64,000 bases of DNA from Pseudoxanthomonas sp. PXM01 (lineage in GTDB: Bacteria; Pseudomonadota; Gammaproteobacteria; Xanthomonadales; Xanthomonadaceae), in contig NZ_JACVAJ010000001.1 of assembly GCF_014851815.1 (NCBI RefSeq), positions 372,001-436,000 of the forward strand, in the 5' to 3' direction. Shown here in pieces: positions 1 to 64,000 of the stretch. The position numbers and the translations under genes were made by a program. Positions within the stretch are counted from its first letter, which is position 1. Each line of letters opens with the position of its first letter. The notes beneath the pieces are model-generated. The model had not been told where the DNA came from. It did not search any database and was given only the letters and a program-made list of their open reading frames with translations.

Positions 1-230
1 TGGGTGCCCTCGGGCGGATCCAGTGCCCCTTCCCGCCCATGCTCAGCGGCCTTGTTCTCGTTGAACGGCATGGCGGCAGCAGTAGCCTCCACCTCCGCGC
101 TCTGCTCTGCCGCCAAGTCATTCGAGCCCTGCGGTGGGGCCTTTGAGGCCGAACTGTCTGAATTGCGTACGGCCGAAGCCCCTGCAACGTTCTTCTTGGT
201 TTTGGGGCTGGATTTGCGTGACGTCGCCAT
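1..230 (-). CDS. N-terminal fragment of an alkaline, low-complexity protein, possibly a large catalase (cut by window edge)
   Basis: Reading leftwards from the ATG at 230, the frame stays open to the window edge, giving about 76 residues that start MATSRKSSPKTKK and are rich in Lys, Ser, Ala and Glu. An AGGA ribosome site lies about 10 bases before this ATG. The N-terminus is a disordered basic tail and no catalytic domain is inside the window. Large HPII-type catalases (KatE) often carry such a tail, and the neighbouring ferritin-like gene fits an oxidative-stress cassette, so a catalase is my best guess. That identity is inference from context; the coding call itself is moderately secure. 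Confidence 0.5.
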   Translation of the reverse strand, partial: MATSRKSSPKTKKNVAGASAVRNSDSSASKAPPQGSNDLAAEQSAEVEATAAAMPFNENKAAEHGREGALDPPEGT

Positions 231-290
231 GAGTAAGTCCTGATCGAGTAAGTCCATCCATCGTTGATGGCGGGGCTTCTAAAAGAAGTA

Positions 291-310
291 AGCCCGCCAA
301 TTGGCGGGCT
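291..310 (-). terminator. Rho-independent terminator after the ferritin-like gene
   Basis: A perfect 20-base palindrome (AGCCCGCC AATT GGCGGGCT) is followed on the minus strand by a T-rich stretch. It lies 6 bases past the stop codon of the ferritin-like gene. Transcription of that gene probably ends here, before the next gene starts at 230. Confidence 0.75.
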
Positions 311-315
311 CTTGG

Positions 316-924
316 TTACAACATGTCTTCGCGGGCCTGTTCGGCTCTTGCCGCACCGATGGCGGTTTCGACCTTCTTCACCTCTTCCGGCGGAGGTAGA
401 ACCGCGGGCATTCCCAAGCTTTGAATCCAAAGCTCTCGGCACCAGCCTTTGGTGTGGTAAAGATGATGATCTTCATCGTCCTCCACCTCGTCGTAAGCTG
501 CCTTCAATACCTGGCCCAGCTTGCCGCCCGCGGCTTCGGCAACCTTGCCGATCAGTTCCCAATTCGTGTGATCCTTGGTCTCAGCCAACACTACACACTC
601 GCATGCCACCAACTCTGCAGCAGCGGGATCTGCGTTCGCTTGAGCCATCTCGATAGCTGCCACCAATGAGGCGCCTAGGTGAGCGCAAACTTCACGACCG
701 GGACTCATTTCCTCGGTATCCATGCCCAGTTCTCCGAAGACCTGGGTAAGCACCTCCTCATGATGCTCTGTCTCCTCCAGATACTCCTGCCACTCTTCGC
801 GAAGATCATCATTTACGGCGGCATTGACTGCTGCCGTGTAGATCTTGATGCCACCGCGTTCGGTTTCCAGCGCCTGAAGGAGTAGTTCCTTGACACCGCT
901 TTGCTCATAGCCCTTGCTTGCCAT
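316..924 (-). CDS. Ferritin-like domain protein (rubrerythrin/bacterioferritin-type fold)
   Basis: A protein of about 202 residues rich in Glu, Asp and His. The segment EEWQEYLEETEHHEEVL is a typical iron-ligand helix of the ferritin-like four-helix bundle, with carboxylates and the ExxH pattern. More acidic and His residues (EVEDDEDHHLYHTKGW) occur near the C-terminus. Proteins of this type store or detoxify iron or reduce peroxide, which fits the neighbouring exonuclease III-like and redox genes. I prefer the ATG at 924 because TGGAG lies 9 bases before it; the ATG at 936 has no such site. The exact substrate cannot be told from sequence. A hairpin terminator follows the stop codon. Confidence 0.8.
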   Translation of the reverse strand: MASKGYEQSGVKELLLQALETERGGIKIYTAAVNAAVNDDLREEWQEYLEETEHHEEVLTQVFGELGMDTEEMSPGREVCAHLGASLVAAIEMAQANADPAAAELVACECVVLAETKDHTNWELIGKVAEAAGGKLGQVLKAAYDEVEDDEDHHLYHTKGWCRELWIQSLGMPAVLPPPEEVKKVETAIGAARAEQAREDML

Positions 925-936
925 TTCTGACTCCAT

Positions 937-1247
937 TAGCTGGGGAGGAAGGAGTCCGGATACTCATCCTGTCCCCGCGAATGTCGCGTGAGCACTGCAC
1001 CTTCCGCGCGCCGAAGAATCAACATCGCTGCGCCTTTCGGAATGCAGTTCAATAGCAAGAACGTCCCTCAATTCCCACGATAAAGAAGCTCAACGGCTAC
1101 CGTTTGCCAATTCATCGGGGAACATCGACCCGCCTGATCGATCAGCGCTTCTCATGCTGCACAGAACTGCTTACGACTTTTCCGTCGGACAGACGGTAAG
1201 AGCGCTGAGCTAGGTGGTGAGCATCACGTGACCACGCTAACTGAACG
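937..1247. other. Intergenic region without a recognisable gene
   Basis: No convincing coding frame, RNA gene or repeat was seen between the ferritin-like gene and the nuclease gene. It should hold the promoter of the ferritin-like gene, but I could not pick a clear -35/-10 pair. Confidence 0.5.
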
Positions 1248-2042
1248 TCATCTAGTGACTTCAATCCAAGCAGGGGCATGATCGCTGGCTTTCTCCAGCA
1301 ACCTCACCCACCGATCTACTCCAGCACTCTTGAGACGCTTGGAAAGGACGGGATTGAGCAACAAGTGGTCAATTCGCAACCCCCGATCCCGTTCAGCGTG
1401 TTGGCGGAAGTAGTCCCAGAACGTGTAGAGCCCTCTGCCCGGTCCGTAAATTTTCAATAGGCTGTCTGTCCAACCTTGTTCGAGTAGCCGGAAGTAAGCT
1501 TCGCGCGACTCTGGCTGTAACAAGGCGTCCCGTCGCCATCCCTTGGGATCGTAAATGTCCTCATCAGTGGGGACGACATTGAAGTCACCAATCAGGGCGA
1601 CCGGATGTGGGAGATCTACCAAGGTCTTGGCATGTCGGTGTAGCCGAGACATCCACTTGAGCTTGTAGTCGAACTTGGGGCCAGGCTGGGGATTTCCGTT
1701 GGGGAGGTAGACACACCCCACCACGATCCCGTGCACCGCCGCCTCTATGTAACGACTCTGATCATCCTTTGGATCCCCTGGAAGGCCTCGTCGGCTCTCA
1801 ATTGGATCTTGGCCGCGCGACAGAAGGGCCACGCCATTCCAAGAACGCTGACCCTGCCAGATTGCGCCGTAACCTGCCTCGTTGATGTCCGCTTCCGGGA
1901 ATGCACTGTCGACAGATTTGAGCTCCTGAAGGGCAACAATGTCGGGCTTCTCTTTCTCTAGCCATGCCAAGAGATGTGGCAGACGGGAGCTGATGCCATT
2001 GACGTTAGAAGTCGCGATTTTTAGCGTCTTGGCTCGTGCCAT
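1248..2042 (-). CDS. Exodeoxyribonuclease III family (Xth) AP endonuclease/3' exonuclease
   Basis: A 264-residue protein of full length for the ExoIII branch of the endonuclease/exonuclease/phosphatase fold. Visible family motifs are ATSNVNGI near residue 11 (Asn ligand), the metal-binding Glu in VALQELK at about 40, WNGVALLSR at about 68-76, SRYIEA, the catalytic GDFNVVPTDEDI, RIDHLLL and the terminal SDHAP with the catalytic His. These enzymes cut abasic sites and trim damaged 3' ends in base-excision repair. Together with a ferritin-like and possible catalase gene it suggests an oxidative-damage cassette. A second, chromosomal xth is likely elsewhere, so this may be an accessory paralog; that is inference. 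Confidence 0.92.
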   Translation of the reverse strand: MARAKTLKIATSNVNGISSRLPHLLAWLEKEKPDIVALQELKSVDSAFPEADINEAGYGAIWQGQRSWNGVALLSRGQDPIESRRGLPGDPKDDQSRYIEAAVHGIVVGCVYLPNGNPQPGPKFDYKLKWMSRLHRHAKTLVDLPHPVALIGDFNVVPTDEDIYDPKGWRRDALLQPESREAYFRLLEQGWTDSLLKIYGPGRGLYTFWDYFRQHAERDRGLRIDHLLLNPVLSKRLKSAGVDRWVRLLEKASDHAPAWIEVTR

Positions 2043-2244
2043 GAGGTTGCCCGCCTAAGCCATAGTCGTTGGTGTGAAAGCGAAGGGATCTCGCCCTCCC
2101 CTGCAATCCATACCTCATAACGCTGCCGTAAATCGTTTCTGCTCGCACGAAGACACTGCAAACACATGCCTAAGCGTCCAATGAGTTCGGATGTGGGAGA
2201 TTGAGAACAAACGTCTTACCTGCTCTATAGCACAAGGAACGCTA

Positions 2245-2511
2245 ATGTCGCCCGATGTAGTTGGTTGGCTCGCCTCCGCTATCCTCCTGGCCACGCTGGT
2301 GAAACAGATTCACAAGCAGGCCGCCAACAAAGATGCAGAGGGTGTCTCTAGATGGCTCTTTGTCGGCCAGATAGCGGCGTCTGTGGGGTTCATCGTCTAC
2401 AGCTGGCTGCTAGAGAACTGGGTCTTCATTACAACGAACTCCCTTATTCTTCTCACTGCACTCATCGGCCAATGGGTCGTCTGGCGGAAGGACCGGGATA
2501 GGTCCACCTAA
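2245..2511 (+). CDS. SemiSWEET/PQ-loop-like small membrane protein
   Basis: An 88-residue protein with three hydrophobic helices, starting MSPDVVGWLASAILLATLVKQ. I chose the ATG at 2245 because AAGGA lies 8 bases upstream; an in-frame ATG at 2191 has no ribosome site and would add a polar stretch. The pattern of helix 1 ending in a basic loop (KQIHKQAANKDAEGVSRW), helix 2 with SVGFIVYSW and helix 3 with TNSLILLTALIGQ matches the three-helix SemiSWEET half-transporters, which dimerise to carry sugars. The classic PQ pair is not present in helix 1 (VKQ instead), so the substrate is uncertain. Confidence 0.7.
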   Translation: MSPDVVGWLASAILLATLVKQIHKQAANKDAEGVSRWLFVGQIAASVGFIVYSWLLENWVFITTNSLILLTALIGQWVVWRKDRDRST

Positions 2512-2870
2512 CTCTCACCGGTCTCTACTGAAGGATGGTGAGCGTCCAGCCAAGCCCAGGATCGCATCACGATGTCCCGCACTTCCGGCCATAGCTTGGT
2601 CGAGTTGCCGCCCAACTCGTCCCAAAGAATTTCCATTTCTGAGTCGTCTTGAGGAAGGTCGTAGCTCCCTACCGACACCAATCCCAGCGCGTAAGCAGGA
2701 CATACATCAGACCACTCAGCTTCCACACCTTTGAAATCCTTCTTGGCAAAATCATTGAAGCCGATTGGTATGGGGGTCATGTCGGGGTAAGGCAGGCACT
2801 TACCTACCCCACCTGACTGGTTGAGGAAATCTACCAAACGTTGGAAGCGCACTGGATCTAAGGGCGCCAT
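2508..2870 (-). CDS. Hypothetical protein, 120 residues
   Basis: A soluble acidic protein starting MAPLDPVRFQRLVDFLNQSGG, with a good ribosome site (GGAGAG) just before the ATG at 2870. It has several Trp residues (AEWSDVC, ILWDELGG, MRSWAWLDAHH) and no signal peptide or membrane segment. Its last codons overlap the end of the convergent SemiSWEET-like gene by four bases. I do not recognise a family. Confidence 0.6.
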   Translation of the reverse strand: MAPLDPVRFQRLVDFLNQSGGVGKCLPYPDMTPIPIGFNDFAKKDFKGVEAEWSDVCPAYALGLVSVGSYDLPQDDSEMEILWDELGGNSTKLWPEVRDIVMRSWAWLDAHHPSVETGES

Positions 2871-3057
2871 GGCTCTCTCCGGACATGTCGGCTGACGCTC
2901 AGCCTGATAGCGCGCCGACGCAGCCTCAGGCTCGTCGTCATCACTACATCCAGCGCTGTGAAACCCGTGTCAGGCGGAGATCCGCTCGTCCTAGTGCAAG
3001 GCGAGATGCGCCATGTCAGGCTGTAGGTAGGCGAGCTCAACCCTCTTAGGGATCAGC

Positions 3058-3948
3058 ATGGAACTTGACTGCATCATCATCGGCGGTGGTCCTGCCGGAC
3101 TCACCGCAGCCACCTACCTGCGGCGCCTGCATCGAAGGGTCATGGTCTTCGACGACGGCCGTAGCCGGGCGCGGTGGATCCCGGAAAGTCACAATTGTCC
3201 CGGCTTTCCCTTGGGCGTGTCGGGCAATGAGCTGCTTCACCGTTTGCGTGAACAGGCGGCTACCTACGGGGCGACGGTCAATCCAAAGAGGGTCAGCTCC
3301 ATTCATCGGGAGTCTGGAACCTGGCGCATCGAGGCTGACGGTGAAACCTGGGACTCGCCCACTGTGCTGCTTGCCACTGGCGTGGTTGATCGCCTGCCTA
3401 CGCTGGCGTCTGGCGATCCCGAAGAGGCGTTGCGCAACGGTTTGCTGCGGTCCTGCGCGCTGTGCGACGGCTACGAGGCCACAGACCAGCGAATTGCCGT
3501 GGTAGGCCCACTGGCTAAAGCGGCCGCCAATGCCCGCTACATGACCACGTTCTCTGCTGACATCACTGTAGTTCCGATTGACGAGCCTGCTCAGGACGCT
3601 AACGCTGCTTTTGATACCGCAGGGCTAGTGGTGCTGGCCGCCCTTCAAAGCTTGTCGTGCAAAGAAGGGGCGTGGGAAGTGATCGATACGCAGGGGCGCA
3701 GCCACAGGTTCGACTTGGTCTACGCAGCCATGGGGGCACCTGCTCGCGGTGAGTTGGCGCGTTTGGCGGGGGCAAAAGTCGATGAGGATGGCGCCGTGAT
3801 CACGAACGAGCATATGGAGACCTCGCAAACGGGCCTCTTTGCGGTCGGAGATGTAGTAACCGACCTCAATCAGATCGCGGTGGCTTTTGGTCATGCCGCG
3901 ATCGCGGCTAGCGCAATACACCGAACCCTTCCTCCTGCACCAAGATGA
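3058..3948 (+). CDS. NAD(P)/FAD-dependent oxidoreductase, thioredoxin-reductase-like
   Basis: A 296-residue protein with the FAD-binding GGGPAG at residues 9-14, the redox pair CALC at 133-136 followed by DGYE as in thioredoxin reductase, LLATGV at 104-109, and a C-terminal FAD motif GLFAVGDVV. In true thioredoxin reductases the segment after the CxxC carries GGGNTA for NADPH; here residues 148-159 read VVGPLAKAAANA, so the nucleotide-binding glycines are degraded. The protein may therefore use another electron donor or act as a thiol oxidase. It resembles the small TrxR-like proteins often beside stress or detoxification genes. TAGGGA before the ATG at 3058 supports the start. Confidence 0.88.
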   Translation: MELDCIIIGGGPAGLTAATYLRRLHRRVMVFDDGRSRARWIPESHNCPGFPLGVSGNELLHRLREQAATYGATVNPKRVSSIHRESGTWRIEADGETWDSPTVLLATGVVDRLPTLASGDPEEALRNGLLRSCALCDGYEATDQRIAVVGPLAKAAANARYMTTFSADITVVPIDEPAQDANAAFDTAGLVVLAALQSLSCKEGAWEVIDTQGRSHRFDLVYAAMGAPARGELARLAGAKVDEDGAVITNEHMETSQTGLFAVGDVVTDLNQIAVAFGHAAIAASAIHRTLPPAPR

Positions 3949-4527
3949 CAAAGCCGTGGAATGATTAGGACCATCACACCTATCACCCGATGGGCTTATG
4001 TCGGAAACTTTGGGTATCGTCCGCCCGCCTCAGCCACTCGAAGAACTCAGCACCCTCTGACTTGAATTCACCGGTTATGTTCGACTCCGCTATCGAAAAG
4101 TGCTTATTCCTGACGCAAGCCAGAGTCTGGTTGCTTCCGTGTCCTCGATCTCTATCGAAAGTGATGTTCCTTTAGCCAATGACCCTCGCAGGCCATGATC
4201 TGTAGGCCCTGACCTTCCGATCTCGCCCAAAATTTCAACGATGCGAGCGATACGTAGCTTGGCGAATACAGCGAGTCGTCACCCCGATCGCCGAAGCCTA
4301 GCAGCCAACATGCTATCGGCGTAACCACAGCCCGCCACAACTGAAAGCCTTCTTTCGCAATCGGCTAGCGCACATGAGGCAATGTCCGCTATGGGTCGAC
4401 AGCTGCCATGTCCCCTACCCCTGATAACGATCCCTAATCGCACAAGTGGCGCCATCTGCAATTCCCGATCTTCGCTTTCCTCCGAGTGCAGCCTGGGTCA
4501 TGAACTTCGACCCTAGTGGATGCAGTA
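3949..4527. other. Long intergenic stretch without a supported gene
   Basis: About 580 bases with no frame that has both a ribosome site and protein-like composition. A short direct repeat CTATCGAAA occurs at 4090 and 4152, 62 bases apart. It could be a decayed cargo segment; nothing more can be said. Confidence 0.45.
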
Positions 4528-4884
4528 CTAGCGAGTCTTCTTCGATTTGCCGATCCACCGTTGCTTTGCTAAGGGTGCGTGCTGATCGATGAAGGCGTGC
4601 ATCTGGCCTCGATAGTTCATCGCATCGCGAGGAATCACTACATCCAGCTCTTTTGAGAGGGCTATGGCAAAGGACGTCTGAGCCGCGGTCGGCCTCTTGA
4701 TATCCCAATCCAAGGCGTCCGATAAGCCGCTTTCCAACTGATCCGTTACACGTCGGACAAATGCATCCATCTGTTTCCCGTCTTGCAACCGGCTCCACTG
4801 CAGTGCCATTGCAGACTGCACTTCCTCAGACAGATTCAACTCGATAGCCATCTCGAGGGCCGGCGAAATCAGATAGAACGCCAT
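4528..4884 (-). CDS. Hypothetical protein, 118 residues
   Basis: A possible soluble protein starting MAFYLISPALEMAIELNLSE and ending in the basic tail KSKKTR. Composition is protein-like, with amphipathic helices, but no ribosome site precedes the ATG at 4884 and I recognise no motif. It lies just outside the XRE regulator and transposition module. Moderate-to-low confidence. Confidence 0.45.
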   Translation of the reverse strand: MAFYLISPALEMAIELNLSEEVQSAMALQWSRLQDGKQMDAFVRRVTDQLESGLSDALDWDIKRPTAAQTSFAIALSKELDVVIPRDAMNYRGQMHAFIDQHAPLAKQRWIGKSKKTR

Positions 4885-4992
4885 GGGGCTGCAACCCGGG
4901 CTTGGGAGCTTCTGATCTTAGCGCCATTCCACACGATTTTCATGTAATCGGAGGCGCTGCCATAGATTCTCGGTCGCTACTAAGACGCGACC

Positions 4993-5244
4993 ATGGCCGC
5001 CAAGACAATATATACCGCTGCCCATCGGAAACTCGTGGCGCGCCTACGCGCGCTACGGGAGGACGCTGGTCTTTCGCAGTCGGACTTGGCTAAGGTTTTG
5101 GGCTGGCCCCAGCAGCGCCTCTCGGCAGTTGAGGCCGGCGCCCGTAGACTGGATGTGATCGAGTTTCTAAGCCTGACCGAGGCGCTCGGCTTGACACCTG
5201 AACAAGCAATACATTTGGCCGCGTCACGTCAGCGGAGTGCTTAG
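4993..5244 (+). CDS. XRE-family helix-turn-helix regulator (83 residues)
   Basis: A small Cro/C1-type DNA-binding protein. The helix-turn-helix runs over about residues 17-50, with LRALREDAGLSQSDLAKVLG and QQRLSAVEAGARRLDVIEFL, the classic pattern of a two-helix unit followed by a Gly-Ala turn. It has no effector domain. It may be a cargo gene of the tni element or a regulator of nearby genes; the target is unknown. Confidence 0.8.
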   Translation: MAAKTIYTAAHRKLVARLRALREDAGLSQSDLAKVLGWPQQRLSAVEAGARRLDVIEFLSLTEALGLTPEQAIHLAASRQRSA

Positions 5245-5448
5245 CTGGCGACTCCGCGTGGGACGATGCTCCCGAGCCTGCTGCAGAGTGACAGGGTGTC
5301 AGTGGCCAGTTGCAACACACCTCTCAGCTTCTCGAAGGGCTCACGGGCGAAGCCGCAGAGACATGCAGTTGGTATCCCTGATGCGGAGCGCAAGTGGCAT
5401 GCGTGCGTGTGGCAATGGCGAGGGTCTTTGACGACCTCATCGCTAGCT

Positions 5449-6288
5449 CTACTTACGGATCAATTTCTCGATTGCCTCAGATTTGCTTGATGGTAACCTA
5501 GCTTGTCGACGTGCCAGCCATCGCCAAGCACGCCTAGGTAGAGATGGCGGAAACTGCGTTTGTTCTCCTCTAAAGTAGCGCCAGCATCTATGCGCTAACA
5601 GCAACCCTCCGATACGCTCGGGTGGCGCCAGGTCACCTAAGCGTCCCGGATATCCTGGATTGTGCATTTCGAGGCGACCCTGATCTCGCCACCCTAAGCG
5701 TGCGAGCTGGCGCGCGCCTACCTTTGCATTGGGACGTGCCCTTATTGGAGTCCAGTTGCGGATCGCGGCATGAACTAAGTCGTGGCGCCAACGTGACTCT
5801 TCTTGAGCATCGAGTCTTCTCGAGAAGTCCAGAAGTATCCACTGATGTGTCCAGTCATATAGATCAAAAAGATCATGCTCAAACTTGCACGCAGTATGGC
5901 CATGATCGATGCCAAAACCGGGGTATCTGTAAACCAGCGGGAAACGATGAGTTGGACAAGTCAGCTGGCGAGCATCGAGCCACGAAATGCATGTTGGCCA
6001 GCGCCGACCACCCTGTTGCTTGACATAGCACCTGCTGCAGAAGACATGTCTTTGCGCAGCGCCCAAGCGCCACCGCGGTTCTATCTCATCAATATCCCCT
6101 AGTTCGGCCGGGAGTCCTTCCCAGCGCCTCCCTTTCGCTGGACGTTCGGGTTCGCGATGACACGCGCCAACCATCTCTCGCCAATCTGACTCATAAATTG
6201 GGGTAATTATCCCTATTGCTCGCATCCATGACTGGCGGGCCTCTGTATTCAGAGGCGTAGGAAGTACAGGAAGCGTTGAAAAGTCCAT
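5449..6288 (-). CDS. tniQ: TniQ family protein, second (downstream) paralog
   Basis: A 279-residue protein starting MDFSTLPVLP. Like the adjacent gene at 6396-7244 it has a zinc-finger pattern, VFCSRC near residue 86 and LTCPTH about 25 residues later, and the conserved blocks REPERP, SWLDARQLTC and APPERIGGLLLAHR. TniQ/TnsD family proteins choose the target site and recruit the TniB/TnsC ATPase during Tn5053- or Tn7-like transposition. It is the last gene of the tniA-tniB-tniQ-tniQ series, 107 bases after the first copy. Two similar but clearly diverged copies suggest an old tandem duplication with possible division of labour in target choice. Confidence 0.82.
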   Translation of the reverse strand: MDFSTLPVLPTPLNTEARQSWMRAIGIITPIYESDWREMVGACHREPERPAKGRRWEGLPAELGDIDEIEPRWRLGAAQRHVFCSRCYVKQQGGRRWPTCISWLDARQLTCPTHRFPLVYRYPGFGIDHGHTACKFEHDLFDLYDWTHQWILLDFSRRLDAQEESRWRHDLVHAAIRNWTPIRARPNAKVGARQLARLGWRDQGRLEMHNPGYPGRLGDLAPPERIGGLLLAHRCWRYFRGEQTQFPPSLPRRAWRWLARRQARLPSSKSEAIEKLIRK

Positions 6289-6395
6289 TGCGACTCCACC
6301 GAGCGTGATCAGTACTGGTCAACCGGATCTAGGCCGGCCAGCGAGAAGTTGTCGAATGGAGGCCTCAGTTCTAGCCCTAGCGCGAGGCCTCACTC

Positions 6396-7244
6396 TCAAT
6401 TCGCTCCCATTGCCGAGACAAGCGCTAGAAACCGCCTGCGCGCATCGCCTTCAAGCCGATGAAGCCATCGGCGCCTCAGCCAGTACCACGCCCTTGGTGG
6501 CAAGCGCGGAACACTAGCCGAACAAGACTGGAAGCAGCGCCACGTGCGATAGGCTAAGAGTAGAGTTCCTAGCCGCTCTGGTGCGGACAACACTCCCAGC
6601 CTCCCCGGCTCACTGGCATTGAGTCTTCCGCTCATTTCTTGGCCATGCCATCCCATCTGCCATAGCTCCCATGCACCGAGGCCGGCAGCCGAATGAGAGC
6701 GTGCAGGCGTCCAGTTCCTGCACATCATATGGACAAGGTCTCGACGCCACCGGGTCTCCTGTTGCGCGTCTCCTGAAATTCCGTCCATACGTTGCCATTG
6801 TTGCGTCCATGTGTAGACCTCAACTAACTCTGGTAGGGCGAGGCACTGAGCGTGTCCAGGATCCTCTCCCTGCATAGGGTCGCGATACACCAGCGCGCAT
6901 GCATGTACTGAACATGTCAGCTGGCGCACGTCCAGCCAACTGACATGAGTCGGCCAACGAATCTGACTCCCCTGCATGACGAAGCAGTGGGGACAATAGA
7001 CACGTCGTTGCGCAGACGCCAAGCGCCATGTGGGCGCGATGGTCCGGATGTTTCCTAACTCTCGCGGAAACCCGCTCCAAGACGTTCCTCGATTAGGGCG
7101 TTCAGGCTCTCGGGGGGAGGCCTGCACCATTGCCCACCAGTCTCTTTCATCCAAGGGGTGGAGGCGAACCGCAGCCTTCAGCCAGGAATGCCGAGTCTCA
7201 CCGGCCAACGGGATGGGCCAACGCGGCAACGACGAGAAATCCAT
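6396..7244 (-). CDS. tniQ: TniQ family protein, first paralog
   Basis: A 282-residue protein starting MDFSSLPRWPIPL. Its ATG overlaps the stop codon of tniB (TAATG), which fixes the start and implies translational coupling. It carries the TniQ zinc-finger pairs VYCPHC and LTCSVH, with REPERP and APERLGTLLLAYR blocks shared with the downstream copy over nearly the whole length. The role expected from the family is target selection, acting with TniB. No C-terminal fusion or extra domain is seen, so this is the short TniQ form rather than a long TnsD. Confidence 0.85.
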   Translation of the reverse strand: MDFSSLPRWPIPLAGETRHSWLKAAVRLHPLDERDWWAMVQASPREPERPNRGTSWSGFPRELGNIRTIAPTWRLASAQRRVYCPHCFVMQGSQIRWPTHVSWLDVRQLTCSVHACALVYRDPMQGEDPGHAQCLALPELVEVYTWTQQWQRMDGISGDAQQETRWRRDLVHMMCRNWTPARSHSAAGLGAWELWQMGWHGQEMSGRLNASEPGRLGVLSAPERLGTLLLAYRTWRCFQSCSASVPRLPPRAWYWLRRRWLHRLEGDARRRFLALVSAMGAN

Positions 7245-8119
7245 TACGCACCCGTGTCCGGCGGCATGATCGCCTCGGCAACCTCCTTGATCAGCTCCAA
7301 AGTGATGTGGGTGTGCCCAGCCCTGATGGCCACCGTGGCCACGTCCCGGAGCAAATCGACGAGGGCAGATGTGATCGTGTAGCCTTGGCTCACCAGCCAG
7401 CGCACGACCTTGACTTGATCCAGCCGCGATGGCTCCGGAAGCGGCAGTTGGGATTCGATTCCAGCCAGAAACTGGCGCAACTCTTGCGACTCGGTCCAAT
7501 GCGGTAGTCGCACTTGCATGAAGCGAGAACTCAGTTGCTCGTCAGCGGCCAGCACCGGCTTCATGTTCTCGGTGGTGGCAATGCAGAGTGTGATGCCTTG
7601 GTTAGTGATCGTCTTTAGAAGTGCGAGACACTGCTGCTGACTGTGCTTGCCGCCCAGCAATAGGTGGCCTGCCTCATCGATAAGGATCTGCCGCACGCCT
7701 GACTCGCGCAGAACCGGCACGACGCGGTCGAGATAGTTTCCCGGCCGGGTGGGCCGGAAATCGAGTAAGCAGGCCGCGATCAAGTCCGTGCACAAAGCCT
7801 TGTAGTCACCATTGCGCATCTCGATCAGTACCACCGGCCTTGCGCGATGACCCTCGGTGTCTCGCTCATCTTGACCATGCAGCTGGGCGTGATGCTTGAG
7901 TAAACGGGATTTGCCCATCCCTGCCGCCCCGATCAAATGCATGCTGCGAGGACGATCACGTCCATATTCGGTGGCTTTCAAATGACGTAACCAGCGCAAA
8001 GCCGCCAGCCCTGCCGGATAGGGCACGAAACGCAGCGTTCGTAAGTACTCGCACCGCTCTTGAGCGCTCAGCAGCAAGACCTTGGCGGTGTCAGGATGCA
8101 GGTGTGAGTAGGATTTCAT
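7244..8119 (-). CDS. tniB: TniB/TnsC-like AAA+ ATPase of transposition
   Basis: A 291-residue AAA+ protein with Walker A GAAGMGKS at residues 64-71, Walker B QILIDEAGHLL and a sensor-like segment LCIATTENM. TniB/TnsC proteins bind ATP, polymerise on DNA, and link target selectors (TniQ) to the transposase. Its ATG overlaps the stop of tniA (ATGA) and its stop overlaps the first tniQ (TAATG), so the three genes form a tightly coupled operon. Confidence 0.9.
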   Translation of the reverse strand: MKSYSHLHPDTAKVLLLSAQERCEYLRTLRFVPYPAGLAALRWLRHLKATEYGRDRPRSMHLIGAAGMGKSRLLKHHAQLHGQDERDTEGHRARPVVLIEMRNGDYKALCTDLIAACLLDFRPTRPGNYLDRVVPVLRESGVRQILIDEAGHLLLGGKHSQQQCLALLKTITNQGITLCIATTENMKPVLAADEQLSSRFMQVRLPHWTESQELRQFLAGIESQLPLPEPSRLDQVKVVRWLVSQGYTITSALVDLLRDVATVAIRAGHTHITLELIKEVAEAIMPPDTGA

Positions 8120-9939
8120 ATCTCGTCCGCCTCCTCGAAGTTGACCGGCGCAATGGGCTGGCTGTAGTCCACGCTCACCGCGGGCGGCGTCAGTGCGGTG
8201 ACAGGCGCACGCCGGGCCTGCTTTTGGCGCACTCGCTTGGATGTTGCAGCCGCCTCATCCTGAATCTGTCGTTGCCGGGCCATTGCGGCGAAGATCACTT
8301 CTTCGCGTGCACGCGAGCGCACTTGGGTGTCCAATGTGCGCTTGGCCTCGCGCAACTCGTAATAGGTGAAAGGCGGTCGTGTCCGATCCAGCAACGGAAC
8401 GTCGATGTAGTCACCTTGGTAGTGCAGGAACACCTTGGTCAGATCGCCATGGTGGTAGTGCACGTGATGCCGGCGCCCGTCGTTGATCAGCTGGGCGATG
8501 GCTGGATCCCAGTAGCGCAGCCCGAACTTCGAGATGCCCTCCCGCGTTACTGCGCGTAAGTCTCGAGGCAGCAGTCCGATTAGAAAATGGCGTGGATTGG
8601 CGATCATCGATGGCAGGCCAATGCTGCCGTCGGGCCTAATCCAGCCTGCTTGCCACTTCTCGGCCGGCGTCTTGCCCTCCAAGCCGCGATGGGGACTATG
8701 GTGGTAGACCCCGGCGATCTCGTTGCCTAGCCAAGCGGCCAACTCCTGGAGCGTCATGATCGCGTGACGTTCCGACGCGTAGTCCTTGCGCTGCTGGGGG
8801 TTGGAGAAGGTAGTGCCGGGGAGCAAATGGATCTTCCCCATCAGGTTGCCGATGTACCGCTCGATGTAGGCGCCGTAATGCGGCTTCTTGACCGGCCGCA
8901 AGTGCACGCGTATTCCATAACGCTCACACTGCGCTTGGATACCGGAGGCCCTAAAGGTCTTGGCGTTGTCCCAGCTGACTGCCTCAAATCTACCGAACAT
9001 CGAGTACTCAATGTCCAAGTCCAGGCGGCGCATCCAATCGTGCTTAGGCAGACAGGCGTGGGCCAGGCATAGCGCCACGCAGGTCTGCGTCGGTGGGTCC
9101 ATGCTCAGGTAGTAGCCGACCACGCAACGTGTGTGCACATCGATGGCCACCGTGATCCACGGGCGGCCAATGGGTTGACGCGTTTTCGGGCACACCACGA
9201 CCAGATCGACCAGCGCATGATCTATCTGCACCATCTCCAACGGGCGGTAGGTGACCAGCCCCCGCACGGAGGGCGCCTGTACCGCCAACGCGCGGTCGGC
9301 TCCCAAGCGCTTGGTCGCGGCCTTCATGGGATCCACGGCCTTGATCCGCTTCTTGATCGCGCCGTATGAAGGCGCCTTGATGCCAACTTCGGCACACAGC
9401 TGGCGTACGCGCGCCGCCACGGCCGTCATCGGTGCTCGAGTGCGTTGGAGATGGACCTCATGAATTGCGCGGTCGATGATCGCTTCTTGAGCTCCGGACA
9501 ATCGGCGTGAGCCAAGTGCCGGTCCCGGGGGCATGGCCAGCTGCGATTGCGGGCTGGGGTCGGCAAGGAACCGGTCGAAGCGCCGTAGCACGGTCTTTGA
9601 GTCGACCTGCATGGCAACGGCCACCAACCGGATCTGCTGTCTGGTTGGTTGCAGCGGCAGCTGACCCAAGGCATCGCTCCAGGCCAAGGCCTGCCTCTGT
9701 GCATCAGGATCTGCGTCGTGCGCCGGAACCAGTAAACGCACCGGCCCGGCTGGCTCAGGGGCTGAAAGCTGTTCCGCCCGCACCCAGATAAGCTGGCGGG
9801 TCCCCTCGACCTGAACTTGGATCCGGGTTGGGTCACACACGTCCATCACCCGAACTGCCCTGCCCTCATGGACAGCGGCGGTGCCGCGAACCACGTCAAA
9901 AGCAGCCACAAGGGCCTTAACGCGCAAGCCAGATTGCAT
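8116..9939 (-). CDS. tniA: TniA/TnsB-like DDE transposase (Mu/retroviral integrase superfamily)
   Basis: A 607-residue transposase with a complete DDE triad: Asp240 in QIDHALVD, Asp324 in SWDNAKTF and Glu360 in GAYIERYIG. The last two residues are 35 apart, as in classic D,D-35-E enzymes. N-terminal helix-turn-helix segments (PTRQQIRLVAVAMQVDSKT and around APSYGAIKKRI) should bind the transposon ends, and the C-terminal part is basic. I chose the ATG at 9939 because GAGGA precedes it; an open extension to 10068 lacks a start signal. It catalyses strand transfer with TniB and TniQ. The gene looks intact, so the element may still be active. Confidence 0.92.
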   Translation of the reverse strand: MQSGLRVKALVAAFDVVRGTAAVHEGRAVRVMDVCDPTRIQVQVEGTRQLIWVRAEQLSAPEPAGPVRLLVPAHDADPDAQRQALAWSDALGQLPLQPTRQQIRLVAVAMQVDSKTVLRRFDRFLADPSPQSQLAMPPGPALGSRRLSGAQEAIIDRAIHEVHLQRTRAPMTAVAARVRQLCAEVGIKAPSYGAIKKRIKAVDPMKAATKRLGADRALAVQAPSVRGLVTYRPLEMVQIDHALVDLVVVCPKTRQPIGRPWITVAIDVHTRCVVGYYLSMDPPTQTCVALCLAHACLPKHDWMRRLDLDIEYSMFGRFEAVSWDNAKTFRASGIQAQCERYGIRVHLRPVKKPHYGAYIERYIGNLMGKIHLLPGTTFSNPQQRKDYASERHAIMTLQELAAWLGNEIAGVYHHSPHRGLEGKTPAEKWQAGWIRPDGSIGLPSMIANPRHFLIGLLPRDLRAVTREGISKFGLRYWDPAIAQLINDGRRHHVHYHHGDLTKVFLHYQGDYIDVPLLDRTRPPFTYYELREAKRTLDTQVRSRAREEVIFAAMARQRQIQDEAAATSKRVRQKQARRAPVTALTPPAVSVDYSQPIAPVNFEEADEI

Positions 9940-10050
9940 GGTCGATTCCTCGACCCCGCGGCAAGCAAATGCCCTCCTCTCCCCTCTTGACGAAAGGAAA
10001 AAGCAGGAGCAGGCTAGATCCATCGGCGGACAAACCGTGTATGCAATTCG

Positions 10051-10077
10051 GGCCCGAGCGCACCACACGCTCGGGCC
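10051..10077 (+). terminator. Hairpin terminator upstream of tniA
   Basis: Perfect 10-base arms (GGCCCGAGCG / CGCTCGGGCC) around a 7-base loop, followed on the plus strand by TTTGCATTTCT. No plus-strand gene ends nearby. It lies between tniA and the direct repeats of the putative element end, so it could shield the element from, or block, readthrough transcription; that role is inference. Confidence 0.55.
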
Positions 10078-10093
10078 TTTGCATTTCTAGCCC

Positions 10094-10218
10094 CTAGGAC
10101 ATCCCGAACCGCTAGGTCATGAAAGGTTTCTCCGCCGAAAGAACGCTCCTAAGTCATACTCGTTTTTGCCCAGAAAAGCTATGGCATATCAAATACTTAG
10201 AATAACCACCTAAGGCAT
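10094..10218 (+). repeat. Four short direct repeats (CTA-R-G-N-CAT) upstream of tniA
   Basis: The 9-base motif CTAGGACAT, CTAGGTCAT, CTAAGTCAT and CTAAGGCAT occurs at 10094, 10112, 10149 and 10210, always in the same direction. Its place upstream of the transposase gene suggests protein-binding sites, for transposase or for regulation of tniA. Confidence 0.5.
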
Positions 10219-10220
10219 TA

Positions 10221-10285
10221 CCAGAAATAGATTTATTGGCTTCCCGATAATTGCTTTTTTGGCTGCCGATAATGGATTTGTTGGT
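10221..10285 (+). repeat. Three tandem 20-bp repeats, candidate transposase-binding sites at the element end
   Basis: Three similar 20-base boxes start at 10221, 10244 and 10266 (CCAGAAATAGATTTATTGGC, CCGATAATTGCTTTTTTGGC, CCGATAATGGATTTGTTGGT), spaced 22-23 bases. Tn7- and Tn5053-type ends carry arrays of about 19-22 bp transposase sites, and this array lies some 300 bases upstream of tniA, where such an end is expected. The stretch is AT-rich against its surroundings. I could not identify the terminal base or a matching inverted array at the other end. Confidence 0.55.
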
Positions 10286-10347
10286 AGGCGCTCTTTAATG
10301 GGATATGGCTCCATTCCATTCTTTCGTAAGCACGTGTCTCTGAGCCC

Positions 10348-10647
10348 ATGACCTCGCTAGCGCAAAAACACATGCTGTATGAGCTGGCCATACATGCCAT
10401 CAACTGCCAGGTCTCGAAGATCAGTGATCAGTTGAACCAGGTGCGCACGAGTTCGCCCAATGATCTTGAACACATTGCGCAACTGAAGGAGAAATCCAGC
10501 GCGTTTTTCATGGAGCGCGAAGGGTTGGGCGCAGAGGACGAGGTGGCTGCGGAAGCAATCCTGCGGAAGTACGCGGTCGACCCCGCGCGCGTTGACGAAG
10601 CGCTTGCCATGATTGGCGAATTTGAAGACGGCGCCGCAAGCGACTAG
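10348..10647 (+). CDS. Hypothetical small helical protein, 99 residues
   Basis: A soluble, mostly helical acidic protein starting MTSLAQKHMLYELAIHAINCQ, with a probable coiled-coil part around DHLEHIAQLKEK-like residues 30-50. No signal peptide or known motif is visible. It stands alone between the putative transposon end and the Gabija-like operon. Confidence 0.55.
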   Translation: MTSLAQKHMLYELAIHAINCQVSKISDQLNQVRTSSPNDLEHIAQLKEKSSAFFMEREGLGAEDEVAAEAILRKYAVDPARVDEALAMIGEFEDGAASD

Positions 10648-11150
10648 GGGCGACGATCGCCCCAATGATGTAGATCTGCGCGCTTGCCTATCTGCCTTCC
10701 GGCTCTCGGCGATGCCAGCTGGCAGTGGGCCCGCCCTGTCAGCGTTCTAAGGAGCCGCTCAATACCGGAATCCTTCCACCATGGGAAAGCTCTTTCCCCG
10801 GCTAGGCCGCTTCCCAAGGGCTTGCCACGTAGTACGGGCGATGAAGCAATTGCCAGCGATCTGACCTTAGATCGTGTCCAAAGACTGCAAGCCGCGTTGT
10901 TCCCTTGACTCCCTATTGGGCATCCTATTGAAAGCAAAGGCATTCAACTAGGGACATCGATTAGTGTCACCGACATGCATGGCGTCGGACTGGACTGAGG
11001 CATGGAAATGGGCCTCGACGCTTGCATGGCTGTGATGTCGCCCCCCTCCCCTTTGCGGAACTAGGCCTGAAGCCAACAGAGCTTTCTTGAACCGCTATGT
11101 TGCTTTGGGTCGATAGCTGAGATCGAGCATCGGAAAACATGCAACGGCAA
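10648..11150. other. Intergenic region without a supported gene
   Basis: About 500 bases between the 99-residue gene and the end of the helicase gene. It holds a 16-base palindrome (GGGAAAG CT CTTTCCC) near 10782 but no clear coding frame, RNA gene or T-tailed terminator. Confidence 0.45.
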
Positions 11151-13028
11151 CTAAGCGATGATCTCGATCTCGCCTTCGGTAAACCAGCCCTGCTCCACAG
11201 CCGCGGCTCGGGCAGCCCCTACCGCCTCAGCATAGTAAACTACCGCCAGGCTATCCTCGGCTCGACTACAGGTCACATAGAAGAGGCGCCGGGTCCGGTC
11301 GATGGACGTCTCCTTTCCGGTCGCCTCGTTCTTTAGATCCGTTTCGCTTTTCCCCTTTGCGCCAAACAGCTTGTCATAGGCGAACATAAAGCCACGTGCT
11401 TCATCATCGCTTACGATCACCATCACGCGTGGAAACTCCAGCCCCTTAACACCTTGGTGTGTGTCGAAGCTTGAAGCGCCTTGAATGTAGCGATCGTAAC
11501 GCTCAATTTCGTCTAGCGGAGCTTCCAACGCCTGTCGCCAGCCACTGAGTTCTGTGTTCAATTCCTCCTCGTCATCGCCCGCTGAGTCCTCCTCGGCGGG
11601 CGTGTCCGGCACCGCGAATGGCGACAGTACTTCTGGAACTATGAAAAGCCGCTTCTCTGCGATGTAACGCAGTATGCTTCTCGCCGTAGGTGCCGTGTTG
11701 CTCGACGTCAATTCAAGTAAGCCATCGCAAGCGGCTTTCGCACCGGCCAACACTGCGGCCTGGTCTTCGTTAGCCTCCTCAAGCGACTTGCGATCTAGGA
11801 GTGGCGATGTCTTGCGAACGATCGACGCAACTGCGAACCGGTCAGACCTACGAAGTGCCGCGACGAGTGGTAGGACCTCGCGGGTAAAGAAGCCGATTCC
11901 GGCCCCTGTGCCTTGTAGAAGGCTCGTTCTGATTCGCTCGACGGCGTATAGCGGGCTGAAGAATCGTTCGAATCCGAAACGACGAGCGGACATTAGGTGC
12001 TCAAGTGCCAGAATCTTTATGGCCTCGGACGAGGACCAGCGTTCGTCGCCCGTGACTTCTTGCATCCGTCGAGCACAAGCCGTTTCCGTCGCCGGCTTGT
12101 CCGCCCCCTGCGACGCAATGAAAAGGCGAACGGTGCCCGCTGCGGCATCGCTCCGGGGCGTCTGCTCTTCGCCGTCATCGTCTCTTCGGACGCGATTGAT
12201 CAGCTCCACAACCCTTGTCGGGCAGCGATGGTTCATGCGCTTGCGCGGCCGAGCCCAAACTTCTGGAATGGCTTCAGCCAAGCGCTCTTTCCCGTCGGCA
12301 TAGATCCTTTGCATGGTGTCGCCGAAGAGCCCAAGGCAGAACCTTTCTCGGTGATCCGCCTCGACATCAAGCAGCGCATCCATGAGCTGGCGGCTCGTAT
12401 CCTGACTCTCGTCAATCAATAGCACCGGGAACCTCGTAACGAGGAGGCGGCGCAAGCCGGGCTTTCCCATGAGGAAATCCGCTGTCATGGCGATCACCTC
12501 GGCGTGGTTCAGAGAGTCACGCGTCCGGTTATCCCCGGTTGGGCTGTAGATAAAGCGGATGATTGATCCTAGGTTCTCGTATCTACGCCGCTTGCTCTCT
12601 ATCGAACGGGCGCGATCGACGGCTGCCTTGCTTGTCGCGCGCCCTTTCGCCTGCGCTTCCTCCAACTCCGCAATGTCCTGAAGCAGCCGGGTGGCTACCC
12701 ATCCTCGGATATCGTTATCGTAACCGGAGACGAGAGACCAAGCGAAAGCGTGGATGGTTGACACCTCGACGCGTGGATCAAACTCCAAGCGCTGCTTGAT
12801 TTCGTCACATGCCGCATTGGTGTAAGTGATTACGCCGATTTTCTGGCCGCCCAACGACAAGTGTCGGCCTTCTCGTTCACAAATTGCTCGAATGGCCTCT
12901 ACGAGCGAACGCGTCTTTCCAGACCCCGCGCCTGCGTAAAGGAAGAAGCTGCGCGGTTTTTCGAGATCAAGGCAGCTGATAATCGTCTCATCGGCTGCAG
13001 CATCGTATAAATCATCCGCTGTGCTCAT
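11151..13028 (-). CDS. gajB: UvrD/Rep-like superfamily 1 helicase, GajB-like subunit of a Gabija-type defence system
   Basis: A 625-residue SF1 helicase. Walker A is AGAGSGKT near residue 32, motif Ia GVITYTNAACDEIKQR, motif II LLIDESQDTS, and motif VI FYVTCSRAEDSLAVVY; GVKGLEFPRVMV is motif V-like. The ATG at 13028 overlaps the stop of the upstream nuclease gene (TGATG), so the two are coupled; a GTG one codon earlier is also possible. In Gabija, GajB senses DNA ends or nucleotide depletion and works with the GajA nuclease against phage. At 625 residues it is longer than the best-known GajB (about 494), so I call it Gabija-like rather than canonical. Confidence 0.85.
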   Translation of the reverse strand: MSTADDLYDAAADETIISCLDLEKPRSFFLYAGAGSGKTRSLVEAIRAICEREGRHLSLGGQKIGVITYTNAACDEIKQRLEFDPRVEVSTIHAFAWSLVSGYDNDIRGWVATRLLQDIAELEEAQAKGRATSKAAVDRARSIESKRRRYENLGSIIRFIYSPTGDNRTRDSLNHAEVIAMTADFLMGKPGLRRLLVTRFPVLLIDESQDTSRQLMDALLDVEADHRERFCLGLFGDTMQRIYADGKERLAEAIPEVWARPRKRMNHRCPTRVVELINRVRRDDDGEEQTPRSDAAAGTVRLFIASQGADKPATETACARRMQEVTGDERWSSSEAIKILALEHLMSARRFGFERFFSPLYAVERIRTSLLQGTGAGIGFFTREVLPLVAALRRSDRFAVASIVRKTSPLLDRKSLEEANEDQAAVLAGAKAACDGLLELTSSNTAPTARSILRYIAEKRLFIVPEVLSPFAVPDTPAEEDSAGDDEEELNTELSGWRQALEAPLDEIERYDRYIQGASSFDTHQGVKGLEFPRVMVIVSDDEARGFMFAYDKLFGAKGKSETDLKNEATGKETSIDRTRRLFYVTCSRAEDSLAVVYYAEAVGAARAAAVEQGWFTEGEIEIIA

Positions 13029-15373
13029 CACGTGGCAGGCTCAGGTTGTGATGCGTTCGGCTCGGCAAGTTTGACTTCGGGAAGAATTTCGACTTGCTTC
13101 TTCTTCAGCTGCGCCAGTAGCCATTCCAAGCCTTCGGCGATGTAGCGTGGCACACCGAGGCCATCGAACCCATCGGCCTCCAGCACGTCGAGGGCAAACT
13201 CGGCTTTCTTGCCATTCTTTAGCGCCTGATACATGCGGTTACCAATCTCGGCGGCGCCACCGCCACTCTCGATCGCCTCCTTGAACTTCCGCACTAGTCC
13301 GGTCCCTTCAAATGCCGAGAAGAACTCAATATTCTCGAATGCAAGCGCATCTTCAAAGGTATATGGAAATGCGATATCCGGACCTGCGACCCCGGGAGTC
13401 GTCAGTTCCACGGGCACCTGATAAGCGACGCGCACTGCAAAAAGCGGATCGCCATCGGAGAACTGGATCTTCGCCTTATCATCAGCATCGATGAGGGCGT
13501 CGACGTCATCCGTCGCCGGGATCCAGGATTTAAGCGTGGCATTGTTAGTCTTCTGGCCCGTTCCCCTTGCGGGCTGAGCCGAAGTTCCTCCCGTCCCCGT
13601 CAAGGTGTCCAAGTCCGTGATTACGAGCGTCAAGAGACCTAGGTGCTCAATCAAAGGCCGCAGCTTGTGAGCATGGCTCCCCCCAATCTCAAGCAACGTG
13701 ATGTAGCACTGGTTAAGCTCATCGTAGTGCGCCCGGATGAAGTTCGGGACAAGCATTCGCTCTGCCGGCCCCTCAACGAGAATGGCGGCATCAGCAAAGA
13801 ATAGATCGGCGTGTTGCGCGCGCAGGTATCGGGTAACGAACCGCTCCGTCTCGCCATTGGCTCCAAAGACTTCTGACATGTTGATCACGGTTGAAACAGG
13901 TACTTTCGCGGCCATTCCAGCCGGCAGTCGACGAAAGTAGCGAAGGCAAGAGAAAGAAGTCTCGTGTGCGACATGACTCGAATGGGTGCTGACGACGAGT
14001 TGGGTGCGCAGTTTCGCATTGCTCCCAAGGTCCTCATGGGTGCGCAGCACCGCATAGGCCTTCTTAATGAAGACTTGCTGGACCTGCGCGTGCAGGTGTG
14101 CCTCCGGTTCCTCGACTAGCACGAGGTGCAGCGGTTCGATGTGGACAGCCGATGTGGCTTTCGAGGCTTTGCCGACGCGCATCCACGCGTCGCGGAAGCT
14201 CATTAGGCGGAAGATCATCGAGATGAGATTCTGATATCCCAAACCGTTGTTAGCTTCGGGTAAGCGCAGGATCGGTGTCATTCCGCCGTCGTCAGCGATT
14301 ACGTCGACTTCGAAGGTGATTGCGGCGCTGTGATTAAGGCCGTCGATCGCCTTTAAGCGAGTCGACACTCGCGGCCTAGGGTCGGTCACGCCGGGATAGC
14401 CCATGCCTTCGACCTCAGTGAATGCGGCCTTGAAGCTCTCGGTGAGGCGCTTGTCGAATGCGTCCTGCGCGGCTTCAATTGCCTGCAGTGCGCCCAGATC
14501 CTTGGGGTCGGGTCCTTTCGTTGGGTCAAGATGTTTGGCGTAGTAGCTCTTTAGCTGGTCTGAAAGGCGGCTTCCTGCCATCGCCGCCGGCGTATCTTCG
14601 TCCTCCTGCGACGGTTGCTCCTCGCCGAATCCACGCTGCGCCGGGATGTCATGCACGCGAATGAGGCCGGCCAAGACATCGCCTCCGATAGGGAGCGACG
14701 TCGGGGGCAGAGTCTGGGGCCTAGCCTGGGACCTGCTCGGCTCCAAGAGCTTGGTCGGATCAAGCGAGTAGGCCTGAACCGTGAAGTAAGTGGACAGGCG
14801 CTTACCCAGGAAGTCCACGAGGCTCTCTGGCCAGATCGTCAGCTTGGGTGGCGCAGGCGGCGGATCGACGTCCGGGTGCTCGGCTGCCACGGCGGCAATT
14901 GCAGCTGCCCGCATCGACTCGGCATCGCCGAGCGCTCCCATGAAGTCCTTGTATAGAAGGTTCAAGTCCTTCGGTTCATAGCGGAGACGGACACCGAGAC
15001 TGCCGCCCTCCCAGTCAAGTGTCGGAATTAGGTCGCGCACATGATGCATCTCCCCCGATTCGACGTGAAGCCAAAGATCTAACGTCGGCAGGACTGACAC
15101 CCACTGGTCAATGACGAGATCAATAACCTCTTTCTTGTCCCGTGCCTCGATCCAGCTCTTCCCAATGTCAATGATCGTGGGCCAGTGGCATAGGGTGAAA
15201 TCGTGCATCTCGAAGGGACAGCGCCGCGGCGACAGGAAGCGTCGTAGAGCAAGCATCGCGGAGGTCTTGCCGCTATTGTTTGCGCCAACAAACAACGTCG
15301 TCGCTGCCGCAAGATCAACCCGGATCGACAGCAGTTTCCTGAAGTTGGAAATCTCAAAGAACTTGATGTGCAT
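13028..15373 (-). CDS. gajA: OLD-family ATP-dependent nuclease, GajA-like subunit of a Gabija-type defence system
   Basis: About 781 residues. The N-terminal ABC-type ATPase has Walker A GANNSGKT near residue 30-37, a signature-like GLGYQNL at about 377, Walker B VLVEEPEAHLH at about 418-428 and STHSSH at about 462. A C-terminal TOPRIM nuclease follows, with ILVEGPAER (metal Glu) near 531-539 and ITDLDT near 585-590. This ATPase-TOPRIM order defines OLD nucleases, and pairing with a UvrD-like helicase defines Gabija (class 2 OLD). I take the ATG at 15373, just after GGTGAG; a GTG at 15382 is also open. It is longer than typical GajA (about 578), with an acidic insert around 255-265. Confidence 0.86.
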   Translation of the reverse strand: MHIKFFEISNFRKLLSIRVDLAAATTLFVGANNSGKTSAMLALRRFLSPRRCPFEMHDFTLCHWPTIIDIGKSWIEARDKKEVIDLVIDQWVSVLPTLDLWLHVESGEMHHVRDLIPTLDWEGGSLGVRLRYEPKDLNLLYKDFMGALGDAESMRAAAIAAVAAEHPDVDPPPAPPKLTIWPESLVDFLGKRLSTYFTVQAYSLDPTKLLEPSRSQARPQTLPPTSLPIGGDVLAGLIRVHDIPAQRGFGEEQPSQEDEDTPAAMAGSRLSDQLKSYYAKHLDPTKGPDPKDLGALQAIEAAQDAFDKRLTESFKAAFTEVEGMGYPGVTDPRPRVSTRLKAIDGLNHSAAITFEVDVIADDGGMTPILRLPEANNGLGYQNLISMIFRLMSFRDAWMRVGKASKATSAVHIEPLHLVLVEEPEAHLHAQVQQVFIKKAYAVLRTHEDLGSNAKLRTQLVVSTHSSHVAHETSFSCLRYFRRLPAGMAAKVPVSTVINMSEVFGANGETERFVTRYLRAQHADLFFADAAILVEGPAERMLVPNFIRAHYDELNQCYITLLEIGGSHAHKLRPLIEHLGLLTLVITDLDTLTGTGGTSAQPARGTGQKTNNATLKSWIPATDDVDALIDADDKAKIQFSDGDPLFAVRVAYQVPVELTTPGVAGPDIAFPYTFEDALAFENIEFFSAFEGTGLVRKFKEAIESGGGAAEIGNRMYQALKNGKKAEFALDVLEADGFDGLGVPRYIAEGLEWLLAQLKKKQVEILPEVKLAEPNASQPEPAT

Positions 15374-15382
15374 CTCACCCAC

Positions 15383-15710
15383 CCCCTAGCATTGGTGCAG
15401 TCCTTAACGCGGTCTTGATCGGATGGACCTTCGGGTACGGCCATACGACGGATCCGCAGTGAAGACCCCATATGCGGCTTGATCTTAGAGCGGCCATATC
15501 TGGTTAACAAGGCGGCACCAACAACCATATTCGCAGCGCGCAAGGAACATGCGCCAGGGAATATCCGCGTGAGATCGGAAGCTCCCCTTCCCTACGCACG
15601 ACAAACATCCCTTACCCCGTCACGGCGATGTCCGATTCCAGGTAGAAGCTGGCAACGACCAACACTAGAATCGAGCCGGTCCGCAAGGTGGGTTCGGCTT
15701 AAATGGCCTG
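15383..15710. other. Intergenic region upstream of the Gabija-like operon
   Basis: About 330 bases between gajA and the next minus-strand gene. It should contain the operon promoter. No gene, RNA or strong repeat was seen. Confidence 0.45.
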
Positions 15711-16004
15711 TTAGGCAGCGGAGCGAGCAACGATGCGCACGGATGTATTTGGTGCTGTTGAGTAGCTGCCGCAGGGCAAGTCTCTGGACTGCTCATCGAT
15801 CGTCACGTCAATGATCGTAGATGCTGCGGCGCCATGTTTCACGAATGATACTTCTAGGCCGCAAGCACAACTTAGCAGATGTTTGTCTGTCTCGATCTCC
15901 CTGCGATAAGAGACAGGCCCGCACCCAACGTGGAAAAACTTTGTGCCGTGAACGGATAGCTCTGATTCAATCTTCGGGTTATGAACTTCAAGTTCGACAA
16001 GCAT
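15711..16004 (-). CDS. Hypothetical cysteine-containing small protein, 97 residues
   Basis: Starts MLVELEVHNPKIESELSVHG with a strong GGAGG site 5 bases before the ATG at 16004; longer in-frame starts have none. It holds HVGCGP and LLSCACGLEV, a His/Cys set that could bind zinc or form a small beta-rich fold. It lies between the two defence systems, 61 bases after the acetyltransferase gene on the same strand. Family unknown. Confidence 0.6.
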   Translation of the reverse strand: MLVELEVHNPKIESELSVHGTKFFHVGCGPVSYRREIETDKHLLSCACGLEVSFVKHGAAASTIIDVTIDEQSRDLPCGSYSTAPNTSVRIVARSAA

Positions 16005-16065
16005 TGAGCCCTCCAGACTGCAAATGCCCCAACGAGTCCACGAGGCGAAGCGGCATAGGCTGAAA

Positions 16066-16500
16066 CTAGTGGCTAGGGGGAACCTCCGATAACACCCGCT
16101 GCCATACACCTATGATGTTCTTACTGCGAGCATTGTAGAACCTCGAGACAGGCTCAAAGCCGGACGATCTGAACAAGTGCTCGCTCGCGATGTTTCCAGC
16201 GCGGATGGTGCTTTGAAGAATTCGCGCACCATCAGAGATGGCGCGGTCCGTAGCCTCAGTGATCAACGAGCGAGCATGACCCTGCCGGTGATGCTGTTGC
16301 GAGACGGTTACATGCAGTAGTTCGAACTGATACCACTGAACCTTCTTGAGCTCGGCGCAAGCAATCACTCTTCCGGAGCTGTCCAAGCGGACCAGATAGT
16401 TATCCTGGCAAGCAAGGACGCGATCAGCGCCGTAGTGGACAGTGAGCTGATTCTGCGTGTTGAGCAAATTGGCAATCTGCTCGGCTTGGTTGCGTTCCAT
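16066..16500 (-). CDS. GNAT-family N-acetyltransferase
   Basis: A 144-residue protein with the acetyl-CoA pyrophosphate loop HHRQGHARSLI (Q/RxxGxA/G pattern) in the middle, preceded by the beta4 strand FELLHVTVSQQ and followed by a C-terminal strand with NIASEHLFRSSGFEPVSRFY, as in GNATs. It probably transfers an acetyl group to an unknown amine. It is located between Qat and Gabija on the same strand, and may be an accessory or passenger of the defence island. Confidence 0.82.
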   Translation of the reverse strand: MERNQAEQIANLLNTQNQLTVHYGADRVLACQDNYLVRLDSSGRVIACAELKKVQWYQFELLHVTVSQQHHRQGHARSLITEATDRAISDGARILQSTIRAGNIASEHLFRSSGFEPVSRFYNARSKNIIGVWQRVLSEVPPSH

Positions 16501-16600
16501 CTTCCGCTCTCTTGTGCCTGGCTCAGGTTAAACAGATTGTCCAGGGTGATCTCCGTCTGCTTCTATCAAGAGCCACGGCTGGCGTTTCGTAGCGCCAACC

Positions 16601-17416
16601 TCAAGTATATGGGCTCGATTTAAACAGCCGCATCTTTCCCTTTGTTCGTTTGGCTGGGTTTGGTGAATGTATCGCAAGCAAGTTGGTGACGAGTTGGCTG
16701 GCTAAGAGTGACAAATCTATGCCTCTTAGTTTGGCAAGCATTTCAACAGTGGTCGGAACATCCGTGGGACGCGCGGGCCTGCTCATGAAGCTGACAAATG
16801 GCCCGTCCGTCTCCGTGAGGAGGCGCTCCAAAGGTAGCGTCTGTAGTAGTGATCTATTCTTCCCTGCCGAGATCATCTCGGCGTTGATCGAAAAGTAGCA
16901 GCCGAGGTCAATTGCTCTGGCAGCTTCAGAAGGCGTACCAGTGAACCAATGTAGAACCGGAACACAGTTTTCGTGAGTGAGATTCTCCTCAAGCTCTTTG
17001 ATGACCTTTGAGACAGATCTGACGCTGTGAATGCTAAGAATCTTTCCACCCTGCTCATCACAAGCGCGAAGAATCCGGCTAAACACTCGCTTCTGCTCTT
17101 GAAAGCTGGCGTAGAAACGAGGGCCCGCGTCAAGGCCCACTTCACCTACATACTTTGTCGATGGTAGGAGCTTCTCAAACAGGGGAAGCTCACCTGAACG
17201 CTCGGATACTAGTTGTGGATGAAGACCAAGCCCAGTAAGAACGTAAGAGCTTCCGCTCGCAACTTCGATGTTGCGCGCGAATGCCTTCGGGGTCGTTGTA
17301 ACCCCTAAAGTAACGATCTTCTCCGCATTACATTCGCGCACGAGACGCTGATGGTCCTGATATAGGTCCAGGTGGCAATGGAAGTCGACCCATCTTGGCG
17401 AACCGAAGGCGTTCAT
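16601..17416 (-). CDS. qatD: QatD: TatD-family metal-dependent hydrolase of the Qat anti-phage system
   Basis: A 271-residue TatD-like DNase. The metal ligands are visible: DFHCHLD at residues 11-17, GEVGLD near 91, SIHSVR, LHWFTG and TETDGPF near the C-terminus. Its ATG overlaps the stop codon of qatC (TGATG). The order KAP ATPase, QatB, QueC-like, TatD is the defining content of Qat, in which all four genes are reported to be needed for phage defence. The biochemical target is not known. Confidence 0.92.
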   Translation of the reverse strand: MNAFGSPRWVDFHCHLDLYQDHQRLVRECNAEKIVTLGVTTTPKAFARNIEVASGSSYVLTGLGLHPQLVSERSGELPLFEKLLPSTKYVGEVGLDAGPRFYASFQEQKRVFSRILRACDEQGGKILSIHSVRSVSKVIKELEENLTHENCVPVLHWFTGTPSEAARAIDLGCYFSINAEMISAGKNRSLLQTLPLERLLTETDGPFVSFMSRPARPTDVPTTVEMLAKLRGIDLSLLASQLVTNLLAIHSPNPAKRTKGKMRLFKSSPYT

Positions 17417-18789
17417 CAGCTTGAAGGCCTTGCCTCAACATTTTTTAGCAGTTTGGCGACTTCCTCGAGACCGTTTCGATAGACGGCTTCGTACTCCGCC
17501 CAGTCGTTTGGAAAGTCTATCAGGGGGCCTGGCTTATGTATGTCAAACCTTGCTCTTCCTGGATGCCGGCGAAGGCGTGAGATGGCGAGTTGGAAGGAAC
17601 GCACGTGCTCTCCTTCTGCGCTCTTGCTGTCAAGCACGCCAGCCTCAAGGTTCACAAGTTGGTAGTCGGTATCGTCCTCACCATGTCCATGCATGATGGC
17701 GGCACGTCGAATCAGGCACGGTACGCAGTAGCCGCAGTTTTTAGGCTGTCGGCGTTCCTCATCCTGAGAGAACCTCGCCTTATTTGGTGATGAGCAGGAG
17801 ATGGTCTCGCCGACATGATCCCTAAGGAAATCCGGGTCCTCGCATTCCGCCACCATCTCGCCCTTTGTCATATGACGATACGTGTTATGCAAGCGGCCTC
17901 CTAGCCCAAGCGCGGCCAAGATGTCGTTGAAGCGAGCCATGTAATAGGGATGAGTGGTTCGTGTGCTGAGCGAGCCTAGGCGTAGCGGGTCTAGTGGAAC
18001 ATTGAGAGATATGAGTCCGTTCTCTGGAACATGGATGTTCACTGATCCCCCGATGGCATCTGCGGCAAGTGCTGCTAAGGCGAAGAAGAGGAACGAGCGC
18101 CCCCTTAGCGTGTTCTCTCCCCACGATCCATCAACCGTCCCGGCGGCGAATCCTACCCTTGCTCGTACTGAGAAGAAGTCAACGTCGGTGTAACGCTCAT
18201 GAAGGGCGGTCAGGCATGTGTCCTGGTACTTGCTAGTGATCCCATCCCAATAGTGACTAACTAGGAGCACTCGCTCATTCTTCGCCAACAGGTCAATTGC
18301 GCCAATAAAACTGTCCAGGCCACCTGAGAAGAGGCATACCGATGTCGGCTTGTCGGCCAAAGTCGGAGTGATGGGGTCCAAGAGCCCTGATGTCGACGCT
18401 GTCCTTCCCCTGAAAGCCAGGGTCCAGCGGTCCCCTGTTAGGAAATTTAGAGTTCCTTCGAGGAGCGGAACCAAGCCTGTCCAAACATCCGGCTCGCGTA
18501 CGGGTAGGCAGAGCTCAAGTTCGCGTGTCCATCCATCTTGGCCATCCACGCCGCGCTCCACCCTGGTATCTGCGGCAGTGACCGCCGCTGCCAGAATGGT
18601 CATATCCAATGCGCGCTCGGTAGGCTGCAACCCCAGCTCTTCCAACTTGCTTAGGACGTCGCCGAGTTGGTGGTCCAGTTCGGCTAAGCCTTCAAACCTA
18701 ATCTCAGTGGCGTGGGCGCCGGTGAGCCTATGCGATATGGGATCGGCATCATCCAAGCCAATGCGAAAAACGATCGACTGTCTGCTCAT
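17416..18789 (-). CDS. qatC: QatC: QueC-like PP-loop nucleotide-binding enzyme of the Qat system
   Basis: A 457-residue protein with the PP-loop SGGLDS at residues 155-160, which binds ATP in QueC-type enzymes, and a C-terminal zinc cluster containing ETISCSSPN and NCGYCVPC, also typical of QueC. The first 140 residues are an extension absent from housekeeping QueC, as in Qat systems. The start overlaps the stop of qatB (ATGA). It probably modifies a nucleobase or a protein amine through adenylation; this is inference from the family. Confidence 0.92.
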   Translation of the reverse strand: MSRQSIVFRIGLDDADPISHRLTGAHATEIRFEGLAELDHQLGDVLSKLEELGLQPTERALDMTILAAAVTAADTRVERGVDGQDGWTRELELCLPVREPDVWTGLVPLLEGTLNFLTGDRWTLAFRGRTASTSGLLDPITPTLADKPTSVCLFSGGLDSFIGAIDLLAKNERVLLVSHYWDGITSKYQDTCLTALHERYTDVDFFSVRARVGFAAGTVDGSWGENTLRGRSFLFFALAALAADAIGGSVNIHVPENGLISLNVPLDPLRLGSLSTRTTHPYYMARFNDILAALGLGGRLHNTYRHMTKGEMVAECEDPDFLRDHVGETISCSSPNKARFSQDEERRQPKNCGYCVPCLIRRAAIMHGHGEDDTDYQLVNLEAGVLDSKSAEGEHVRSFQLAISRLRRHPGRARFDIHKPGPLIDFPNDWAEYEAVYRNGLEEVAKLLKNVEARPSS

Positions 18790-19646
18790 TGCAGATCCCC
18801 CGCAGTTGAAGACACGAGTTCGAATGAGGCTTCGTAGATAGTCTCGACGATCGCGGAAACCTCTTGGTCATTCTTCTGAGAAATCCCGTCGAAGTGCTCG
18901 CTTAGGTGGCCATGGACGCAGCCCGCAACGAAGTCGTGCAGCTGGTCCATAACACCCTCAACCTCCACCACGCTCTCTGGCGCATCGACGATGTGCTTTC
19001 CGATATCCGCAATCACCCGGCCTTCGATAGTGCGAATGACAAAGTCCATAAAAAACTCTGATAGTTGTTGAGCGGTCATTTCCTCGAACGTGCCGGTTTC
19101 TATCTCTGCCAGGTGGGCGACCGCATCCAGGAGTGCTTGGCGAGCAATCGCCTCGTCCACCCGACCGCCTGGCGGACACATGCCCTCAAGCAGCACGATG
19201 AAGACCTCAGCCGCCGGCCGTCCTGCCAAGTGTGTGAGGTTGAGCTTCTGCAGAACCTCTGCTGCACCAACGCGATCTATGTCGCGGATAACCTGCAGCA
19301 GCCGCTTTCCTACGCTGCGGGATGCACCCATACGTTTGGCAGCTTTGCCGGCGGATCCAGCACCGTTCCTCACGTACTGCGACACAGATCGTCTCAGGGT
19401 TTCTGAATCGCCACTGCGAACGAAGCGGGTGAAGTTTCCCTTCGCGCCGCTAAGCCCGCCAGCTGACGAAGTGTCCGGTGCAGATGGGGGGATAGGAGGC
19501 TGTGGTGCGGGGCCGCTACCATCACTCCCGCCAGCGGCTCCGCCCGGTGTTGCGGCAGGCGCGGAGCCCGCTCCTGGAGCGGTGTCGTCTATCCAGCTGG
19601 GAACTAGCCCCGATGGGGCGCCACCGTATCCTTTCGATGTACCCAT
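18786..19646 (-). CDS. qatB: QatB: accessory protein of the Qat system
   Basis: A 286-residue protein starting MGTSKGYGGAPSGLVPSW, a typical QatB N-terminus. A Pro/Gly/Ala-rich low-complexity linker covers about residues 20-70, followed by a helical basic domain (VRNGAGSAGKAAKRMGASR) and a helical C-terminal half with RTIEGRVIADIGKHI. No enzyme motif is visible. Position between the KAP ATPase and QatC identifies it. It follows qatA by only three bases. Confidence 0.88.
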   Translation of the reverse strand: MGTSKGYGGAPSGLVPSWIDDTAPGAGSAPAATPGGAAGGSDGSGPAPQPPIPPSAPDTSSAGGLSGAKGNFTRFVRSGDSETLRRSVSQYVRNGAGSAGKAAKRMGASRSVGKRLLQVIRDIDRVGAAEVLQKLNLTHLAGRPAAEVFIVLLEGMCPPGGRVDEAIARQALLDAVAHLAEIETGTFEEMTAQQLSEFFMDFVIRTIEGRVIADIGKHIVDAPESVVEVEGVMDQLHDFVAGCVHGHLSEHFDGISQKNDQEVSAIVETIYEASFELVSSTAGDLQ

Positions 19647-19649
19647 GGC

Positions 19650-21590
19650 CTACTTCGCTCCGACTTTTTTAATGAGGTTGGTTGCCTTCTGTAGAGCCTT
19701 GTTCTCTGTCTGGGACTCCCAGGCTTTAAAAACTTCCTGGTATTGCAGCAAAGCATGTGCATCGGTGAACGCGGTCCCGAATGCGGCTGGTGGCCAAGCC
19801 CCCAGTTTTGCTATTGGCAGATCTCGCACGAAATCGACCAAACGCCCCTCCAACTCGGGTCGCACTTTGACCAACTCCAGCAGGCCCCTCACACCCTTTG
19901 GTTCTAGTTTGAAGGTGTCCTCTTCCAGGATTCTCAGCCTCACGGAGTCGAAGAGTTCCTCGGCAAATGACGCGGTCATCGACTGCGTAGTTTGAGCGGC
20001 CGCTTTTGCTTTCCAAGACCCGAACATCAGTTCTTCGGTAAACTGAGCGAGCTGTGTCGATGCTCCTGTACCGCCGAGGAGCATTCGTTTGTCCCTGGAT
20101 ACGAAGACATAGGGGCGAAGATCGACGTCTCCCAAGGACGGCGCAAGCCCCGCCCACGTCTTGATCCAATCGATCTTGGTCCAGTCCTCAATGTTGTCTG
20201 GGATCGTGCCCTTGCCAGGAGATGATTTTAGGAGGGCGCCCGGTTTGGGTTGCTCTGTAAGTTCCGATGGCTTACTTGAAACAAACGCCTCCAGCTTCTT
20301 GACTCGTACCGATCGCCCATCGCTGGCGCCACTAGCCTCGCGTGCTATCTCTTCGAAGAAGTCGGATTTGAAGCGCTCTGCCAGCATGAGTTTGGCAAGG
20401 ATCGGAACAGATATATCCGCGCCGAATCCTCTAGCTTCGCCGATCTCCTTCCTGAGTAGCATGGAGTTCAAGAAGCGTTTGATCTGCCGGGGATTGCCTT
20501 TCGTGCCTTCAGCGAGCATCGCCGTGAGTTGGCCTGCGAGGACAAGTGCCTGATCCGCCTCGGGAGGTATCGTGCCACCCATCGCTGTTGCCATGGCCTT
20601 TGCCGTCACGCCCTCGCTCAGCCAAGGGCGGCGCATGTCCTCGCGAGCAGCTTCGAGAAGGCTTTTGAAGCCAGCGTTGCTGGAGCCGTACTGGGCCTCG
20701 ACTAGAAGAAGCGTGATGTACGTACGTGTCTCGGCGACACCAAGTGTAGGTATGCGAAAAGGAACCTGTATGAGCTTCTCAAGATAGTTTCGCGCATAGC
20801 TGACCGGGCCCATGGATGGGGGCAGATCGGGAAAGTGATCGCGGACGGCGTACTCGATCATCATCTCGTCGGCCCCAATGACGAAAGCCGTCCGCTCAAC
20901 GAACAGAAACAATCGAATGGCTTCCAACGTCCCAATTGCCGTCGGCGGGAGACAACGATCTAAGTCATCCACCATTACAACCAGTTGCTTGATCTCCGCG
21001 GCATCCAGCAGCTCAACGAACTCTTTCCGGAAAGCATGGATGTGAGCTGGGACGCTGTCCTCCTCCGCGTCCTTGAAAAGGCTGGTCGCCTCGTCTGCAA
21101 AGCCCTCGATGTCCTGCCTGGTGAGTTCTTGCGCATTCTTTCCAAGCGCAGATCTCGCAGCACCGATGATGTCGCCAATTTGGCCGAAGGTTGGAAGCCC
21201 GGTAGCTATCGTGAATGCGAGGCCGCCGGCCTTCTTCGCTGCCTTCAGCCAATCCACCCTTTTGAGCAGCTTCTTAACGGCATCCTGCACCTTCTTGGAT
21301 CCGGGTCGAGCTCGCTTCAGTTCTTCGATGATCGTCTCAAGCACGACCGTCTTGGCGTCTTCGAACCCCTCAAATGCCCAGCCGTTGAACCAGATGCAGA
21401 GCACTCCGTCTTGCTCTCCGAGCGCTGCCTGCGTCATCTTTAAGACGCTCGACTTTCCTGCTCCCCAATCGCCATGCACCCCAATAGTCACCGGGATTCC
21501 GGGCGACTCTTCGATCAACTTGACTACCGTTTTGGCGATGGCTTCGTACTGCAACATATCTGTCGCAGTCTCTTGGTCACTAATGAACAC
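19650..21590 (-). CDS. qatA: QatA: KAP-family P-loop ATPase of the Qat system
   Basis: A KAP-type NTPase of about 646 residues with Walker A GDWGAGKS near residues 40-47, the following CIWFNGWAFEG typical of KAP proteins, and Walker B VVMVDDLDRCLPP. The usual KAP hydrophobic insert is weak here (AGGLAFTIATGLPTFG). I choose the GTG at 21590 because AAGGAGG lies six bases before it; a GTG at 21596 directly abuts that site. It is the first gene of qatABCD and probably powers the complex. Confidence 0.92.
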   Translation of the reverse strand: MFISDQETATDMLQYEAIAKTVVKLIEESPGIPVTIGVHGDWGAGKSSVLKMTQAALGEQDGVLCIWFNGWAFEGFEDAKTVVLETIIEELKRARPGSKKVQDAVKKLLKRVDWLKAAKKAGGLAFTIATGLPTFGQIGDIIGAARSALGKNAQELTRQDIEGFADEATSLFKDAEEDSVPAHIHAFRKEFVELLDAAEIKQLVVMVDDLDRCLPPTAIGTLEAIRLFLFVERTAFVIGADEMMIEYAVRDHFPDLPPSMGPVSYARNYLEKLIQVPFRIPTLGVAETRTYITLLLVEAQYGSSNAGFKSLLEAAREDMRRPWLSEGVTAKAMATAMGGTIPPEADQALVLAGQLTAMLAEGTKGNPRQIKRFLNSMLLRKEIGEARGFGADISVPILAKLMLAERFKSDFFEEIAREASGASDGRSVRVKKLEAFVSSKPSELTEQPKPGALLKSSPGKGTIPDNIEDWTKIDWIKTWAGLAPSLGDVDLRPYVFVSRDKRMLLGGTGASTQLAQFTEELMFGSWKAKAAAQTTQSMTASFAEELFDSVRLRILEEDTFKLEPKGVRGLLELVKVRPELEGRLVDFVRDLPIAKLGAWPPAAFGTAFTDAHALLQYQEVFKAWESQTENKALQKATNLIKKVGAK

Positions 21591-21596
21591 GCTCAC

Positions 21597-21999
21597 CCTC
21601 CTTAGTTGTGCGCTAGTAGCTCAGGAAGTCCAGTGCAACAGGCGCATAAGTGCCCTGCCGGTGCACTCTTGCAGGTTGAAAGTTGTGAACGGAGGGACGC
21701 TCTGGCTTGGCGCGAGAGCCGGTCAATGGTGTTGGAAGGAGTTGCTCCGCCAATCTGACGCTATCGACGACAAGCGTGGATGCGACGCGCGTTTGGTTGC
21801 CACCCGAGCGGCGACAGACCGAATGCGTCTTGGCATTCGCCGATAAAAACTGAGCGTCGAGCTTCGGCTCGATGCAATCCATGGCCCCACCCCCGTGTGC
21901 CTTGCTTTTATGCTGCGCCGCCGGCGGGGGTGAGTTCAAGACCTCGACAGCATGTACTGGCGAACGCTACATACTAGTAAACGCATGTACGTTCTCGCG
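21597..21999. other. Intergenic region between qatA and the KfrA-like gene
   Basis: About 400 bases likely containing the qat promoter. I saw no coding frame with a ribosome site, no RNA gene and no clear attachment-site repeat. Confidence 0.4.
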
Positions 22000-22887
22000 C
22001 TACTTCCGCTTTGCGTTACGTACCGCCGCGGTTGCGGCGGTAGGCTTCGGCTTTCGCACTACCCTGGCCTTCGGCTGCGAGGCGCGCACCGCCTGCAACG
22101 TGTTTGCCCGTGCCTCGGCGGCCGCCGTCGCAACACTGGCCACGCGGAGACGCTCCTGCAGGTCGGCCTGGGCGATGGTCATCCGCTCAATCGCCTTGTC
22201 TCGCTGGACAATAATCGCAGCGTGGCGTGCGGCTTCTTGACGGGCGCGATCCACCTCCTGAAGCCATCGGTCCTCGGCGGCGCGATGCGCTTGCTCGCGC
22301 TCGGTGCGTGCCGCGTTGGCGGCCGCGGTCGCATCTTGGGCGGCCGCCTGTGCAGCCAAGAGCTGCCCCAACAGGCCTTCCCGCTCGGTGTCCACCTGTG
22401 CATGCTGGCGCTGAAGTTCATCCAGATGCCGGCCCAGCGCTAGCAAATGGGCCTCCAAATCCTTCACTCCTCGCTGCGCGAGATCGCGCGCGTGGATCAA
22501 CTCTGTGCGCTCCGCGGCCCAGGCGAGACGCTCACTGGCAATCTGCGCCTCGCTCCTGGTCAGGGTATCGGTGCGTGCCTGCAGCGCGGCGTGGGCATCG
22601 CCCAAGGCTTGCGAGGCAACGGTGTGCGCGTGGGTGACCGCCACCTCCCACCACTGCTGCGCTAGGGCGGCGACATCGGCAGGTGGATTCCCGGCAGCCA
22701 GTCCCGACGCCCCCGCCCGCAGGCGTTCGTCCAAGCGCTGCCACCATGTTTCGAGCCAGCGCGTCACCGTGTTCGGCGAGCCGGTGCCGAGATGGGCGCG
22801 GATGCGTTCGATGGTTGGGCGCTCGCCTTGCGCCACCAGTGCATCAGCGGCCTGGTGGACGTCGGTTTCGGAAATGCCGGTGGGCAT
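22000..22887 (-). CDS. KfrA-like plasmid DNA-binding coiled-coil protein
   Basis: A 295-residue protein. Residues 1-50 form the KfrA N-terminal DNA-binding domain (DVHQAADALVAQGERPTIE and GTGSPNTVTRWLETW). Residues about 90-260 are a long Ala/Glu/Arg/Gln-rich coiled coil, and the C-terminus is a basic tail. KfrA-type proteins are plasmid or ICE regulators thought to help segregation and autoregulate. AGGAGA before the ATG supports the start. It is a marker that this end of the accessory region came from a plasmid or integrative element. Confidence 0.85.
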   Translation of the reverse strand: MPTGISETDVHQAADALVAQGERPTIERIRAHLGTGSPNTVTRWLETWWQRLDERLRAGASGLAAGNPPADVAALAQQWWEVAVTHAHTVASQALGDAHAALQARTDTLTRSEAQIASERLAWAAERTELIHARDLAQRGVKDLEAHLLALGRHLDELQRQHAQVDTEREGLLGQLLAAQAAAQDATAAANAARTEREQAHRAAEDRWLQEVDRARQEAARHAAIIVQRDKAIERMTIAQADLQERLRVASVATAAAEARANTLQAVRASQPKARVVRKPKPTAATAAVRNAKRK

Positions 22888-22958
22888 GAGAGGTCTCCTA
22901 CATCTGGCGAGTGGCGGTCTTGGCTGCTACCTTCGATAATTGAAAGTTATCGCTCGTG

Positions 22959-23378
22959 TCAGCCCTCTTCGCATCGCTGCCAGCCACCAGCGGGCGCCAT
23001 TACCTGGGACCAGCCATTGGGGATCTTTTGAAAGGCTTGGCCGCCAATGCACGCGAAGCCGGTGGCTTTCGCGTCGGCACTGCCTAGTGACGGTAGGTTG
23101 ATGACGCTGTCGGAAGGAGCAGGTCTACCTGCTCGGCGCGCACTGTCAGACAACAAGCGACGTTCCCATCGCTCGCACATGAGGCGGACACCCTGGTGCG
23201 GGTGGAATTTCACCTCAGGCCGTGAACAATTCAGTGGCGTCGTGTCCTGTGAGGCCGGGTTGTGTGCGACCCGGGGCTGATAGTGAACCCGGGGCTCTCC
23301 AGTACCGCGAGCTGTCTTCACCTGAGCCAGTGCCGTCGGTGCACAGGCAATCGCGACGGCAAGAACGATCCATTTCAT
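22959..23378 (-). CDS. Small secreted protein of unknown function, 139 residues
   Basis: Begins with a clear signal peptide (MKWIVLAVAIACAPTALA, cut after ALA) and continues as a polar protein with Cys residues in LNCSRPE, RLMCERW, FACIGG and WQRCEEG, which could form two disulphides. GGAGGAG lies just before the ATG. It sits 71 bases upstream of the KfrA-like gene on the same strand. No family recognised. Confidence 0.7.
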   Translation of the reverse strand: MKWIVLAVAIACAPTALAQVKTARGTGEPRVHYQPRVAHNPASQDTTPLNCSRPEVKFHPHQGVRLMCERWERRLLSDSARRAGRPAPSDSVINLPSLGSADAKATGFACIGGQAFQKIPNGWSQVMAPAGGWQRCEEG

Positions 23379-23527
23379 TGCGCACTCCTCCCCTGCCCCG
23401 CGATCAAGCGTAGCGCCAAATCACGCACGAAGGGACAAGGCAGATCCCGCACAGGTCGCAGTCGGGTGCGCACGCGCTCTGCATCACGTGACGCCATCAC
23501 CGAATCCCCGACGCCTCACGCGTCGCG

Positions 23528-23890
23528 TCAATTCTTCGACACCAGTTCCTCGATCAGCTTGCAGACCGTTGCCCGCTTCCTTGCCGGAAGACTGCGGACG
23601 GCTTCCAGTACGCGTACTTCGATGTCGTCGATGGCGTACTCGACCGCGACTGCGGGAACGTCGTGCTGCGGACACTGCGCGGAATCGCCGCGACCGGTCG
23701 CCAGCCATTCGAACGGCACCCGGGTCGCCACGGCGACCGTGGCGAGGTGTTCGACGCTGGGGTGCGTGCCCCCTTCCCTTTCCCACTGCGCAACCGCGCT
23801 GCGGTTGACGCCCACCTCCTTTGCCAACTGGCTCTGGGAGAGGCTGGCGAGCACGCGGGCGCGGCGTATGCGTACGGCGATGGTGGGCAT
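23528..23890 (-). CDS. XRE-family transcriptional regulator, 120 residues
   Basis: A Cro/C1-type helix-turn-helix covers residues 5-60 (RIRRARVLASLSQSQLAKEVGV, NRSAVAQWEREGGTHPSVEHL) and is followed by a short linker and a C-terminal helix, as in small phage-like repressors. GGAAGGA precedes the ATG. An inverted repeat 29 bases upstream is a likely autoregulatory operator. Confidence 0.88.
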   Translation of the reverse strand: MPTIAVRIRRARVLASLSQSQLAKEVGVNRSAVAQWEREGGTHPSVEHLATVAVATRVPFEWLATGRGDSAQCPQHDVPAVAVEYAIDDIEVRVLEAVRSLPARKRATVCKLIEELVSKN

Positions 23891-24191
23891 TCGGCGTCCT
23901 TCCGTCCCTTGAAGTGAGCGCTTCTGAACAAGAAGCGAATCTAACGGCTGCTCGTCCGCTATCCCTAACGCGCGCGCCAGGCATTGGCGTTGAGCGTTGT
24001 GTTCACGGACGTACTTAGCGCTGCTAACCGACTTCGCTGCAGCGCGGTATTGCAGCCCCCTGTCGAATCACATTAGTTACGTCGGCAGCGACAGGCAATC
24101 CCTCAACCGTGTAACTGGATTTACGCGCACCCGTGACGACTGTGAAGACCGCGTAAAAGAAGCCGCACATCGACTACTCAGGGGTAGGTGG
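23891..24191. other. Divergent promoter region at the edge of the accessory DNA
   Basis: About 300 bases between the XRE regulator and the surface operon, transcribed in opposite directions. It contains the XRE operator candidate at 23919-23937. Apart from that no gene or RNA is seen. Base composition becomes distinctly more GC-rich to the right. Confidence 0.5.
23919..23937. promoter_or_regulatory. Candidate operator (inverted repeat) of the XRE regulator
   Basis: CGCTTCT and AGAAGCG form 7-base arms around a GAACA spacer, 29 bases upstream of the regulator's ATG. Size and place fit a dimeric C1-like repressor site controlling its own gene. Confidence 0.55.
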
Positions 24192-26324
24192 ATGCTCAGG
24201 CAGACAAGGCCAATCGAAAAACTCCGCGCATGGATGCTGGCCGGCATGGCGTTGCTGGCATTGGCCTGGGGACATTCCGCAACGGCGCAGACCGGTTGCA
24301 GCACCGGTGCCTGCATGTCCGCAGGTCCTCGCCTGGTATCCGTCGACAGCACGCAGGGCCCTCTCCTCAATACGCTGTTCCAGGCGCTGCTGCCCGGCAC
24401 GACCGTCAACCTGAGCGTGCTGGACTGGAACGCGCTCGCGGGTTCCAGCATCAATCTCAATGCGCTGGTCACGCGGCTCGGCGTCAACCTCGGCATCAGC
24501 GATACCTCGCAGGTGCTCAACACCGACATCACGCTGGCGCAACTGCGGCTGGCCATGGTGCAGGTGCTGCAGGCCGACGGTCAGACCGCCGCCGCCAACG
24601 CGCTCAACCTGCTGCCGCTGAGCGTCGGTTCGCTGACGGGCTCGATCCGGCTTTCGCAACTCCTGCGCATCGATCTTCCCACCGGCGCGCTCGCCGCTGT
24701 GCGGCTGCACCTGCTCGACCTGGTCACCGGTTCGGTGCAGCTCTACAACTTCCGCAACGTCCTCACCACGCCGACGCCGATCACGCTGAACACCTCCGCG
24801 CTCGGCCTGACCGGCGTGGCGAACGTGCAGCTCTGGCTGCAGGTGGTGGAACCACCGGTCTACGCCTGCGGCCCGCAGGGCACCTCATTCCACACCGGCG
24901 CGATCCGACTGAAGTTCAATCTCGACCTCGTGCAGGGGCTCAACCTGCAGGCCGTGATCAACGCGCTCAACGCCGCGGGTCTCGGCCTGGTCAACCTGTC
25001 GCTGACCGCCGATGTGCTGAAGCTTCAGCTGTACGCCGACGTCGCGCGGGCGGAAGGCACGATCACCGCCGTCGACTACGTCGCGGGCGCGGTCAGTTTC
25101 CAGGCGCGTCCCGGTCTGGTGAACCTGTATGCCGGCAGCGTCTCCGACAGCCTGTTCTTCAACCGCTCGCACGTGCTGACCCCGGCCGACGTCACGCCGC
25201 TGACGATCAACAACCTGGACCTGCGCTTCAACGTCAATCTGCTCGGCATCGGCTTGGTGGCCGTGCGCGTGCCGCTGCAGCTGACCGCACGCGCGGCGGC
25301 GACCGGCTCGCCTGCCCTGCAGAACTTCAGCGTCAACGGCCCCTTCCCGCAGACGCGCACCGCCAGCAGCGGCACCGTCAGTGCCGGCAGCCTGGTCACC
25401 AGCCTGCTCAGCACACTGGACCTGCACGTGGTGAACGGATCGCCCGAAGTGACGCTGCTCGGCTTGCCCATCCTTCCCCCGGGATTGCTCACGCCGATCC
25501 TCCACTCGGTCCTCACGGTGGTGGAAACCACCCTGCGCGGTGTGTCCAACGCGGTCCTGCAGCCGGTGTTCAACCTGCTGCTGCGCGACCTGACCGACAA
25601 CCTGCTGGGCCTGCTCGGCATCCGTATCGGCAATGCGGTGTTCACCGTCGAAGGCGTCGCACGCTCGTGCGCGGCGACACTCACGCTGACCAAGGTGCTG
25701 CAGCCCGCGGCCGACCCCGGCCGCTTCACCCTTGCCATTACGCAAGGCGCGACACCGGTGGCGAGTGCGAACAACGTCGGCAACGGGGGTGCCACCGCAC
25801 CTGCGGTCACCACGCCGGGACTCAGCTACACGTTGGCCGAAACCGCCGGCACCGGGACGCAGCTCGACCGCTACACCACCACCTGGGCCTGCCTGGACCA
25901 GGACGGCACGGCGGTCAGCTCGGGTACCGGCACCAGCTTCACGCTGAGCGCGCCCGCCACCAGTGCCACGGCGGTGGCGATCACGTGTGCCGTCACCAAT
26001 ACGCGCGCCCTGCGCTCGGATGTCTCGGTCGCCAAGACCGACAGCCAGGCGAGCTACACGCCGGGAGGAACCAGCACCTACGTCATCACCGTATCCAATG
26101 CCGGCCCCGATGCGGCCAGCGGCGTGGCCGTCAGCGATGCGCTGCCGGCCGGCATGCGGCTTTCAGGCCCATGGAGCTGCGCGGCGACCGGCAGCGGGAG
26201 CTGTCCCGCCAGCGGCGGCGCCGCCGGCGATGCCGCCGTGAACCTGAGCGTCAACGTCGATGCGGCGGGCACCGCCACGATCACGGTCCCCGTCGTCTAC
26301 AGCGCCGATCCCGCGGCGTACTGA
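24192..26324 (+). CDS. Secreted surface protein with SpaA-like and truncated DUF11 domain (first gene of surface operon)
   Basis: 710 residues starting MLRQTRPIEKLRAW, with a hydrophobic signal segment ending at ATAQ (about residue 33). The first 470 residues are rich in Leu, Asn and Thr with many short hydrophobic beta-like strands and no known family. Then comes a SpaA-like beta domain (CAATLTLTKVLQP...FTLAITQGATP) and a DUF11-type domain (RSDVSVAKTDSQASY...VSNAGPDAASGVAVSDALP). The protein stops in the middle of this DUF11 domain, at VVYSADPAAY, while the next protein begins with what looks like its missing part. I chose the ATG at 24192 because it precedes the signal peptide and has a G-rich site upstream. 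Confidence 0.85.
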   Translation: MLRQTRPIEKLRAWMLAGMALLALAWGHSATAQTGCSTGACMSAGPRLVSVDSTQGPLLNTLFQALLPGTTVNLSVLDWNALAGSSINLNALVTRLGVNLGISDTSQVLNTDITLAQLRLAMVQVLQADGQTAAANALNLLPLSVGSLTGSIRLSQLLRIDLPTGALAAVRLHLLDLVTGSVQLYNFRNVLTTPTPITLNTSALGLTGVANVQLWLQVVEPPVYACGPQGTSFHTGAIRLKFNLDLVQGLNLQAVINALNAAGLGLVNLSLTADVLKLQLYADVARAEGTITAVDYVAGAVSFQARPGLVNLYAGSVSDSLFFNRSHVLTPADVTPLTINNLDLRFNVNLLGIGLVAVRVPLQLTARAAATGSPALQNFSVNGPFPQTRTASSGTVSAGSLVTSLLSTLDLHVVNGSPEVTLLGLPILPPGLLTPILHSVLTVVETTLRGVSNAVLQPVFNLLLRDLTDNLLGLLGIRIGNAVFTVEGVARSCAATLTLTKVLQPAADPGRFTLAITQGATPVASANNVGNGGATAPAVTTPGLSYTLAETAGTGTQLDRYTTTWACLDQDGTAVSSGTGTSFTLSAPATSATAVAITCAVTNTRALRSDVSVAKTDSQASYTPGGTSTYVITVSNAGPDAASGVAVSDALPAGMRLSGPWSCAATGSGSCPASGGAAGDAAVNLSVNVDAAGTATITVPVVYSADPAAY

Positions 26325-26359
26325 TCCGGAACGCCGCCCCTTTCTCCGCGAGGCACCGC

Positions 26360-29300
26360 ATGGACGAGACCGCCGCGACTCCCGCACACCCTGCCCTCCG
26401 CCCGCTGCTGCGCAGCGTGGCGCTCGGCATCGTGCTGGCCGCGGCGGCGCCGGCGTTCGCGCAGAACTACCCCGGCAGCCTGGGCAACAGCGCCACCGCC
26501 ACACCGCCCGGCGGCGTGACCGATCCGGAGCCCGGCAACAACACCGGCACCGACACGAACACGCTGGCGGCCATCACCGGACTGAGCGTGCAGAAGACCG
26601 TCACCAGTGGCGCGACCGTCGGCAACGGCGGCACGGTGAGCTACCGCATCGACGTGGGGAACGCCGGTCCCTCGGCTGCGCTCGGCGCCACGCTCAGCGA
26701 CATCGTGCCCCCCCAACTGACGTCGGTGGCCTGGACGTGCACTGCCAGTGCAGGCTCCAGCTGCAGCGCGGCGAACGGCACGGGCAATGTGGTGCTGACC
26801 CTCGGCCTGGCGGCGGGCGGCAGCGTCGTGGTGCAGATCACCGGTGTCGCGCCGACGCTGACGCCGGCGACGATCGGGGCGAACACGGTGACGATCACGC
26901 CGCCGCCCGGCACCAGCGATCCCACGCCCGGCGACAACACCGCGACCACGCCGACGGTTCCGGTGATACCGCGCACGCTGCTCGCCTTCGCCGATTCGGC
27001 CGGTCCCGTCGACGGCACGCCCGGGCAGCCGAACGTCGTCAACGTGCTGGCCAACGACACCCTCAACGGCGTCGCGGTGGCGCCGGGCCAGGTGGTGCTG
27101 ACGTCCTCCGCGACGGCGCCGCTGACGATCAACACCGACGGCACCGTCGATGTTGCGCCGGGGACGCCGACCGGCACCTACACCGGCAGCTACCAGATCT
27201 GCGAGACCGCCGATCCCGGCAATTGCGCCACCGCACAGGTGACCGTGTCGGTGAATGCGAGCGCCACGGTGGATGCCATCGACGACGTGCTGCCGCCGCG
27301 TGCCAGCGGCACCACGGGCGCGGCCTTCAACGTGCTGGCGAACGACACCATCAACGGTGCGCCGGCCGCTGGCCTGGTCACCCTGACCGCCGACAACACC
27401 GGGCCGTTGCAGATCGCCGCCGATGGCAGCGTCACGCTCGCCGCGGGCACAGCAGCGGGCGTCTACAGCACGACCTACCGGATCTGCGAACCCGCCCTGC
27501 CCTCCAACTGCGATACCGCCAGCGCGAGCGTGCAGATCCTCGCGCCCCTCGACGCGGCCGACGACAGCCTCGGGCCCGTCAACGGCAGCACGGGCGCCGT
27601 CGCGGTGGCGAACGTGCTGGACAACGACAGCGCGGGCGGCAGCACCCCGCCCGCCGCCGGCGTGGTCACGCTGTCCGGCGGCAGCACGGCGCAGATCGTG
27701 TTCGATGCCGATGGCCGCGTCACGGTCCCGCCGGGTACCACGGCCGGCACGTACAGCGCTTCGTACACGCTGTGCTATGCCGATGCACCGACGGTCTGCG
27801 ACAGCGCAACCGTGCAGCTCACCGTGGTGACGCCGGGCGCACTCGTCGCCAATCCCGACAGCTACAGCGGCGTGAACGGCAGCGTCGGCGCGGCCAATGT
27901 CGGCAACGTGCTCGGCAACGACACCCTCAACGGGGCTGGCATCACCGCAGGACAGGTCGTGCTGACGCCGGCCGTTGCGGGTCCGGTCACCATCGGCACC
28001 GATGGCGTGGTCGCGGTGGCCGCCGGCACGCCTGCGGGCACCTACACGCCCGGTTACCAGATCTGCGAAACCGCCGTGCCCGACAACTGCGCCACGGCCA
28101 CCGCCACCGTCGTGGTGGCGACGATAGCGGCATCGCCGGACACCCTCGGACCGGCGCTGCCCGGCACCGTGGCCGGCAACGTGATCGCCAACGATTTCGT
28201 CGATGGCATACCGGCCAGCGATGCGACGGTCACCGTCACCCAGACCGCCGGCGCGCCCGGCTTCACGCTTGCGTCCGATGGCAGCGCAACCATCGCGCCG
28301 GGCACAGCGGCCGGCACGCTGACCGGCAGCTACCAGGTCTGCCAGGTCGCCGTGCCTGCGATCTGCGACACCGCCAGTATCAGCATCACCGTCGCCGCCG
28401 GCACGCTCATCGCCGCCGACGACACGCTGGGTCCCGTCAACGGCGTGAGCGGCGGCACCGCCACCGGCAACGTGCTGGCCAACGACACGCTCAACGGTGT
28501 CGCGGTCAGCGTGGGCCAGATCATCCTGACGCCGGCCAGTACCGGACCGGTCACCGTCGCCACCGATGGCAGCGTCAGCATCGCGCCCGACACGCCGGCT
28601 GGCACGTACCTTGCCGGCTACCAGATCTGCGAAGCACTGAACCCCGCCACCTGCGACAGCGCACAGGTGAGCGTCGAGGTCACCACGCTGGTCGCCAACG
28701 ACGACAATCTCGGCCCGGTCAATGGCGACACCGGCGGCGTCGCCGGCAACGTGCTGACGAACGACCAGCTCGACGGCGTTCCGCCCGGGTCCACGCAGGT
28801 GGTGTTGACGCCGACCAACAGCGGCCCGCTGACCATCGCTGCCGACGGCACCGTGCTTGTCGCCGCCGGCACGCCCGCGGGCACCTACGTCGCCAGCTAC
28901 CAGATCTGCCAGGCCGCCTCGCCATCGGTGTGCAACGGCGCCAGCGTGTCGGTCGTGGTTGTCGTCAACGCGGCGCTCAACGCGGTGGACGACGCGTTCG
29001 GTCCGGTCGATGGCACCGCCGGCAATGCCAATCTCGGCAACGTGCTGGCCAACGACACGGTGGATGGCGCCGTGCTGGCGCCGGGCAGCGTCACCCTGAT
29101 CAACCAGAGCAGTGCGCCCATCGTCATCGCCGGCGACGGCACCGTGTCCGTGCCCGCCGGCACGGCGGCCGGTCTCTACGGCGGCAGCTACCAGATCTGC
29201 GAAATCGCCAACCCGTCCAATTGCGATGTCGCCACACTGACCGTCAACGTGCGTGTCGCTGCGGCGCTCGCTGCCAACGACGATGGTCCGCTGCTCGTCA

Positions 29301-32300
29301 ACGGCACCACGGGTACCGCGGATGCGGGCAACGTGCTGACCAACGACACGTTCAATGGGGCGGCGATCGTGGCCGGAAACGTCACCGTCATCAGTGCGGC
29401 CAGCGCGCCGGTCACCATCGCCGGCGATGGCACGCTCGGCGTGGCCGCCAATGCGGTGCCGGGCACATATGCCGCGGGCTACCGGATCTGCGAGGTCGCG
29501 GCGCCGGACAACTGCGATACCGCGATAGCCACCGTGCGCGTGTCGACGATGGGTGCGATCGATGACACGCTGGGTCCTGCCGGTCCGGGCGGTGTGGCCG
29601 GCAATGTGCTGGCGAACGACGTCGTCGACGGCGCGCCCGCGACAGCGGCGACGGTCACGCTCACCCAGACGGGCGGTGCGCCCGGGTTCACCCTTGCCGC
29701 CGACGGCAGCATCACCATCGCGCCGAATACGCCGGCCGGCACGCTGTCCGGCAGCTACCAGGCGTGCCAGGTCGCGCAGCCGACGATCTGCGACACCGCG
29801 ACCGTCAGCGTCAATGTCGGTGCCGCCGCGCTGGCCGCCAACGACGACGCGCTGGGCCCGGTCGATGGCACCACCGGAGGCACGGTGGCGGGCAACGTGC
29901 TCGCCAACGACACGCTCGACGGAGGCGCCGTGGCCGCTGGCCAGGTCGTGCTGACGCCCACCAATGTGGGGCCTGTGAGCATCGCCAGCGACGGCAGCAT
30001 CACCGTGGCGGCAGGGACGCCTGCAGGTTCCTACGTTGCCGGCTACCAACTGTGCGAAACACTCAACCCCACCAACTGCGATACCGCCCAGGTCGTCATC
30101 GCGGTGACCACGCTGATGGCCAACGACGACGCGCTGGGCCCGGTCAATGGTGGCCTGGGGGGCGTAGCCGGGAACGTATTGACCAACGACCGGTTGGATG
30201 GCGCGCCGTTCGCCGCGGGCGCGGTCGTACTGACGCCCACCAGCAACGGGCCGCTGACGATCGGCGCCGACGGTACGGTGACCCTCGCCGCCGGCACCGC
30301 GGCAGGCACCTACACCGCCAGCTACCAGATCTGCCAGACGGCGCAGCCGTCGGTCTGCGATGGCGCCAGCGTGTCGGTCACCGTCACCGTCAATGCGGTG
30401 ATCAACGCGGTGGACGATCTGCTGGGCCCGGTCGATGGCATGACCGGCAACGCCAATGTCGGCAACGTGCTGACCAACGACACGCTGGACGGGGTGGCGC
30501 TGGCGCCCGGCATCGTCACTTTGGTCAGTTCCCCGAGTGCACCGCTCGTTGTCGCGGCCGACGGCACGGTCTCGGTGCCGGCAGGCACCGCCGCCGGCGT
30601 CTACAACGGCAACTACCGCATCTGCGAAACCGCCAACCCCGGCAACTGCGATACCGCGGCGCTGACCGTCGTGGTGTCCTCGCTGGTGGCGAACGACGAC
30701 ACGCTCGGGCCCGTGGCGCCGGGTGCGTCGGCCGGCAATGTACTGGCGAACGATCTCGTCGACGGCGTCACCGCCACCTCCGCCACCGTCATCCTCACCC
30801 AGACCGGTGGCGCCCCCGGCTTCACCATCGCCTCCGATGGCACGGTGACCATCGCGCCCGGTACATCGGCCGGCACGCTCACGGGCGCTTACCAGGCCTG
30901 TCAGGTCGCGCAACCGACCATCTGCGATACGGCCACCATCAACATCACCGTCAGCGCCGGCAGCGTAGCCGCCAACGACGACACGCTCGGCCCCGTCGAC
31001 GGCGTGACCGGTGGTGCGGTTACGGGCAACGTGCTGGCCAACGACACGGTGAACGGTGTCGCCGTGAGTGCCGGCCAGATCGTGCTGACACCGTCCAGTG
31101 CGGGACCGGTGACGATCGCGGCCGACGGCAGTGTCGTGCTCGCCGCGGGCACGTCCGCCGGCGCGTACGTCGCTTCCTATCAACTGTGCGAAGCCGTGAA
31201 CCCGGGCAACTGCGACACCGCGCAGGTGACCGTCGCCGTCACCACGCTGGTGGCCGGCGACGACGCGCTGGGTCCGGTCAATGGCAGCCTCGGTGGCGTG
31301 GCGGGCAACGTGCTGACCAACGACCGCCTCAATGACGCACCGTTCGCCGCCAGTGCCGTCGTGCTGACGCCGGGCAACAGCGGCCCGTTGACCATCGCCA
31401 TCGATGGCAGCGTCAGCGTCGCGGCCGGCACCACGCCCGGCACCTACACCGCCAGCTACCAGATCTGCGAAGCCGCACAACCGGCAATCTGTGATGGCGC
31501 CAGCGTGTCGGTGACGGTCGCCGGCAATGCGGCCATCAACGCGGTGGACGATGCGTTCGGTCCGGCCGATGGCACGACCGGCAACGGCAATCTCGGCAAC
31601 GTGCTCGCCAACGACACGCTGGATGGCGTGACGGTCACGACCGGCAACGTCACCCTGACCAGCACCGTGGTTGCCCCGCTGTCGATCTCGCCCACCGGCG
31701 TGGTGGCGATCGCGCCGAATACCGCCGCCGGCGTCTACAGTGGCAGCTACCAGATCTGCGAAACCTCCAATCCGACCAACTGCGATGCCGCGTCGATCGC
31801 CGTCGTGGTGTCGTCGCTGGCCGCGAACGACGACATGCTGGGTCCGGTCCTGCCGGGCGCACCGGCGGGCAACGTGCTGGCGAACGACCTCAATGACGGC
31901 GTACCTGCCACACCGGCGACCGTCGTCCTCACCCAGACCGGCGGCGCGCCCGGCTTCACCGTCGCACCCGACGGCAGCGTGACCATCGCCCCGAACACGC
32001 CGGCTGGCACGCTCACCGGTGGCTACCGGATCTGCCAGGTCGCGCAGCCCACGATCTGCGACACCGCCACCGTCAGCATCACCGTCGGTGTCGGCACGCT
32101 GGCCGCCAACAACGACGCACTGGGTCCGGTCGATGGCATCACCGGCGGCACGGTCGGCGGCAACGTCCTCGCCAACGACACGCTCAACGGCAACGCGGTG
32201 ACCGCGGGCCAGGTCGTACTGACGCCGATCAATGCGGGACCGGTCACGATCGCCAGCGACGGCAGCGTCAGTCTCGCGCTGAACACCGCGGCAGGCAGCT

Positions 32301-35300
32301 ACCTTGCCGGCTACCAGCTGTGCGAAACCCTCAATCCGAGCCATTGCGTCACCGCCCAGGTGACGGTGGCGGTGGCCACGCTGGTCGCGGATGACGACGT
32401 GCTCGGCCCCGTCAGCGGCAATGCCGGTGGCGTGGGCGGCAACGTGCTGACCAACGATCGCCTCAACGGGGCGCCGTTCGCCGCGGGCGCTGTCGTGCTG
32501 ACCCCCGTCAACAATGGCCCGTTGACCATTGGCGCCGACGGCACCGTCATAGTGGCGGCCGGCACGCCCGCCGGCACCTACAGCGCCAGCTACCAAATCT
32601 GCCAGGCCGCATGGTCGTCGCTCTGCAACGGCGCCAGCGTGTCGGTCACTGTCGCCGTCAACGCCGTGATCAATGCGGTGGACGACGCGTTCGGTCCCGT
32701 CGATGGTGCGACCGGCAGTGCCAGTCTCGGCAACGTACTGGCCAACGACACACGCGATGGCGCGACTGTCGTGGCGGGCAGCGTCACGCTGACCAGCACC
32801 ACCGCCGCACCGCTCGCACTCGCCAGCGACGGCACCCTGTCCGTGCCGGCGGGCACGGCCGCCGGTGTCTACAGCGGCAGCTACCAGATCTGCGACATCG
32901 CCAACCCCGCCAACTGCGACGGTGCGACGCTGACCGTCGTGGTGTCGTCGCTGGCGGCGAATGACGACACGCTCGGCCCCGTTGCACCCGGCGCGTCGGC
33001 GGGCAGTGTGCTCGCGAACGACGTCGTCAACGGCGCCCCGGCCACCTCCGCCACGGTGACGCTCACCCAGACCGGCGGCGCACCCGGTTTCACCCTCGCC
33101 CCGAGCGGTGTCGTGACCGTCGCACCGAACACACCGGCCGGCACGCTGACCGGCAGCTACCAGGCCTGCCAGATCGCGCAGCCGACGATCTGCGACACCG
33201 CCACCATCAGCATCACCGTCAGCGTCAGCCCGCTGCTCGCCAACGACGACACGCTGGGTCCGGTCGAAGGCATGACCGGTGGCGCGGTCGCCGGCAACGT
33301 GCTGGCCAACGACACGCTCAACGGTGCCGCCGTCAGTGCCGGCCAGGTCGTGCTGACGCCGTCCAATGCAGGACCGGTCACGATCGCACCCGATGGCAGT
33401 GTGAGCATCGCCACGAACACACCCGCCGGCTCCTACGTCGCCGGCTACCAGCTGTGCGAAACGGTAAACCCCGCCAACTGCGATACCGCGCAGGTGATCA
33501 TCACGGTCACCACCCTGGTCGCCGACGACGACGCGCTGGGTCCGGTCAACGGCGGCCTGGGGGGCGTGGCCGGCAACGTGCTGACCAACGACCGCCTCGA
33601 CGGCACGCCATTCGCCGCCGGTGCGGTGGTGCTGACACCGACGAACAGCGGCCCGTTGACCATCGCCCCCGATGGAGCCGTGACCGTTGCGGCCGGCACC
33701 GCCGCCGGTACCTACGCCGCCAGCTACCAGATCTGCAACGCGGCCTGGCCGTCGATCTGCGACAGCGCCAGCGTGTCGGTCACCGTCGTCGCCAGCGCGG
33801 CGATCAATGCGGTGGACGACGTGTTCGGCCCCGTCGACGGCACGCCCGGCAGCGCCAACCTCGGCAACGTGCTCGGCAACGACACGGTGGACGGCGCACC
33901 GATCAACATCGCGGCCTTCACGCTGGTGAGCACCGCCGCATCGCCGTTGTCGATTTCCCCCGCCGGCGTGGCGGCACTCTCTCCCAATGCCCCCGCCGGC
34001 ACCTATACCGCCACCTACACGCTGTGCGATGCGGGTGACACGAGCAACTGCGACACCGCCACCGTCACCGTGCAGGTCGTACGCGTGGATGCGCAGAACG
34101 ACAGCTTCAGCCTGGCCAGCGGAACGGCCGGGGGCGTGGTCGGCAACGTGCTCAGCAACGACGCGCTCAACGGCGGTACCCCGAACGTGGTCACCGCCTT
34201 CTGGGGAGGACTGTTCGACAGTCACCTCAGCATCGAGCCCAACGGCGACCTGCGCGTGCTCGCGGGCACGCCGGCCGGCACCTATGCAGGCAACTACACC
34301 GTCTGCGTACGCAACGCACCGTCGATCTGCGACGCCGCCACGGTGACCGTGACCGTGGCGAGCGGCCCCAGCAGCCTGGCCGCGGCGAACGATACCGGCA
34401 GCGTGGACGGTCGCAGCGGTGGTGTGGCCGTGGCCAACGTGCTGGCGAACGACAGCCTGGGTGGCACGGCACCGACCACGGCGCAGGTGGCGCTGTCGGT
34501 CGTCACGCCACCGGCCAACCCCGGCATCGTGCTCGACCTCGCCAACGGTGCGGTGACGGTGGCCGCGGGAACGCCGGCTGGCAACTACTCGTTGCGCTAC
34601 CGCGCCTGCGAACAGGCCGAGCCTGCGAACTGCGTCGAGGCGCTGGCGATCGTCGCGGTCACCGCGGTCGCGATCGACGCCATCAACGATTCCGCCGGTC
34701 CGGTCGACAGCGGAACGCCATCGGTGGTGAACGTGCTGACGAACGACACGCTCGCTGGTACGCCGGTGGCGACGGGTCAGGTGAGCTTGTCGGTGGTCAC
34801 CGCCTCCCCGGCGCTGATCCTGCACGCCGACGGCCAGGTGGACGTCGTCGCGGGCACGGTGGCGGGCAGCTACAGCGCCACCTATCGGATCTGCGAAGTG
34901 CTGAATCCCGCCAACTGCGACCAGGCTACCGTGACGATAGGTGTTGCCGTCACCGCGATCGATGCCGTCGACGACGCCGCGCCGGCACCGATCGCCTCCG
35001 GGACAGGCGGCCAGGCCATCGCCAACGTCACCGCCAACGACACGCTGGGCGGCGTCGCGGTGTCGTTGAACCAGGTACTGCTGACGCAGGTGTCCAGCAC
35101 GCAGGCGAACGTGCAGCTCAACGTCGCCACCGGCGCGGTCACCGTCGCGCCGCGCACGCCTGGCGGCACCTACACGCTGGTTTACCGGCTGTGCGAACGG
35201 CTCAATGTCGGCAATTGCGATGAGGCCACGGCGACGGTGACCGTCGCCCTGCCCAGCCTGGATGCGGTGGACGATGCGCCGGCGCCGGTGCCAGGCGGGA

Positions 35301-36889
35301 ATGCGGTGCAGGACATCGTCAACGTGCTGGGCAACGATCTCTACGACGGCGCTCCCGTGCTGCCCGACCGCGTGATCCTGGCGCCGGTGACCGCAGGCCC
35401 GCTCAGCCTGCAGGCCGATGGTACCGTCGATGTCGCCGCCGGCACGCCGGGCGGCACCTACACGCTGGTCTACACGCTATGCGACGCGCTGACACCCAGC
35501 CACTGCGACAGCGCGACGGTCACGGTCGTGGTGCTCGCGACGACGCTGGTGACCGCCGACGATGCCGGGCAGACGCCGCAGGGCGAAGCCGTGGTGATCG
35601 CCGTACTGGCCAACGACACCTTCGCCGGTATCGCGGCCGATCCCACGCTCGTCGTCGTGACGGTGCCGCAGGCTCCGGCCAACGGCACTGTGGTGGTGCA
35701 GCCCGACGGCAGCCTGCGCTACACGCCGGCGCAGTACTACAGCGGACAGGACAGCTTCACGTACAGCGTGTGCGAAGCGGCGGCGCCCGACAACTGCGCC
35801 ACCGGCACGGTGACCGTCACCGTCCTGCCGAACACCGTGACGGCCGTGGACGATCAGGTCAGCACGCGTACTCGGACCACCCTCATCGCCGTGCTGGACA
35901 ACGACACGGTCAGCCACGCGCCCTTGAATCCGGCCTCACTGTCGGTGGTCCGCGCGCCGGCACATGGCGAAGCGAGCTGCGCGCAGGGAACCTGCACCTA
36001 CACTGCCTCGGCCGGCTTCAGCGGGCAGGACCGCTTCGGCTATCGCGTCTGCGATGTGTCCGTGCCGAATGCGGTCTGCGCGGAGGCCGACGTGGTGATC
36101 GACGTGGAAGCCGCGCCGGCCGTGCTGCGCGTGGCCAAGACCGCGGTGCAGCGTACGGCCAAGGTCGGCGACATCGTCCGCTACACGATCGTCATCGACA
36201 ATGTCGGCGAGGTCGATGCGCAGCAGGTATCGCTGGTCGACAGCCTGCCGCCCGGCTTCGCGGTCGTCGCGGGATCGATCCAGGTCGGCGATGCCGATGC
36301 CAGTGGCGCGCCGGCCATCGCCAGACCGTTCCGCATCGACGCACTCGACATCCCGGTCGGTCAACGCGCCACGATCGGCTATGCGCTGCGCGTCGGCGCC
36401 GGCGTTGGTCCCGGCGTGCATACCAACCGCGCCGTGATGCGCGATGCCGACGGCGCCACGATCAGCAACGAAGCCACCGCTGACGTGCAGGTCGTGGGCG
36501 ATCCGCTGCTGGAAGACAGCCTGATCATCGGCACCGTCTTCCACGATGTCGATGGCGACGGCACGCAGGACCCGGGCGAACGCGGCCTGGCAGGCGTGCG
36601 CGTGGTGTCGGTGGAAGGCCTGGTCACCGAAACCGACCCCTACGGCCGCTTCCACATCACCGGCATCAGCGGCGGCCGCTGGGCGCGTGGGCGCAACTTC
36701 CTGCTGAAGGTGGACGTTGCCACCCTGCCCCCGGGCGCGCGCTTCACCACCGAGAATCCGCGCGTCCTGCGCATCACCCCTGGCGTACCGGTGCGCTTCG
36801 ACTTCGGCGTGCAGGCGCCGATGCCACCCCCACGGGAGGTGCCGTCCGGTGGCGCCGCCTGTCCCGACGGCCAATGCGGAGGGCCCTGA
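26360..36889 (+). CDS. Giant surface protein with about 32 cadherin/Ig-like (Big_9, tandem-95 type) repeats, DUF11 and SdrD-like C-terminus
   Basis: 3,509 residues. A signal peptide (LLRSVALGIVLAAAAPAFA) leads into GSLGNSATATPPGG, which completes a DUF11 domain, then one full DUF11 domain. About 32 repeats of 85-100 residues follow, each starting with a pattern like ANDDTLGPVDG and containing GNVLANDTLNG, typical of Big_9 domains. All but one unit hold a C-x7-C pair (for example CETANPGNC), probably a disulphide loop. Repeats 10-25 are four exact-period copies of a four-domain block. The C-terminus has another DUF11 domain (LRVAKTAVQRTAKVGD) and an SdrD B-like domain (GTVFHDVDGDGTQDPGE). No anchor or LPxTG is seen. 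It is probably an exported adhesin or stalk. Confidence 0.9.
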   Translation: MDETAATPAHPALRPLLRSVALGIVLAAAAPAFAQNYPGSLGNSATATPPGGVTDPEPGNNTGTDTNTLAAITGLSVQKTVTSGATVGNGGTVSYRIDVGNAGPSAALGATLSDIVPPQLTSVAWTCTASAGSSCSAANGTGNVVLTLGLAAGGSVVVQITGVAPTLTPATIGANTVTITPPPGTSDPTPGDNTATTPTVPVIPRTLLAFADSAGPVDGTPGQPNVVNVLANDTLNGVAVAPGQVVLTSSATAPLTINTDGTVDVAPGTPTGTYTGSYQICETADPGNCATAQVTVSVNASATVDAIDDVLPPRASGTTGAAFNVLANDTINGAPAAGLVTLTADNTGPLQIAADGSVTLAAGTAAGVYSTTYRICEPALPSNCDTASASVQILAPLDAADDSLGPVNGSTGAVAVANVLDNDSAGGSTPPAAGVVTLSGGSTAQIVFDADGRVTVPPGTTAGTYSASYTLCYADAPTVCDSATVQLTVVTPGALVANPDSYSGVNGSVGAANVGNVLGNDTLNGAGITAGQVVLTPAVAGPVTIGTDGVVAVAAGTPAGTYTPGYQICETAVPDNCATATATVVVATIAASPDTLGPALPGTVAGNVIANDFVDGIPASDATVTVTQTAGAPGFTLASDGSATIAPGTAAGTLTGSYQVCQVAVPAICDTASISITVAAGTLIAADDTLGPVNGVSGGTATGNVLANDTLNGVAVSVGQIILTPASTGPVTVATDGSVSIAPDTPAGTYLAGYQICEALNPATCDSAQVSVEVTTLVANDDNLGPVNGDTGGVAGNVLTNDQLDGVPPGSTQVVLTPTNSGPLTIAADGTVLVAAGTPAGTYVASYQICQAASPSVCNGASVSVVVVVNAALNAVDDAFGPVDGTAGNANLGNVLANDTVDGAVLAPGSVTLINQSSAPIVIAGDGTVSVPAGTAAGLYGGSYQICEIANPSNCDVATLTVNVRVAAALAANDDGPLLVNGTTGTADAGNVLTNDTFNGAAIVAGNVTVISAASAPVTIAGDGTLGVAANAVPGTYAAGYRICEVAAPDNCDTAIATVRVSTMGAIDDTLGPAGPGGVAGNVLANDVVDGAPATAATVTLTQTGGAPGFTLAADGSITIAPNTPAGTLSGSYQACQVAQPTICDTATVSVNVGAAALAANDDALGPVDGTTGGTVAGNVLANDTLDGGAVAAGQVVLTPTNVGPVSIASDGSITVAAGTPAGSYVAGYQLCETLNPTNCDTAQVVIAVTTLMANDDALGPVNGGLGGVAGNVLTNDRLDGAPFAAGAVVLTPTSNGPLTIGADGTVTLAAGTAAGTYTASYQICQTAQPSVCDGASVSVTVTVNAVINAVDDLLGPVDGMTGNANVGNVLTNDTLDGVALAPGIVTLVSSPSAPLVVAADGTVSVPAGTAAGVYNGNYRICETANPGNCDTAALTVVVSSLVANDDTLGPVAPGASAGNVLANDLVDGVTATSATVILTQTGGAPGFTIASDGTVTIAPGTSAGTLTGAYQACQVAQPTICDTATINITVSAGSVAANDDTLGPVDGVTGGAVTGNVLANDTVNGVAVSAGQIVLTPSSAGPVTIAADGSVVLAAGTSAGAYVASYQLCEAVNPGNCDTAQVTVAVTTLVAGDDALGPVNGSLGGVAGNVLTNDRLNDAPFAASAVVLTPGNSGPLTIAIDGSVSVAAGTTPGTYTASYQICEAAQPAICDGASVSVTVAGNAAINAVDDAFGPADGTTGNGNLGNVLANDTLDGVTVTTGNVTLTSTVVAPLSISPTGVVAIAPNTAAGVYSGSYQICETSNPTNCDAASIAVVVSSLAANDDMLGPVLPGAPAGNVLANDLNDGVPATPATVVLTQTGGAPGFTVAPDGSVTIAPNTPAGTLTGGYRICQVAQPTICDTATVSITVGVGTLAANNDALGPVDGITGGTVGGNVLANDTLNGNAVTAGQVVLTPINAGPVTIASDGSVSLALNTAAGSYLAGYQLCETLNPSHCVTAQVTVAVATLVADDDVLGPVSGNAGGVGGNVLTNDRLNGAPFAAGAVVLTPVNNGPLTIGADGTVIVAAGTPAGTYSASYQICQAAWSSLCNGASVSVTVAVNAVINAVDDAFGPVDGATGSASLGNVLANDTRDGATVVAGSVTLTSTTAAPLALASDGTLSVPAGTAAGVYSGSYQICDIANPANCDGATLTVVVSSLAANDDTLGPVAPGASAGSVLANDVVNGAPATSATVTLTQTGGAPGFTLAPSGVVTVAPNTPAGTLTGSYQACQIAQPTICDTATISITVSVSPLLANDDTLGPVEGMTGGAVAGNVLANDTLNGAAVSAGQVVLTPSNAGPVTIAPDGSVSIATNTPAGSYVAGYQLCETVNPANCDTAQVIITVTTLVADDDALGPVNGGLGGVAGNVLTNDRLDGTPFAAGAVVLTPTNSGPLTIAPDGAVTVAAGTAAGTYAASYQICNAAWPSICDSASVSVTVVASAAINAVDDVFGPVDGTPGSANLGNVLGNDTVDGAPINIAAFTLVSTAASPLSISPAGVAALSPNAPAGTYTATYTLCDAGDTSNCDTATVTVQVVRVDAQNDSFSLASGTAGGVVGNVLSNDALNGGTPNVVTAFWGGLFDSHLSIEPNGDLRVLAGTPAGTYAGNYTVCVRNAPSICDAATVTVTVASGPSSLAAANDTGSVDGRSGGVAVANVLANDSLGGTAPTTAQVALSVVTPPANPGIVLDLANGAVTVAAGTPAGNYSLRYRACEQAEPANCVEALAIVAVTAVAIDAINDSAGPVDSGTPSVVNVLTNDTLAGTPVATGQVSLSVVTASPALILHADGQVDVVAGTVAGSYSATYRICEVLNPANCDQATVTIGVAVTAIDAVDDAAPAPIASGTGGQAIANVTANDTLGGVAVSLNQVLLTQVSSTQANVQLNVATGAVTVAPRTPGGTYTLVYRLCERLNVGNCDEATATVTVALPSLDAVDDAPAPVPGGNAVQDIVNVLGNDLYDGAPVLPDRVILAPVTAGPLSLQADGTVDVAAGTPGGTYTLVYTLCDALTPSHCDSATVTVVVLATTLVTADDAGQTPQGEAVVIAVLANDTFAGIAADPTLVVVTVPQAPANGTVVVQPDGSLRYTPAQYYSGQDSFTYSVCEAAAPDNCATGTVTVTVLPNTVTAVDDQVSTRTRTTLIAVLDNDTVSHAPLNPASLSVVRAPAHGEASCAQGTCTYTASAGFSGQDRFGYRVCDVSVPNAVCAEADVVIDVEAAPAVLRVAKTAVQRTAKVGDIVRYTIVIDNVGEVDAQQVSLVDSLPPGFAVVAGSIQVGDADASGAPAIARPFRIDALDIPVGQRATIGYALRVGAGVGPGVHTNRAVMRDADGATISNEATADVQVVGDPLLEDSLIIGTVFHDVDGDGTQDPGERGLAGVRVVSVEGLVTETDPYGRFHITGISGGRWARGRNFLLKVDVATLPPGARFTTENPRVLRITPGVPVRFDFGVQAPMPPPREVPSGGAACPDGQCGGP
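26980..36110 (+). repeat. Array of about 32 coding repeats of 255-300 bp
   Basis: Tandem repeat units inside the giant surface protein gene, recognisable at DNA level by near-identical stretches for NVLANDTLNG and CDTA. Outer units are more diverged than the inner ones. Confidence 0.85.
29549..34084 (+). repeat. Higher-order repeat: four tandem blocks of exactly 1,134 bp
   Basis: The same codons recur at a fixed distance: the CAGAC of the TQTGGAPGF segment at 29666, 30800, 31934 and 33068, and the Leu-Gly of DDTLGP-like starts at 29567, 30701, 31835 and 32969. Each block holds four domain types in the order A (VAPG/LPG, TQTGGAPGF), B (DGxTGG), C (NGxLGGVAGNVLTNDRL) and D (NAVDDAFGPVDG). An earlier A-B-C-D block begins 1,425 bp before the first, the difference of 291 bp being one extra domain. 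Confidence 0.88.
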
Positions 36890-36891
36890 CC

Positions 36892-39800
36892 ATGCGCGCC
36901 TCTCCGTTGATGATCGCCGTCGGCGTTGCCCTGCTGCATACGGCATTCGCCTCGCATGCGCAGCCGGTGCAAGCGCCGCCCGATACGCCCGCCGTCGCCA
37001 CCCCGGGCGCGCCGGATCCCGCCTTCCAGGGACCGGCCGGCAGCCTGGGCCGTTTCGTCGTCGACCTGCCGCAGGGCGGCACGCTGTGGGCAATCGAAGA
37101 TCCCACGCTCGGCGAACCTGTGCTCAACGTGCAGGCCGCTTCCATGGTGCCGTTCGAGGACGGCCGCATCACCCAGCCGGTGCGCTTCCACGGCTACAGC
37201 AACTACGCCGCGTTCTACGACCGCCTGGAAGTGCGCGTCTATCGCGGCACCGACCTCGACCGCGTGCGTCCGGTCGCGACCTTCGAGCTGCCGGTCGGCG
37301 CAGTGACGCAGGCGCAATGGGACGGCGTGCTGCCAGACGAGCTGCGCCCGCAGGTCGGCGACACGCTGCAGTACGTGGCGCGCGCCCATGCGGCGGATGG
37401 CAGTTTCGACGAGACCGCGGCGCAGATCATCCAACTGGTGACACCGGCCGACCATGCGCGCGGCGTGCAGGTGCTGCGCGACCAGTTGCAGCGCGAGCGT
37501 AACGACACCGTCGACACGCTGGGCGCCGAATCGCTGCAGGTCAGCGATTCCATCTACGGCACCAGCAACCTGCGCCTGCGCAACATCCCGGTGTACGGCT
37601 CGCGCGTGCGCATCCTCGGCCAGCAGATCCCGTCGACGATGCAGGTCACCATCGACGGCCAGGTCTTCCCGATCGACCAGGAGCGCAAGTTCGTCGCCGA
37701 ATTCCTGCAGCCGGTCGGTTCGCACCGCTACGCCGTCAAGGTCACGGACGGCAAGGACGTCGTGGCCGAGACCGCACTCGATGTCGACGTCACCGGGCGC
37801 TACGTCTTCGTCACCGCGCTGGCGGACCTGACGTTGACGCGCAACGAGGCCAGTGGTTCCACCGACGCGCTGGCCGACGACATCCAGCGCGACGACGGTT
37901 TCCTCAGCGAAGGCCGGCTGGCGTTCTACGCCAAGGGCAAGTGGCGCGGCAAGTACCTGGTCACCGCGCAGGCCGATACCTACGAGAGCGAACTGGGCAA
38001 CCTGTTCGATGGCTTCTTCGATGCGCAGCCGTACGACATCTTCCGCCGCCTCGATCCGGACCAGTACTACCCCGTGTACGGCGACGACTCGCGCACGTAC
38101 CGCGACGTCGACAGCCAGGGCAAGCTGTACGTGCGCGCGGAATGGGACCAGAACCGCGCCGTGTGGGGCAACTTCCTCACCGGTTTCGACGGCACCGAGT
38201 ACGCGCAGTATCCGCGTGCGTTGTATGGCGCCGCGCTGGACTGGCGCTCGCGCGCCGCGACGTCGCTCGGCGATCCGCGCAGCCTGCTGAAGGTGTTCGG
38301 TTCCGAGGCGCAGACCGCGATGGGCCATACCGAATTCCTCGGCACCGGCGGCAGCCTGTACTACCTGCGCCATACCGACGTGCTGCCAGGCTCGGAACAG
38401 GTGGTGCTGGAAGTCCGCGACCCCACCACCGGGCGCGTCGAGACGCGGGTCAACCTGCAGTCCGGCGTCGACTATGAGATGGACGACCTGCAGGGCCGCC
38501 TGCTGCTGACGCGTCCGCTGAGCCAGATCACCCGCGAGAACGTGCGCACGCTGACCCGGGACGCCCCGCTGGACGGGTGGCGGCACCTGCTGCTGGTCGA
38601 CTACGAATACGTCCCCGCCGGTTTCGATGGCGACGACACCACCATCGGCCTGCGCGGTCGGCACTGGTTCGGCGACCACCTCGCCGTGGGCGGCACCTAC
38701 GTCGACGAGAACCGCGGCGGCGACGACTATTCGCTGCGTGCCGCCGACGTGACGCTGCAGGCCGGTCGTGGCACCTACGTGCGGGTGGAGAATAGCCGCA
38801 CGGAGGCGACGGTGGCACCGGTGTTCTACTCGGACAACGGCGGCCTGAGTTTCGTGCAGCGCAATCCGGCGACCGACGCGCGCTCCGGCACGGCGCGCCT
38901 GATCGAGGCGCGCGCCAACCTGCAGGAACTGGGCTGGACCGAGAACGAGTGGTCGATGGGCGCATGGCGGCGCGAGGTCGATGCGGGCTTCTCGATCAGC
39001 CGGCAGGATTCGGGCCAAGCCATCGAGGAGTACGGCGCGGAATTCCTCGGCTACCTCAACAAGAACTTCAGCCTCTACGGCCGCTACACGCATGCCGAAC
39101 GCGGCGCGAACACGCTGGAGCAGACCCAGCTGACCGCCGACTGGCAGATCACGCCCGACGGTCGCCTTGGCGGCGAAGTGCGGCAACTGTCCGAAGAAGT
39201 CTCGGGCGTCGGCATCGACGCCACCTTGCTGGCGCTGAGCTACCGGCAGCGGATCGGCGCGACGTGGGAACTGTACGGCGTCGGCCAGTACACGCTGGAC
39301 GATGATGGCGGACGCTACGAACGCAACGACCTGCTGACGCTCGGCGGCAAGTACCTGTTCGGCGACCGCTCCAGCGTGGGCCTGGAGGCGAGCAGCGGCA
39401 GCCGCGGCCAGGGCGCGAAGGTGGACGGCGAGTACCGCTTCGGTCCCGACCACACCGTGTACGGCGCCTACAGCTACAGCACCGACCGCACCACGCGCGA
39501 CGCGCTGTTCGACCGCAGCCTGCAGACCGGCTGGACACTGGGCCAGCGCTGGCAGCTCAACTCGCAGGTCAACGTCTACAACGAGAGCCAGTTCATCCAG
39601 GAGCGCCGGCGCGGCAGCGAAGGGCTGGTGCATACGCTGGGCATGGACTTCCGCCCTGCCCCGTCATGGAATCTCGGCTTCACCGTCATGGACGGCACGC
39701 TGGACACGAGCACCGGCCGCGTCGACCGCCGCGCCTACAGCGTGAGTGGCGGCCGCACCGATGCGCGCACCGACTGGTCGAGCAAGCTGGAGTACCGGCA

Positions 39801-40443
39801 CGACAGCGGCGCCGAGCAGCGCGAGCAGTGGGTCACCACGCATCGCCTGCTCCATCGCGTCAACGAGGACTGGCGCATCGCGCTGCGGGCGAACTATGCC
39901 GATACGCAGGACGACCTGAATCCCGCCGCCGGTGCGAAGCTGGCCGAGGCCAGCCTCGGATTCGCCTGGCGCCCGCACGACAGCACGCGCTGGGCGGCAT
40001 TCGGCAAGTACACCTACCTCTACGACCGCATCTCCGCCGGGCAGATCGATGCCGACCAGTACGACCAGCGCTCGCACGTGCTGTCGCTGGAAGGTACCTG
40101 GCAGATGGCGGACCGCTGGCAGATGGCGGGCAAGCTCGCCGGCCGCTGGGGCGAGTACCGGCTGGGCCGAGGCGAGGGCGTCTGGCTGGACAGCCGGACC
40201 GATTTCGCCGCGCTGCAGCTGCGCTACCACCTGATCCGTCGCTGGGACGCGCTGGCCGAACACCGCTGGCTGCGCGTGCGCGACGGCGGCGACCGCAGCG
40301 GCTGGCTGGTCGGCGTGGACCGCCAGATCAGCGACCATTTCAAGGTCGGCGTGGGCTACAACTTCACCGACTTCAGCGGCGACCTGACCCAGCTCGACTA
40401 CGACTACCAGGGCTGGTTCCTCAACATCGCCGGCTACTACTGA
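36892..40443 (+). CDS. Predicted large outer-membrane beta-barrel protein, third gene of surface operon
   Basis: 1,183 residues. A signal peptide (MIAVGVALLHTAFASHAQ) is followed by a periplasmic or surface domain of about 300 residues with beta-rich segments (STMQVTIDGQVFPIDQERKF). From about residue 310 to the end there are many alternating strands rich in Trp, Tyr, Arg and Asp (SVGLEASSGSRGQ, DHTVYGAYSYSTDRTT, WQMAGKLAGRWGEY), ending in GWFLNIAGYY, with the aromatic C-terminal residue typical of barrels. The ATG lies 2 bases after the previous stop, with GGAGGG upstream, so it is co-translated with the giant protein. It probably anchors or exports that protein; this is inference. Confidence 0.8.
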   Translation: MRASPLMIAVGVALLHTAFASHAQPVQAPPDTPAVATPGAPDPAFQGPAGSLGRFVVDLPQGGTLWAIEDPTLGEPVLNVQAASMVPFEDGRITQPVRFHGYSNYAAFYDRLEVRVYRGTDLDRVRPVATFELPVGAVTQAQWDGVLPDELRPQVGDTLQYVARAHAADGSFDETAAQIIQLVTPADHARGVQVLRDQLQRERNDTVDTLGAESLQVSDSIYGTSNLRLRNIPVYGSRVRILGQQIPSTMQVTIDGQVFPIDQERKFVAEFLQPVGSHRYAVKVTDGKDVVAETALDVDVTGRYVFVTALADLTLTRNEASGSTDALADDIQRDDGFLSEGRLAFYAKGKWRGKYLVTAQADTYESELGNLFDGFFDAQPYDIFRRLDPDQYYPVYGDDSRTYRDVDSQGKLYVRAEWDQNRAVWGNFLTGFDGTEYAQYPRALYGAALDWRSRAATSLGDPRSLLKVFGSEAQTAMGHTEFLGTGGSLYYLRHTDVLPGSEQVVLEVRDPTTGRVETRVNLQSGVDYEMDDLQGRLLLTRPLSQITRENVRTLTRDAPLDGWRHLLLVDYEYVPAGFDGDDTTIGLRGRHWFGDHLAVGGTYVDENRGGDDYSLRAADVTLQAGRGTYVRVENSRTEATVAPVFYSDNGGLSFVQRNPATDARSGTARLIEARANLQELGWTENEWSMGAWRREVDAGFSISRQDSGQAIEEYGAEFLGYLNKNFSLYGRYTHAERGANTLEQTQLTADWQITPDGRLGGEVRQLSEEVSGVGIDATLLALSYRQRIGATWELYGVGQYTLDDDGGRYERNDLLTLGGKYLFGDRSSVGLEASSGSRGQGAKVDGEYRFGPDHTVYGAYSYSTDRTTRDALFDRSLQTGWTLGQRWQLNSQVNVYNESQFIQERRRGSEGLVHTLGMDFRPAPSWNLGFTVMDGTLDTSTGRVDRRAYSVSGGRTDARTDWSSKLEYRHDSGAEQREQWVTTHRLLHRVNEDWRIALRANYADTQDDLNPAAGAKLAEASLGFAWRPHDSTRWAAFGKYTYLYDRISAGQIDADQYDQRSHVLSLEGTWQMADRWQMAGKLAGRWGEYRLGRGEGVWLDSRTDFAALQLRYHLIRRWDALAEHRWLRVRDGGDRSGWLVGVDRQISDHFKVGVGYNFTDFSGDLTQLDYDYQGWFLNIAGYY

Positions 40444-40456
40444 CGACCCTGCCGGC

Positions 40457-41257
40457 TCACGGGGTCGTGAGCCGCTCCGGATGGCTGTAGACCACATGCC
40501 GTCCTTCGCGCAGGAAGCCCACCAACGTGAGTCCGCATCCCAGCGCCAGGTCGACGGCCAGTGCGGTAGGCGCCGATATCGCGGCCAACAATGGCATGCC
40601 GGCCATCGCCGCCTTCGCGACCATCTCGTAGCTCGCACGACTGGTCACCAGCGCGAAACCCGACGTCACGTCGACGCTTTCGTGCAGCATCGCACCGATC
40701 AGCTTGTCCAGCGCGTTGTGGCGGCCCACATCCTCGCGGACCAGCATCAGCGTGCCGTCCACGCTTGCCCATGCCGCGGCGTGGATGGCACCGGTGGCCG
40801 CATTCAAGGGCTGACGCTGTTCCAGCTGCGCGAGTGCGATGGCCAACGCCGACGATGCGATAAGGCTCCCGTTCGCCACCGCCTCCGGTTGCCTGACCAC
40901 ATCCTCCAGGGCGCGGTTGCCGCAGATACCGCAACCGCTGCGACCGGGCAGCCATCGGTCGGCACGCACCGGCAGCGGATCGCGTGTCCGGATGTCGATC
41001 CGGATGCCTTCAAGCAAGGTCTCCACCGTCACGGACAGCAGGCCTTCGCCGGCCACACCGAGCTCGGTCAGCGCGAAACCGCGGGCGAAGTCGGCCAGAT
41101 CGCACGGCGAGCCCATCATCACCGCGAGCGGCTCGCCGTTGCCATGGACGGCGAGCGGTACTTCTTCGGCCAGATGATCCTGCCGCGGCGTGGATACGCC
41201 ACCGGTGACGTCGACGACCTCGCGTCGCGCCACGCCTTCGATGCGATCAGTCGGCAT
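40457..41257 (-). CDS. fdhD: FdhD: formate dehydrogenase sulfurtransferase accessory protein
   Basis: About 266 residues with the family's cysteine motif SGCGICG and blocks AVHGNGEPLAVMMGSP, REDVGRHNALDKLIG and VTSRASYEMV. FdhD carries sulphur from IscS to the molybdenum cofactor (bis-MGD) of formate dehydrogenases. The start overlaps the end of the upstream molybdoenzyme gene by about 11 bases, so the two form an operon and this FdhD most likely serves that enzyme. Another ATG two codons earlier (41263) is possible. Confidence 0.93.
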   Translation of the reverse strand: MPTDRIEGVARREVVDVTGGVSTPRQDHLAEEVPLAVHGNGEPLAVMMGSPCDLADFARGFALTELGVAGEGLLSVTVETLLEGIRIDIRTRDPLPVRADRWLPGRSGCGICGNRALEDVVRQPEAVANGSLIASSALAIALAQLEQRQPLNAATGAIHAAAWASVDGTLMLVREDVGRHNALDKLIGAMLHESVDVTSGFALVTSRASYEMVAKAAMAGMPLLAAISAPTALAVDLALGCGLTLVGFLREGRHVVYSHPERLTTP

Positions 41258-43553
41258 GCGCATCCGCAACGGACAGCTTGCGCACCCGCACCGGGATGGA
41301 CTTGTAGGCGGGCGTACCCGATTGCGGATCGTGGCTGTCCAGCGGCACCAGCCGGTTGCCTTCCGGGTAGTACATCGCGGCCGATCCGCGCGGCAGGTCG
41401 TACTCGACCGCGATGAAGCCCGAGATCGCGCGCGACGGCGCACCGTCGGCGACATGCGATGCCACCTCGATCCGGTCGCCGTGCTGCAGTCCCCGCGACT
41501 GCATGTCCTCGCGATTGAGGAACACCACGTCGCGACGTCCACTGACCCCGCGGTAGCGGTCGTCGAAACCGTAGATGGTGGTGTTGTACTGGTCGTGCGA
41601 ACGGATCGTGGTCAACGTCAGCAGGTCCCTGCGCCCCGTGTCGGGATCCTCACCAACACCGGGCGCCACCAGGAAGCGCGCCTTCCTGCCCGGGCCCCAG
41701 TCGCGTTCGGACGCACCGATGTAGAGCCGGAATCCGCCCGGCTCGCGGACGCGGCGGTTGAAGTCACTGAACATCGGGAACACCGCTTCGATGTCGTCGC
41801 GGATGCGGTCGTAGTCGCCGACCAGGCCATCCCAATCCACCTTCGTCTGCGGCAACGTCGCCTTCGCGATGCCGGCAACGATGGCGGGTTCGGACAGCAG
41901 GTGCTCCGATGCCGGCGGCAGGCCGCCCTGCGAGGCGTGCACCATCGACATTGAATCCTCCACCGTCACCGATTGCAGTCCACTGGCCTGCACGTCGCGC
42001 TCGGTACGCCCCAGGCAGGGCAGCAGGAAGGCCTGCTTCGCCGGAATCAGGTGCGAGCGGTTCAACTTGGTCGCGATATGCACCGCAAGGTCGAGCGTGC
42101 GCATCGCGGGAATCGTGGTCTCGGGGTCCGGCATCGCGACGGCGAGGTTGCCGCCCATGCATACGAGCGCCCGCGAGCGGCCGTCGCGGATGGCGCGTAC
42201 CGCTTCCACCGCGTCGTGACCATGCGTCAGCGGGAACTCGAAGCCGTAGCGCTGCTTGATGGCATCGACCAGCGCCTGCGTCGGCTTTTCGGTGATGCCG
42301 ACGGTGCGGTCGCCCTGCACGTTGGAATGCCCACGGATCGGCGCGATGCCGGCGCCGGGCTTGCCGACGTTCCCGCGCAGCAGCATCAGGTTGGCCATCT
42401 GCTGCACGTTCTGCGTGCCGCGCCGGTGCTGGGTCATGCCCATGCCGTAGCAGAGGATCACCCGTTCCGCCTTCGCATAGAGCGCCGCGGCCGCGGCGAT
42501 GTCCTCGCGCGACAGGCCGGAGTGTTCGACGATCTCGTCCCACGACGTGCGCGCCAGATCCTCGCGCAAGCCATCGAGGCCCTCCGTGTGCTCGGCGATG
42601 AAGGCATGGTCGAGCACGCCGGCGCCACCGGCGGCGAGATCGTCCGCATCGGCCTGCAGCAGCCACTTCATCATGCCTTTCAGCAAGGCCAGGTCGCCGC
42701 CGATCTTCACCTGGTAGTAGGTCTGCGCGATCGGCGTGGCGGTATTGGTCAGCATCTCCGCCGGGTGCTGCGGCGAGGTGAAGCGCTCCAACCCGCGCTC
42801 ACGCAGCGGGTTCACCGCCACGATGGGCACGCCGCGCTTCGATACCTCGCGGAGCGTGGACAGCATGCGTGGGTGGTTGGTGCCCGGGTTATGGCCGAAG
42901 CTGAAGAGTGCATCGCAGTGCGCGAAGTCGTCCAGCGTCACCGTGCCCTTGCCCACACCGATGGATGCCGGCAGGCCGACACTGGTGGCCTCGTGGCACA
43001 TGTTCGAGCAGTCGGGAAAGTTGTTGGTGCCGTACTCGCGCACCATCAGCTGGTAGAGGAAGGCGGCCTCGTTCGACGTTCGCCCGGAGGTGTAGAACTC
43101 GGCCATGTCGGGATGCGGCAACGCGCGCAACGCATCGCCGATACGCGCGAAGGCATCCTCCCAACTGATCGGCACATAGCGGTCCGCATCGGCGTCGTAG
43201 GCCATCGGATGCGTTAGGCGGCCTTCGTCCTCGAGTGCGTGGTCGCTCCACTCCCACAGTTCCGCCAGCGTGTGTCCGGCAAAGAATTCGGGCGTCGCCC
43301 GCTTGCCGGTCGCCTCCCACGACACCGCCTTGGCGCCGTTCTCGCAGAACTCGAAGGACGAGGTGTGCTTCGGATCGGGCCAGGCGCAGCCCGGACAATC
43401 GAAACCGGTCGGCTGGTTGACGCGGCGCAGGGCCGAGGTCTCGCGGCCGACGGCCATCTGGCTCTTCACCGCCCGCGCGACGGCAGCAAGCGCACCCCAG
43501 CCACCGGCAGCGCCTTCGTACTCGTCGATGCCCGGAATCTTGCGCTCAGTCAT
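41247..43553 (-). CDS. YdeP/FdhF-type molybdopterin (bis-MGD) oxidoreductase
   Basis: A 768-residue alpha-subunit-like enzyme. The N-terminus has FDCPGCAWPD with Cys at about 53 and 56 and a further Cys (FEFCENG) at about 70, similar to the YdeP family, which has a reduced cluster-binding site compared with FdhF. Molybdopterin-binding blocks follow (FYTSGRTSNEAAF, NFPDCSNMCHEA, LFSFGHNPGTNHPRM, YGMGMTQHRRGTQNVQQ, RGHSNVQGDRT), and a C-terminal beta-barrel with TIRSHDQYNTTIYG. YdeP homologues have roles in acid or formate metabolism, but the substrate is not certain. I prefer the ATG at 43553; a second, 21 bases upstream, is open. fdhD follows. Confidence 0.9.
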   Translation of the reverse strand: MTERKIPGIDEYEGAAGGWGALAAVARAVKSQMAVGRETSALRRVNQPTGFDCPGCAWPDPKHTSSFEFCENGAKAVSWEATGKRATPEFFAGHTLAELWEWSDHALEDEGRLTHPMAYDADADRYVPISWEDAFARIGDALRALPHPDMAEFYTSGRTSNEAAFLYQLMVREYGTNNFPDCSNMCHEATSVGLPASIGVGKGTVTLDDFAHCDALFSFGHNPGTNHPRMLSTLREVSKRGVPIVAVNPLRERGLERFTSPQHPAEMLTNTATPIAQTYYQVKIGGDLALLKGMMKWLLQADADDLAAGGAGVLDHAFIAEHTEGLDGLREDLARTSWDEIVEHSGLSREDIAAAAALYAKAERVILCYGMGMTQHRRGTQNVQQMANLMLLRGNVGKPGAGIAPIRGHSNVQGDRTVGITEKPTQALVDAIKQRYGFEFPLTHGHDAVEAVRAIRDGRSRALVCMGGNLAVAMPDPETTIPAMRTLDLAVHIATKLNRSHLIPAKQAFLLPCLGRTERDVQASGLQSVTVEDSMSMVHASQGGLPPASEHLLSEPAIVAGIAKATLPQTKVDWDGLVGDYDRIRDDIEAVFPMFSDFNRRVREPGGFRLYIGASERDWGPGRKARFLVAPGVGEDPDTGRRDLLTLTTIRSHDQYNTTIYGFDDRYRGVSGRRDVVFLNREDMQSRGLQHGDRIEVASHVADGAPSRAISGFIAVEYDLPRGSAAMYYPEGNRLVPLDSHDPQSGTPAYKSIPVRVRKLSVADAHAD

Positions 43554-43645
43554 CGGAACATCCCGTCGTTGCATGCCATCGCCGATACCGCAGCAGGATA
43601 CCCGATGGCATCGCGCAACACGCGCGACAAGCGCCTGCAGCGCAT

Positions 43646-44962
43646 GTGAACCGGTCGCTCAGCATCGGGTTGCTAGCATGCGGAACGTCCTCGACCCGGT
43701 ATCGATCCCGCCTCGTGCTCCGAATCGTGCTTCCCATCACCGCCCTGCTCGCCAGTGTCGCCCTGTTGCTGGGCGGCAACGGACTGCTGGGCACGCTGCT
43801 GGCGATGCGCAGCCAGGCCGAGGGATGGGGCGAACGGACGACCGGGCTGGTGATGTCGGGCTATTTCGTCGGCTTCTTCCTCGGCACGTTCACGGCGCCG
43901 CCATTGATCCGCCGTGTCGGCCATATCCGTGCGTTCGCCTTCCATGCCGCGCTGGCCGCTGCCGCGGTACTGGTGTATCCCCTGTGGATGGAGCCGGTGG
44001 GCTGGATGCTGCTGCGCGTGGTGACCGGCATGGCGCTGGTGGGCCTGTGCACGGTGATCGAGAGCTGGCTGAACGCGCAGGCCGCACCGGAGCATCGCAG
44101 CCGCGTGTTCGGCGTGTACATGGTGGTGTCGCTGCTGGCGCTGGCCGCTGGCCAGTTGCTGCTGGATCTGCAACCTCCCCGCAGCGCGGTGCTGTTCAGC
44201 GTGGTGGCGATCCTGTTCGCGCTGGCGATCCTGCCGGTGAGCGCCACCCGTCTGGTGCCGCCGGTGATGACGGTGGCGCCGAAGATCCATCTGCTGCAGA
44301 TCTGCCGCGTCGCACCGAGTGCCGCGGCGGGCGCCGTGCTTGCCGGACTGGCGCTGGGCGCGTTCTGGGGCATGGGCGCGGTGTACGCCGCCTCGCTCGG
44401 CCTCGACCGGGCCGGGATCGGCACGTTCATGGCGGTCACCATCGTAGGCGGTGCCGCGTTGCAGCTGCCGATCGGCCGTCTCTCCGATCGTGGCGACCGG
44501 CGCAGCACGCTGGCCCTGGTCGCGGCGGCCGGTGCGGCTACCGCGCTGCTCGCGCTGCGTTTCGATGCGCAGGCGCATGCCCTGTTCTTCCTGTTCGGTG
44601 GACTGGCGTTCGCGCTGTATCCGCTGGCCGTCGCGCACCTGCTGGATCGCCTGCCGGCGGAGCAGTTGCTGGCCGGTTGCAGTGCGCTGCTGCTGCTCAA
44701 CGGCATCGGTGCCGCCATCGGTCCTGCCGTGGCGGGTGCGCTGATGCAGTGGTCAGGTCCCTCGGCGCTGCCGCTGTTCTTCGCCGGCACGCTGGGCGTG
44801 CTGGCGTTGGTGGCGGGCGGCCGTCGCCTGTTCAAGGTGCGGGAGCTGCTGCATGCGGGCAGGTTCCATCCAATGCTCCGCACCACGCCGGCCGCACTGG
44901 AGATGCTGCCCGAGATTCCCGATGCGCCCGAGGCCAGGCCACACGATTCACGGGTGAATTGA
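43646..44962 (+). CDS. MFS transporter, YcaD-like
   Basis: A 12-helix transporter of up to 438 residues. The MFS loop 2-3 signature is seen as PPLIRRVGHIRAF and the 8-9 counterpart as GRLSDRGDRRS. Overall pattern (VIESWLNAQAAPEHRSRVFGVYM, FWGMGAVYAASLGL, LYPLAVAHLLDRL) resembles YcaD. The start is unsure: a GTG at 43646 is the longest, a GTG at 43715 (LRIVLPITALL) is more likely to fit the first helix, and neither has a good ribosome site. Its stop codon overlaps the FNR box of hemN. Substrate unknown. Confidence 0.86.
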   Translation: MNRSLSIGLLACGTSSTRYRSRLVLRIVLPITALLASVALLLGGNGLLGTLLAMRSQAEGWGERTTGLVMSGYFVGFFLGTFTAPPLIRRVGHIRAFAFHAALAAAAVLVYPLWMEPVGWMLLRVVTGMALVGLCTVIESWLNAQAAPEHRSRVFGVYMVVSLLALAAGQLLLDLQPPRSAVLFSVVAILFALAILPVSATRLVPPVMTVAPKIHLLQICRVAPSAAAGAVLAGLALGAFWGMGAVYAASLGLDRAGIGTFMAVTIVGGAALQLPIGRLSDRGDRRSTLALVAAAGAATALLALRFDAQAHALFFLFGGLAFALYPLAVAHLLDRLPAEQLLAGCSALLLLNGIGAAIGPAVAGALMQWSGPSALPLFFAGTLGVLALVAGGRRLFKVRELLHAGRFHPMLRTTPAALEMLPEIPDAPEARPHDSRVN

Positions 44963-44972
44963 TCCCGATCAA
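44959..44972. promoter_or_regulatory. Perfect FNR/Anr box upstream of hemN
   Basis: TTGATCCCGATCAA matches the FNR consensus TTGAT-N4-ATCAA at all ten defined bases. Its centre (44965.5) is 42 bases before the A of the hemN ATG. It overlaps the stop codon of the preceding transporter gene. Confidence 0.85.
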
Positions 44973-45007
44973 TGCGGCAGCAGGACGCGCGCCCTAGCCT
45001 GTGCGCC

Positions 45008-46414
45008 ATGGGCATCGTCTCTCCCTCCCCGCTGTTCGATGCGGACCTGCTGCGGCGCTACGACACGCCGGGACCGCGCTATACCTCCTACCCGACGGCA
45101 CCCCAGTTCAGTGCGGGATTCGGTGCCGAGCAACTGCGCGACCATGCCGCCGCCACCAACCGTCGGGAACATGCCCGCCCGTTGTCGCTGTACGTGCACG
45201 TGCCGTTCTGCACCAGCCCCTGCTTCTACTGCGGCTGCAACCGGGTGATCACGCGCGACAAGGCGCGCGGCGAGCTTTATCTGGACTACCTGTACCGCGA
45301 GATCGCGCGCATGGCGCCCCTGTTCGACAGCGGACGTCCGGTGGTGCAGCTGCACTTCGGTGGCGGCACGCCCAACTTCCTGACGCCGGCGCAGATCGCG
45401 GATTGCGTGGCGGAGCTGCGCAGCCAGTTCAGCTTCTCCACCGACGGCACCATGGACTTCTCCATCGAGCTGGATCCACGCTTCGTCACGCCCGCTGACA
45501 TCGGCGAACTGGCGCGCGTGGGCTTCAACCGTGCCAGCCTGGGCGTGCAGGATTTCGATCCCAAGGTGCAGAAGGCCGTCAACCGGGTGCAGAGCGTGGA
45601 CGAGACGCTCGCCATCGTTGCCGCGTGCCGCGACCACGGCATGCGCTCGGTCAATATCGATCTGATCTACGGCCTGCCGAAGCAGACGCGTGCCGGGTTC
45701 GAACGCACCCTGGACATCGTGGTCGGCGCGCGTCCCGACCGGATCGCGGTGTACAGCTACGCGCATCTGCCGCAACTGTTCAAACCGCAGCAGCGGATCG
45801 CGGCCGACGACCTTCCCGCGCCGGAAGAGAAGCTCGCGCTGCTGCAATGCGCGATCGAACGTCTGGTGGCTGCCGGCTATGTCTACATCGGCATGGATCA
45901 CTTCGCGCTGCCGGACGACGACCTGGCGCGTGCGCAGGAGCGCGGTGGCCTGCACCGGAACTTCATGGGCTACACGACGCACGCGGAGAGCGACCTGCTC
46001 GGTTTCGGTGTCAGCGCCATCAGCCACATCGGCGACAGCTTCAGCCAGAATCCACGCGACATCGCCAGTTGGGAGCGCGCCATCGACGATGGCCGGCTGC
46101 CGGTCTGGCGCGGAATGCCGCTGGAGCGCGACGACGTGCTGCGGGCGGAGGTGATCCAGGAACTCATGTGCCACGGGCGACTCGACTTCGCGCGCATCGG
46201 CAAGCGCTTCGACATCGAATTCGCGGAGTACTTCGCCGACGCCCTGCCCCGGCTGCACGCGCTGGCCGACGATGGCCTGCTCACCTTCACGCGGGTCGGC
46301 TTCCAGGCCACGCCGAAAGGCCGGCTGCTGCTGCGCGTGATCGCCATGTGCTTCGACCGCTACCTGCCCGCGACGCCTGCCCCGGACGCACCCCGGTTCT
46401 CGCGGACCGTCTGA
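45008..46414 (+). CDS. hemN: HemN: oxygen-independent coproporphyrinogen III oxidase
   Basis: A 468-residue radical-SAM enzyme with the cluster motif CTSPCFYC (Cys 68, 72, 75), the HemN-specific extra Cys after it (GC), GGGTPNFL, LGVQDFDPKVQKAVNR, NIDLIYGLPKQT and YIGMDHFALPDDDLA. It makes protoporphyrinogen IX without oxygen, decarboxylating coproporphyrinogen III. The perfect FNR box upstream fits induction at low oxygen. I chose the ATG at 45008 (MGIVSPSPLFDADLLRRYD), matching the family N-terminus; an ATG at 44972 lies inside the FNR box. Confidence 0.95.
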   Translation: MGIVSPSPLFDADLLRRYDTPGPRYTSYPTAPQFSAGFGAEQLRDHAAATNRREHARPLSLYVHVPFCTSPCFYCGCNRVITRDKARGELYLDYLYREIARMAPLFDSGRPVVQLHFGGGTPNFLTPAQIADCVAELRSQFSFSTDGTMDFSIELDPRFVTPADIGELARVGFNRASLGVQDFDPKVQKAVNRVQSVDETLAIVAACRDHGMRSVNIDLIYGLPKQTRAGFERTLDIVVGARPDRIAVYSYAHLPQLFKPQQRIAADDLPAPEEKLALLQCAIERLVAAGYVYIGMDHFALPDDDLARAQERGGLHRNFMGYTTHAESDLLGFGVSAISHIGDSFSQNPRDIASWERAIDDGRLPVWRGMPLERDDVLRAEVIQELMCHGRLDFARIGKRFDIEFAEYFADALPRLHALADDGLLTFTRVGFQATPKGRLLLRVIAMCFDRYLPATPAPDAPRFSRTV

Positions 46415-46424
46415 TCGAGGGCCG

Positions 46425-46871
46425 TCAGCGGCAGGCCTCGTTGACGCGGTCATCGAGCTTCCGGCTCGTCGCGAAGTCGCGCTTCAGGCCCAGGCGGGCG
46501 TAGGCCTGCTCGCGCGACTTCTTCGCGCGCGCGCACGCGACCGGATCCTTGTGGAGTGAAATCACGGCGCCCTGCACGGCCCGTTGCCGGCGTCCGGTGC
46601 TGCGCGTTGCCGCGCGCGGGCGCCCCTCCCCTTTCGCCGTTCGTGGCGCAGGTGCGGGCGTAGCACGCGCGGCAGGCGGCGATGGTGCCACCGGATAATC
46701 ACGAACCCATTCGGTGCGCTGCGTGGGCGCGCAGGGCGTCGACTGGTAGGACGACTGGCCATCGGGGCCCGCGCATTTGTGGATGGCGCCGCTGCCCCAG
46801 GCGGGCGAATGAGGCAGGCAGAGGACGCAGGCCAGCACGATGCACCAGGCGGTCGGGGATGGATTCGGCAT
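46425..46871 (-). CDS. Small exported DUF4124-like protein
   Basis: 148 residues with a signal peptide (CIVLACVLCLPHSPAWG) followed by IHKCAGPDGQSSYQSTPC, the short Cys-bracketed beta motif of DUF4124 proteins, then a Pro/Ala/Arg-rich linker (about 65-95) and a basic helical C-terminus with KDPVACARAKK and VNEACR. It converges with hemN, 10 bases apart. Function unknown, probably periplasmic. Confidence 0.75.
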   Translation of the reverse strand: MPNPSPTAWCIVLACVLCLPHSPAWGSGAIHKCAGPDGQSSYQSTPCAPTQRTEWVRDYPVAPSPPAARATPAPAPRTAKGEGRPRAATRSTGRRQRAVQGAVISLHKDPVACARAKKSREQAYARLGLKRDFATSRKLDDRVNEACR

Positions 46872-47027
46872 GAGCGGCTCCTGCGGGAAGTCGCCTGCAG
46901 CATCCGGCCGTGGTCCACCGCGGGGTATCGGCGCATCCCGCAGCAGGCCGTCGGGATTCGTCCCGCTTTCACCGGCCCGTCACCGCTCACCCTGCATGAA
47001 GGCGGACATTCCCCAAGGAATGCTTCC

Positions 47028-47402
47028 ATGGCGACGGCCTATCTTTACCTCAATGCCCTGGTCTACCTGCTGCTCGCCGCCTGGTGCGCGGTCGCACCGG
47101 CGCGCACCGCGGCCGCGGTGGGCTATACCTCGCTCAGCCGCTCCGGGCAGGTGGAATACCTGACGATCTACGGCGGCCTGCAACTGGGGCTGGCCATCCT
47201 GTTCGCCTGGTTCGCGTGGAGCCAGCAGATGCGCACGGGCCTGGTGCTGGCCGTCGCGCTGTACGTCCCGATCGTGCTTTTCCGCAGCATCGGCCTGGTT
47301 CGCTGGTGGCCGGTGGAGACCACCACGCTGGTGCTGGCCGCGGTCGAATGGCTGATGCTGGCGGTGGCCCTGTGGCTGTGGTGGCAGGGACGGCCCGGCT
47401 GA
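47028..47402 (+). CDS. Small four-helix membrane protein (DUF4345-like)
   Basis: 124 residues with four hydrophobic helices (LNALVYLLLAAWCAV, GLQLGLAILFAWFAW, GLVLAVALYVPIVLF, TTLVLAAVEWLMLAVALWLW). AAGGA lies 8 bases before the ATG at 47028. Helix pattern and the GLQLGLA motif resemble DUF4345 proteins. No function known. Confidence 0.72.
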   Translation: MATAYLYLNALVYLLLAAWCAVAPARTAAAVGYTSLSRSGQVEYLTIYGGLQLGLAILFAWFAWSQQMRTGLVLAVALYVPIVLFRSIGLVRWWPVETTTLVLAAVEWLMLAVALWLWWQGRPG

Positions 47403-47412
47403 CACGCCGTGG

Positions 47413-48939
47413 TCAGAAGTTGATCGGCACGCGCGCGGTGAACGTCATGTCGGGCGTGTCGCGGGTGATGCCCACGCCCAGCGCCACGTTGAGCGACATG
47501 CGGTCGCTGAAGCGGTAGGTGCCACCCAGCAGCAGCGTGCCCAGGGTGGTTCGCACGGCACCCGCGACGTCCTCGCCGTTCTGCTTGGTCTTGTCGACGA
47601 TGCTGGTGTCGTAGCCGATGCTGATGGCCGCTTTCTCGTTGAGCGCCAGGCCCATGCCAAGGTTGAAGCCGAGGATGTCGCCGGCCTTGATGTCGCCGAG
47701 GAATTCGGTCTGGCCGCCCAGCACGCGCCGCGATACATCGCTGCGCTTGAAGTTGTGCAGGTAGCTGAGGCTGCCGAAAAACACGACCGGATCGGACGGG
47801 TACAGCCAGGTGATGCCGGGCTGTACCGCGTTGAAGCCGCTGCCGGTGGGCAGGTCCAGCGGCAGGCCGGTGCCGGTGGTATTGGCGACGCAGCGGGTCA
47901 CGCAGTCGGTGGTCACGTCGAACAGGTCGCGGCCCGTGCGGCTCTTGTAGCGCAGCCAGCCGATGTAGAACGGTTTGTCGGCACCGCCGCGGTTGAGCTG
48001 GTAGCGGCCGGTCAGTTCCACGTCGCCCAGGCCGCTGCCGCGCGCATTGAACACACGGTCCTGCGCGGAGCCGGTAAAGATCTCGCGGCTGACCGTATCG
48101 CTGTGGATGTAGACGTAGGGCAGCTTGGCTTCCACTTCCATGCGCCGGTTGACGCCGTAGCGCCCGGTCAGCGTGGCGACGGCGGTGGTGGTCTTGACCT
48201 GGCGTACATCGATCAGGCCGATCAGGATCGCCGGAATGATGGTGTAGCCCACCAGCGCCACCCGGTCGTTCGCCGAATAGCCGTACTGGATGGCCGGCTC
48301 CACCACCAGCTTGCCCTTGGGCGTCAGCACGCCGGGCTGGTCGAAGATCTGCGCCACCTCCGGCGGCCGTGAGTCGCTCTCCGGCGCTTGCCCCACGCGC
48401 TGCGGCGCCTGTGCATCGCCGGACGTGGTCTGCACCTGCGCACCCTGCGGACTGCGTGCCGGCGCAGCGGCCTGTGCCACCTGCGCGCCGGTGTCGTAGG
48501 CAGGCGAAGTGCCGCCCGTCTCTGGTGTGGAACCCGGCGCCGGTGCGGGACCGACGACGATGTAGGTAGGCGAACCCGCAGGCGCATCGCGGAATGTCGG
48601 CGCCTGGTTCAACGAGGGCACGATGACCGGCGCGGGCGCGCCGCGCGCACGCGCGTTGGCCAGGATCTCGTCGTTCAGCGCGTTCTGCAGGCTGAAGATC
48701 TGCTGCTCCTGCGCCTGCATCAGCTCGCGCATCTGCTGCAGGCGCTGGGTCTGCTCGTTGAGCTGCCGCTGCAGGGCATCCAACCGCGCATCAGCCGTGA
48801 TCTCGTACGGCTGGGTCGGCACCGGGGGGGCCTGCGTCGCCGGCAGCGGGACATCCTGCGCCCTCGCCTGCCCGGCCTGCACGCCCAGTCCGACCGCCAG
48901 TGCCAGCGGTGCGACCTCGATCAGAGACGTCCCTTTCAT
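47413..48939 (-). CDS. FapF-like outer-membrane transporter with N-terminal coiled coil
   Basis: 508 residues. A signal sequence ends near QARAQ, followed by a coiled coil at about residues 50-100 (LDALQRQLNEQTQRLQQMRELMQ), a Pro/Ala/Gln-rich linker to about 200, and a C-terminal beta-barrel of about 300 residues (VGYTIIPAILIGLI, LLLGGTYRFSDRMSLNV) ending in Phe. This architecture, at the end of an operon with a C39 peptidase and glycine-rich secreted protein, matches FapF, the pore that exports Fap amyloid subunits in Pseudomonas. A barrel of the MetA-pathway type is an alternative, but the operon favours FapF-like. Confidence 0.78.
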   Translation of the reverse strand: MKGTSLIEVAPLALAVGLGVQAGQARAQDVPLPATQAPPVPTQPYEITADARLDALQRQLNEQTQRLQQMRELMQAQEQQIFSLQNALNDEILANARARGAPAPVIVPSLNQAPTFRDAPAGSPTYIVVGPAPAPGSTPETGGTSPAYDTGAQVAQAAAPARSPQGAQVQTTSGDAQAPQRVGQAPESDSRPPEVAQIFDQPGVLTPKGKLVVEPAIQYGYSANDRVALVGYTIIPAILIGLIDVRQVKTTTAVATLTGRYGVNRRMEVEAKLPYVYIHSDTVSREIFTGSAQDRVFNARGSGLGDVELTGRYQLNRGGADKPFYIGWLRYKSRTGRDLFDVTTDCVTRCVANTTGTGLPLDLPTGSGFNAVQPGITWLYPSDPVVFFGSLSYLHNFKRSDVSRRVLGGQTEFLGDIKAGDILGFNLGMGLALNEKAAISIGYDTSIVDKTKQNGEDVAGAVRTTLGTLLLGGTYRFSDRMSLNVALGVGITRDTPDMTFTARVPINF

Positions 48940-48991
48940 GATGTTCCCCTTGTCGTGTGCGATGGTCGCGGTGGACGGCGCGAGACGCGCG

Positions 48992-49495
48992 TCAGGGCCC
49001 GCCCGGCGAGCGGATCAGCGCATCGGTGAGCGCGCTGCCGGCATTGAGGTTCTGGTATGCGCCCAGCGTGTCGACGTCTACGTCGATGCGGGTGACGGTG
49101 CGGATGTCCTGGCCGTCGAGGGTGTTCTGGATCACCAGTCCGCCGGCGACCTGGGCGGGATCGAAGCGGTTGCCGTCGCCGATCTGCACGACGAGCCCGC
49201 GATTGAATTCGGCCAGCGCCTGCGCCTGTTCCGGTGTGATGCGCGCCACGTCCGGGATCTGCACCGCGATGCGCGCGGTCAGTTCGCCATTGAGCAGGAC
49301 GACGCGTTCGATGCCGAACGACAGCATCATGCCGGTCGGCATCTGGAAGCCGCCGCGCATCTGCGCCAGCCGTGCAGGGTCCACGGGCTGCCAGTCGCCG
49401 CCGAGGTCGCCGCCGTGCCCACGCGCACCCACCGGTGCCAGCAGGATGGCGAGCAGGAGTGCCATGCGTCGTGGCGCGCGTCGTTTCCCGTCCAT
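48992..49495 (-). CDS. FapE-like small exported protein
   Basis: 167 residues with a signal peptide (MALLLAILLAPVGARG) and a beta-rich body. The segment LVIQNTLDGQDIRTVTRI resembles a motif in the C-termini of the two upstream gene products of this operon. Its ATG follows the C39 peptidase stop codon by one base. Place and motif fit FapE, a minor fibre-associated protein, but sequence similarity beyond the motif was not tested. Confidence 0.65.
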   Translation of the reverse strand: MDGKRRAPRRMALLLAILLAPVGARGHGGDLGGDWQPVDPARLAQMRGGFQMPTGMMLSFGIERVVLLNGELTARIAVQIPDVARITPEQAQALAEFNRGLVVQIGDGNRFDPAQVAGGLVIQNTLDGQDIRTVTRIDVDVDTLGAYQNLNAGSALTDALIRSPGGP

Positions 49496-49496
49496 G

Positions 49497-50201
49497 TCAG
49501 ATGTCTCCCGGACCGCGCCTGGGCACGGTGATGTTGCGCAGGCCATCGCGCTGGATTCCCATGTCGAGCGGCGCCGGGGGTGCGGTCTTCCAGTCGCTGG
49601 CCTGGTTGAAGCGGGCGCGTTCGCGCCGGTTGTGCACGACGAACAGCACCCGGTTGTCCCACAACGTCTCGAAGCGCGAACGCGGCATCGCGCGCGTGCC
49701 GCGGGCCGGATCGCCCAGCAGCACGCGGCCGTCGCGCAGGCCTTTCACCACCACGAAATGCCGGTAGCCGCGGTCGTTGAGCAGGACGATGGCGGGCACG
49801 CCCTCTTCCTGCAGCTTGTCGAGCGGCAGCTCGAAACCGTCGGCTTCGTAGCCCTTCGAGCGCAGGTAGCGCCGCATGTCCAGCAGCGAGAACCCTTCCT
49901 TGCGGATGCGTGCCTGGTCGCCGTTGTTGTACATCTGCACGAACACGTCGACCTCGCTGACGGGATGTCCGTACTGGTGCGTCAGCAGCGTCGCGGTGGC
50001 CGCCGAGCCGCAGCTGAAGTCGTACTGCTGCGGCAGCGTGGTCTTGAAGCGGGCTTCCTTGAGACTGGTCAGCCGCACGCTGTAGGCACCGCCGGGCACG
50101 CGCAGGTCGCTGGTCGCGGCCGACGCGCCCCCCAACCCGGCGAACGCGCAGGCCAGTGCGGCGTAGACGGGCCAACGCCAGCGTCGCGTGCCGCGTTTCA
50201 T
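49497..50201 (-). CDS. FapD-like C39-family cysteine peptidase
   Basis: 234 residues with a signal peptide (YAALACAFAGLGGASA) and an intact papain-like C39 triad: Cys64 in QQYDFSCGSAAT, His148 in GYRHFVVVKG and Asp164 in LLGDPARGT. FapD-type peptidases act in the periplasm during assembly of Fap fibres. The ATG overlaps the stop of the upstream gene (ATGA), which fixes the start. Confidence 0.88.
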   Translation of the reverse strand: MKRGTRRWRWPVYAALACAFAGLGGASAATSDLRVPGGAYSVRLTSLKEARFKTTLPQQYDFSCGSAATATLLTHQYGHPVSEVDVFVQMYNNGDQARIRKEGFSLLDMRRYLRSKGYEADGFELPLDKLQEEGVPAIVLLNDRGYRHFVVVKGLRDGRVLLGDPARGTRAMPRSRFETLWDNRVLFVVHNRRERARFNQASDWKTAPPAPLDMGIQRDGLRNITVPRRGPGDI

Positions 50202-50614
50202 TGCGTACCGCCGGCGAAATCGACGGTCACGATCATCGCGTTCTGGATCAGCACGTTGCTGCCGGTGTTCTGGATCACCGTGTTGATGCCGCTGGCGTTG
50301 TTGAATGCGCCGTCGGCGATGCTGTTCGACCCGCTGGTGATGTGGTGGGCGGTGTTGTCGTCGACGGAGCCGTCGACATCGATCAGGTTTTCCGTCTGGC
50401 TGGCGTCGCCGCCGCGCATCGTCGACAGCCGCCCCATCGCGACGGGGTGCCCGAGCTCGCTGACTGCCGCGACGGGCACGTCCGGCGCCGGCCTGGCGAC
50501 GGCCGGAGGTGGCACGTCGACCGGTGCGGCGGTGTCCTGCGCCGCTGCGCCGAACGCGACGGCGAACATTCCCCAGGTTGCGAAGCGCAGCCTGGCCTGC
50601 TGGTGCGTAAGCAT
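50198..50614 (-). CDS. Small exported Fap-operon protein with amyloid-like C-terminus
   Basis: 138 residues. It has a signal peptide (ATWGMFAVAFGAAAQ), a Pro/Ala-rich segment to about 60, then an Asn/Ser/Gly/Thr-rich C-terminal half with GSNSIADGAFNNASG and VIQNTGSNVLIQN, a curlin- or FapB-like composition. It may be a minor subunit or nucleator. Starts just after the glycine-rich gene and overlaps the peptidase gene by 4 bases. Confidence 0.68.
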   Translation of the reverse strand: MLTHQQARLRFATWGMFAVAFGAAAQDTAAPVDVPPPAVARPAPDVPVAAVSELGHPVAMGRLSTMRGGDASQTENLIDVDGSVDDNTAHHITSGSNSIADGAFNNASGINTVIQNTGSNVLIQNAMIVTVDFAGGTQ

Positions 50615-50730
50615 GGTCGGTCTCCTTCGACATGCGTCCGCCGCGCGGCCATGCGGTGTCCCGCGTCCTGCAGGACACCGTCGCCCACGCGGAACGTCCC
50701 GGCGGTGGAGCCGGGACGTCTGCGGAGCGC

Positions 50731-52257
50731 TTATGGGCCTACGGTCAGGTTCGCCTGGACAGTGATGCCCTGCTGGATCAGCGAGGCCATGCCGCTGTTC
50801 TGCGCGGCCACCATGATGCCGGCGGCGGACTGGCCGACGCTCGTCATGTTGTTGGACATGTCGAACGTGCCGGCATCGACCGCCACGGAACCACCTGCAC
50901 CGCCCGCACCGCCGGTCGCGCCGTTGCCGACGCCGCCGTTGCCGTCGCCGCCCATGCCGTCGCCGCCATTGCCCACGCCGCCTGCGCCGCCGGTCGCACC
51001 GACCGCGCCACTGGCGCCGTTGCCGGCCGTGGCGTCGCCATTGCTCGCGCTGGACGAGGCACTGCCGTTGGTGGCATCGCCGTTGCTGGCATCGCCACCG
51101 GCACCGCCGTTGCCTGCGGTCGCCGTCACGCTGCCGCCTGCACCGCCCCAGCCGTTGCCGGCACCGCCGGTCGCGGTCGCGTCGCCGCCCGTGCCGGAAC
51201 CTGCACCGCCCGTACCGGAACCGTCGCCACCGGTGCCCGTGCCGTCGCCGGAGGTGCCCGCGCCTGCCGTTGCAGTACTGGCCCCGCCGGTCGCGGTGGC
51301 ATCACCGGACGTGCCGGCCCCACCCGTCGCCGTGCCGTCGCCACTGGTGCCGTCGCCGGCGCCGCGTTCGCGCACGTTGCCGCTGCCTGCACCGGCATCG
51401 CCGCCGGATGCACCTGCCATCGCGCCACTGTCGCCGCTGACGCTGCCGGCGTCGCCGCCGGACGCACCGCTGGCGCCGTCACCGTCACCACCCCAGCCGC
51501 CGGCATCGCCGCCGCGGCCACGACCGTTGCCGGCGGTCGCGTTGCCGTCCGCGCCCCAGCCACTGCCGTCGCCGCCGTTCGCGCCGCGGGTGTCGTCGGC
51601 ATTGCCACCGCGTCCACCGTTGCCGGCCGTCGCGTCGCCGATGCTGGCGCTGCCATTGGACGAGTCGCCCGCGGTCGCATCGCCGATGCTGGCGCTGCCG
51701 CCGCTGCCGCCGTCGCCACCTGCGCCTCCGTTGCCGCCATCGCCGCCACTGCCGCTGCCGCCACCGGCCTCGCCGCCGTAGCCGTCGCCGCCGTAGCCGG
51801 CACCGCCGCGGCCACCGCTTCCGCCATTGGCATTGCCCCAGTTCTGGGCGACGTTGCCGATGTCGTGCACGGTCACGCCGGACACCGAACCGATCAGCTT
51901 GGTTTCGGCCACCGCCTTGCTCTGGTTGAACGAGTTGGAGAACGTCGAGGTCGCCGTGCTGCCGTTGTTCGCGGCCGTGGAGCCATAGCCTTCCGCATTG
52001 GCACGCCCGCGGTTGTCGCGGTTGTCGCCATCGTAGGAACGGTTGTCGCTGTTGTCCGAATTGTCCGAGTTGTCCGAGTTGTCGCTGTTGTCGGAGTTGT
52101 CGGTGTTCGTGCTGTTGTTGCTCATATCCGCAGCGAGATTGACCAGGATGTCATCGCCGGTCCCGTTCTCGGTGTTGGTCTGCTGGGCGAAGGCCTGTCC
52201 CGTCATGCCGAGCGCCAGCAGTACCGCCGACGCGATCAGAGTCTTGCGTGTGCACAT
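50731..52257 (-). CDS. Glycine/alanine/asparagine-rich repeat protein, probable main amyloid-like fibre subunit
   Basis: 508 residues. A signal peptide (IASAVLLALGMTGQAFAQ) is followed by an Asp-Asn-Ser triplet repeat (about seven DNS units near residues 55-75), the hydrophilic segment FNQSKAVAETKLIG, then a 300-residue low-complexity core of Gly-Gly-X, GDATAGN and SASIGDATAG repeats. The C-terminal 45 residues (MSNNMTSVGQSAAGIMVAAQ) are non-repetitive. Composition and being first in a Fap-like operon suggest the exported fibre subunit, but it has no recognisable FapC R1-R3 repeats, so this would be a divergent type. Confidence 0.75.
   Translation of the reverse strand: MCTRKTLIASAVLLALGMTGQAFAQQTNTENGTGDDILVNLAADMSNNSTNTDNSDNSDNSDNSDNSDNSDNRSYDGDNRDNRGRANAEGYGSTAANNGSTATSTFSNSFNQSKAVAETKLIGSVSGVTVHDIGNVAQNWGNANGGSGGRGGAGYGGDGYGGEAGGGSGSGGDGGNGGAGGDGGSGGSASIGDATAGDSSNGSASIGDATAGNGGRGGNADDTRGANGGDGSGWGADGNATAGNGRGRGGDAGGWGGDGDGASGASGGDAGSVSGDSGAMAGASGGDAGAGSGNVRERGAGDGTSGDGTATGGAGTSGDATATGGASTATAGAGTSGDGTGTGGDGSGTGGAGSGTGGDATATGGAGNGWGGAGGSVTATAGNGGAGGDASNGDATNGSASSSASNGDATAGNGASGAVGATGGAGGVGNGGDGMGGDGNGGVGNGATGGAGGAGGSVAVDAGTFDMSNNMTSVGQSAAGIMVAAQNSGMASLIQQGITVQANLTVGP
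52041..52106. repeat. 9-bp tandem repeat (coding DNS units)
   Basis: About seven imperfect copies of a GTTGTCCGA-like 9-mer, each encoding Asp-Asn-Ser on the minus strand. Unit length is a multiple of three, so gain or loss keeps the frame and would vary the linker length. Confidence 0.8.
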
Positions 52258-52468
52258 GTTGAGTCTCCTTGTGGCCGCTCCGGAGCCCAGGGGAAGCCCC
52301 TAAAAAGCGACGCGGGTCACACTTGCACACGATTCGTTAGCGCGTTCCGGCACCCAGGTTAAAAAAACATTAGCGGCACGACCGTCTGTCCGCAGGCAAA
52401 CCGGGACCGTCAGACATGGGCGCGCCTTGGCCGGCGTGGGATCCGGTCATCGTTCCGGCAATCGGCCG

Positions 52469-52882
52469 TCACCAGGCCGCGGCGCGGATCGTGCCTGCGG
52501 TGCGCGCGCCCAGCCATACCAGCAGCAGGCCCAGCACAAGCGTCACGACGAGATAGCCGAAGGCGGCACCCTGCCGCTCCGACCGCGCGAACATCAGGCA
52601 CTCGACCATCAGCGCCGAGTAAGTGGTCAGCGCGCCCAGCACGCCGACAACGAGGAACGCCCGCCAGTACAGCGCCGACGGCCCACGTCCTTCCAGCCAG
52701 ATCGCAAGGAAACCTGCGGCGAACGAACCGATCATGTTCACCGCGAACGTGCCCCAGGGAAATCCCGTGCCCAGCTGGCGCAGCAGTACGCCGCCCAACC
52801 AGAACCGCGCCGCGGCGCCGAGTGCGCCACCGGCCATCACCAGCATCAGTTGCTGCCACCACACCCAGGCCTGTACCGGCAT
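52469..52882 (-). CDS. crcB: CrcB/Fluc fluoride channel
   Basis: A 137-residue four-helix protein with family motifs GGALGAAARFWLGG, PWGTFAVNMIGSFAAGFL (the conserved Asn) and GVLGALTTYSAL (the Thr-Thr-Ser track; Phe is replaced by Tyr in the usual TTFS). It exports fluoride as a dual-topology dimer. It follows rarA by 22 bases on the same strand. No fluoride riboswitch is possible in that short gap. Confidence 0.92.
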   Translation of the reverse strand: MPVQAWVWWQQLMLVMAGGALGAAARFWLGGVLLRQLGTGFPWGTFAVNMIGSFAAGFLAIWLEGRGPSALYWRAFLVVGVLGALTTYSALMVECLMFARSERQGAAFGYLVVTLVLGLLLVWLGARTAGTIRAAAW

Positions 52883-52904
52883 GCGTCGCGCCTCGTCTTC
52901 GGAC

Positions 52905-54272
52905 TCAGTCGTCGCGACCGGCCTGCTGGCGCGCCTGCCGGCGTGCGTCGCGCAGACGATCGAGTTTTTCCTTCAGCTTGATTTCCAGCCCGCGTTCGAC
53001 CGGCTGGTAGTACACCCGCTCGCCCATCGCATCGGGGAACGCGGTCTGGTCCAGCGCGATCCCGCCTTCGGCGTCGTGGTCATACTGGTAGCCCGTGCCA
53101 TAGCCCAGCGACTTCATCAGCTTGGTCGGCGCACTGCGCAGGTGCATCGGCACGTCCTGCGTCCCATGCTCGCGCACGTCGGCCTTGGCAGCGTTAAAGG
53201 CCATGTAGCCTGCGTTCGACTTGGCGGTGCTGGCCAGGTAGATCACCAGTTGCGCCAGCGCCAGATCGCCCTCGGGACTGCCCAGCCTGTCATAGGTGTC
53301 CCAGGCATCGATCGCCATCTGCAGGGCGCGCGGGTCGGCCAGGCCGATGTCTTCCACCGCCATCCGCGTCATCCGTCGTGCGAGATAGGCCGGGTCGCAG
53401 CCGCCGTCCAGCATGCGCGCCAGCCAATACACCGCGCCATCGGGGTTCGAACTGCGCACCGACTTGTGCAACGCCGAGATCTGGTCGTAGAACTGCTCGC
53501 CGCCCTTGTCGAAGCGGCGCGTACGGTCGGCCAGCACCTGCGCCAGCGTCTGCGGGGTGATGCGTCCCCCTTCGTCGGCCGCGAGCTCCGCCGCGATCTC
53601 CAGCAAGGTCAGGCCACGGCGCACGTCGCCGTCGGCGGCGGTGGCGATCTCCAGCAGAGCCGCGTCGTCGACCTCCAGCGCCAGTTCGCCCAGCCCGCGC
53701 TCGGTATCCGCAAGCGCCATACGCAGTGCGTGGCGGATGTCGTCCGGCGATACGGCTTCCATCACGTGCACGCGGCAGCGCGACAGCAACGCGGAGTTCA
53801 ATTCGAAGGATGGATTTTCGGTGGTCGCGCCGACGAACAGGATGGTGCCGCGCTCGATATGCGGCAGGAAGGCGTCCTGTTGCGCCTTGTTGAACCGGTG
53901 CACTTCGTCGACGAACAGCACCGTGCGACGCCCGCCTGCGAACCGCTGCGCCGCCTCCGCCAGCACCTGGCGGACCTCGGGCAGGCCCGACAGTACGGCC
54001 GAGATCGCCTTGAATTCGGCATCGGCATAGCGCGCCAGCAGCAGCGAAAGCGTGGTCTTCCCGCAGCCCGGCGGGCCCCAGAGGATCATCGAATGCACAT
54101 GGCCGGACTCGACCGCGCGGCGCAGCGCGCTGCCCGGCGCCAGCAGGCGCCGTTGCCCGACCATCTCGTCCAGGGTGCGCGGACGCATGCGCTCGGCCAG
54201 CGGCCGCAGCGCATCGGTATCCGTGCTCAGCAGGTCGACCTGCGGTTCAAGAGGGGTACGTGTCCTAGCCAC
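52905..54272 (-). CDS. rarA: RarA (MgsA): replication-associated recombination AAA+ ATPase
   Basis: 455 residues. Walker A GPPGCGKT at 66-73, Walker B LFVDEVHRFNK at 119-129, sensor-1 GATTENPSFELNSALLSRC, and the RarA C-terminal blocks IGLADPRALQMAIDAW and GTGYQYDHDAEGG. Acts at stalled forks. It starts 48 bases after lolA. Confidence 0.95.
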   Translation of the reverse strand: MARTRTPLEPQVDLLSTDTDALRPLAERMRPRTLDEMVGQRRLLAPGSALRRAVESGHVHSMILWGPPGCGKTTLSLLLARYADAEFKAISAVLSGLPEVRQVLAEAAQRFAGGRRTVLFVDEVHRFNKAQQDAFLPHIERGTILFVGATTENPSFELNSALLSRCRVHVMEAVSPDDIRHALRMALADTERGLGELALEVDDAALLEIATAADGDVRRGLTLLEIAAELAADEGGRITPQTLAQVLADRTRRFDKGGEQFYDQISALHKSVRSSNPDGAVYWLARMLDGGCDPAYLARRMTRMAVEDIGLADPRALQMAIDAWDTYDRLGSPEGDLALAQLVIYLASTAKSNAGYMAFNAAKADVREHGTQDVPMHLRSAPTKLMKSLGYGTGYQYDHDAEGGIALDQTAFPDAMGERVYYQPVERGLEIKLKEKLDRLRDARRQARQQAGRDD

Positions 54273-54319
54273 GCGTCATTGTAACGTCGTGGCCCACCGG
54301 GTCCCGCTCAGTGGCCCGG

Positions 54320-54943
54320 TCAGGGGCCGCCCACCACATCCACGCCCTTCGCGGGCGCGTACTTGAAGGTGCCGCCGGCGAACGCCGGGTTGCGCTTCCA
54401 GCCGCTGAAGCTGATCTCGGTGCGCTGGCCGACCGCGTCCTTCACTTCCATCTTCACCAGCGTGCCGCCGGAGAAGGCGAGCCGCGCGGTCTGGAAGCTG
54501 GCATCGCCTTCCTGCTTGGGCGTCAGGGTGAGCCACTGCACGCCACCCTGCCCCGCGGCTTCGGCCACATTGAACTGCTGGTCGAGCTTGCCCGGATCGA
54601 TCAGTGCCGCGAGCGGGCTGTTCTCTTCTTCGATGCCCTGCTCGCGCACCGTGGCCTGCTGGAGGTCCGGATCGTAGACCCACACCTTCTTGCCATCGGC
54701 AACGATCAGCTGCTCGTACGGCTTGTTGTATTCCCAGCGGAACAGGCGCGGCGCCGACAGCGCGACCCGACCGTTCGAGGTTTCCTTCAGCTTGCCACCA
54801 CCGTCGTAGACCTTCTGGGTGAACTGGCCATCCAGGCCCTTCAGGCCGGTGGTGAAGGTCTTCAGCTCGTCTCGCGCGCCGGCGAGGGCCGTGGTGGCGA
54901 ACAAGGCGGTGGCGAGGACGGCGTAGCGTGCAGTGCGGAGCAT
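54320..54943 (-). CDS. lolA: LolA: periplasmic lipoprotein carrier
   Basis: 207 residues with a signal peptide (MLRTARYAVLATALFATTALA), then the LolA fold: LDGQFTQKVYDGGG, LFRWEYNKPYEQLIVADGKKVWVYDPDL and a C-terminal FKYAPAKGVDVVGG, all family hallmarks. It carries lipoproteins from LolCDE to LolB. It is placed between ftsK and rarA as in Xanthomonas. The ATG at 54943 begins the signal peptide. Confidence 0.95.
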   Translation of the reverse strand: MLRTARYAVLATALFATTALAGARDELKTFTTGLKGLDGQFTQKVYDGGGKLKETSNGRVALSAPRLFRWEYNKPYEQLIVADGKKVWVYDPDLQQATVREQGIEEENSPLAALIDPGKLDQQFNVAEAAGQGGVQWLTLTPKQEGDASFQTARLAFSGGTLVKMEVKDAVGQRTEISFSGWKRNPAFAGGTFKYAPAKGVDVVGGP

Positions 54944-55036
54944 GGTGCGTTCCGGGATAAGGGACGTTGGACGGAGTGTGCCGGGATGAAACTGAACAGG
55001 CTGCCGACCGCGGACGGCGGACGGCACGTCGTTCAG

Positions 55037-57400
55037 TCAGCGCGGCGGTGGCGGAGCCAGCACCTGGCGGTCGCCGTTGTGTTCGGGCGGCGTCACTACG
55101 CCGGCGGCTTCCATCGCCTCGATCAGGCGTGCCGCGCGGTTGTAGCCGATCTTCAGTCGTCGCTGCACGCCGGAGATCGAGGCACGACGGCTCTCTGTGA
55201 CGATCTTCACCGCCTCGTCGTACAGCGGATCGGACTCGTCGCCACCGCCGCCGCCCGATTCCGGCAGGCCGGTCGGGCCCACGACGATGCCATCGCCCAT
55301 GGTCTGGATTTCTTCCAGCACGCCCTCGATGTAATCGGCGCTGCCGCTGGCCTTGAGATGCTCGACCACGCGGTGGACTTCCTCGTCGCTGACGAACGCG
55401 CCATGGATGCGCTCGGGCATCGCGGTGCCCGGCGGCAGGTACAGCATGTCGCCGTGGCCCAGCAGTGTTTCCGCACCGGACTGGTCGAGGATGGTGCGGG
55501 AGTCGATCTTGGAGCTGACTTGGAATGCGATGCGCGTCGGGATGTTCGCTTTGATCAGGCCGGTGATGACGTCCACCGACGGACGCTGCGTGGCCAGGAT
55601 CAGGTGGATGCCGGCCGCACGCGCCTTCTGCGCCAGGCGGGCAATCAGTTCCTCGACCTTCTTGCCGACGATCATCATCATGTCGGCGAATTCGTCGATG
55701 AAGATGACGATGAAGGGCATTGGCTCGAGCGGGCGCGGCGCTTCGGCCAGGTCCGGATTCGGCTTGAACAACGGATCCATCAAGGGTTGGCCCGCGTCCT
55801 GCGCGTCCTTCACCTTCTTGTTGAAGCCGGCCAGGTTGCGCACGCCCACCGCGCTCATCAGCTTGTAGCGGCGCTCCATCTCCGCCACGCACCAGCGCAG
55901 GCCGTTGGCGGCCTCCTTCATGTCGGTGACCACCGGCGCCAGCAGGTGCGGAATCCCCTGGTAGACGCTGAGCTCCAGCATCTTCGGGTCGATCATCAGC
56001 ATGCGCAGGTCTTTCGGCGAGGCCTTGTACAGCAGGCTCAGCACCATCGCGTTGACGGCGACGGACTTGCCAGAGCCGGTGGTACCGGCGACCAGCAGGT
56101 GCGGCATGCGGGCCAGGTCCGCCACGGTGGGACGGCCGGCGATGTCCTTGCCCAGCGCCAGCGTCAGCACGCTGCCGGACTTGTCGTATTCCTTCGACCG
56201 CAGCAGCTCGGAGAGGAAGATCATCTCGCGGCTGGTGTTCGGGATTTCCAAGCCGATCACCGACTTGCCGGGAATCACGTCGACCACGCGCACGGACTTC
56301 ACCGACAACCCGCGGGCGATGTCCTTGTCCAGCGAGCTGATCTGGCTGACCTTGACGCCGGGCGCAGGCTCCATTTCGAAGCGGGTGATGACTGGGCCCG
56401 GATAGGCGCCAACCACCTGCACATCGATGCGGAAGTCCTTGAGCTTGAACTCGATCTGCCGAGACAGCGTCTCGAGTGTTTCCTCGGAGTAGCCCTTGGT
56501 CTGCGGTTTGGGGTCGTCCAGCAACGAGAGCGGCGGCAGGCCGGATTCGTCACCCCCGGTGCCGTGGAACAGCGGGATCTGCTGCTCGCGTTTCGCGCGT
56601 TCGCTCTTCTCGACCACTGCTGGGGCGGGCGGCTCGATCTTCACCGGCTCACGCTTGGCGCGCGCGACGGCGTCGGTCTTGCGGACGACCTCGCGCTCCT
56701 CGCGCATCGCCCGGGTCTGCTGCCATTCGTTGGCCTGCTGGCTGCCGCGGCGGAACAGGTCGGGCAGCATCAAAACGTACTTGCCGATGCGCTCCATCAC
56801 CGCGAACCACGACAGGCCGGTCGCCAGCGTTACCGAGGTCAGGAACAGCACCAGCAGGAACAGGTTGCCGCCCAGTCCGCCAAACAGCTTCAGCAGCGAC
56901 TTGCCCACCAGCGTGCCGAGGATGCCGCCTGCGCCCGCAGAGAAATGTTCGGCCGGTACGCCGCGCAGGTGCAGCAGGCCTGTCGCAGAAATCAGGAAAC
57001 CCACCATGCCGATCAGGCGCAACGCCGGCCCGAGGTCGGCCTCGCCGTCGCCATCGGTATCCATGCCGAACAGCGCGATCCAGGCGACCGCACCCAGGAT
57101 CAGCGGCAGCAGGAATGCCACATAGCCGAACAGCCACAGCAGCATGTCGGCGAGGTAGGCGCCCGCCAGTCCCCCCATGTTGTGGACCGGTGCGGTCAGG
57201 CTGCCCGACTGCGACCAGCTGGGATCCTGCGGCGAGAAGGTAAAAAGGCTGGCCAGCAGATACAGCAGCAACGGCGCGATCGCGATCAGCGCGAGATCGC
57301 GCCACAGGCGTTGCCGGCGCGGATTCGGCGGCGATGCCTGCTTGCGTGCGGCCGCGGCGCCGCCCTTGGATTTGCCGTTGTCCGGGAGCTGCTTCGCCAC
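55037..57400 (-). CDS. ftsK: FtsK: DNA translocase of cell division
   Basis: 787 residues from a GTG start at 57400 ([11 protein letters not shown]). The N-terminus has four or so membrane helices (about 35-220), a short charged linker, and a motor domain with Walker A GTTGSGKS at 439-446, Walker [15 protein letters not shown], and [17 protein letters not shown]-terminal winged-helix gamma domain ([22 protein letters not shown]) reads KOPS. It moves the chromosome termini and activates XerCD. The linker is much shorter than in E. coli FtsK, as in many bacteria. An upstream ATG at 57490 lacks support. Confidence 0.96.
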
Positions 57401-57512
57401 CTTTGGACCAGACCTTAGGAAATTTCTGTTAGTGATTGATAGTAAACGAATCGTGCGTCCCGCAACAGCGGGGCACGCGTACCGACACAAGGGATCGCCA
57501 AAGGCCGGATAG

Positions 57513-58643
<1,131 letters not shown>

Positions 58644-58668
58644 TCCTCACGGCGCCGTATCGCCAGGG

Positions 58669-59553
58669 ATGGACAAGCTGCTGATCAAGCAATGCCTGTT
58701 CTACGGTAGCTGGCTGGTCTGGCCGTTCATCGCCTGGCTGGCCTGGCGGCTGCGGCAGCGCCGTGGCCGCACGCTGGTCGTCCTGCTGCTGGCAGGTTGC
58801 CTGCTGTTCGCGTGGGCACGCTTCGTCGAACCGCAGCGCATCCGGGTGCAGGAGACCGTACTGGCCGGCACCGGCGCACAGGCACGACTGGTGTTGATCA
58901 GCGACATCCACCTGGGTGTGTACAAGGACAGCGCTTACCTGCAGCGGCTGGTAGACCGGATCAACACGCTGCCGGCCGACGCGGTGGTGATCGCGGGCGA
59001 CTTCACCTACGAGCCCGACGGCGCGTCGCTGGCGCGCCTGTTCGCGCCGTTGGCTGGCCTGCATGTTCCGGTCTATGCAGTACTGGGCAACCATGATCAG
59101 CAGGCGCCCGGTCCCGATATCGACACCGAACTGCGGGCCGCATTGGCGCAGCTCGGTGTCGGCGTGATCGAGGGGGACGTCGTCCGGGTTCGTGGATTCC
59201 GCCTCGCCGGACTCGGCGACCGCTGGGCGGGCCGGGACGATCCGGCCTTCCTGGCGTACGCTCCCTCCCCGATGCCCACCCTCGTGCTGACCCATAACCC
59301 GGACAGCGCGATCAATCTTGGGCCGGAATCGGCGTTGGTGCTGGCCGGTCACACGCACGGCGGGCAGATCCGGATTCCCTGGCTGTACCGTCATGTGATC
59401 CCGAGCCGGTATGGCTTCGACCGTGGCGAACAGGTCCTGACCACGCCGCGGGGACGCGTCCGCGTCTACACCACGGTTGGCACGGGCGAAATTGGCCTGC
59501 CGATGCGGTTGTTCAATCCACCCACCATCGACGTGCTGGAGCTGCGTCCGTAG
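58669..59553 (+). CDS. Membrane-anchored calcineurin-like metallophosphoesterase
   Basis: 294 residues with one or two N-terminal membrane helices (about 8-45) and a YaeI-like phosphoesterase domain: LISDIHLG, VIAGDFTYEP, LGNHDQQ, LVLTHNPD and LAGHTHGGQI, giving all metal ligands. YaeI-type enzymes act on UDP-diacylglucosamine-like or other phosphoesters; the substrate here is not known. It starts 25 bases after trxB and runs on into the next gene, 11 bases apart. Confidence 0.88.
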   Translation: MDKLLIKQCLFYGSWLVWPFIAWLAWRLRQRRGRTLVVLLLAGCLLFAWARFVEPQRIRVQETVLAGTGAQARLVLISDIHLGVYKDSAYLQRLVDRINTLPADAVVIAGDFTYEPDGASLARLFAPLAGLHVPVYAVLGNHDQQAPGPDIDTELRAALAQLGVGVIEGDVVRVRGFRLAGLGDRWAGRDDPAFLAYAPSPMPTLVLTHNPDSAINLGPESALVLAGHTHGGQIRIPWLYRHVIPSRYGFDRGEQVLTTPRGRVRVYTTVGTGEIGLPMRLFNPPTIDVLELRP

Positions 59554-59564
59554 CATCTGCATCG

Positions 59565-60692
59565 ATGGTCGACGTCCGTTTCCTTCCTTCGCTCGCCGAG
59601 GTGCCCGCGTCTGTCTGGGACGCGCTGCACGACGGGCGCAACCCCTTCGTTTCGCACGCGTTCCTGCATGGGCTCGAGGTCCACGGCTGCCTGCGCGAAG
59701 ACTGGGGCTGGACGCCTCACCACGCCACGCTGTGGGAGAACGGCCAGCTACTCGCCGCAGCACCTGGCTACCTGAAGGACAACTCGCACGGCGAATTCGT
59801 GTTCGATCACGCGTGGGCGCACGCGTACGCGCAGCACGGGTTCGACTACTACCCGAAATGGCTGGGCGCCGTGCCCTACTCCCCCGTCACCGGCCCGCGT
59901 CTGCTCGCCCGGAATGACGCGACACGCGAAGCGTTGCTTGCCGCGATACGAGAAGAGGCGGGACGGCTCGATCTGTCGTCCGCACACGTCAATTTTCCCC
60001 TGCCCGCCGAGGATGCCGCGTTCCCCGGTGCCTGGCTCCCGCGCATCGACGTGCAGTACCACTGGCGCAATCCGGGGCACTGGTCCGACTTCGCCAGCTT
60101 CCTGGCCGACTTCGACCACAAGCACCGCAAGAACATCCGCCAGGAGCGGGCCAAGGTGCAGCGCGCAGGCGTTTCGTTTCGCGTGGTGCATGGCGATGAG
60201 GCCAGCGAGGCGGACCTGCGGGCCATGTTCGGCTTTTACCTGCAGACCTTTCATGACTATGGCAATTCACCGGCACTTACGCTGACCTTCCTTCAGCATC
60301 TGGCCGCCACCCTTCCGCGCAGCCTGGTGATGTTCCTGGCGGATCATGATGGGCGCCCCGTCGCCGGCGCCCTGTGCCTCCGAGGCCCCGACACGTTGTA
60401 TGGCCGTTACTGGGGCGCCACGGCCAGCATTCCCGGCCTCCACTTCGAGACGTGCTACTACCAGGGCATCGACTACTGTCTGCGCGAAGGGCTGACCGTG
60501 TTCGAGCCGGGCGCACAGGGCGAGCACAAGATCGCACGCGGCTTCCTGCCGGCGGTCGTGCACTCGCGGCACTGGATCGCCCGTCCCGACTTCGCCGCCG
60601 CCCTCGCCCGCTGGTGCGCGGAAGATGCGCTGGCGGTGCGTCGCTACGCCCGGACCCTGGAGACACAAACACCCTTCAAGCATCGAGGGTGA
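59565..60692 (+). CDS. GNAT-like protein of the DUF482/peptidogalycan family
   Basis: 375 residues starting MVDVRFLPSLAEVPASVWDALH. Segments typical of DUF482 are NPFVSHAFLHGLE, HNFPL-like SSAHVNFPLPAED, FASFLADFDHKHRKNIRQERAKV, ALCLRGPDTLYGRYWGA and HFETCYYQGIDYC, ending with GFLPAVVHSRHWI. The fold is related to FemX/GNAT acyltransferases. Substrate unknown. Same operon as the phosphoesterase and aat. Confidence 0.87.
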   Translation: MVDVRFLPSLAEVPASVWDALHDGRNPFVSHAFLHGLEVHGCLREDWGWTPHHATLWENGQLLAAAPGYLKDNSHGEFVFDHAWAHAYAQHGFDYYPKWLGAVPYSPVTGPRLLARNDATREALLAAIREEAGRLDLSSAHVNFPLPAEDAAFPGAWLPRIDVQYHWRNPGHWSDFASFLADFDHKHRKNIRQERAKVQRAGVSFRVVHGDEASEADLRAMFGFYLQTFHDYGNSPALTLTFLQHLAATLPRSLVMFLADHDGRPVAGALCLRGPDTLYGRYWGATASIPGLHFETCYYQGIDYCLREGLTVFEPGAQGEHKIARGFLPAVVHSRHWIARPDFAAALARWCAEDALAVRRYARTLETQTPFKHRG

Positions 60693-60735
60693 GATCCGGC
60701 AATCTGTGCCGGCAGCGAGCGCTTACAATCCGGGC

Positions 60736-61482
60736 ATGCGCCAACGGCCGTTTGTCCTGTCCTCCGACCCTCACGCGCCGTTCCCGCCAGCCGCCAGCGC
60801 CATGCGTGATCCGGATGGCCTGCTGGCGATCGGTGGCGATCTTTCGTTGCCGCGTCTGCTCAACGCCTACCGGCACGGCATCTTTCCGTGGTTCTCGCCC
60901 GGCCAGCCCCCGCTGTGGTGGTCGCCTGACCCGCGGATGGTGTTCCATACCGATGGCGTGCGCCTGTCCTCACGTTTCCGTCGCGCCCTCAGGCACAGCA
61001 CCTGGCAGGTCCGCACGGATACCTGTTTTGATCAGGTCATCACCGCGTGCGCGCATGCGCCGCGCCCCGGACAGCACGGCACGTGGATCACGTCCGGCAT
61101 GCGGCAGGCCTACCTTGATCTGCATCGGCAGGGACATGCCCACTCGGTAGAGGTGTTCGACGGTGACGCGCTGGTGGGCGGTATCTACGGGGTCGCGATC
61201 GGCCGGATGTTCTTTGGCGAAAGCATGTTCAGCAGTCGCTCCGGGGGGTCAAAAATTGCGCTTGCGGCCTTGGCGTCGCGCCTGCACGACTGGGGATGGC
61301 CGTTGATCGATGCCCAAGTGGAAAACGATCACCTCCACTCTCTGGGGGGACGCCTGATGCCGCGCGAGGCCTTCCTCGAGCGGGTCGCCGAGCTGGTGGA
61401 TCAGCCCGCGCCGGAAGACGGCTGGGTCGAACGATTCGGCCTGCTGCCGGCTTCCGCGTTGTCGCAACCCTCGGTCTCATAA
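60736..61482 (+). CDS. aat: Aat: leucyl/phenylalanyl-tRNA-protein transferase
   Basis: 248 residues with the family blocks [38 protein letters not shown]-like [33 protein letters not shown] and [14 protein letters not shown]. Adds Leu or Phe to N-termini ending in Lys or Arg, creating N-degrons for ClpAP; clpA lies 1 kb away. The ATG at 60736 starts the conserved MRQRPFVL. Confidence 0.95.
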
Positions 61483-61490
61483 CGGAATTT

Positions 61491-61519
61491 TTGCACCGGG
61501 GACGCAGCTGGCGTACAAT
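61491..61519 (+). promoter_or_regulatory. Sigma-70 promoter of infA
   Basis: TTGCAC (-35) and TACAAT (-10) separated by exactly 17 bases, about 50 bases before the infA ATG. A near-consensus strong promoter, expected for a translation factor. Confidence 0.82.
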
Positions 61520-61567
61520 GCCCGGCTTCATGGCACCCGCCATCCCTCGCGGCACACACAGGTCTAC

Positions 61568-61786
61568 ATGTCGAAAGACGATTCCATTGAATTCGAAGGC
61601 ACCGTTGCCGAAACGCTGCCCAACACCATGTTCCGGGTCAAGCTGGAGAACGGGCACGAAATCATCGCCCACATCTCCGGCCGCATGCGCAAGAACTACA
61701 TCCGCATCCTGACCGGCGACAAGGTGAAGGTCGAAATGACCCCGTACGACCTCACCAAGGGTCGAATCACCTACCGCATGAAGTAA
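61568..61786 (+). CDS. infA: InfA: translation initiation factor IF-1
   Basis: 72 residues, the exact family length, with an S1-like OB fold ([53 protein letters not shown]). Binds the 30S A site during initiation. It has its own promoter and a strong terminator. Confidence 0.98.
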
Positions 61787-61805
61787 TTGTGGTAAGTAAT
61801 TGATT

Positions 61806-61830
61806 GAAAAGCGGCCAATGGCCGCTTTTC
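61806..61830 (+). terminator. Rho-independent terminator of infA
   Basis: GAAAAGCGGCC-AAT-GGCCGCTTTTC forms a perfect 11-base stem with a T run on the plus strand, 20 bases after the infA stop. Confidence 0.88.
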
Positions 61831-61972
61831 GCGTTCTTGGAGAACGCGTGTCCTCCATGACCATCGACACCCGGCCGGTCGTCATGCGGACTTCAGGCAG
61901 ATTCCACGTGATGGCGACGCCTTCAGCATGGCGCAGCGTCCACTCCGGGCGCGGACCCAGAAGAGAGCCGCC

Positions 61973-62341
61973 ATGAACTCCCGTCGTCCTACCCCCCTGA
62001 TGTTCGCGCTGGCATTGGCCATCGCTCCGAGCGCCGCATTCGCTGGCGAAGCCATCACCGATTGCGTCGATCTCGGCGATGACCAGGAAATCGTGCGTGC
62101 CGCTGGCGGACAGCAGTTTTTCCTCCGCAACGGCAGCGATCACTATCGCGTCGCCTTCCAGCACAGCTGCGACTCGATCCTGATGACGCCCCGGGTCGAC
62201 ATCAGCACGGGTGGCCAGGCCAATCGCCTGTGCGCCGCCGATACCCGCGTGAAGACCACCCGCGACACCTGCCGGGTGGCGTCGGTGGAGACCATGACAG
62301 CCGAGGAGTTCGCCAAGCGGAAGAAGCGCTCGTCACGCTGA
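61973..62341 (+). CDS. Small exported protein (DUF6491-like)
   Basis: 122 residues: signal peptide (PLMFALALAIAPSAAFA), then a small domain with four Cys (ITDCVDLGD, QHSCDSIL, RLCAADT, RDTCRVAS) probably making two disulphides, and a basic tail KRKKRSSR. AGAGAG precedes the ATG. Matches DUF6491-type envelope proteins common in Xanthomonadaceae; function unknown. Confidence 0.75.
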   Translation: MNSRRPTPLMFALALAIAPSAAFAGEAITDCVDLGDDQEIVRAAGGQQFFLRNGSDHYRVAFQHSCDSILMTPRVDISTGGQANRLCAADTRVKTTRDTCRVASVETMTAEEFAKRKKRSSR

Positions 62342-62353
62342 TCGCCTGCAACG

Positions 62354-62378
62354 AAAAGGCGGCCATGGGCCGCCTTTT
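62354..62378. terminator. Hairpin terminator between the small exported gene and clpA
   Basis: AAAAGGCGGCC-ATG-GGCCGCCTTTT with a T-rich tail on the plus side and T run on the minus side; likely bidirectional for the convergent genes. Confidence 0.85.
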
Positions 62379-62412
62379 CTTTTCTACCCGTTCTGTTCCT
62401 GCACCCGGGTCG

Positions 62413-64000
62413 TCATGACACGGTGGCGGGCAGCAACCGCTCCGGCTCCGCCTGCGCATCGACAACCAGTTCGCCGTCGCGTACGTCGATGCTGACCCGG
62501 CCGCCGTTGACCAGCTTGCCGAACAGCAGTTCGTCGGCGAGCGGACGTTTGACCTTGTCCTGGATCAGACGCGCCATCGGACGCGCACCCATCAACGGGT
62601 CGAAACCGTGCTGTGCCAGCCAGTCGCGCGCCGTCGGGGTCGCCGACAGGCTGACGTGCTTCTCCTGCAGCAGCATTTCCAGTTCGATGACGAACTTGTC
62701 CACCACCCGCAGGATGTGGTCGAAGCCCAGCCCCTGGAACTGCACGATGGCATCCAGCCGGTTGCGGAACTCCGGGGTGAAGCTGCGGCGGATCACTTCC
62801 ATCGCGTCCGTCGAATGATCCTGCTGAGTGAAGCCAATGGTGCGGCGCGATGCCTGCGCTGCGCCGGCGTTCGTGGTCATCACCAGGATGACGTTCTTGA
62901 AATTCGCCTCGCGGCCGTTGGTATCCGTCAGCACGCCGCGGTCCATGACCTGCAGCAGGATATTGAAGATGTCCGGGTGCGCCTTCTCCACTTCGTCCAG
63001 CAGCAGCACGCAGTGCGGTGTCTTGACGATCTTCTCGGTCAGCAGGCCACCCTGGTCAAAACCGACATAGCCCGGAGGCGCGCCGATCAGTCGGCTGACC
63101 GAATGCGGCTCCATGTACTCGGACATGTCGAAGCGCACCAGTTCGATGCCCAGTTGCAGCGCCAGTTGCTTGGTCACCTCGGTCTTGCCGACGCCGGTGG
63201 GGCCGGCGAACAGGAAGTTGCCGATCGGCTTTTCCGGATTGGCCAGGCCGCTGCGCGCCAGCTTGATCGACGACGCCAGCGTCTCGATCGCCGGATCCTG
63301 CCCGAAGATCACCATCTTCAGGTTGCGCTCCAGGTGCTGCAGCACGTCCTTGTCGGACGAGGACACCTGCTTGGCCGGGATGCGCGCCATCTTGGCCACG
63401 ATGGTCTCGATCTCCTCGACGTCGATCAGCTCCTTGCGCGTGCCTTCCGGCAACAGGCGCTGGCGGGCACCCGCCTCGTCGATGACGTCGATGGCCTTGT
63501 CGGGCAGCAGGCGGTCGCCGATGTGCTTGACCGACAGGTCGACGGCCGCCTGGAGGGCGTCGTCGGCGTAGGTCACGCCGTGGTGCGATTCGTACTTGGG
63601 CTTCAGGCCCTGCAGGATCTCGTAGGTCTCGCCCACGGTCGGCTCGACGATGTCGATCTTCTGGAAGCGGCGCGCCAATGCACGGTCCTTCTCGAAAATG
63701 CCGCGGTACTCCTGGAACGTGGTCGAACCGATGCAACGCAGGTCACCCGACGCCAGCGCCGGCTTGATCAGGTTCGACGCATCCATCGTGCCGCCACTGG
63801 CCGACCCGGCGCCGATGATGGTGTGGATCTCGTCGACGAACAGGATGGCGCCCGGGATCTTCTTGATCGCCGCCAGAACGCCCTTCAGGCGCTTCTCGAA
63901 ATCGCCGCGGTATTTGGTGCCCGCGACCAGCGCGCCGAGGTCCAGCGAGTAGATGACGGCGTCCAACAGGACATCCGGCACCTCGCCCTCGACGATGCGC
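62413..64000 (-). CDS. clpA: ClpA: ATP-dependent Clp protease unfoldase (N-terminus outside window)
   Basis: About 529 C-terminal residues of ClpA. Seen are the first ATPase domain's Walker B (ILFVDEIHTIIGAG) and arginine region (FQEYRGIFEKDRALARRF), the second domain's Walker A (GPTGVGKT) and Walker B (LLLDEVEKAHPDIF), and the ClpP-binding loop IGF in RTIGFTQQDHS. The frame is open to 64000; the N-domain, first Walker A and start codon lie beyond the window edge. ClpA unfolds proteins for ClpP, including N-end rule substrates made by Aat. Confidence 0.96.
   Translation of the reverse strand, partial: RIVEGEVPDVLLDAVIYSLDLGALVAGTKYRGDFEKRLKGVLAAIKKIPGAILFVDEIHTIIGAGSASGGTMDASNLIKPALASGDLRCIGSTTFQEYRGIFEKDRALARRFQKIDIVEPTVGETYEILQGLKPKYESHHGVTYADDALQAAVDLSVKHIGDRLLPDKAIDVIDEAGARQRLLPEGTRKELIDVEEIETIVAKMARIPAKQVSSSDKDVLQHLERNLKMVIFGQDPAIETLASSIKLARSGLANPEKPIGNFLFAGPTGVGKTEVTKQLALQLGIELVRFDMSEYMEPHSVSRLIGAPPGYVGFDQGGLLTEKIVKTPHCVLLLDEVEKAHPDIFNILLQVMDRGVLTDTNGREANFKNVILVMTTNAGAAQASRRTIGFTQQDHSTDAMEVIRRSFTPEFRNRLDAIVQFQGLGFDHILRVVDKFVIELEMLLQEKHVSLSATPTARDWLAQHGFDPLMGARPMARLIQDKVKRPLADELLFGKLVNGGRVSIDVRDGELVVDAQAEPERLLPATVS

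Follow-up and report, generated by a model that had tools for sequence, protein, structure and literature searches.

A CLIPPER (DUF11) domain divided between two exported proteins of Pseudoxanthomonas, a probable natural tag/catcher pair

The P1/P2 locus

The window analysed here is a stretch of 64,000 nucleotides from Pseudoxanthomonas sp. PXM01 (contig NZ_JACVAJ010000001.1, positions 372,001 to 436,000 of the forward strand), and it carries three consecutive genes, referred to here as P1, P2 and P3 (Table 1). P1 encodes an exported protein with an N-terminal cargo domain, a prealbumin-like domain and a DUF11 domain that breaks off before its last strand; model residues about 160-440 of the cargo domain weakly resemble TULIP/BPI-like folds. 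The last residues of P1 (...ATITVPVVYSADPAAY) extend to position 26321 and are followed by a TGA codon at 26322-26324. The ATG of P2 lies at 26360, in a frame that differs from that of P1. Its signal peptide ends in APAFA, and the mature N-terminus, QNYPGSLGNSATATPPGGVTDPEPGNNTGTD, starts from 26462, the cleavage site having been read by eye. Mature P2 opens with QNYPGSLGNSATATPPGG, which is the end absent from the DUF11 domain of P1, and about 140 bp, with the P1 stop codon, the P2 start and its signal peptide, lie between the two domain halves. P3 is a protein of 1189 amino acids.

A sequence-only reading of this DNA had proposed that one DUF11 domain is split across two exported proteins and that an intact copy comes next in P2, and Pfam bears out both points. 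The DUF11 domain of P1 scores 49.9 bits, against a gathering score of 24.6. A complete domain in P1 alone, which that reading had named as counter-evidence, is not seen in this match, which stops at position 84 of 114. Upstream of P1, on the minus strand, lie two genes whose products we take to be a KAP-like P-loop protein (19650-21596) and a KfrA-like DNA-binding protein (22000-22887).

Table 1. Features of the P1/P2 locus, in window coordinates, and further catchers of the window genome, in locus coordinates
Feature	Position	Strand	Basis or remark
P1, exported, ending in a truncated DUF11/CLIPPER domain (catcher)	24192..26324	+	start codon is the ATG before the signal peptide, chosen by hand
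N-terminal cargo domain of P1	24288..25670	+	
SpaA_3 (prealbumin-like) domain of P1	25677..26006	+	Pfam E 9.2e-10
Truncated DUF11 at the P1 C-terminus, without last strand	26019..26321	+	Pfam DUF11 1-84 of 114
P1 Lys codon, equivalent to Lys715 of CLIPPER 9IFR	26034..26036	+	30/30 pairs; intact-copy profile column aligned with 9IFR
P1 Asp codon, counterpart of the CLIPPER catalytic Asp	26136..26138	+	30/30 pairs; column aligned with 9IFR
P2 signal peptide, between the two domain halves	26360..26461	+	read from sequence
Mature N-terminal head of P2 (tag), missing last strand of the P1 DUF11	26462..26566	+	sequence; strands in a relative's model
P2 Asn codon (residue 9 of the mature protein), counterpart of CLIPPER Asn806	26486..26488	+	30/30 pairs
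Complete DUF11 adjoining the P2 head	26582..26950	+	Pfam 2-112 of 114
P2, 3509-aa repeat stalk	26360..36889	+	
P3, probable outer-membrane beta-barrel protein, overlapping the P2 end	36874..40443	+	barrel-type Pfam matches below cut-off only
Further catchers of the window genome	L119 3955-10008, L119 10432-15015, L120 4116-5927, L121 5324-7117, L122 4053-6077, L123		

Conservation of the split in relatives

P1 matched as one long stretch in 9 other genomes, and as two pieces in a tenth (G024), among 61 relatives, the window's genome included, and its N-terminal region matched 27 of 395 genomes of the family, a count that includes its own genome and one partial match. A scan of named genomes yielded 21 loci in Pseudoxanthomonas, Lysobacter, Stenotrophomonas and one unclassified MAG. 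Merging of pairs identical in the compared codons and removal of repeat copies of the same genomes gave 30 distinct complete P1/P2 pairs, whose hosts with named records fall in the same three genera and one unclassified MAG, the others belonging to the same family. Left out were L085 and L089, where P1 is broken inside DUF11, the degraded fragments L053 and L091, and L054-L056, which are distant relatives without a DUF11 domain. The two broken genes are from Stenotrophomonas, interrupted in one case by a stop and in the other by a frame change, and both loci retain the P2 tag. The distant relatives belong to another family; their chain stops directly behind the N-domain (...QLVY) and has neither SpaA_3 nor DUF11.

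The cut falls after the same Tyr of P1 in all 30 pairs, and no fused P1-P2 form was seen among these relatives, which answers the check for a fused homologue that the earlier reading had proposed. The P2 head follows the consensus Q-x-[YF]-[PR]-x-x-L-x-N-[TS] throughout (30/30), with Q1, L7 and N9 each present in 30/30 pairs. Judged on the sequences compared, the shared cut point and the invariant head residues are more than chance. Codon comparisons gave a pN/pS of 0.45 for the last 22 codons of P1, 0.49 for 16 codons of the P2 head and 1.16 for the 21 signal-peptide codons of P2 just before its last residue; by this measure the head is under purifying selection and the adjacent signal peptide is not.

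The different frames of P1 and P2 might suggest a sequencing error or a pseudogene, and the former had been named by the earlier reading as a possible refutation. The homologues exclude such an error, the stretch between the halves carries its own start codon and signal peptide, and the arrangement is repeated in many independent assemblies, leaving this explanation a negligible chance. A relic of gene fission, in which a stop, start and signal peptide split a fused ancestor into half domains without joint function, is consistent with halves that match one ancestral domain end to end. Such an event, offered by the sequence-only reading as its alternative, may describe the origin of the pair, but it leaves the conservation unexplained: both halves are kept at one cut despite a P1 N-domain identity to the window's P1 of only 55 to 93% across relatives, the P2 head is under selection, no fused relative was seen among those analysed, and many further proteins have a C-terminal cut at the same DUF11 position. 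We therefore consider a relic without joint function highly improbable.

Isopeptide chemistry and the proposed joining of P1 and P2

DUF11 has been renamed CLIPPER after the crystal structure of an Acinetobacter domain, for which a Lys715-Asn806 isopeptide bond is described with Asp748 as the likely catalyst (PMC12617251). Seven intact DUF11 copies of the window genome were combined into a profile, which finds this structure (PDB 9IFR) with an E-value of 3.1e-5, and the three residues align. The split pairs have the triad divided between the two chains: P1 supplies the Lys and the Asp, and P2 the Asn, each in 30/30. As a yardstick, the complete triad is retained in 162 of the 184 distinct intact DUF11 copies found in the fetched DNA. 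A predicted model of both pieces of one relative's pair covers 121 of the 123 residues of the solved CLIPPER domain, and in this model the two pieces together make up the whole CnaA-like fold. Sequence and prediction also agree on an incomplete domain and an N-terminal donor strand that would be freed by signal peptidase. The donor-strand idea of the earlier reading is strengthened by this structural check, by the retention of both halves, cut at a single point, across the family and by the purifying selection on the P2 head. The present analysis goes beyond it in that DUF11 is an isopeptide domain, with the consequence that the P1-P2 join is probably covalent, and in that the arrangement recurs in many other proteins.

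A mechanism can be proposed in which P1 and P2 are exported separately by means of their own signal peptides and removal of the signal peptide gives P2 a free N-terminus. The first strand of P2, which carries the head consensus, would then slot into the open C-terminal sandwich of P1, and an isopeptide bond would most likely form between the Lys of P1 and the Asn of P2 with assistance from the Asp of P1. The product would be a two-protein fibre: a long P2 stalk whose distal end, the N-terminal one, bears P1 with its N-terminal domain. Completion of the P1 domain by the N-terminal strand of P2 is strongly supported by computation, and the pair is probably a natural tag and catcher that join covalently. 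It is in our judgement a probable reading that a CLIPPER domain is naturally split between P1 and P2, which are most likely bonded into such a fibre. Computation bears out the split and its conservation, the selection, where the triad residues lie and a complementary predicted fold; we infer the covalent bond, as well as the place of the fibre on the cell, a role for P3 and an adhesin-like function.

The structural and conservation evidence would fit equally a purely non-covalent donor-strand complementation, in which the P2 strand completes the P1 sandwich with no isopeptide bond. Some DUF11 domains are described as having no bond (PMC12617251), and the P1-P2 bond is itself a prediction. Against this stand the presence of Lys, Asp and Asn in every pair and the retention of Lys and Asp by orphan catchers (see below) even though their chains stop before the Asn strand, and we regard non-covalent joining as unlikely.

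Comparison with known systems

The split domain shares its sequence family (PF01345), predicted fold and Lys-Asp-Asn triad with the CLIPPER domain 9IFR of Acinetobacter silvestris, and may share with it the context of a Gram-negative, OmpA-anchored adhesin. That domain lies whole in one chain and its bond is intramolecular, whereas the Asn strand of the P1 domain is carried by a second exported protein. In chaperone-usher pili an incomplete Ig-like domain is similarly filled in by the next subunit, through its N-terminal extension, but the domain family is different, and P1 and P2 are two unlike proteins that form no polymer and are expected to be bonded covalently. The archaeal threads of Saci_0406 are reported to combine a donor strand with an apparent intermolecular isopeptide bond; unlike P1/P2 they are a homopolymer, and the bond is described as linking the N-terminal amino group to an Asn two subunits away (PMC9715654).

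SpyTag/SpyCatcher and related pairs are described as isopeptide domains divided into two parts, a peptide and a catcher, that rejoin. Those splits are man-made, whereas that of P1/P2 is natural and lies in a CnaA-like domain. Tag/catcher pairs are laboratory inventions obtained by splitting isopeptide domains; if the present interpretation is true, nature split one first. Sortase-anchored surface proteins of Gram-positive bacteria carry a C-terminal module for attachment to the envelope, and the cut DUF11 would likewise be a C-terminal module attaching many exported proteins to the envelope; in contrast to sortase anchoring, the P1/P2 model invokes no sortase and proposes a self-catalysed reaction.

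Orphan catchers

About 100 further proteins, nearly all of them in the same family, have a C-terminal DUF11 that is cut like that of P1. A catcher model was built from 15 such tails, in which Lys and Asp are invariant, and it matches 31 of 38 Pseudoxanthomonas genomes at an E-value of 1e-8, P1 and internal copies included. The 82 loci fetched around matches contain 102 hits that end no more than 5 residues from a stop, and 56 internal hits. One of the terminal hits (L296) is apparently spurious, and another two come from outside the family (L288, L289). Of the 38 genomes, 25 have confirmed orphan catchers. Asp is kept in 100 of 101 distinct catcher tails and Lys in 87, the Lys column being unaligned in 14; inspection of 15 unaligned rows found a first-strand Lys in 13, a lost Lys in one and one out of view. 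In 25 of the 102 tails an Asn occurs somewhere among the final 14 residues, but the chain stops before the Asn strand of intact copies, while many internal DUF11 copies continue into an Asn-bearing strand (such as LTNTVTITPP). The cargo of these catchers includes GEVED and prealbumin-like domains, and signal peptides were read in some of the proteins only.

The window genome encodes six further proteins with a DUF11 cut at the same place (Table 1), and Lys and Asp are present in the five of these tails that were inspected. One catcher, L297 in genome G280, is without Lys and Asp and is listed with an in-frame stop.

Tag-bearing stalks and a possible display system

A second kind of protein opens, right after the signal peptide, with the Asn strand seen in P2 as its tag (AQTQVTNTATVTLPA, AQTSVQNTATVALPP, AQTVTNTATVTPP and so on), and continues as a DUF11/DUF7507 stalk with an OmpA domain at the end where complete. 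With P2 not counted, the tag was read in 24 of the 25 Pseudoxanthomonas genomes with orphan catchers; the remaining one (G034) yielded no more than a stalk tail close to a contig end. Five genomes (G000, G001, G008, G017, G023) have the tag on a different contig from the OmpA tail, or yielded no tail, and in G020 the two occupy separate open frames of one contig. The tag was found in none of the 13 genomes of the genus without orphan catchers at an E-value of 1e-8, the P2 head again not counted; that head is present in four of them (G011, G016, G024, G036). The exact probability of 24/24 against 0/13 would be 3e-10, which is only a guide as the genomes are related. Other genera of the family show the tag in 12 of 17 regions, the other five not reaching the N-terminus. 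The OmpA tail query matches P2 open reading frames in G012, G013, G024 and G036; the window's P2 has a different end, followed by P3, and is not among the matches listed. A P3 homologue was present in 21 of 21 donor loci tested (9 with P2, 12 others).

Gene order was compared for 60 stalk tails (35 of 40 rows, excluding five that were P2-type or cut, plus a second listing of 25 in full) and 129 chosen catcher positions, part of them fetched. A catcher lies downstream of 36 of the 60 stalks, on the same strand and within 14 kb; the upstream order was found for 3 stalk-catcher pairs.

With a second N-terminal tag protein and the six further catchers in the window genome, P1 might be completed by another donor, for example the N-terminal strand of the second stalk, and the P2 head might pair with other catchers. 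P1 and P2 nevertheless stand side by side in all pairs, and the longer P1 end (DPAAY) accompanies a longer P2 head with its Asn at position 9, compared with positions 4 to 7 for the remaining tags that were read. Moreover, the four genomes with a P2 head and no orphan catcher have both P1 and P2, and no other catcher or tag was found there. Such cross-pairing is quite improbable.

The occurrence of tag stalks in genomes with catchers, and in none of the 13 without, together with the anatomy of the proteins, suggests a sortase-free display system in the family. OmpA-anchored or related stalks would present varied cargo proteins at their tips. It is about an even chance that Xanthomonadaceae use self-catalysed display of this kind, with Lys/Asp catchers covalently clicked onto the tips of Asn-tag stalks and P1/P2 as one dedicated pair. 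Evidence against it comes from several stalks without a tag and from G280, home of the catcher lacking Lys and Asp, which gave no stalk match. To our knowledge, sortase-built surface fibres are not the rule in Gram-negative bacteria. If true, the display reading would describe a new route of covalent surface assembly in these bacteria, with many proteins mounted on anchored stalks, and a large natural collection of tag/catcher pairs.

Some stalk proteins deserve separate mention. G018 and G031 have a stalk without a tag and no orphan catchers; the G018 stalk (L271) has an N-terminal region like that of the G026 stalk (L278) but without the tag, and G018 has no catcher match. Long DUF11 proteins of about 2600-3200 amino acids with a DUF11-like domain directly at the start and no tag were seen repeatedly in the genus, in G005 (L203), G031 (L205) and G011 (L281). 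The second tag protein of the window genome (L124, contig C6:3-410, minus strand) is cut by the contig end; a stalk C-terminus with an OmpA tail (L120 13629-17474), itself truncated by the end of contig C7, may represent the remainder of this protein.
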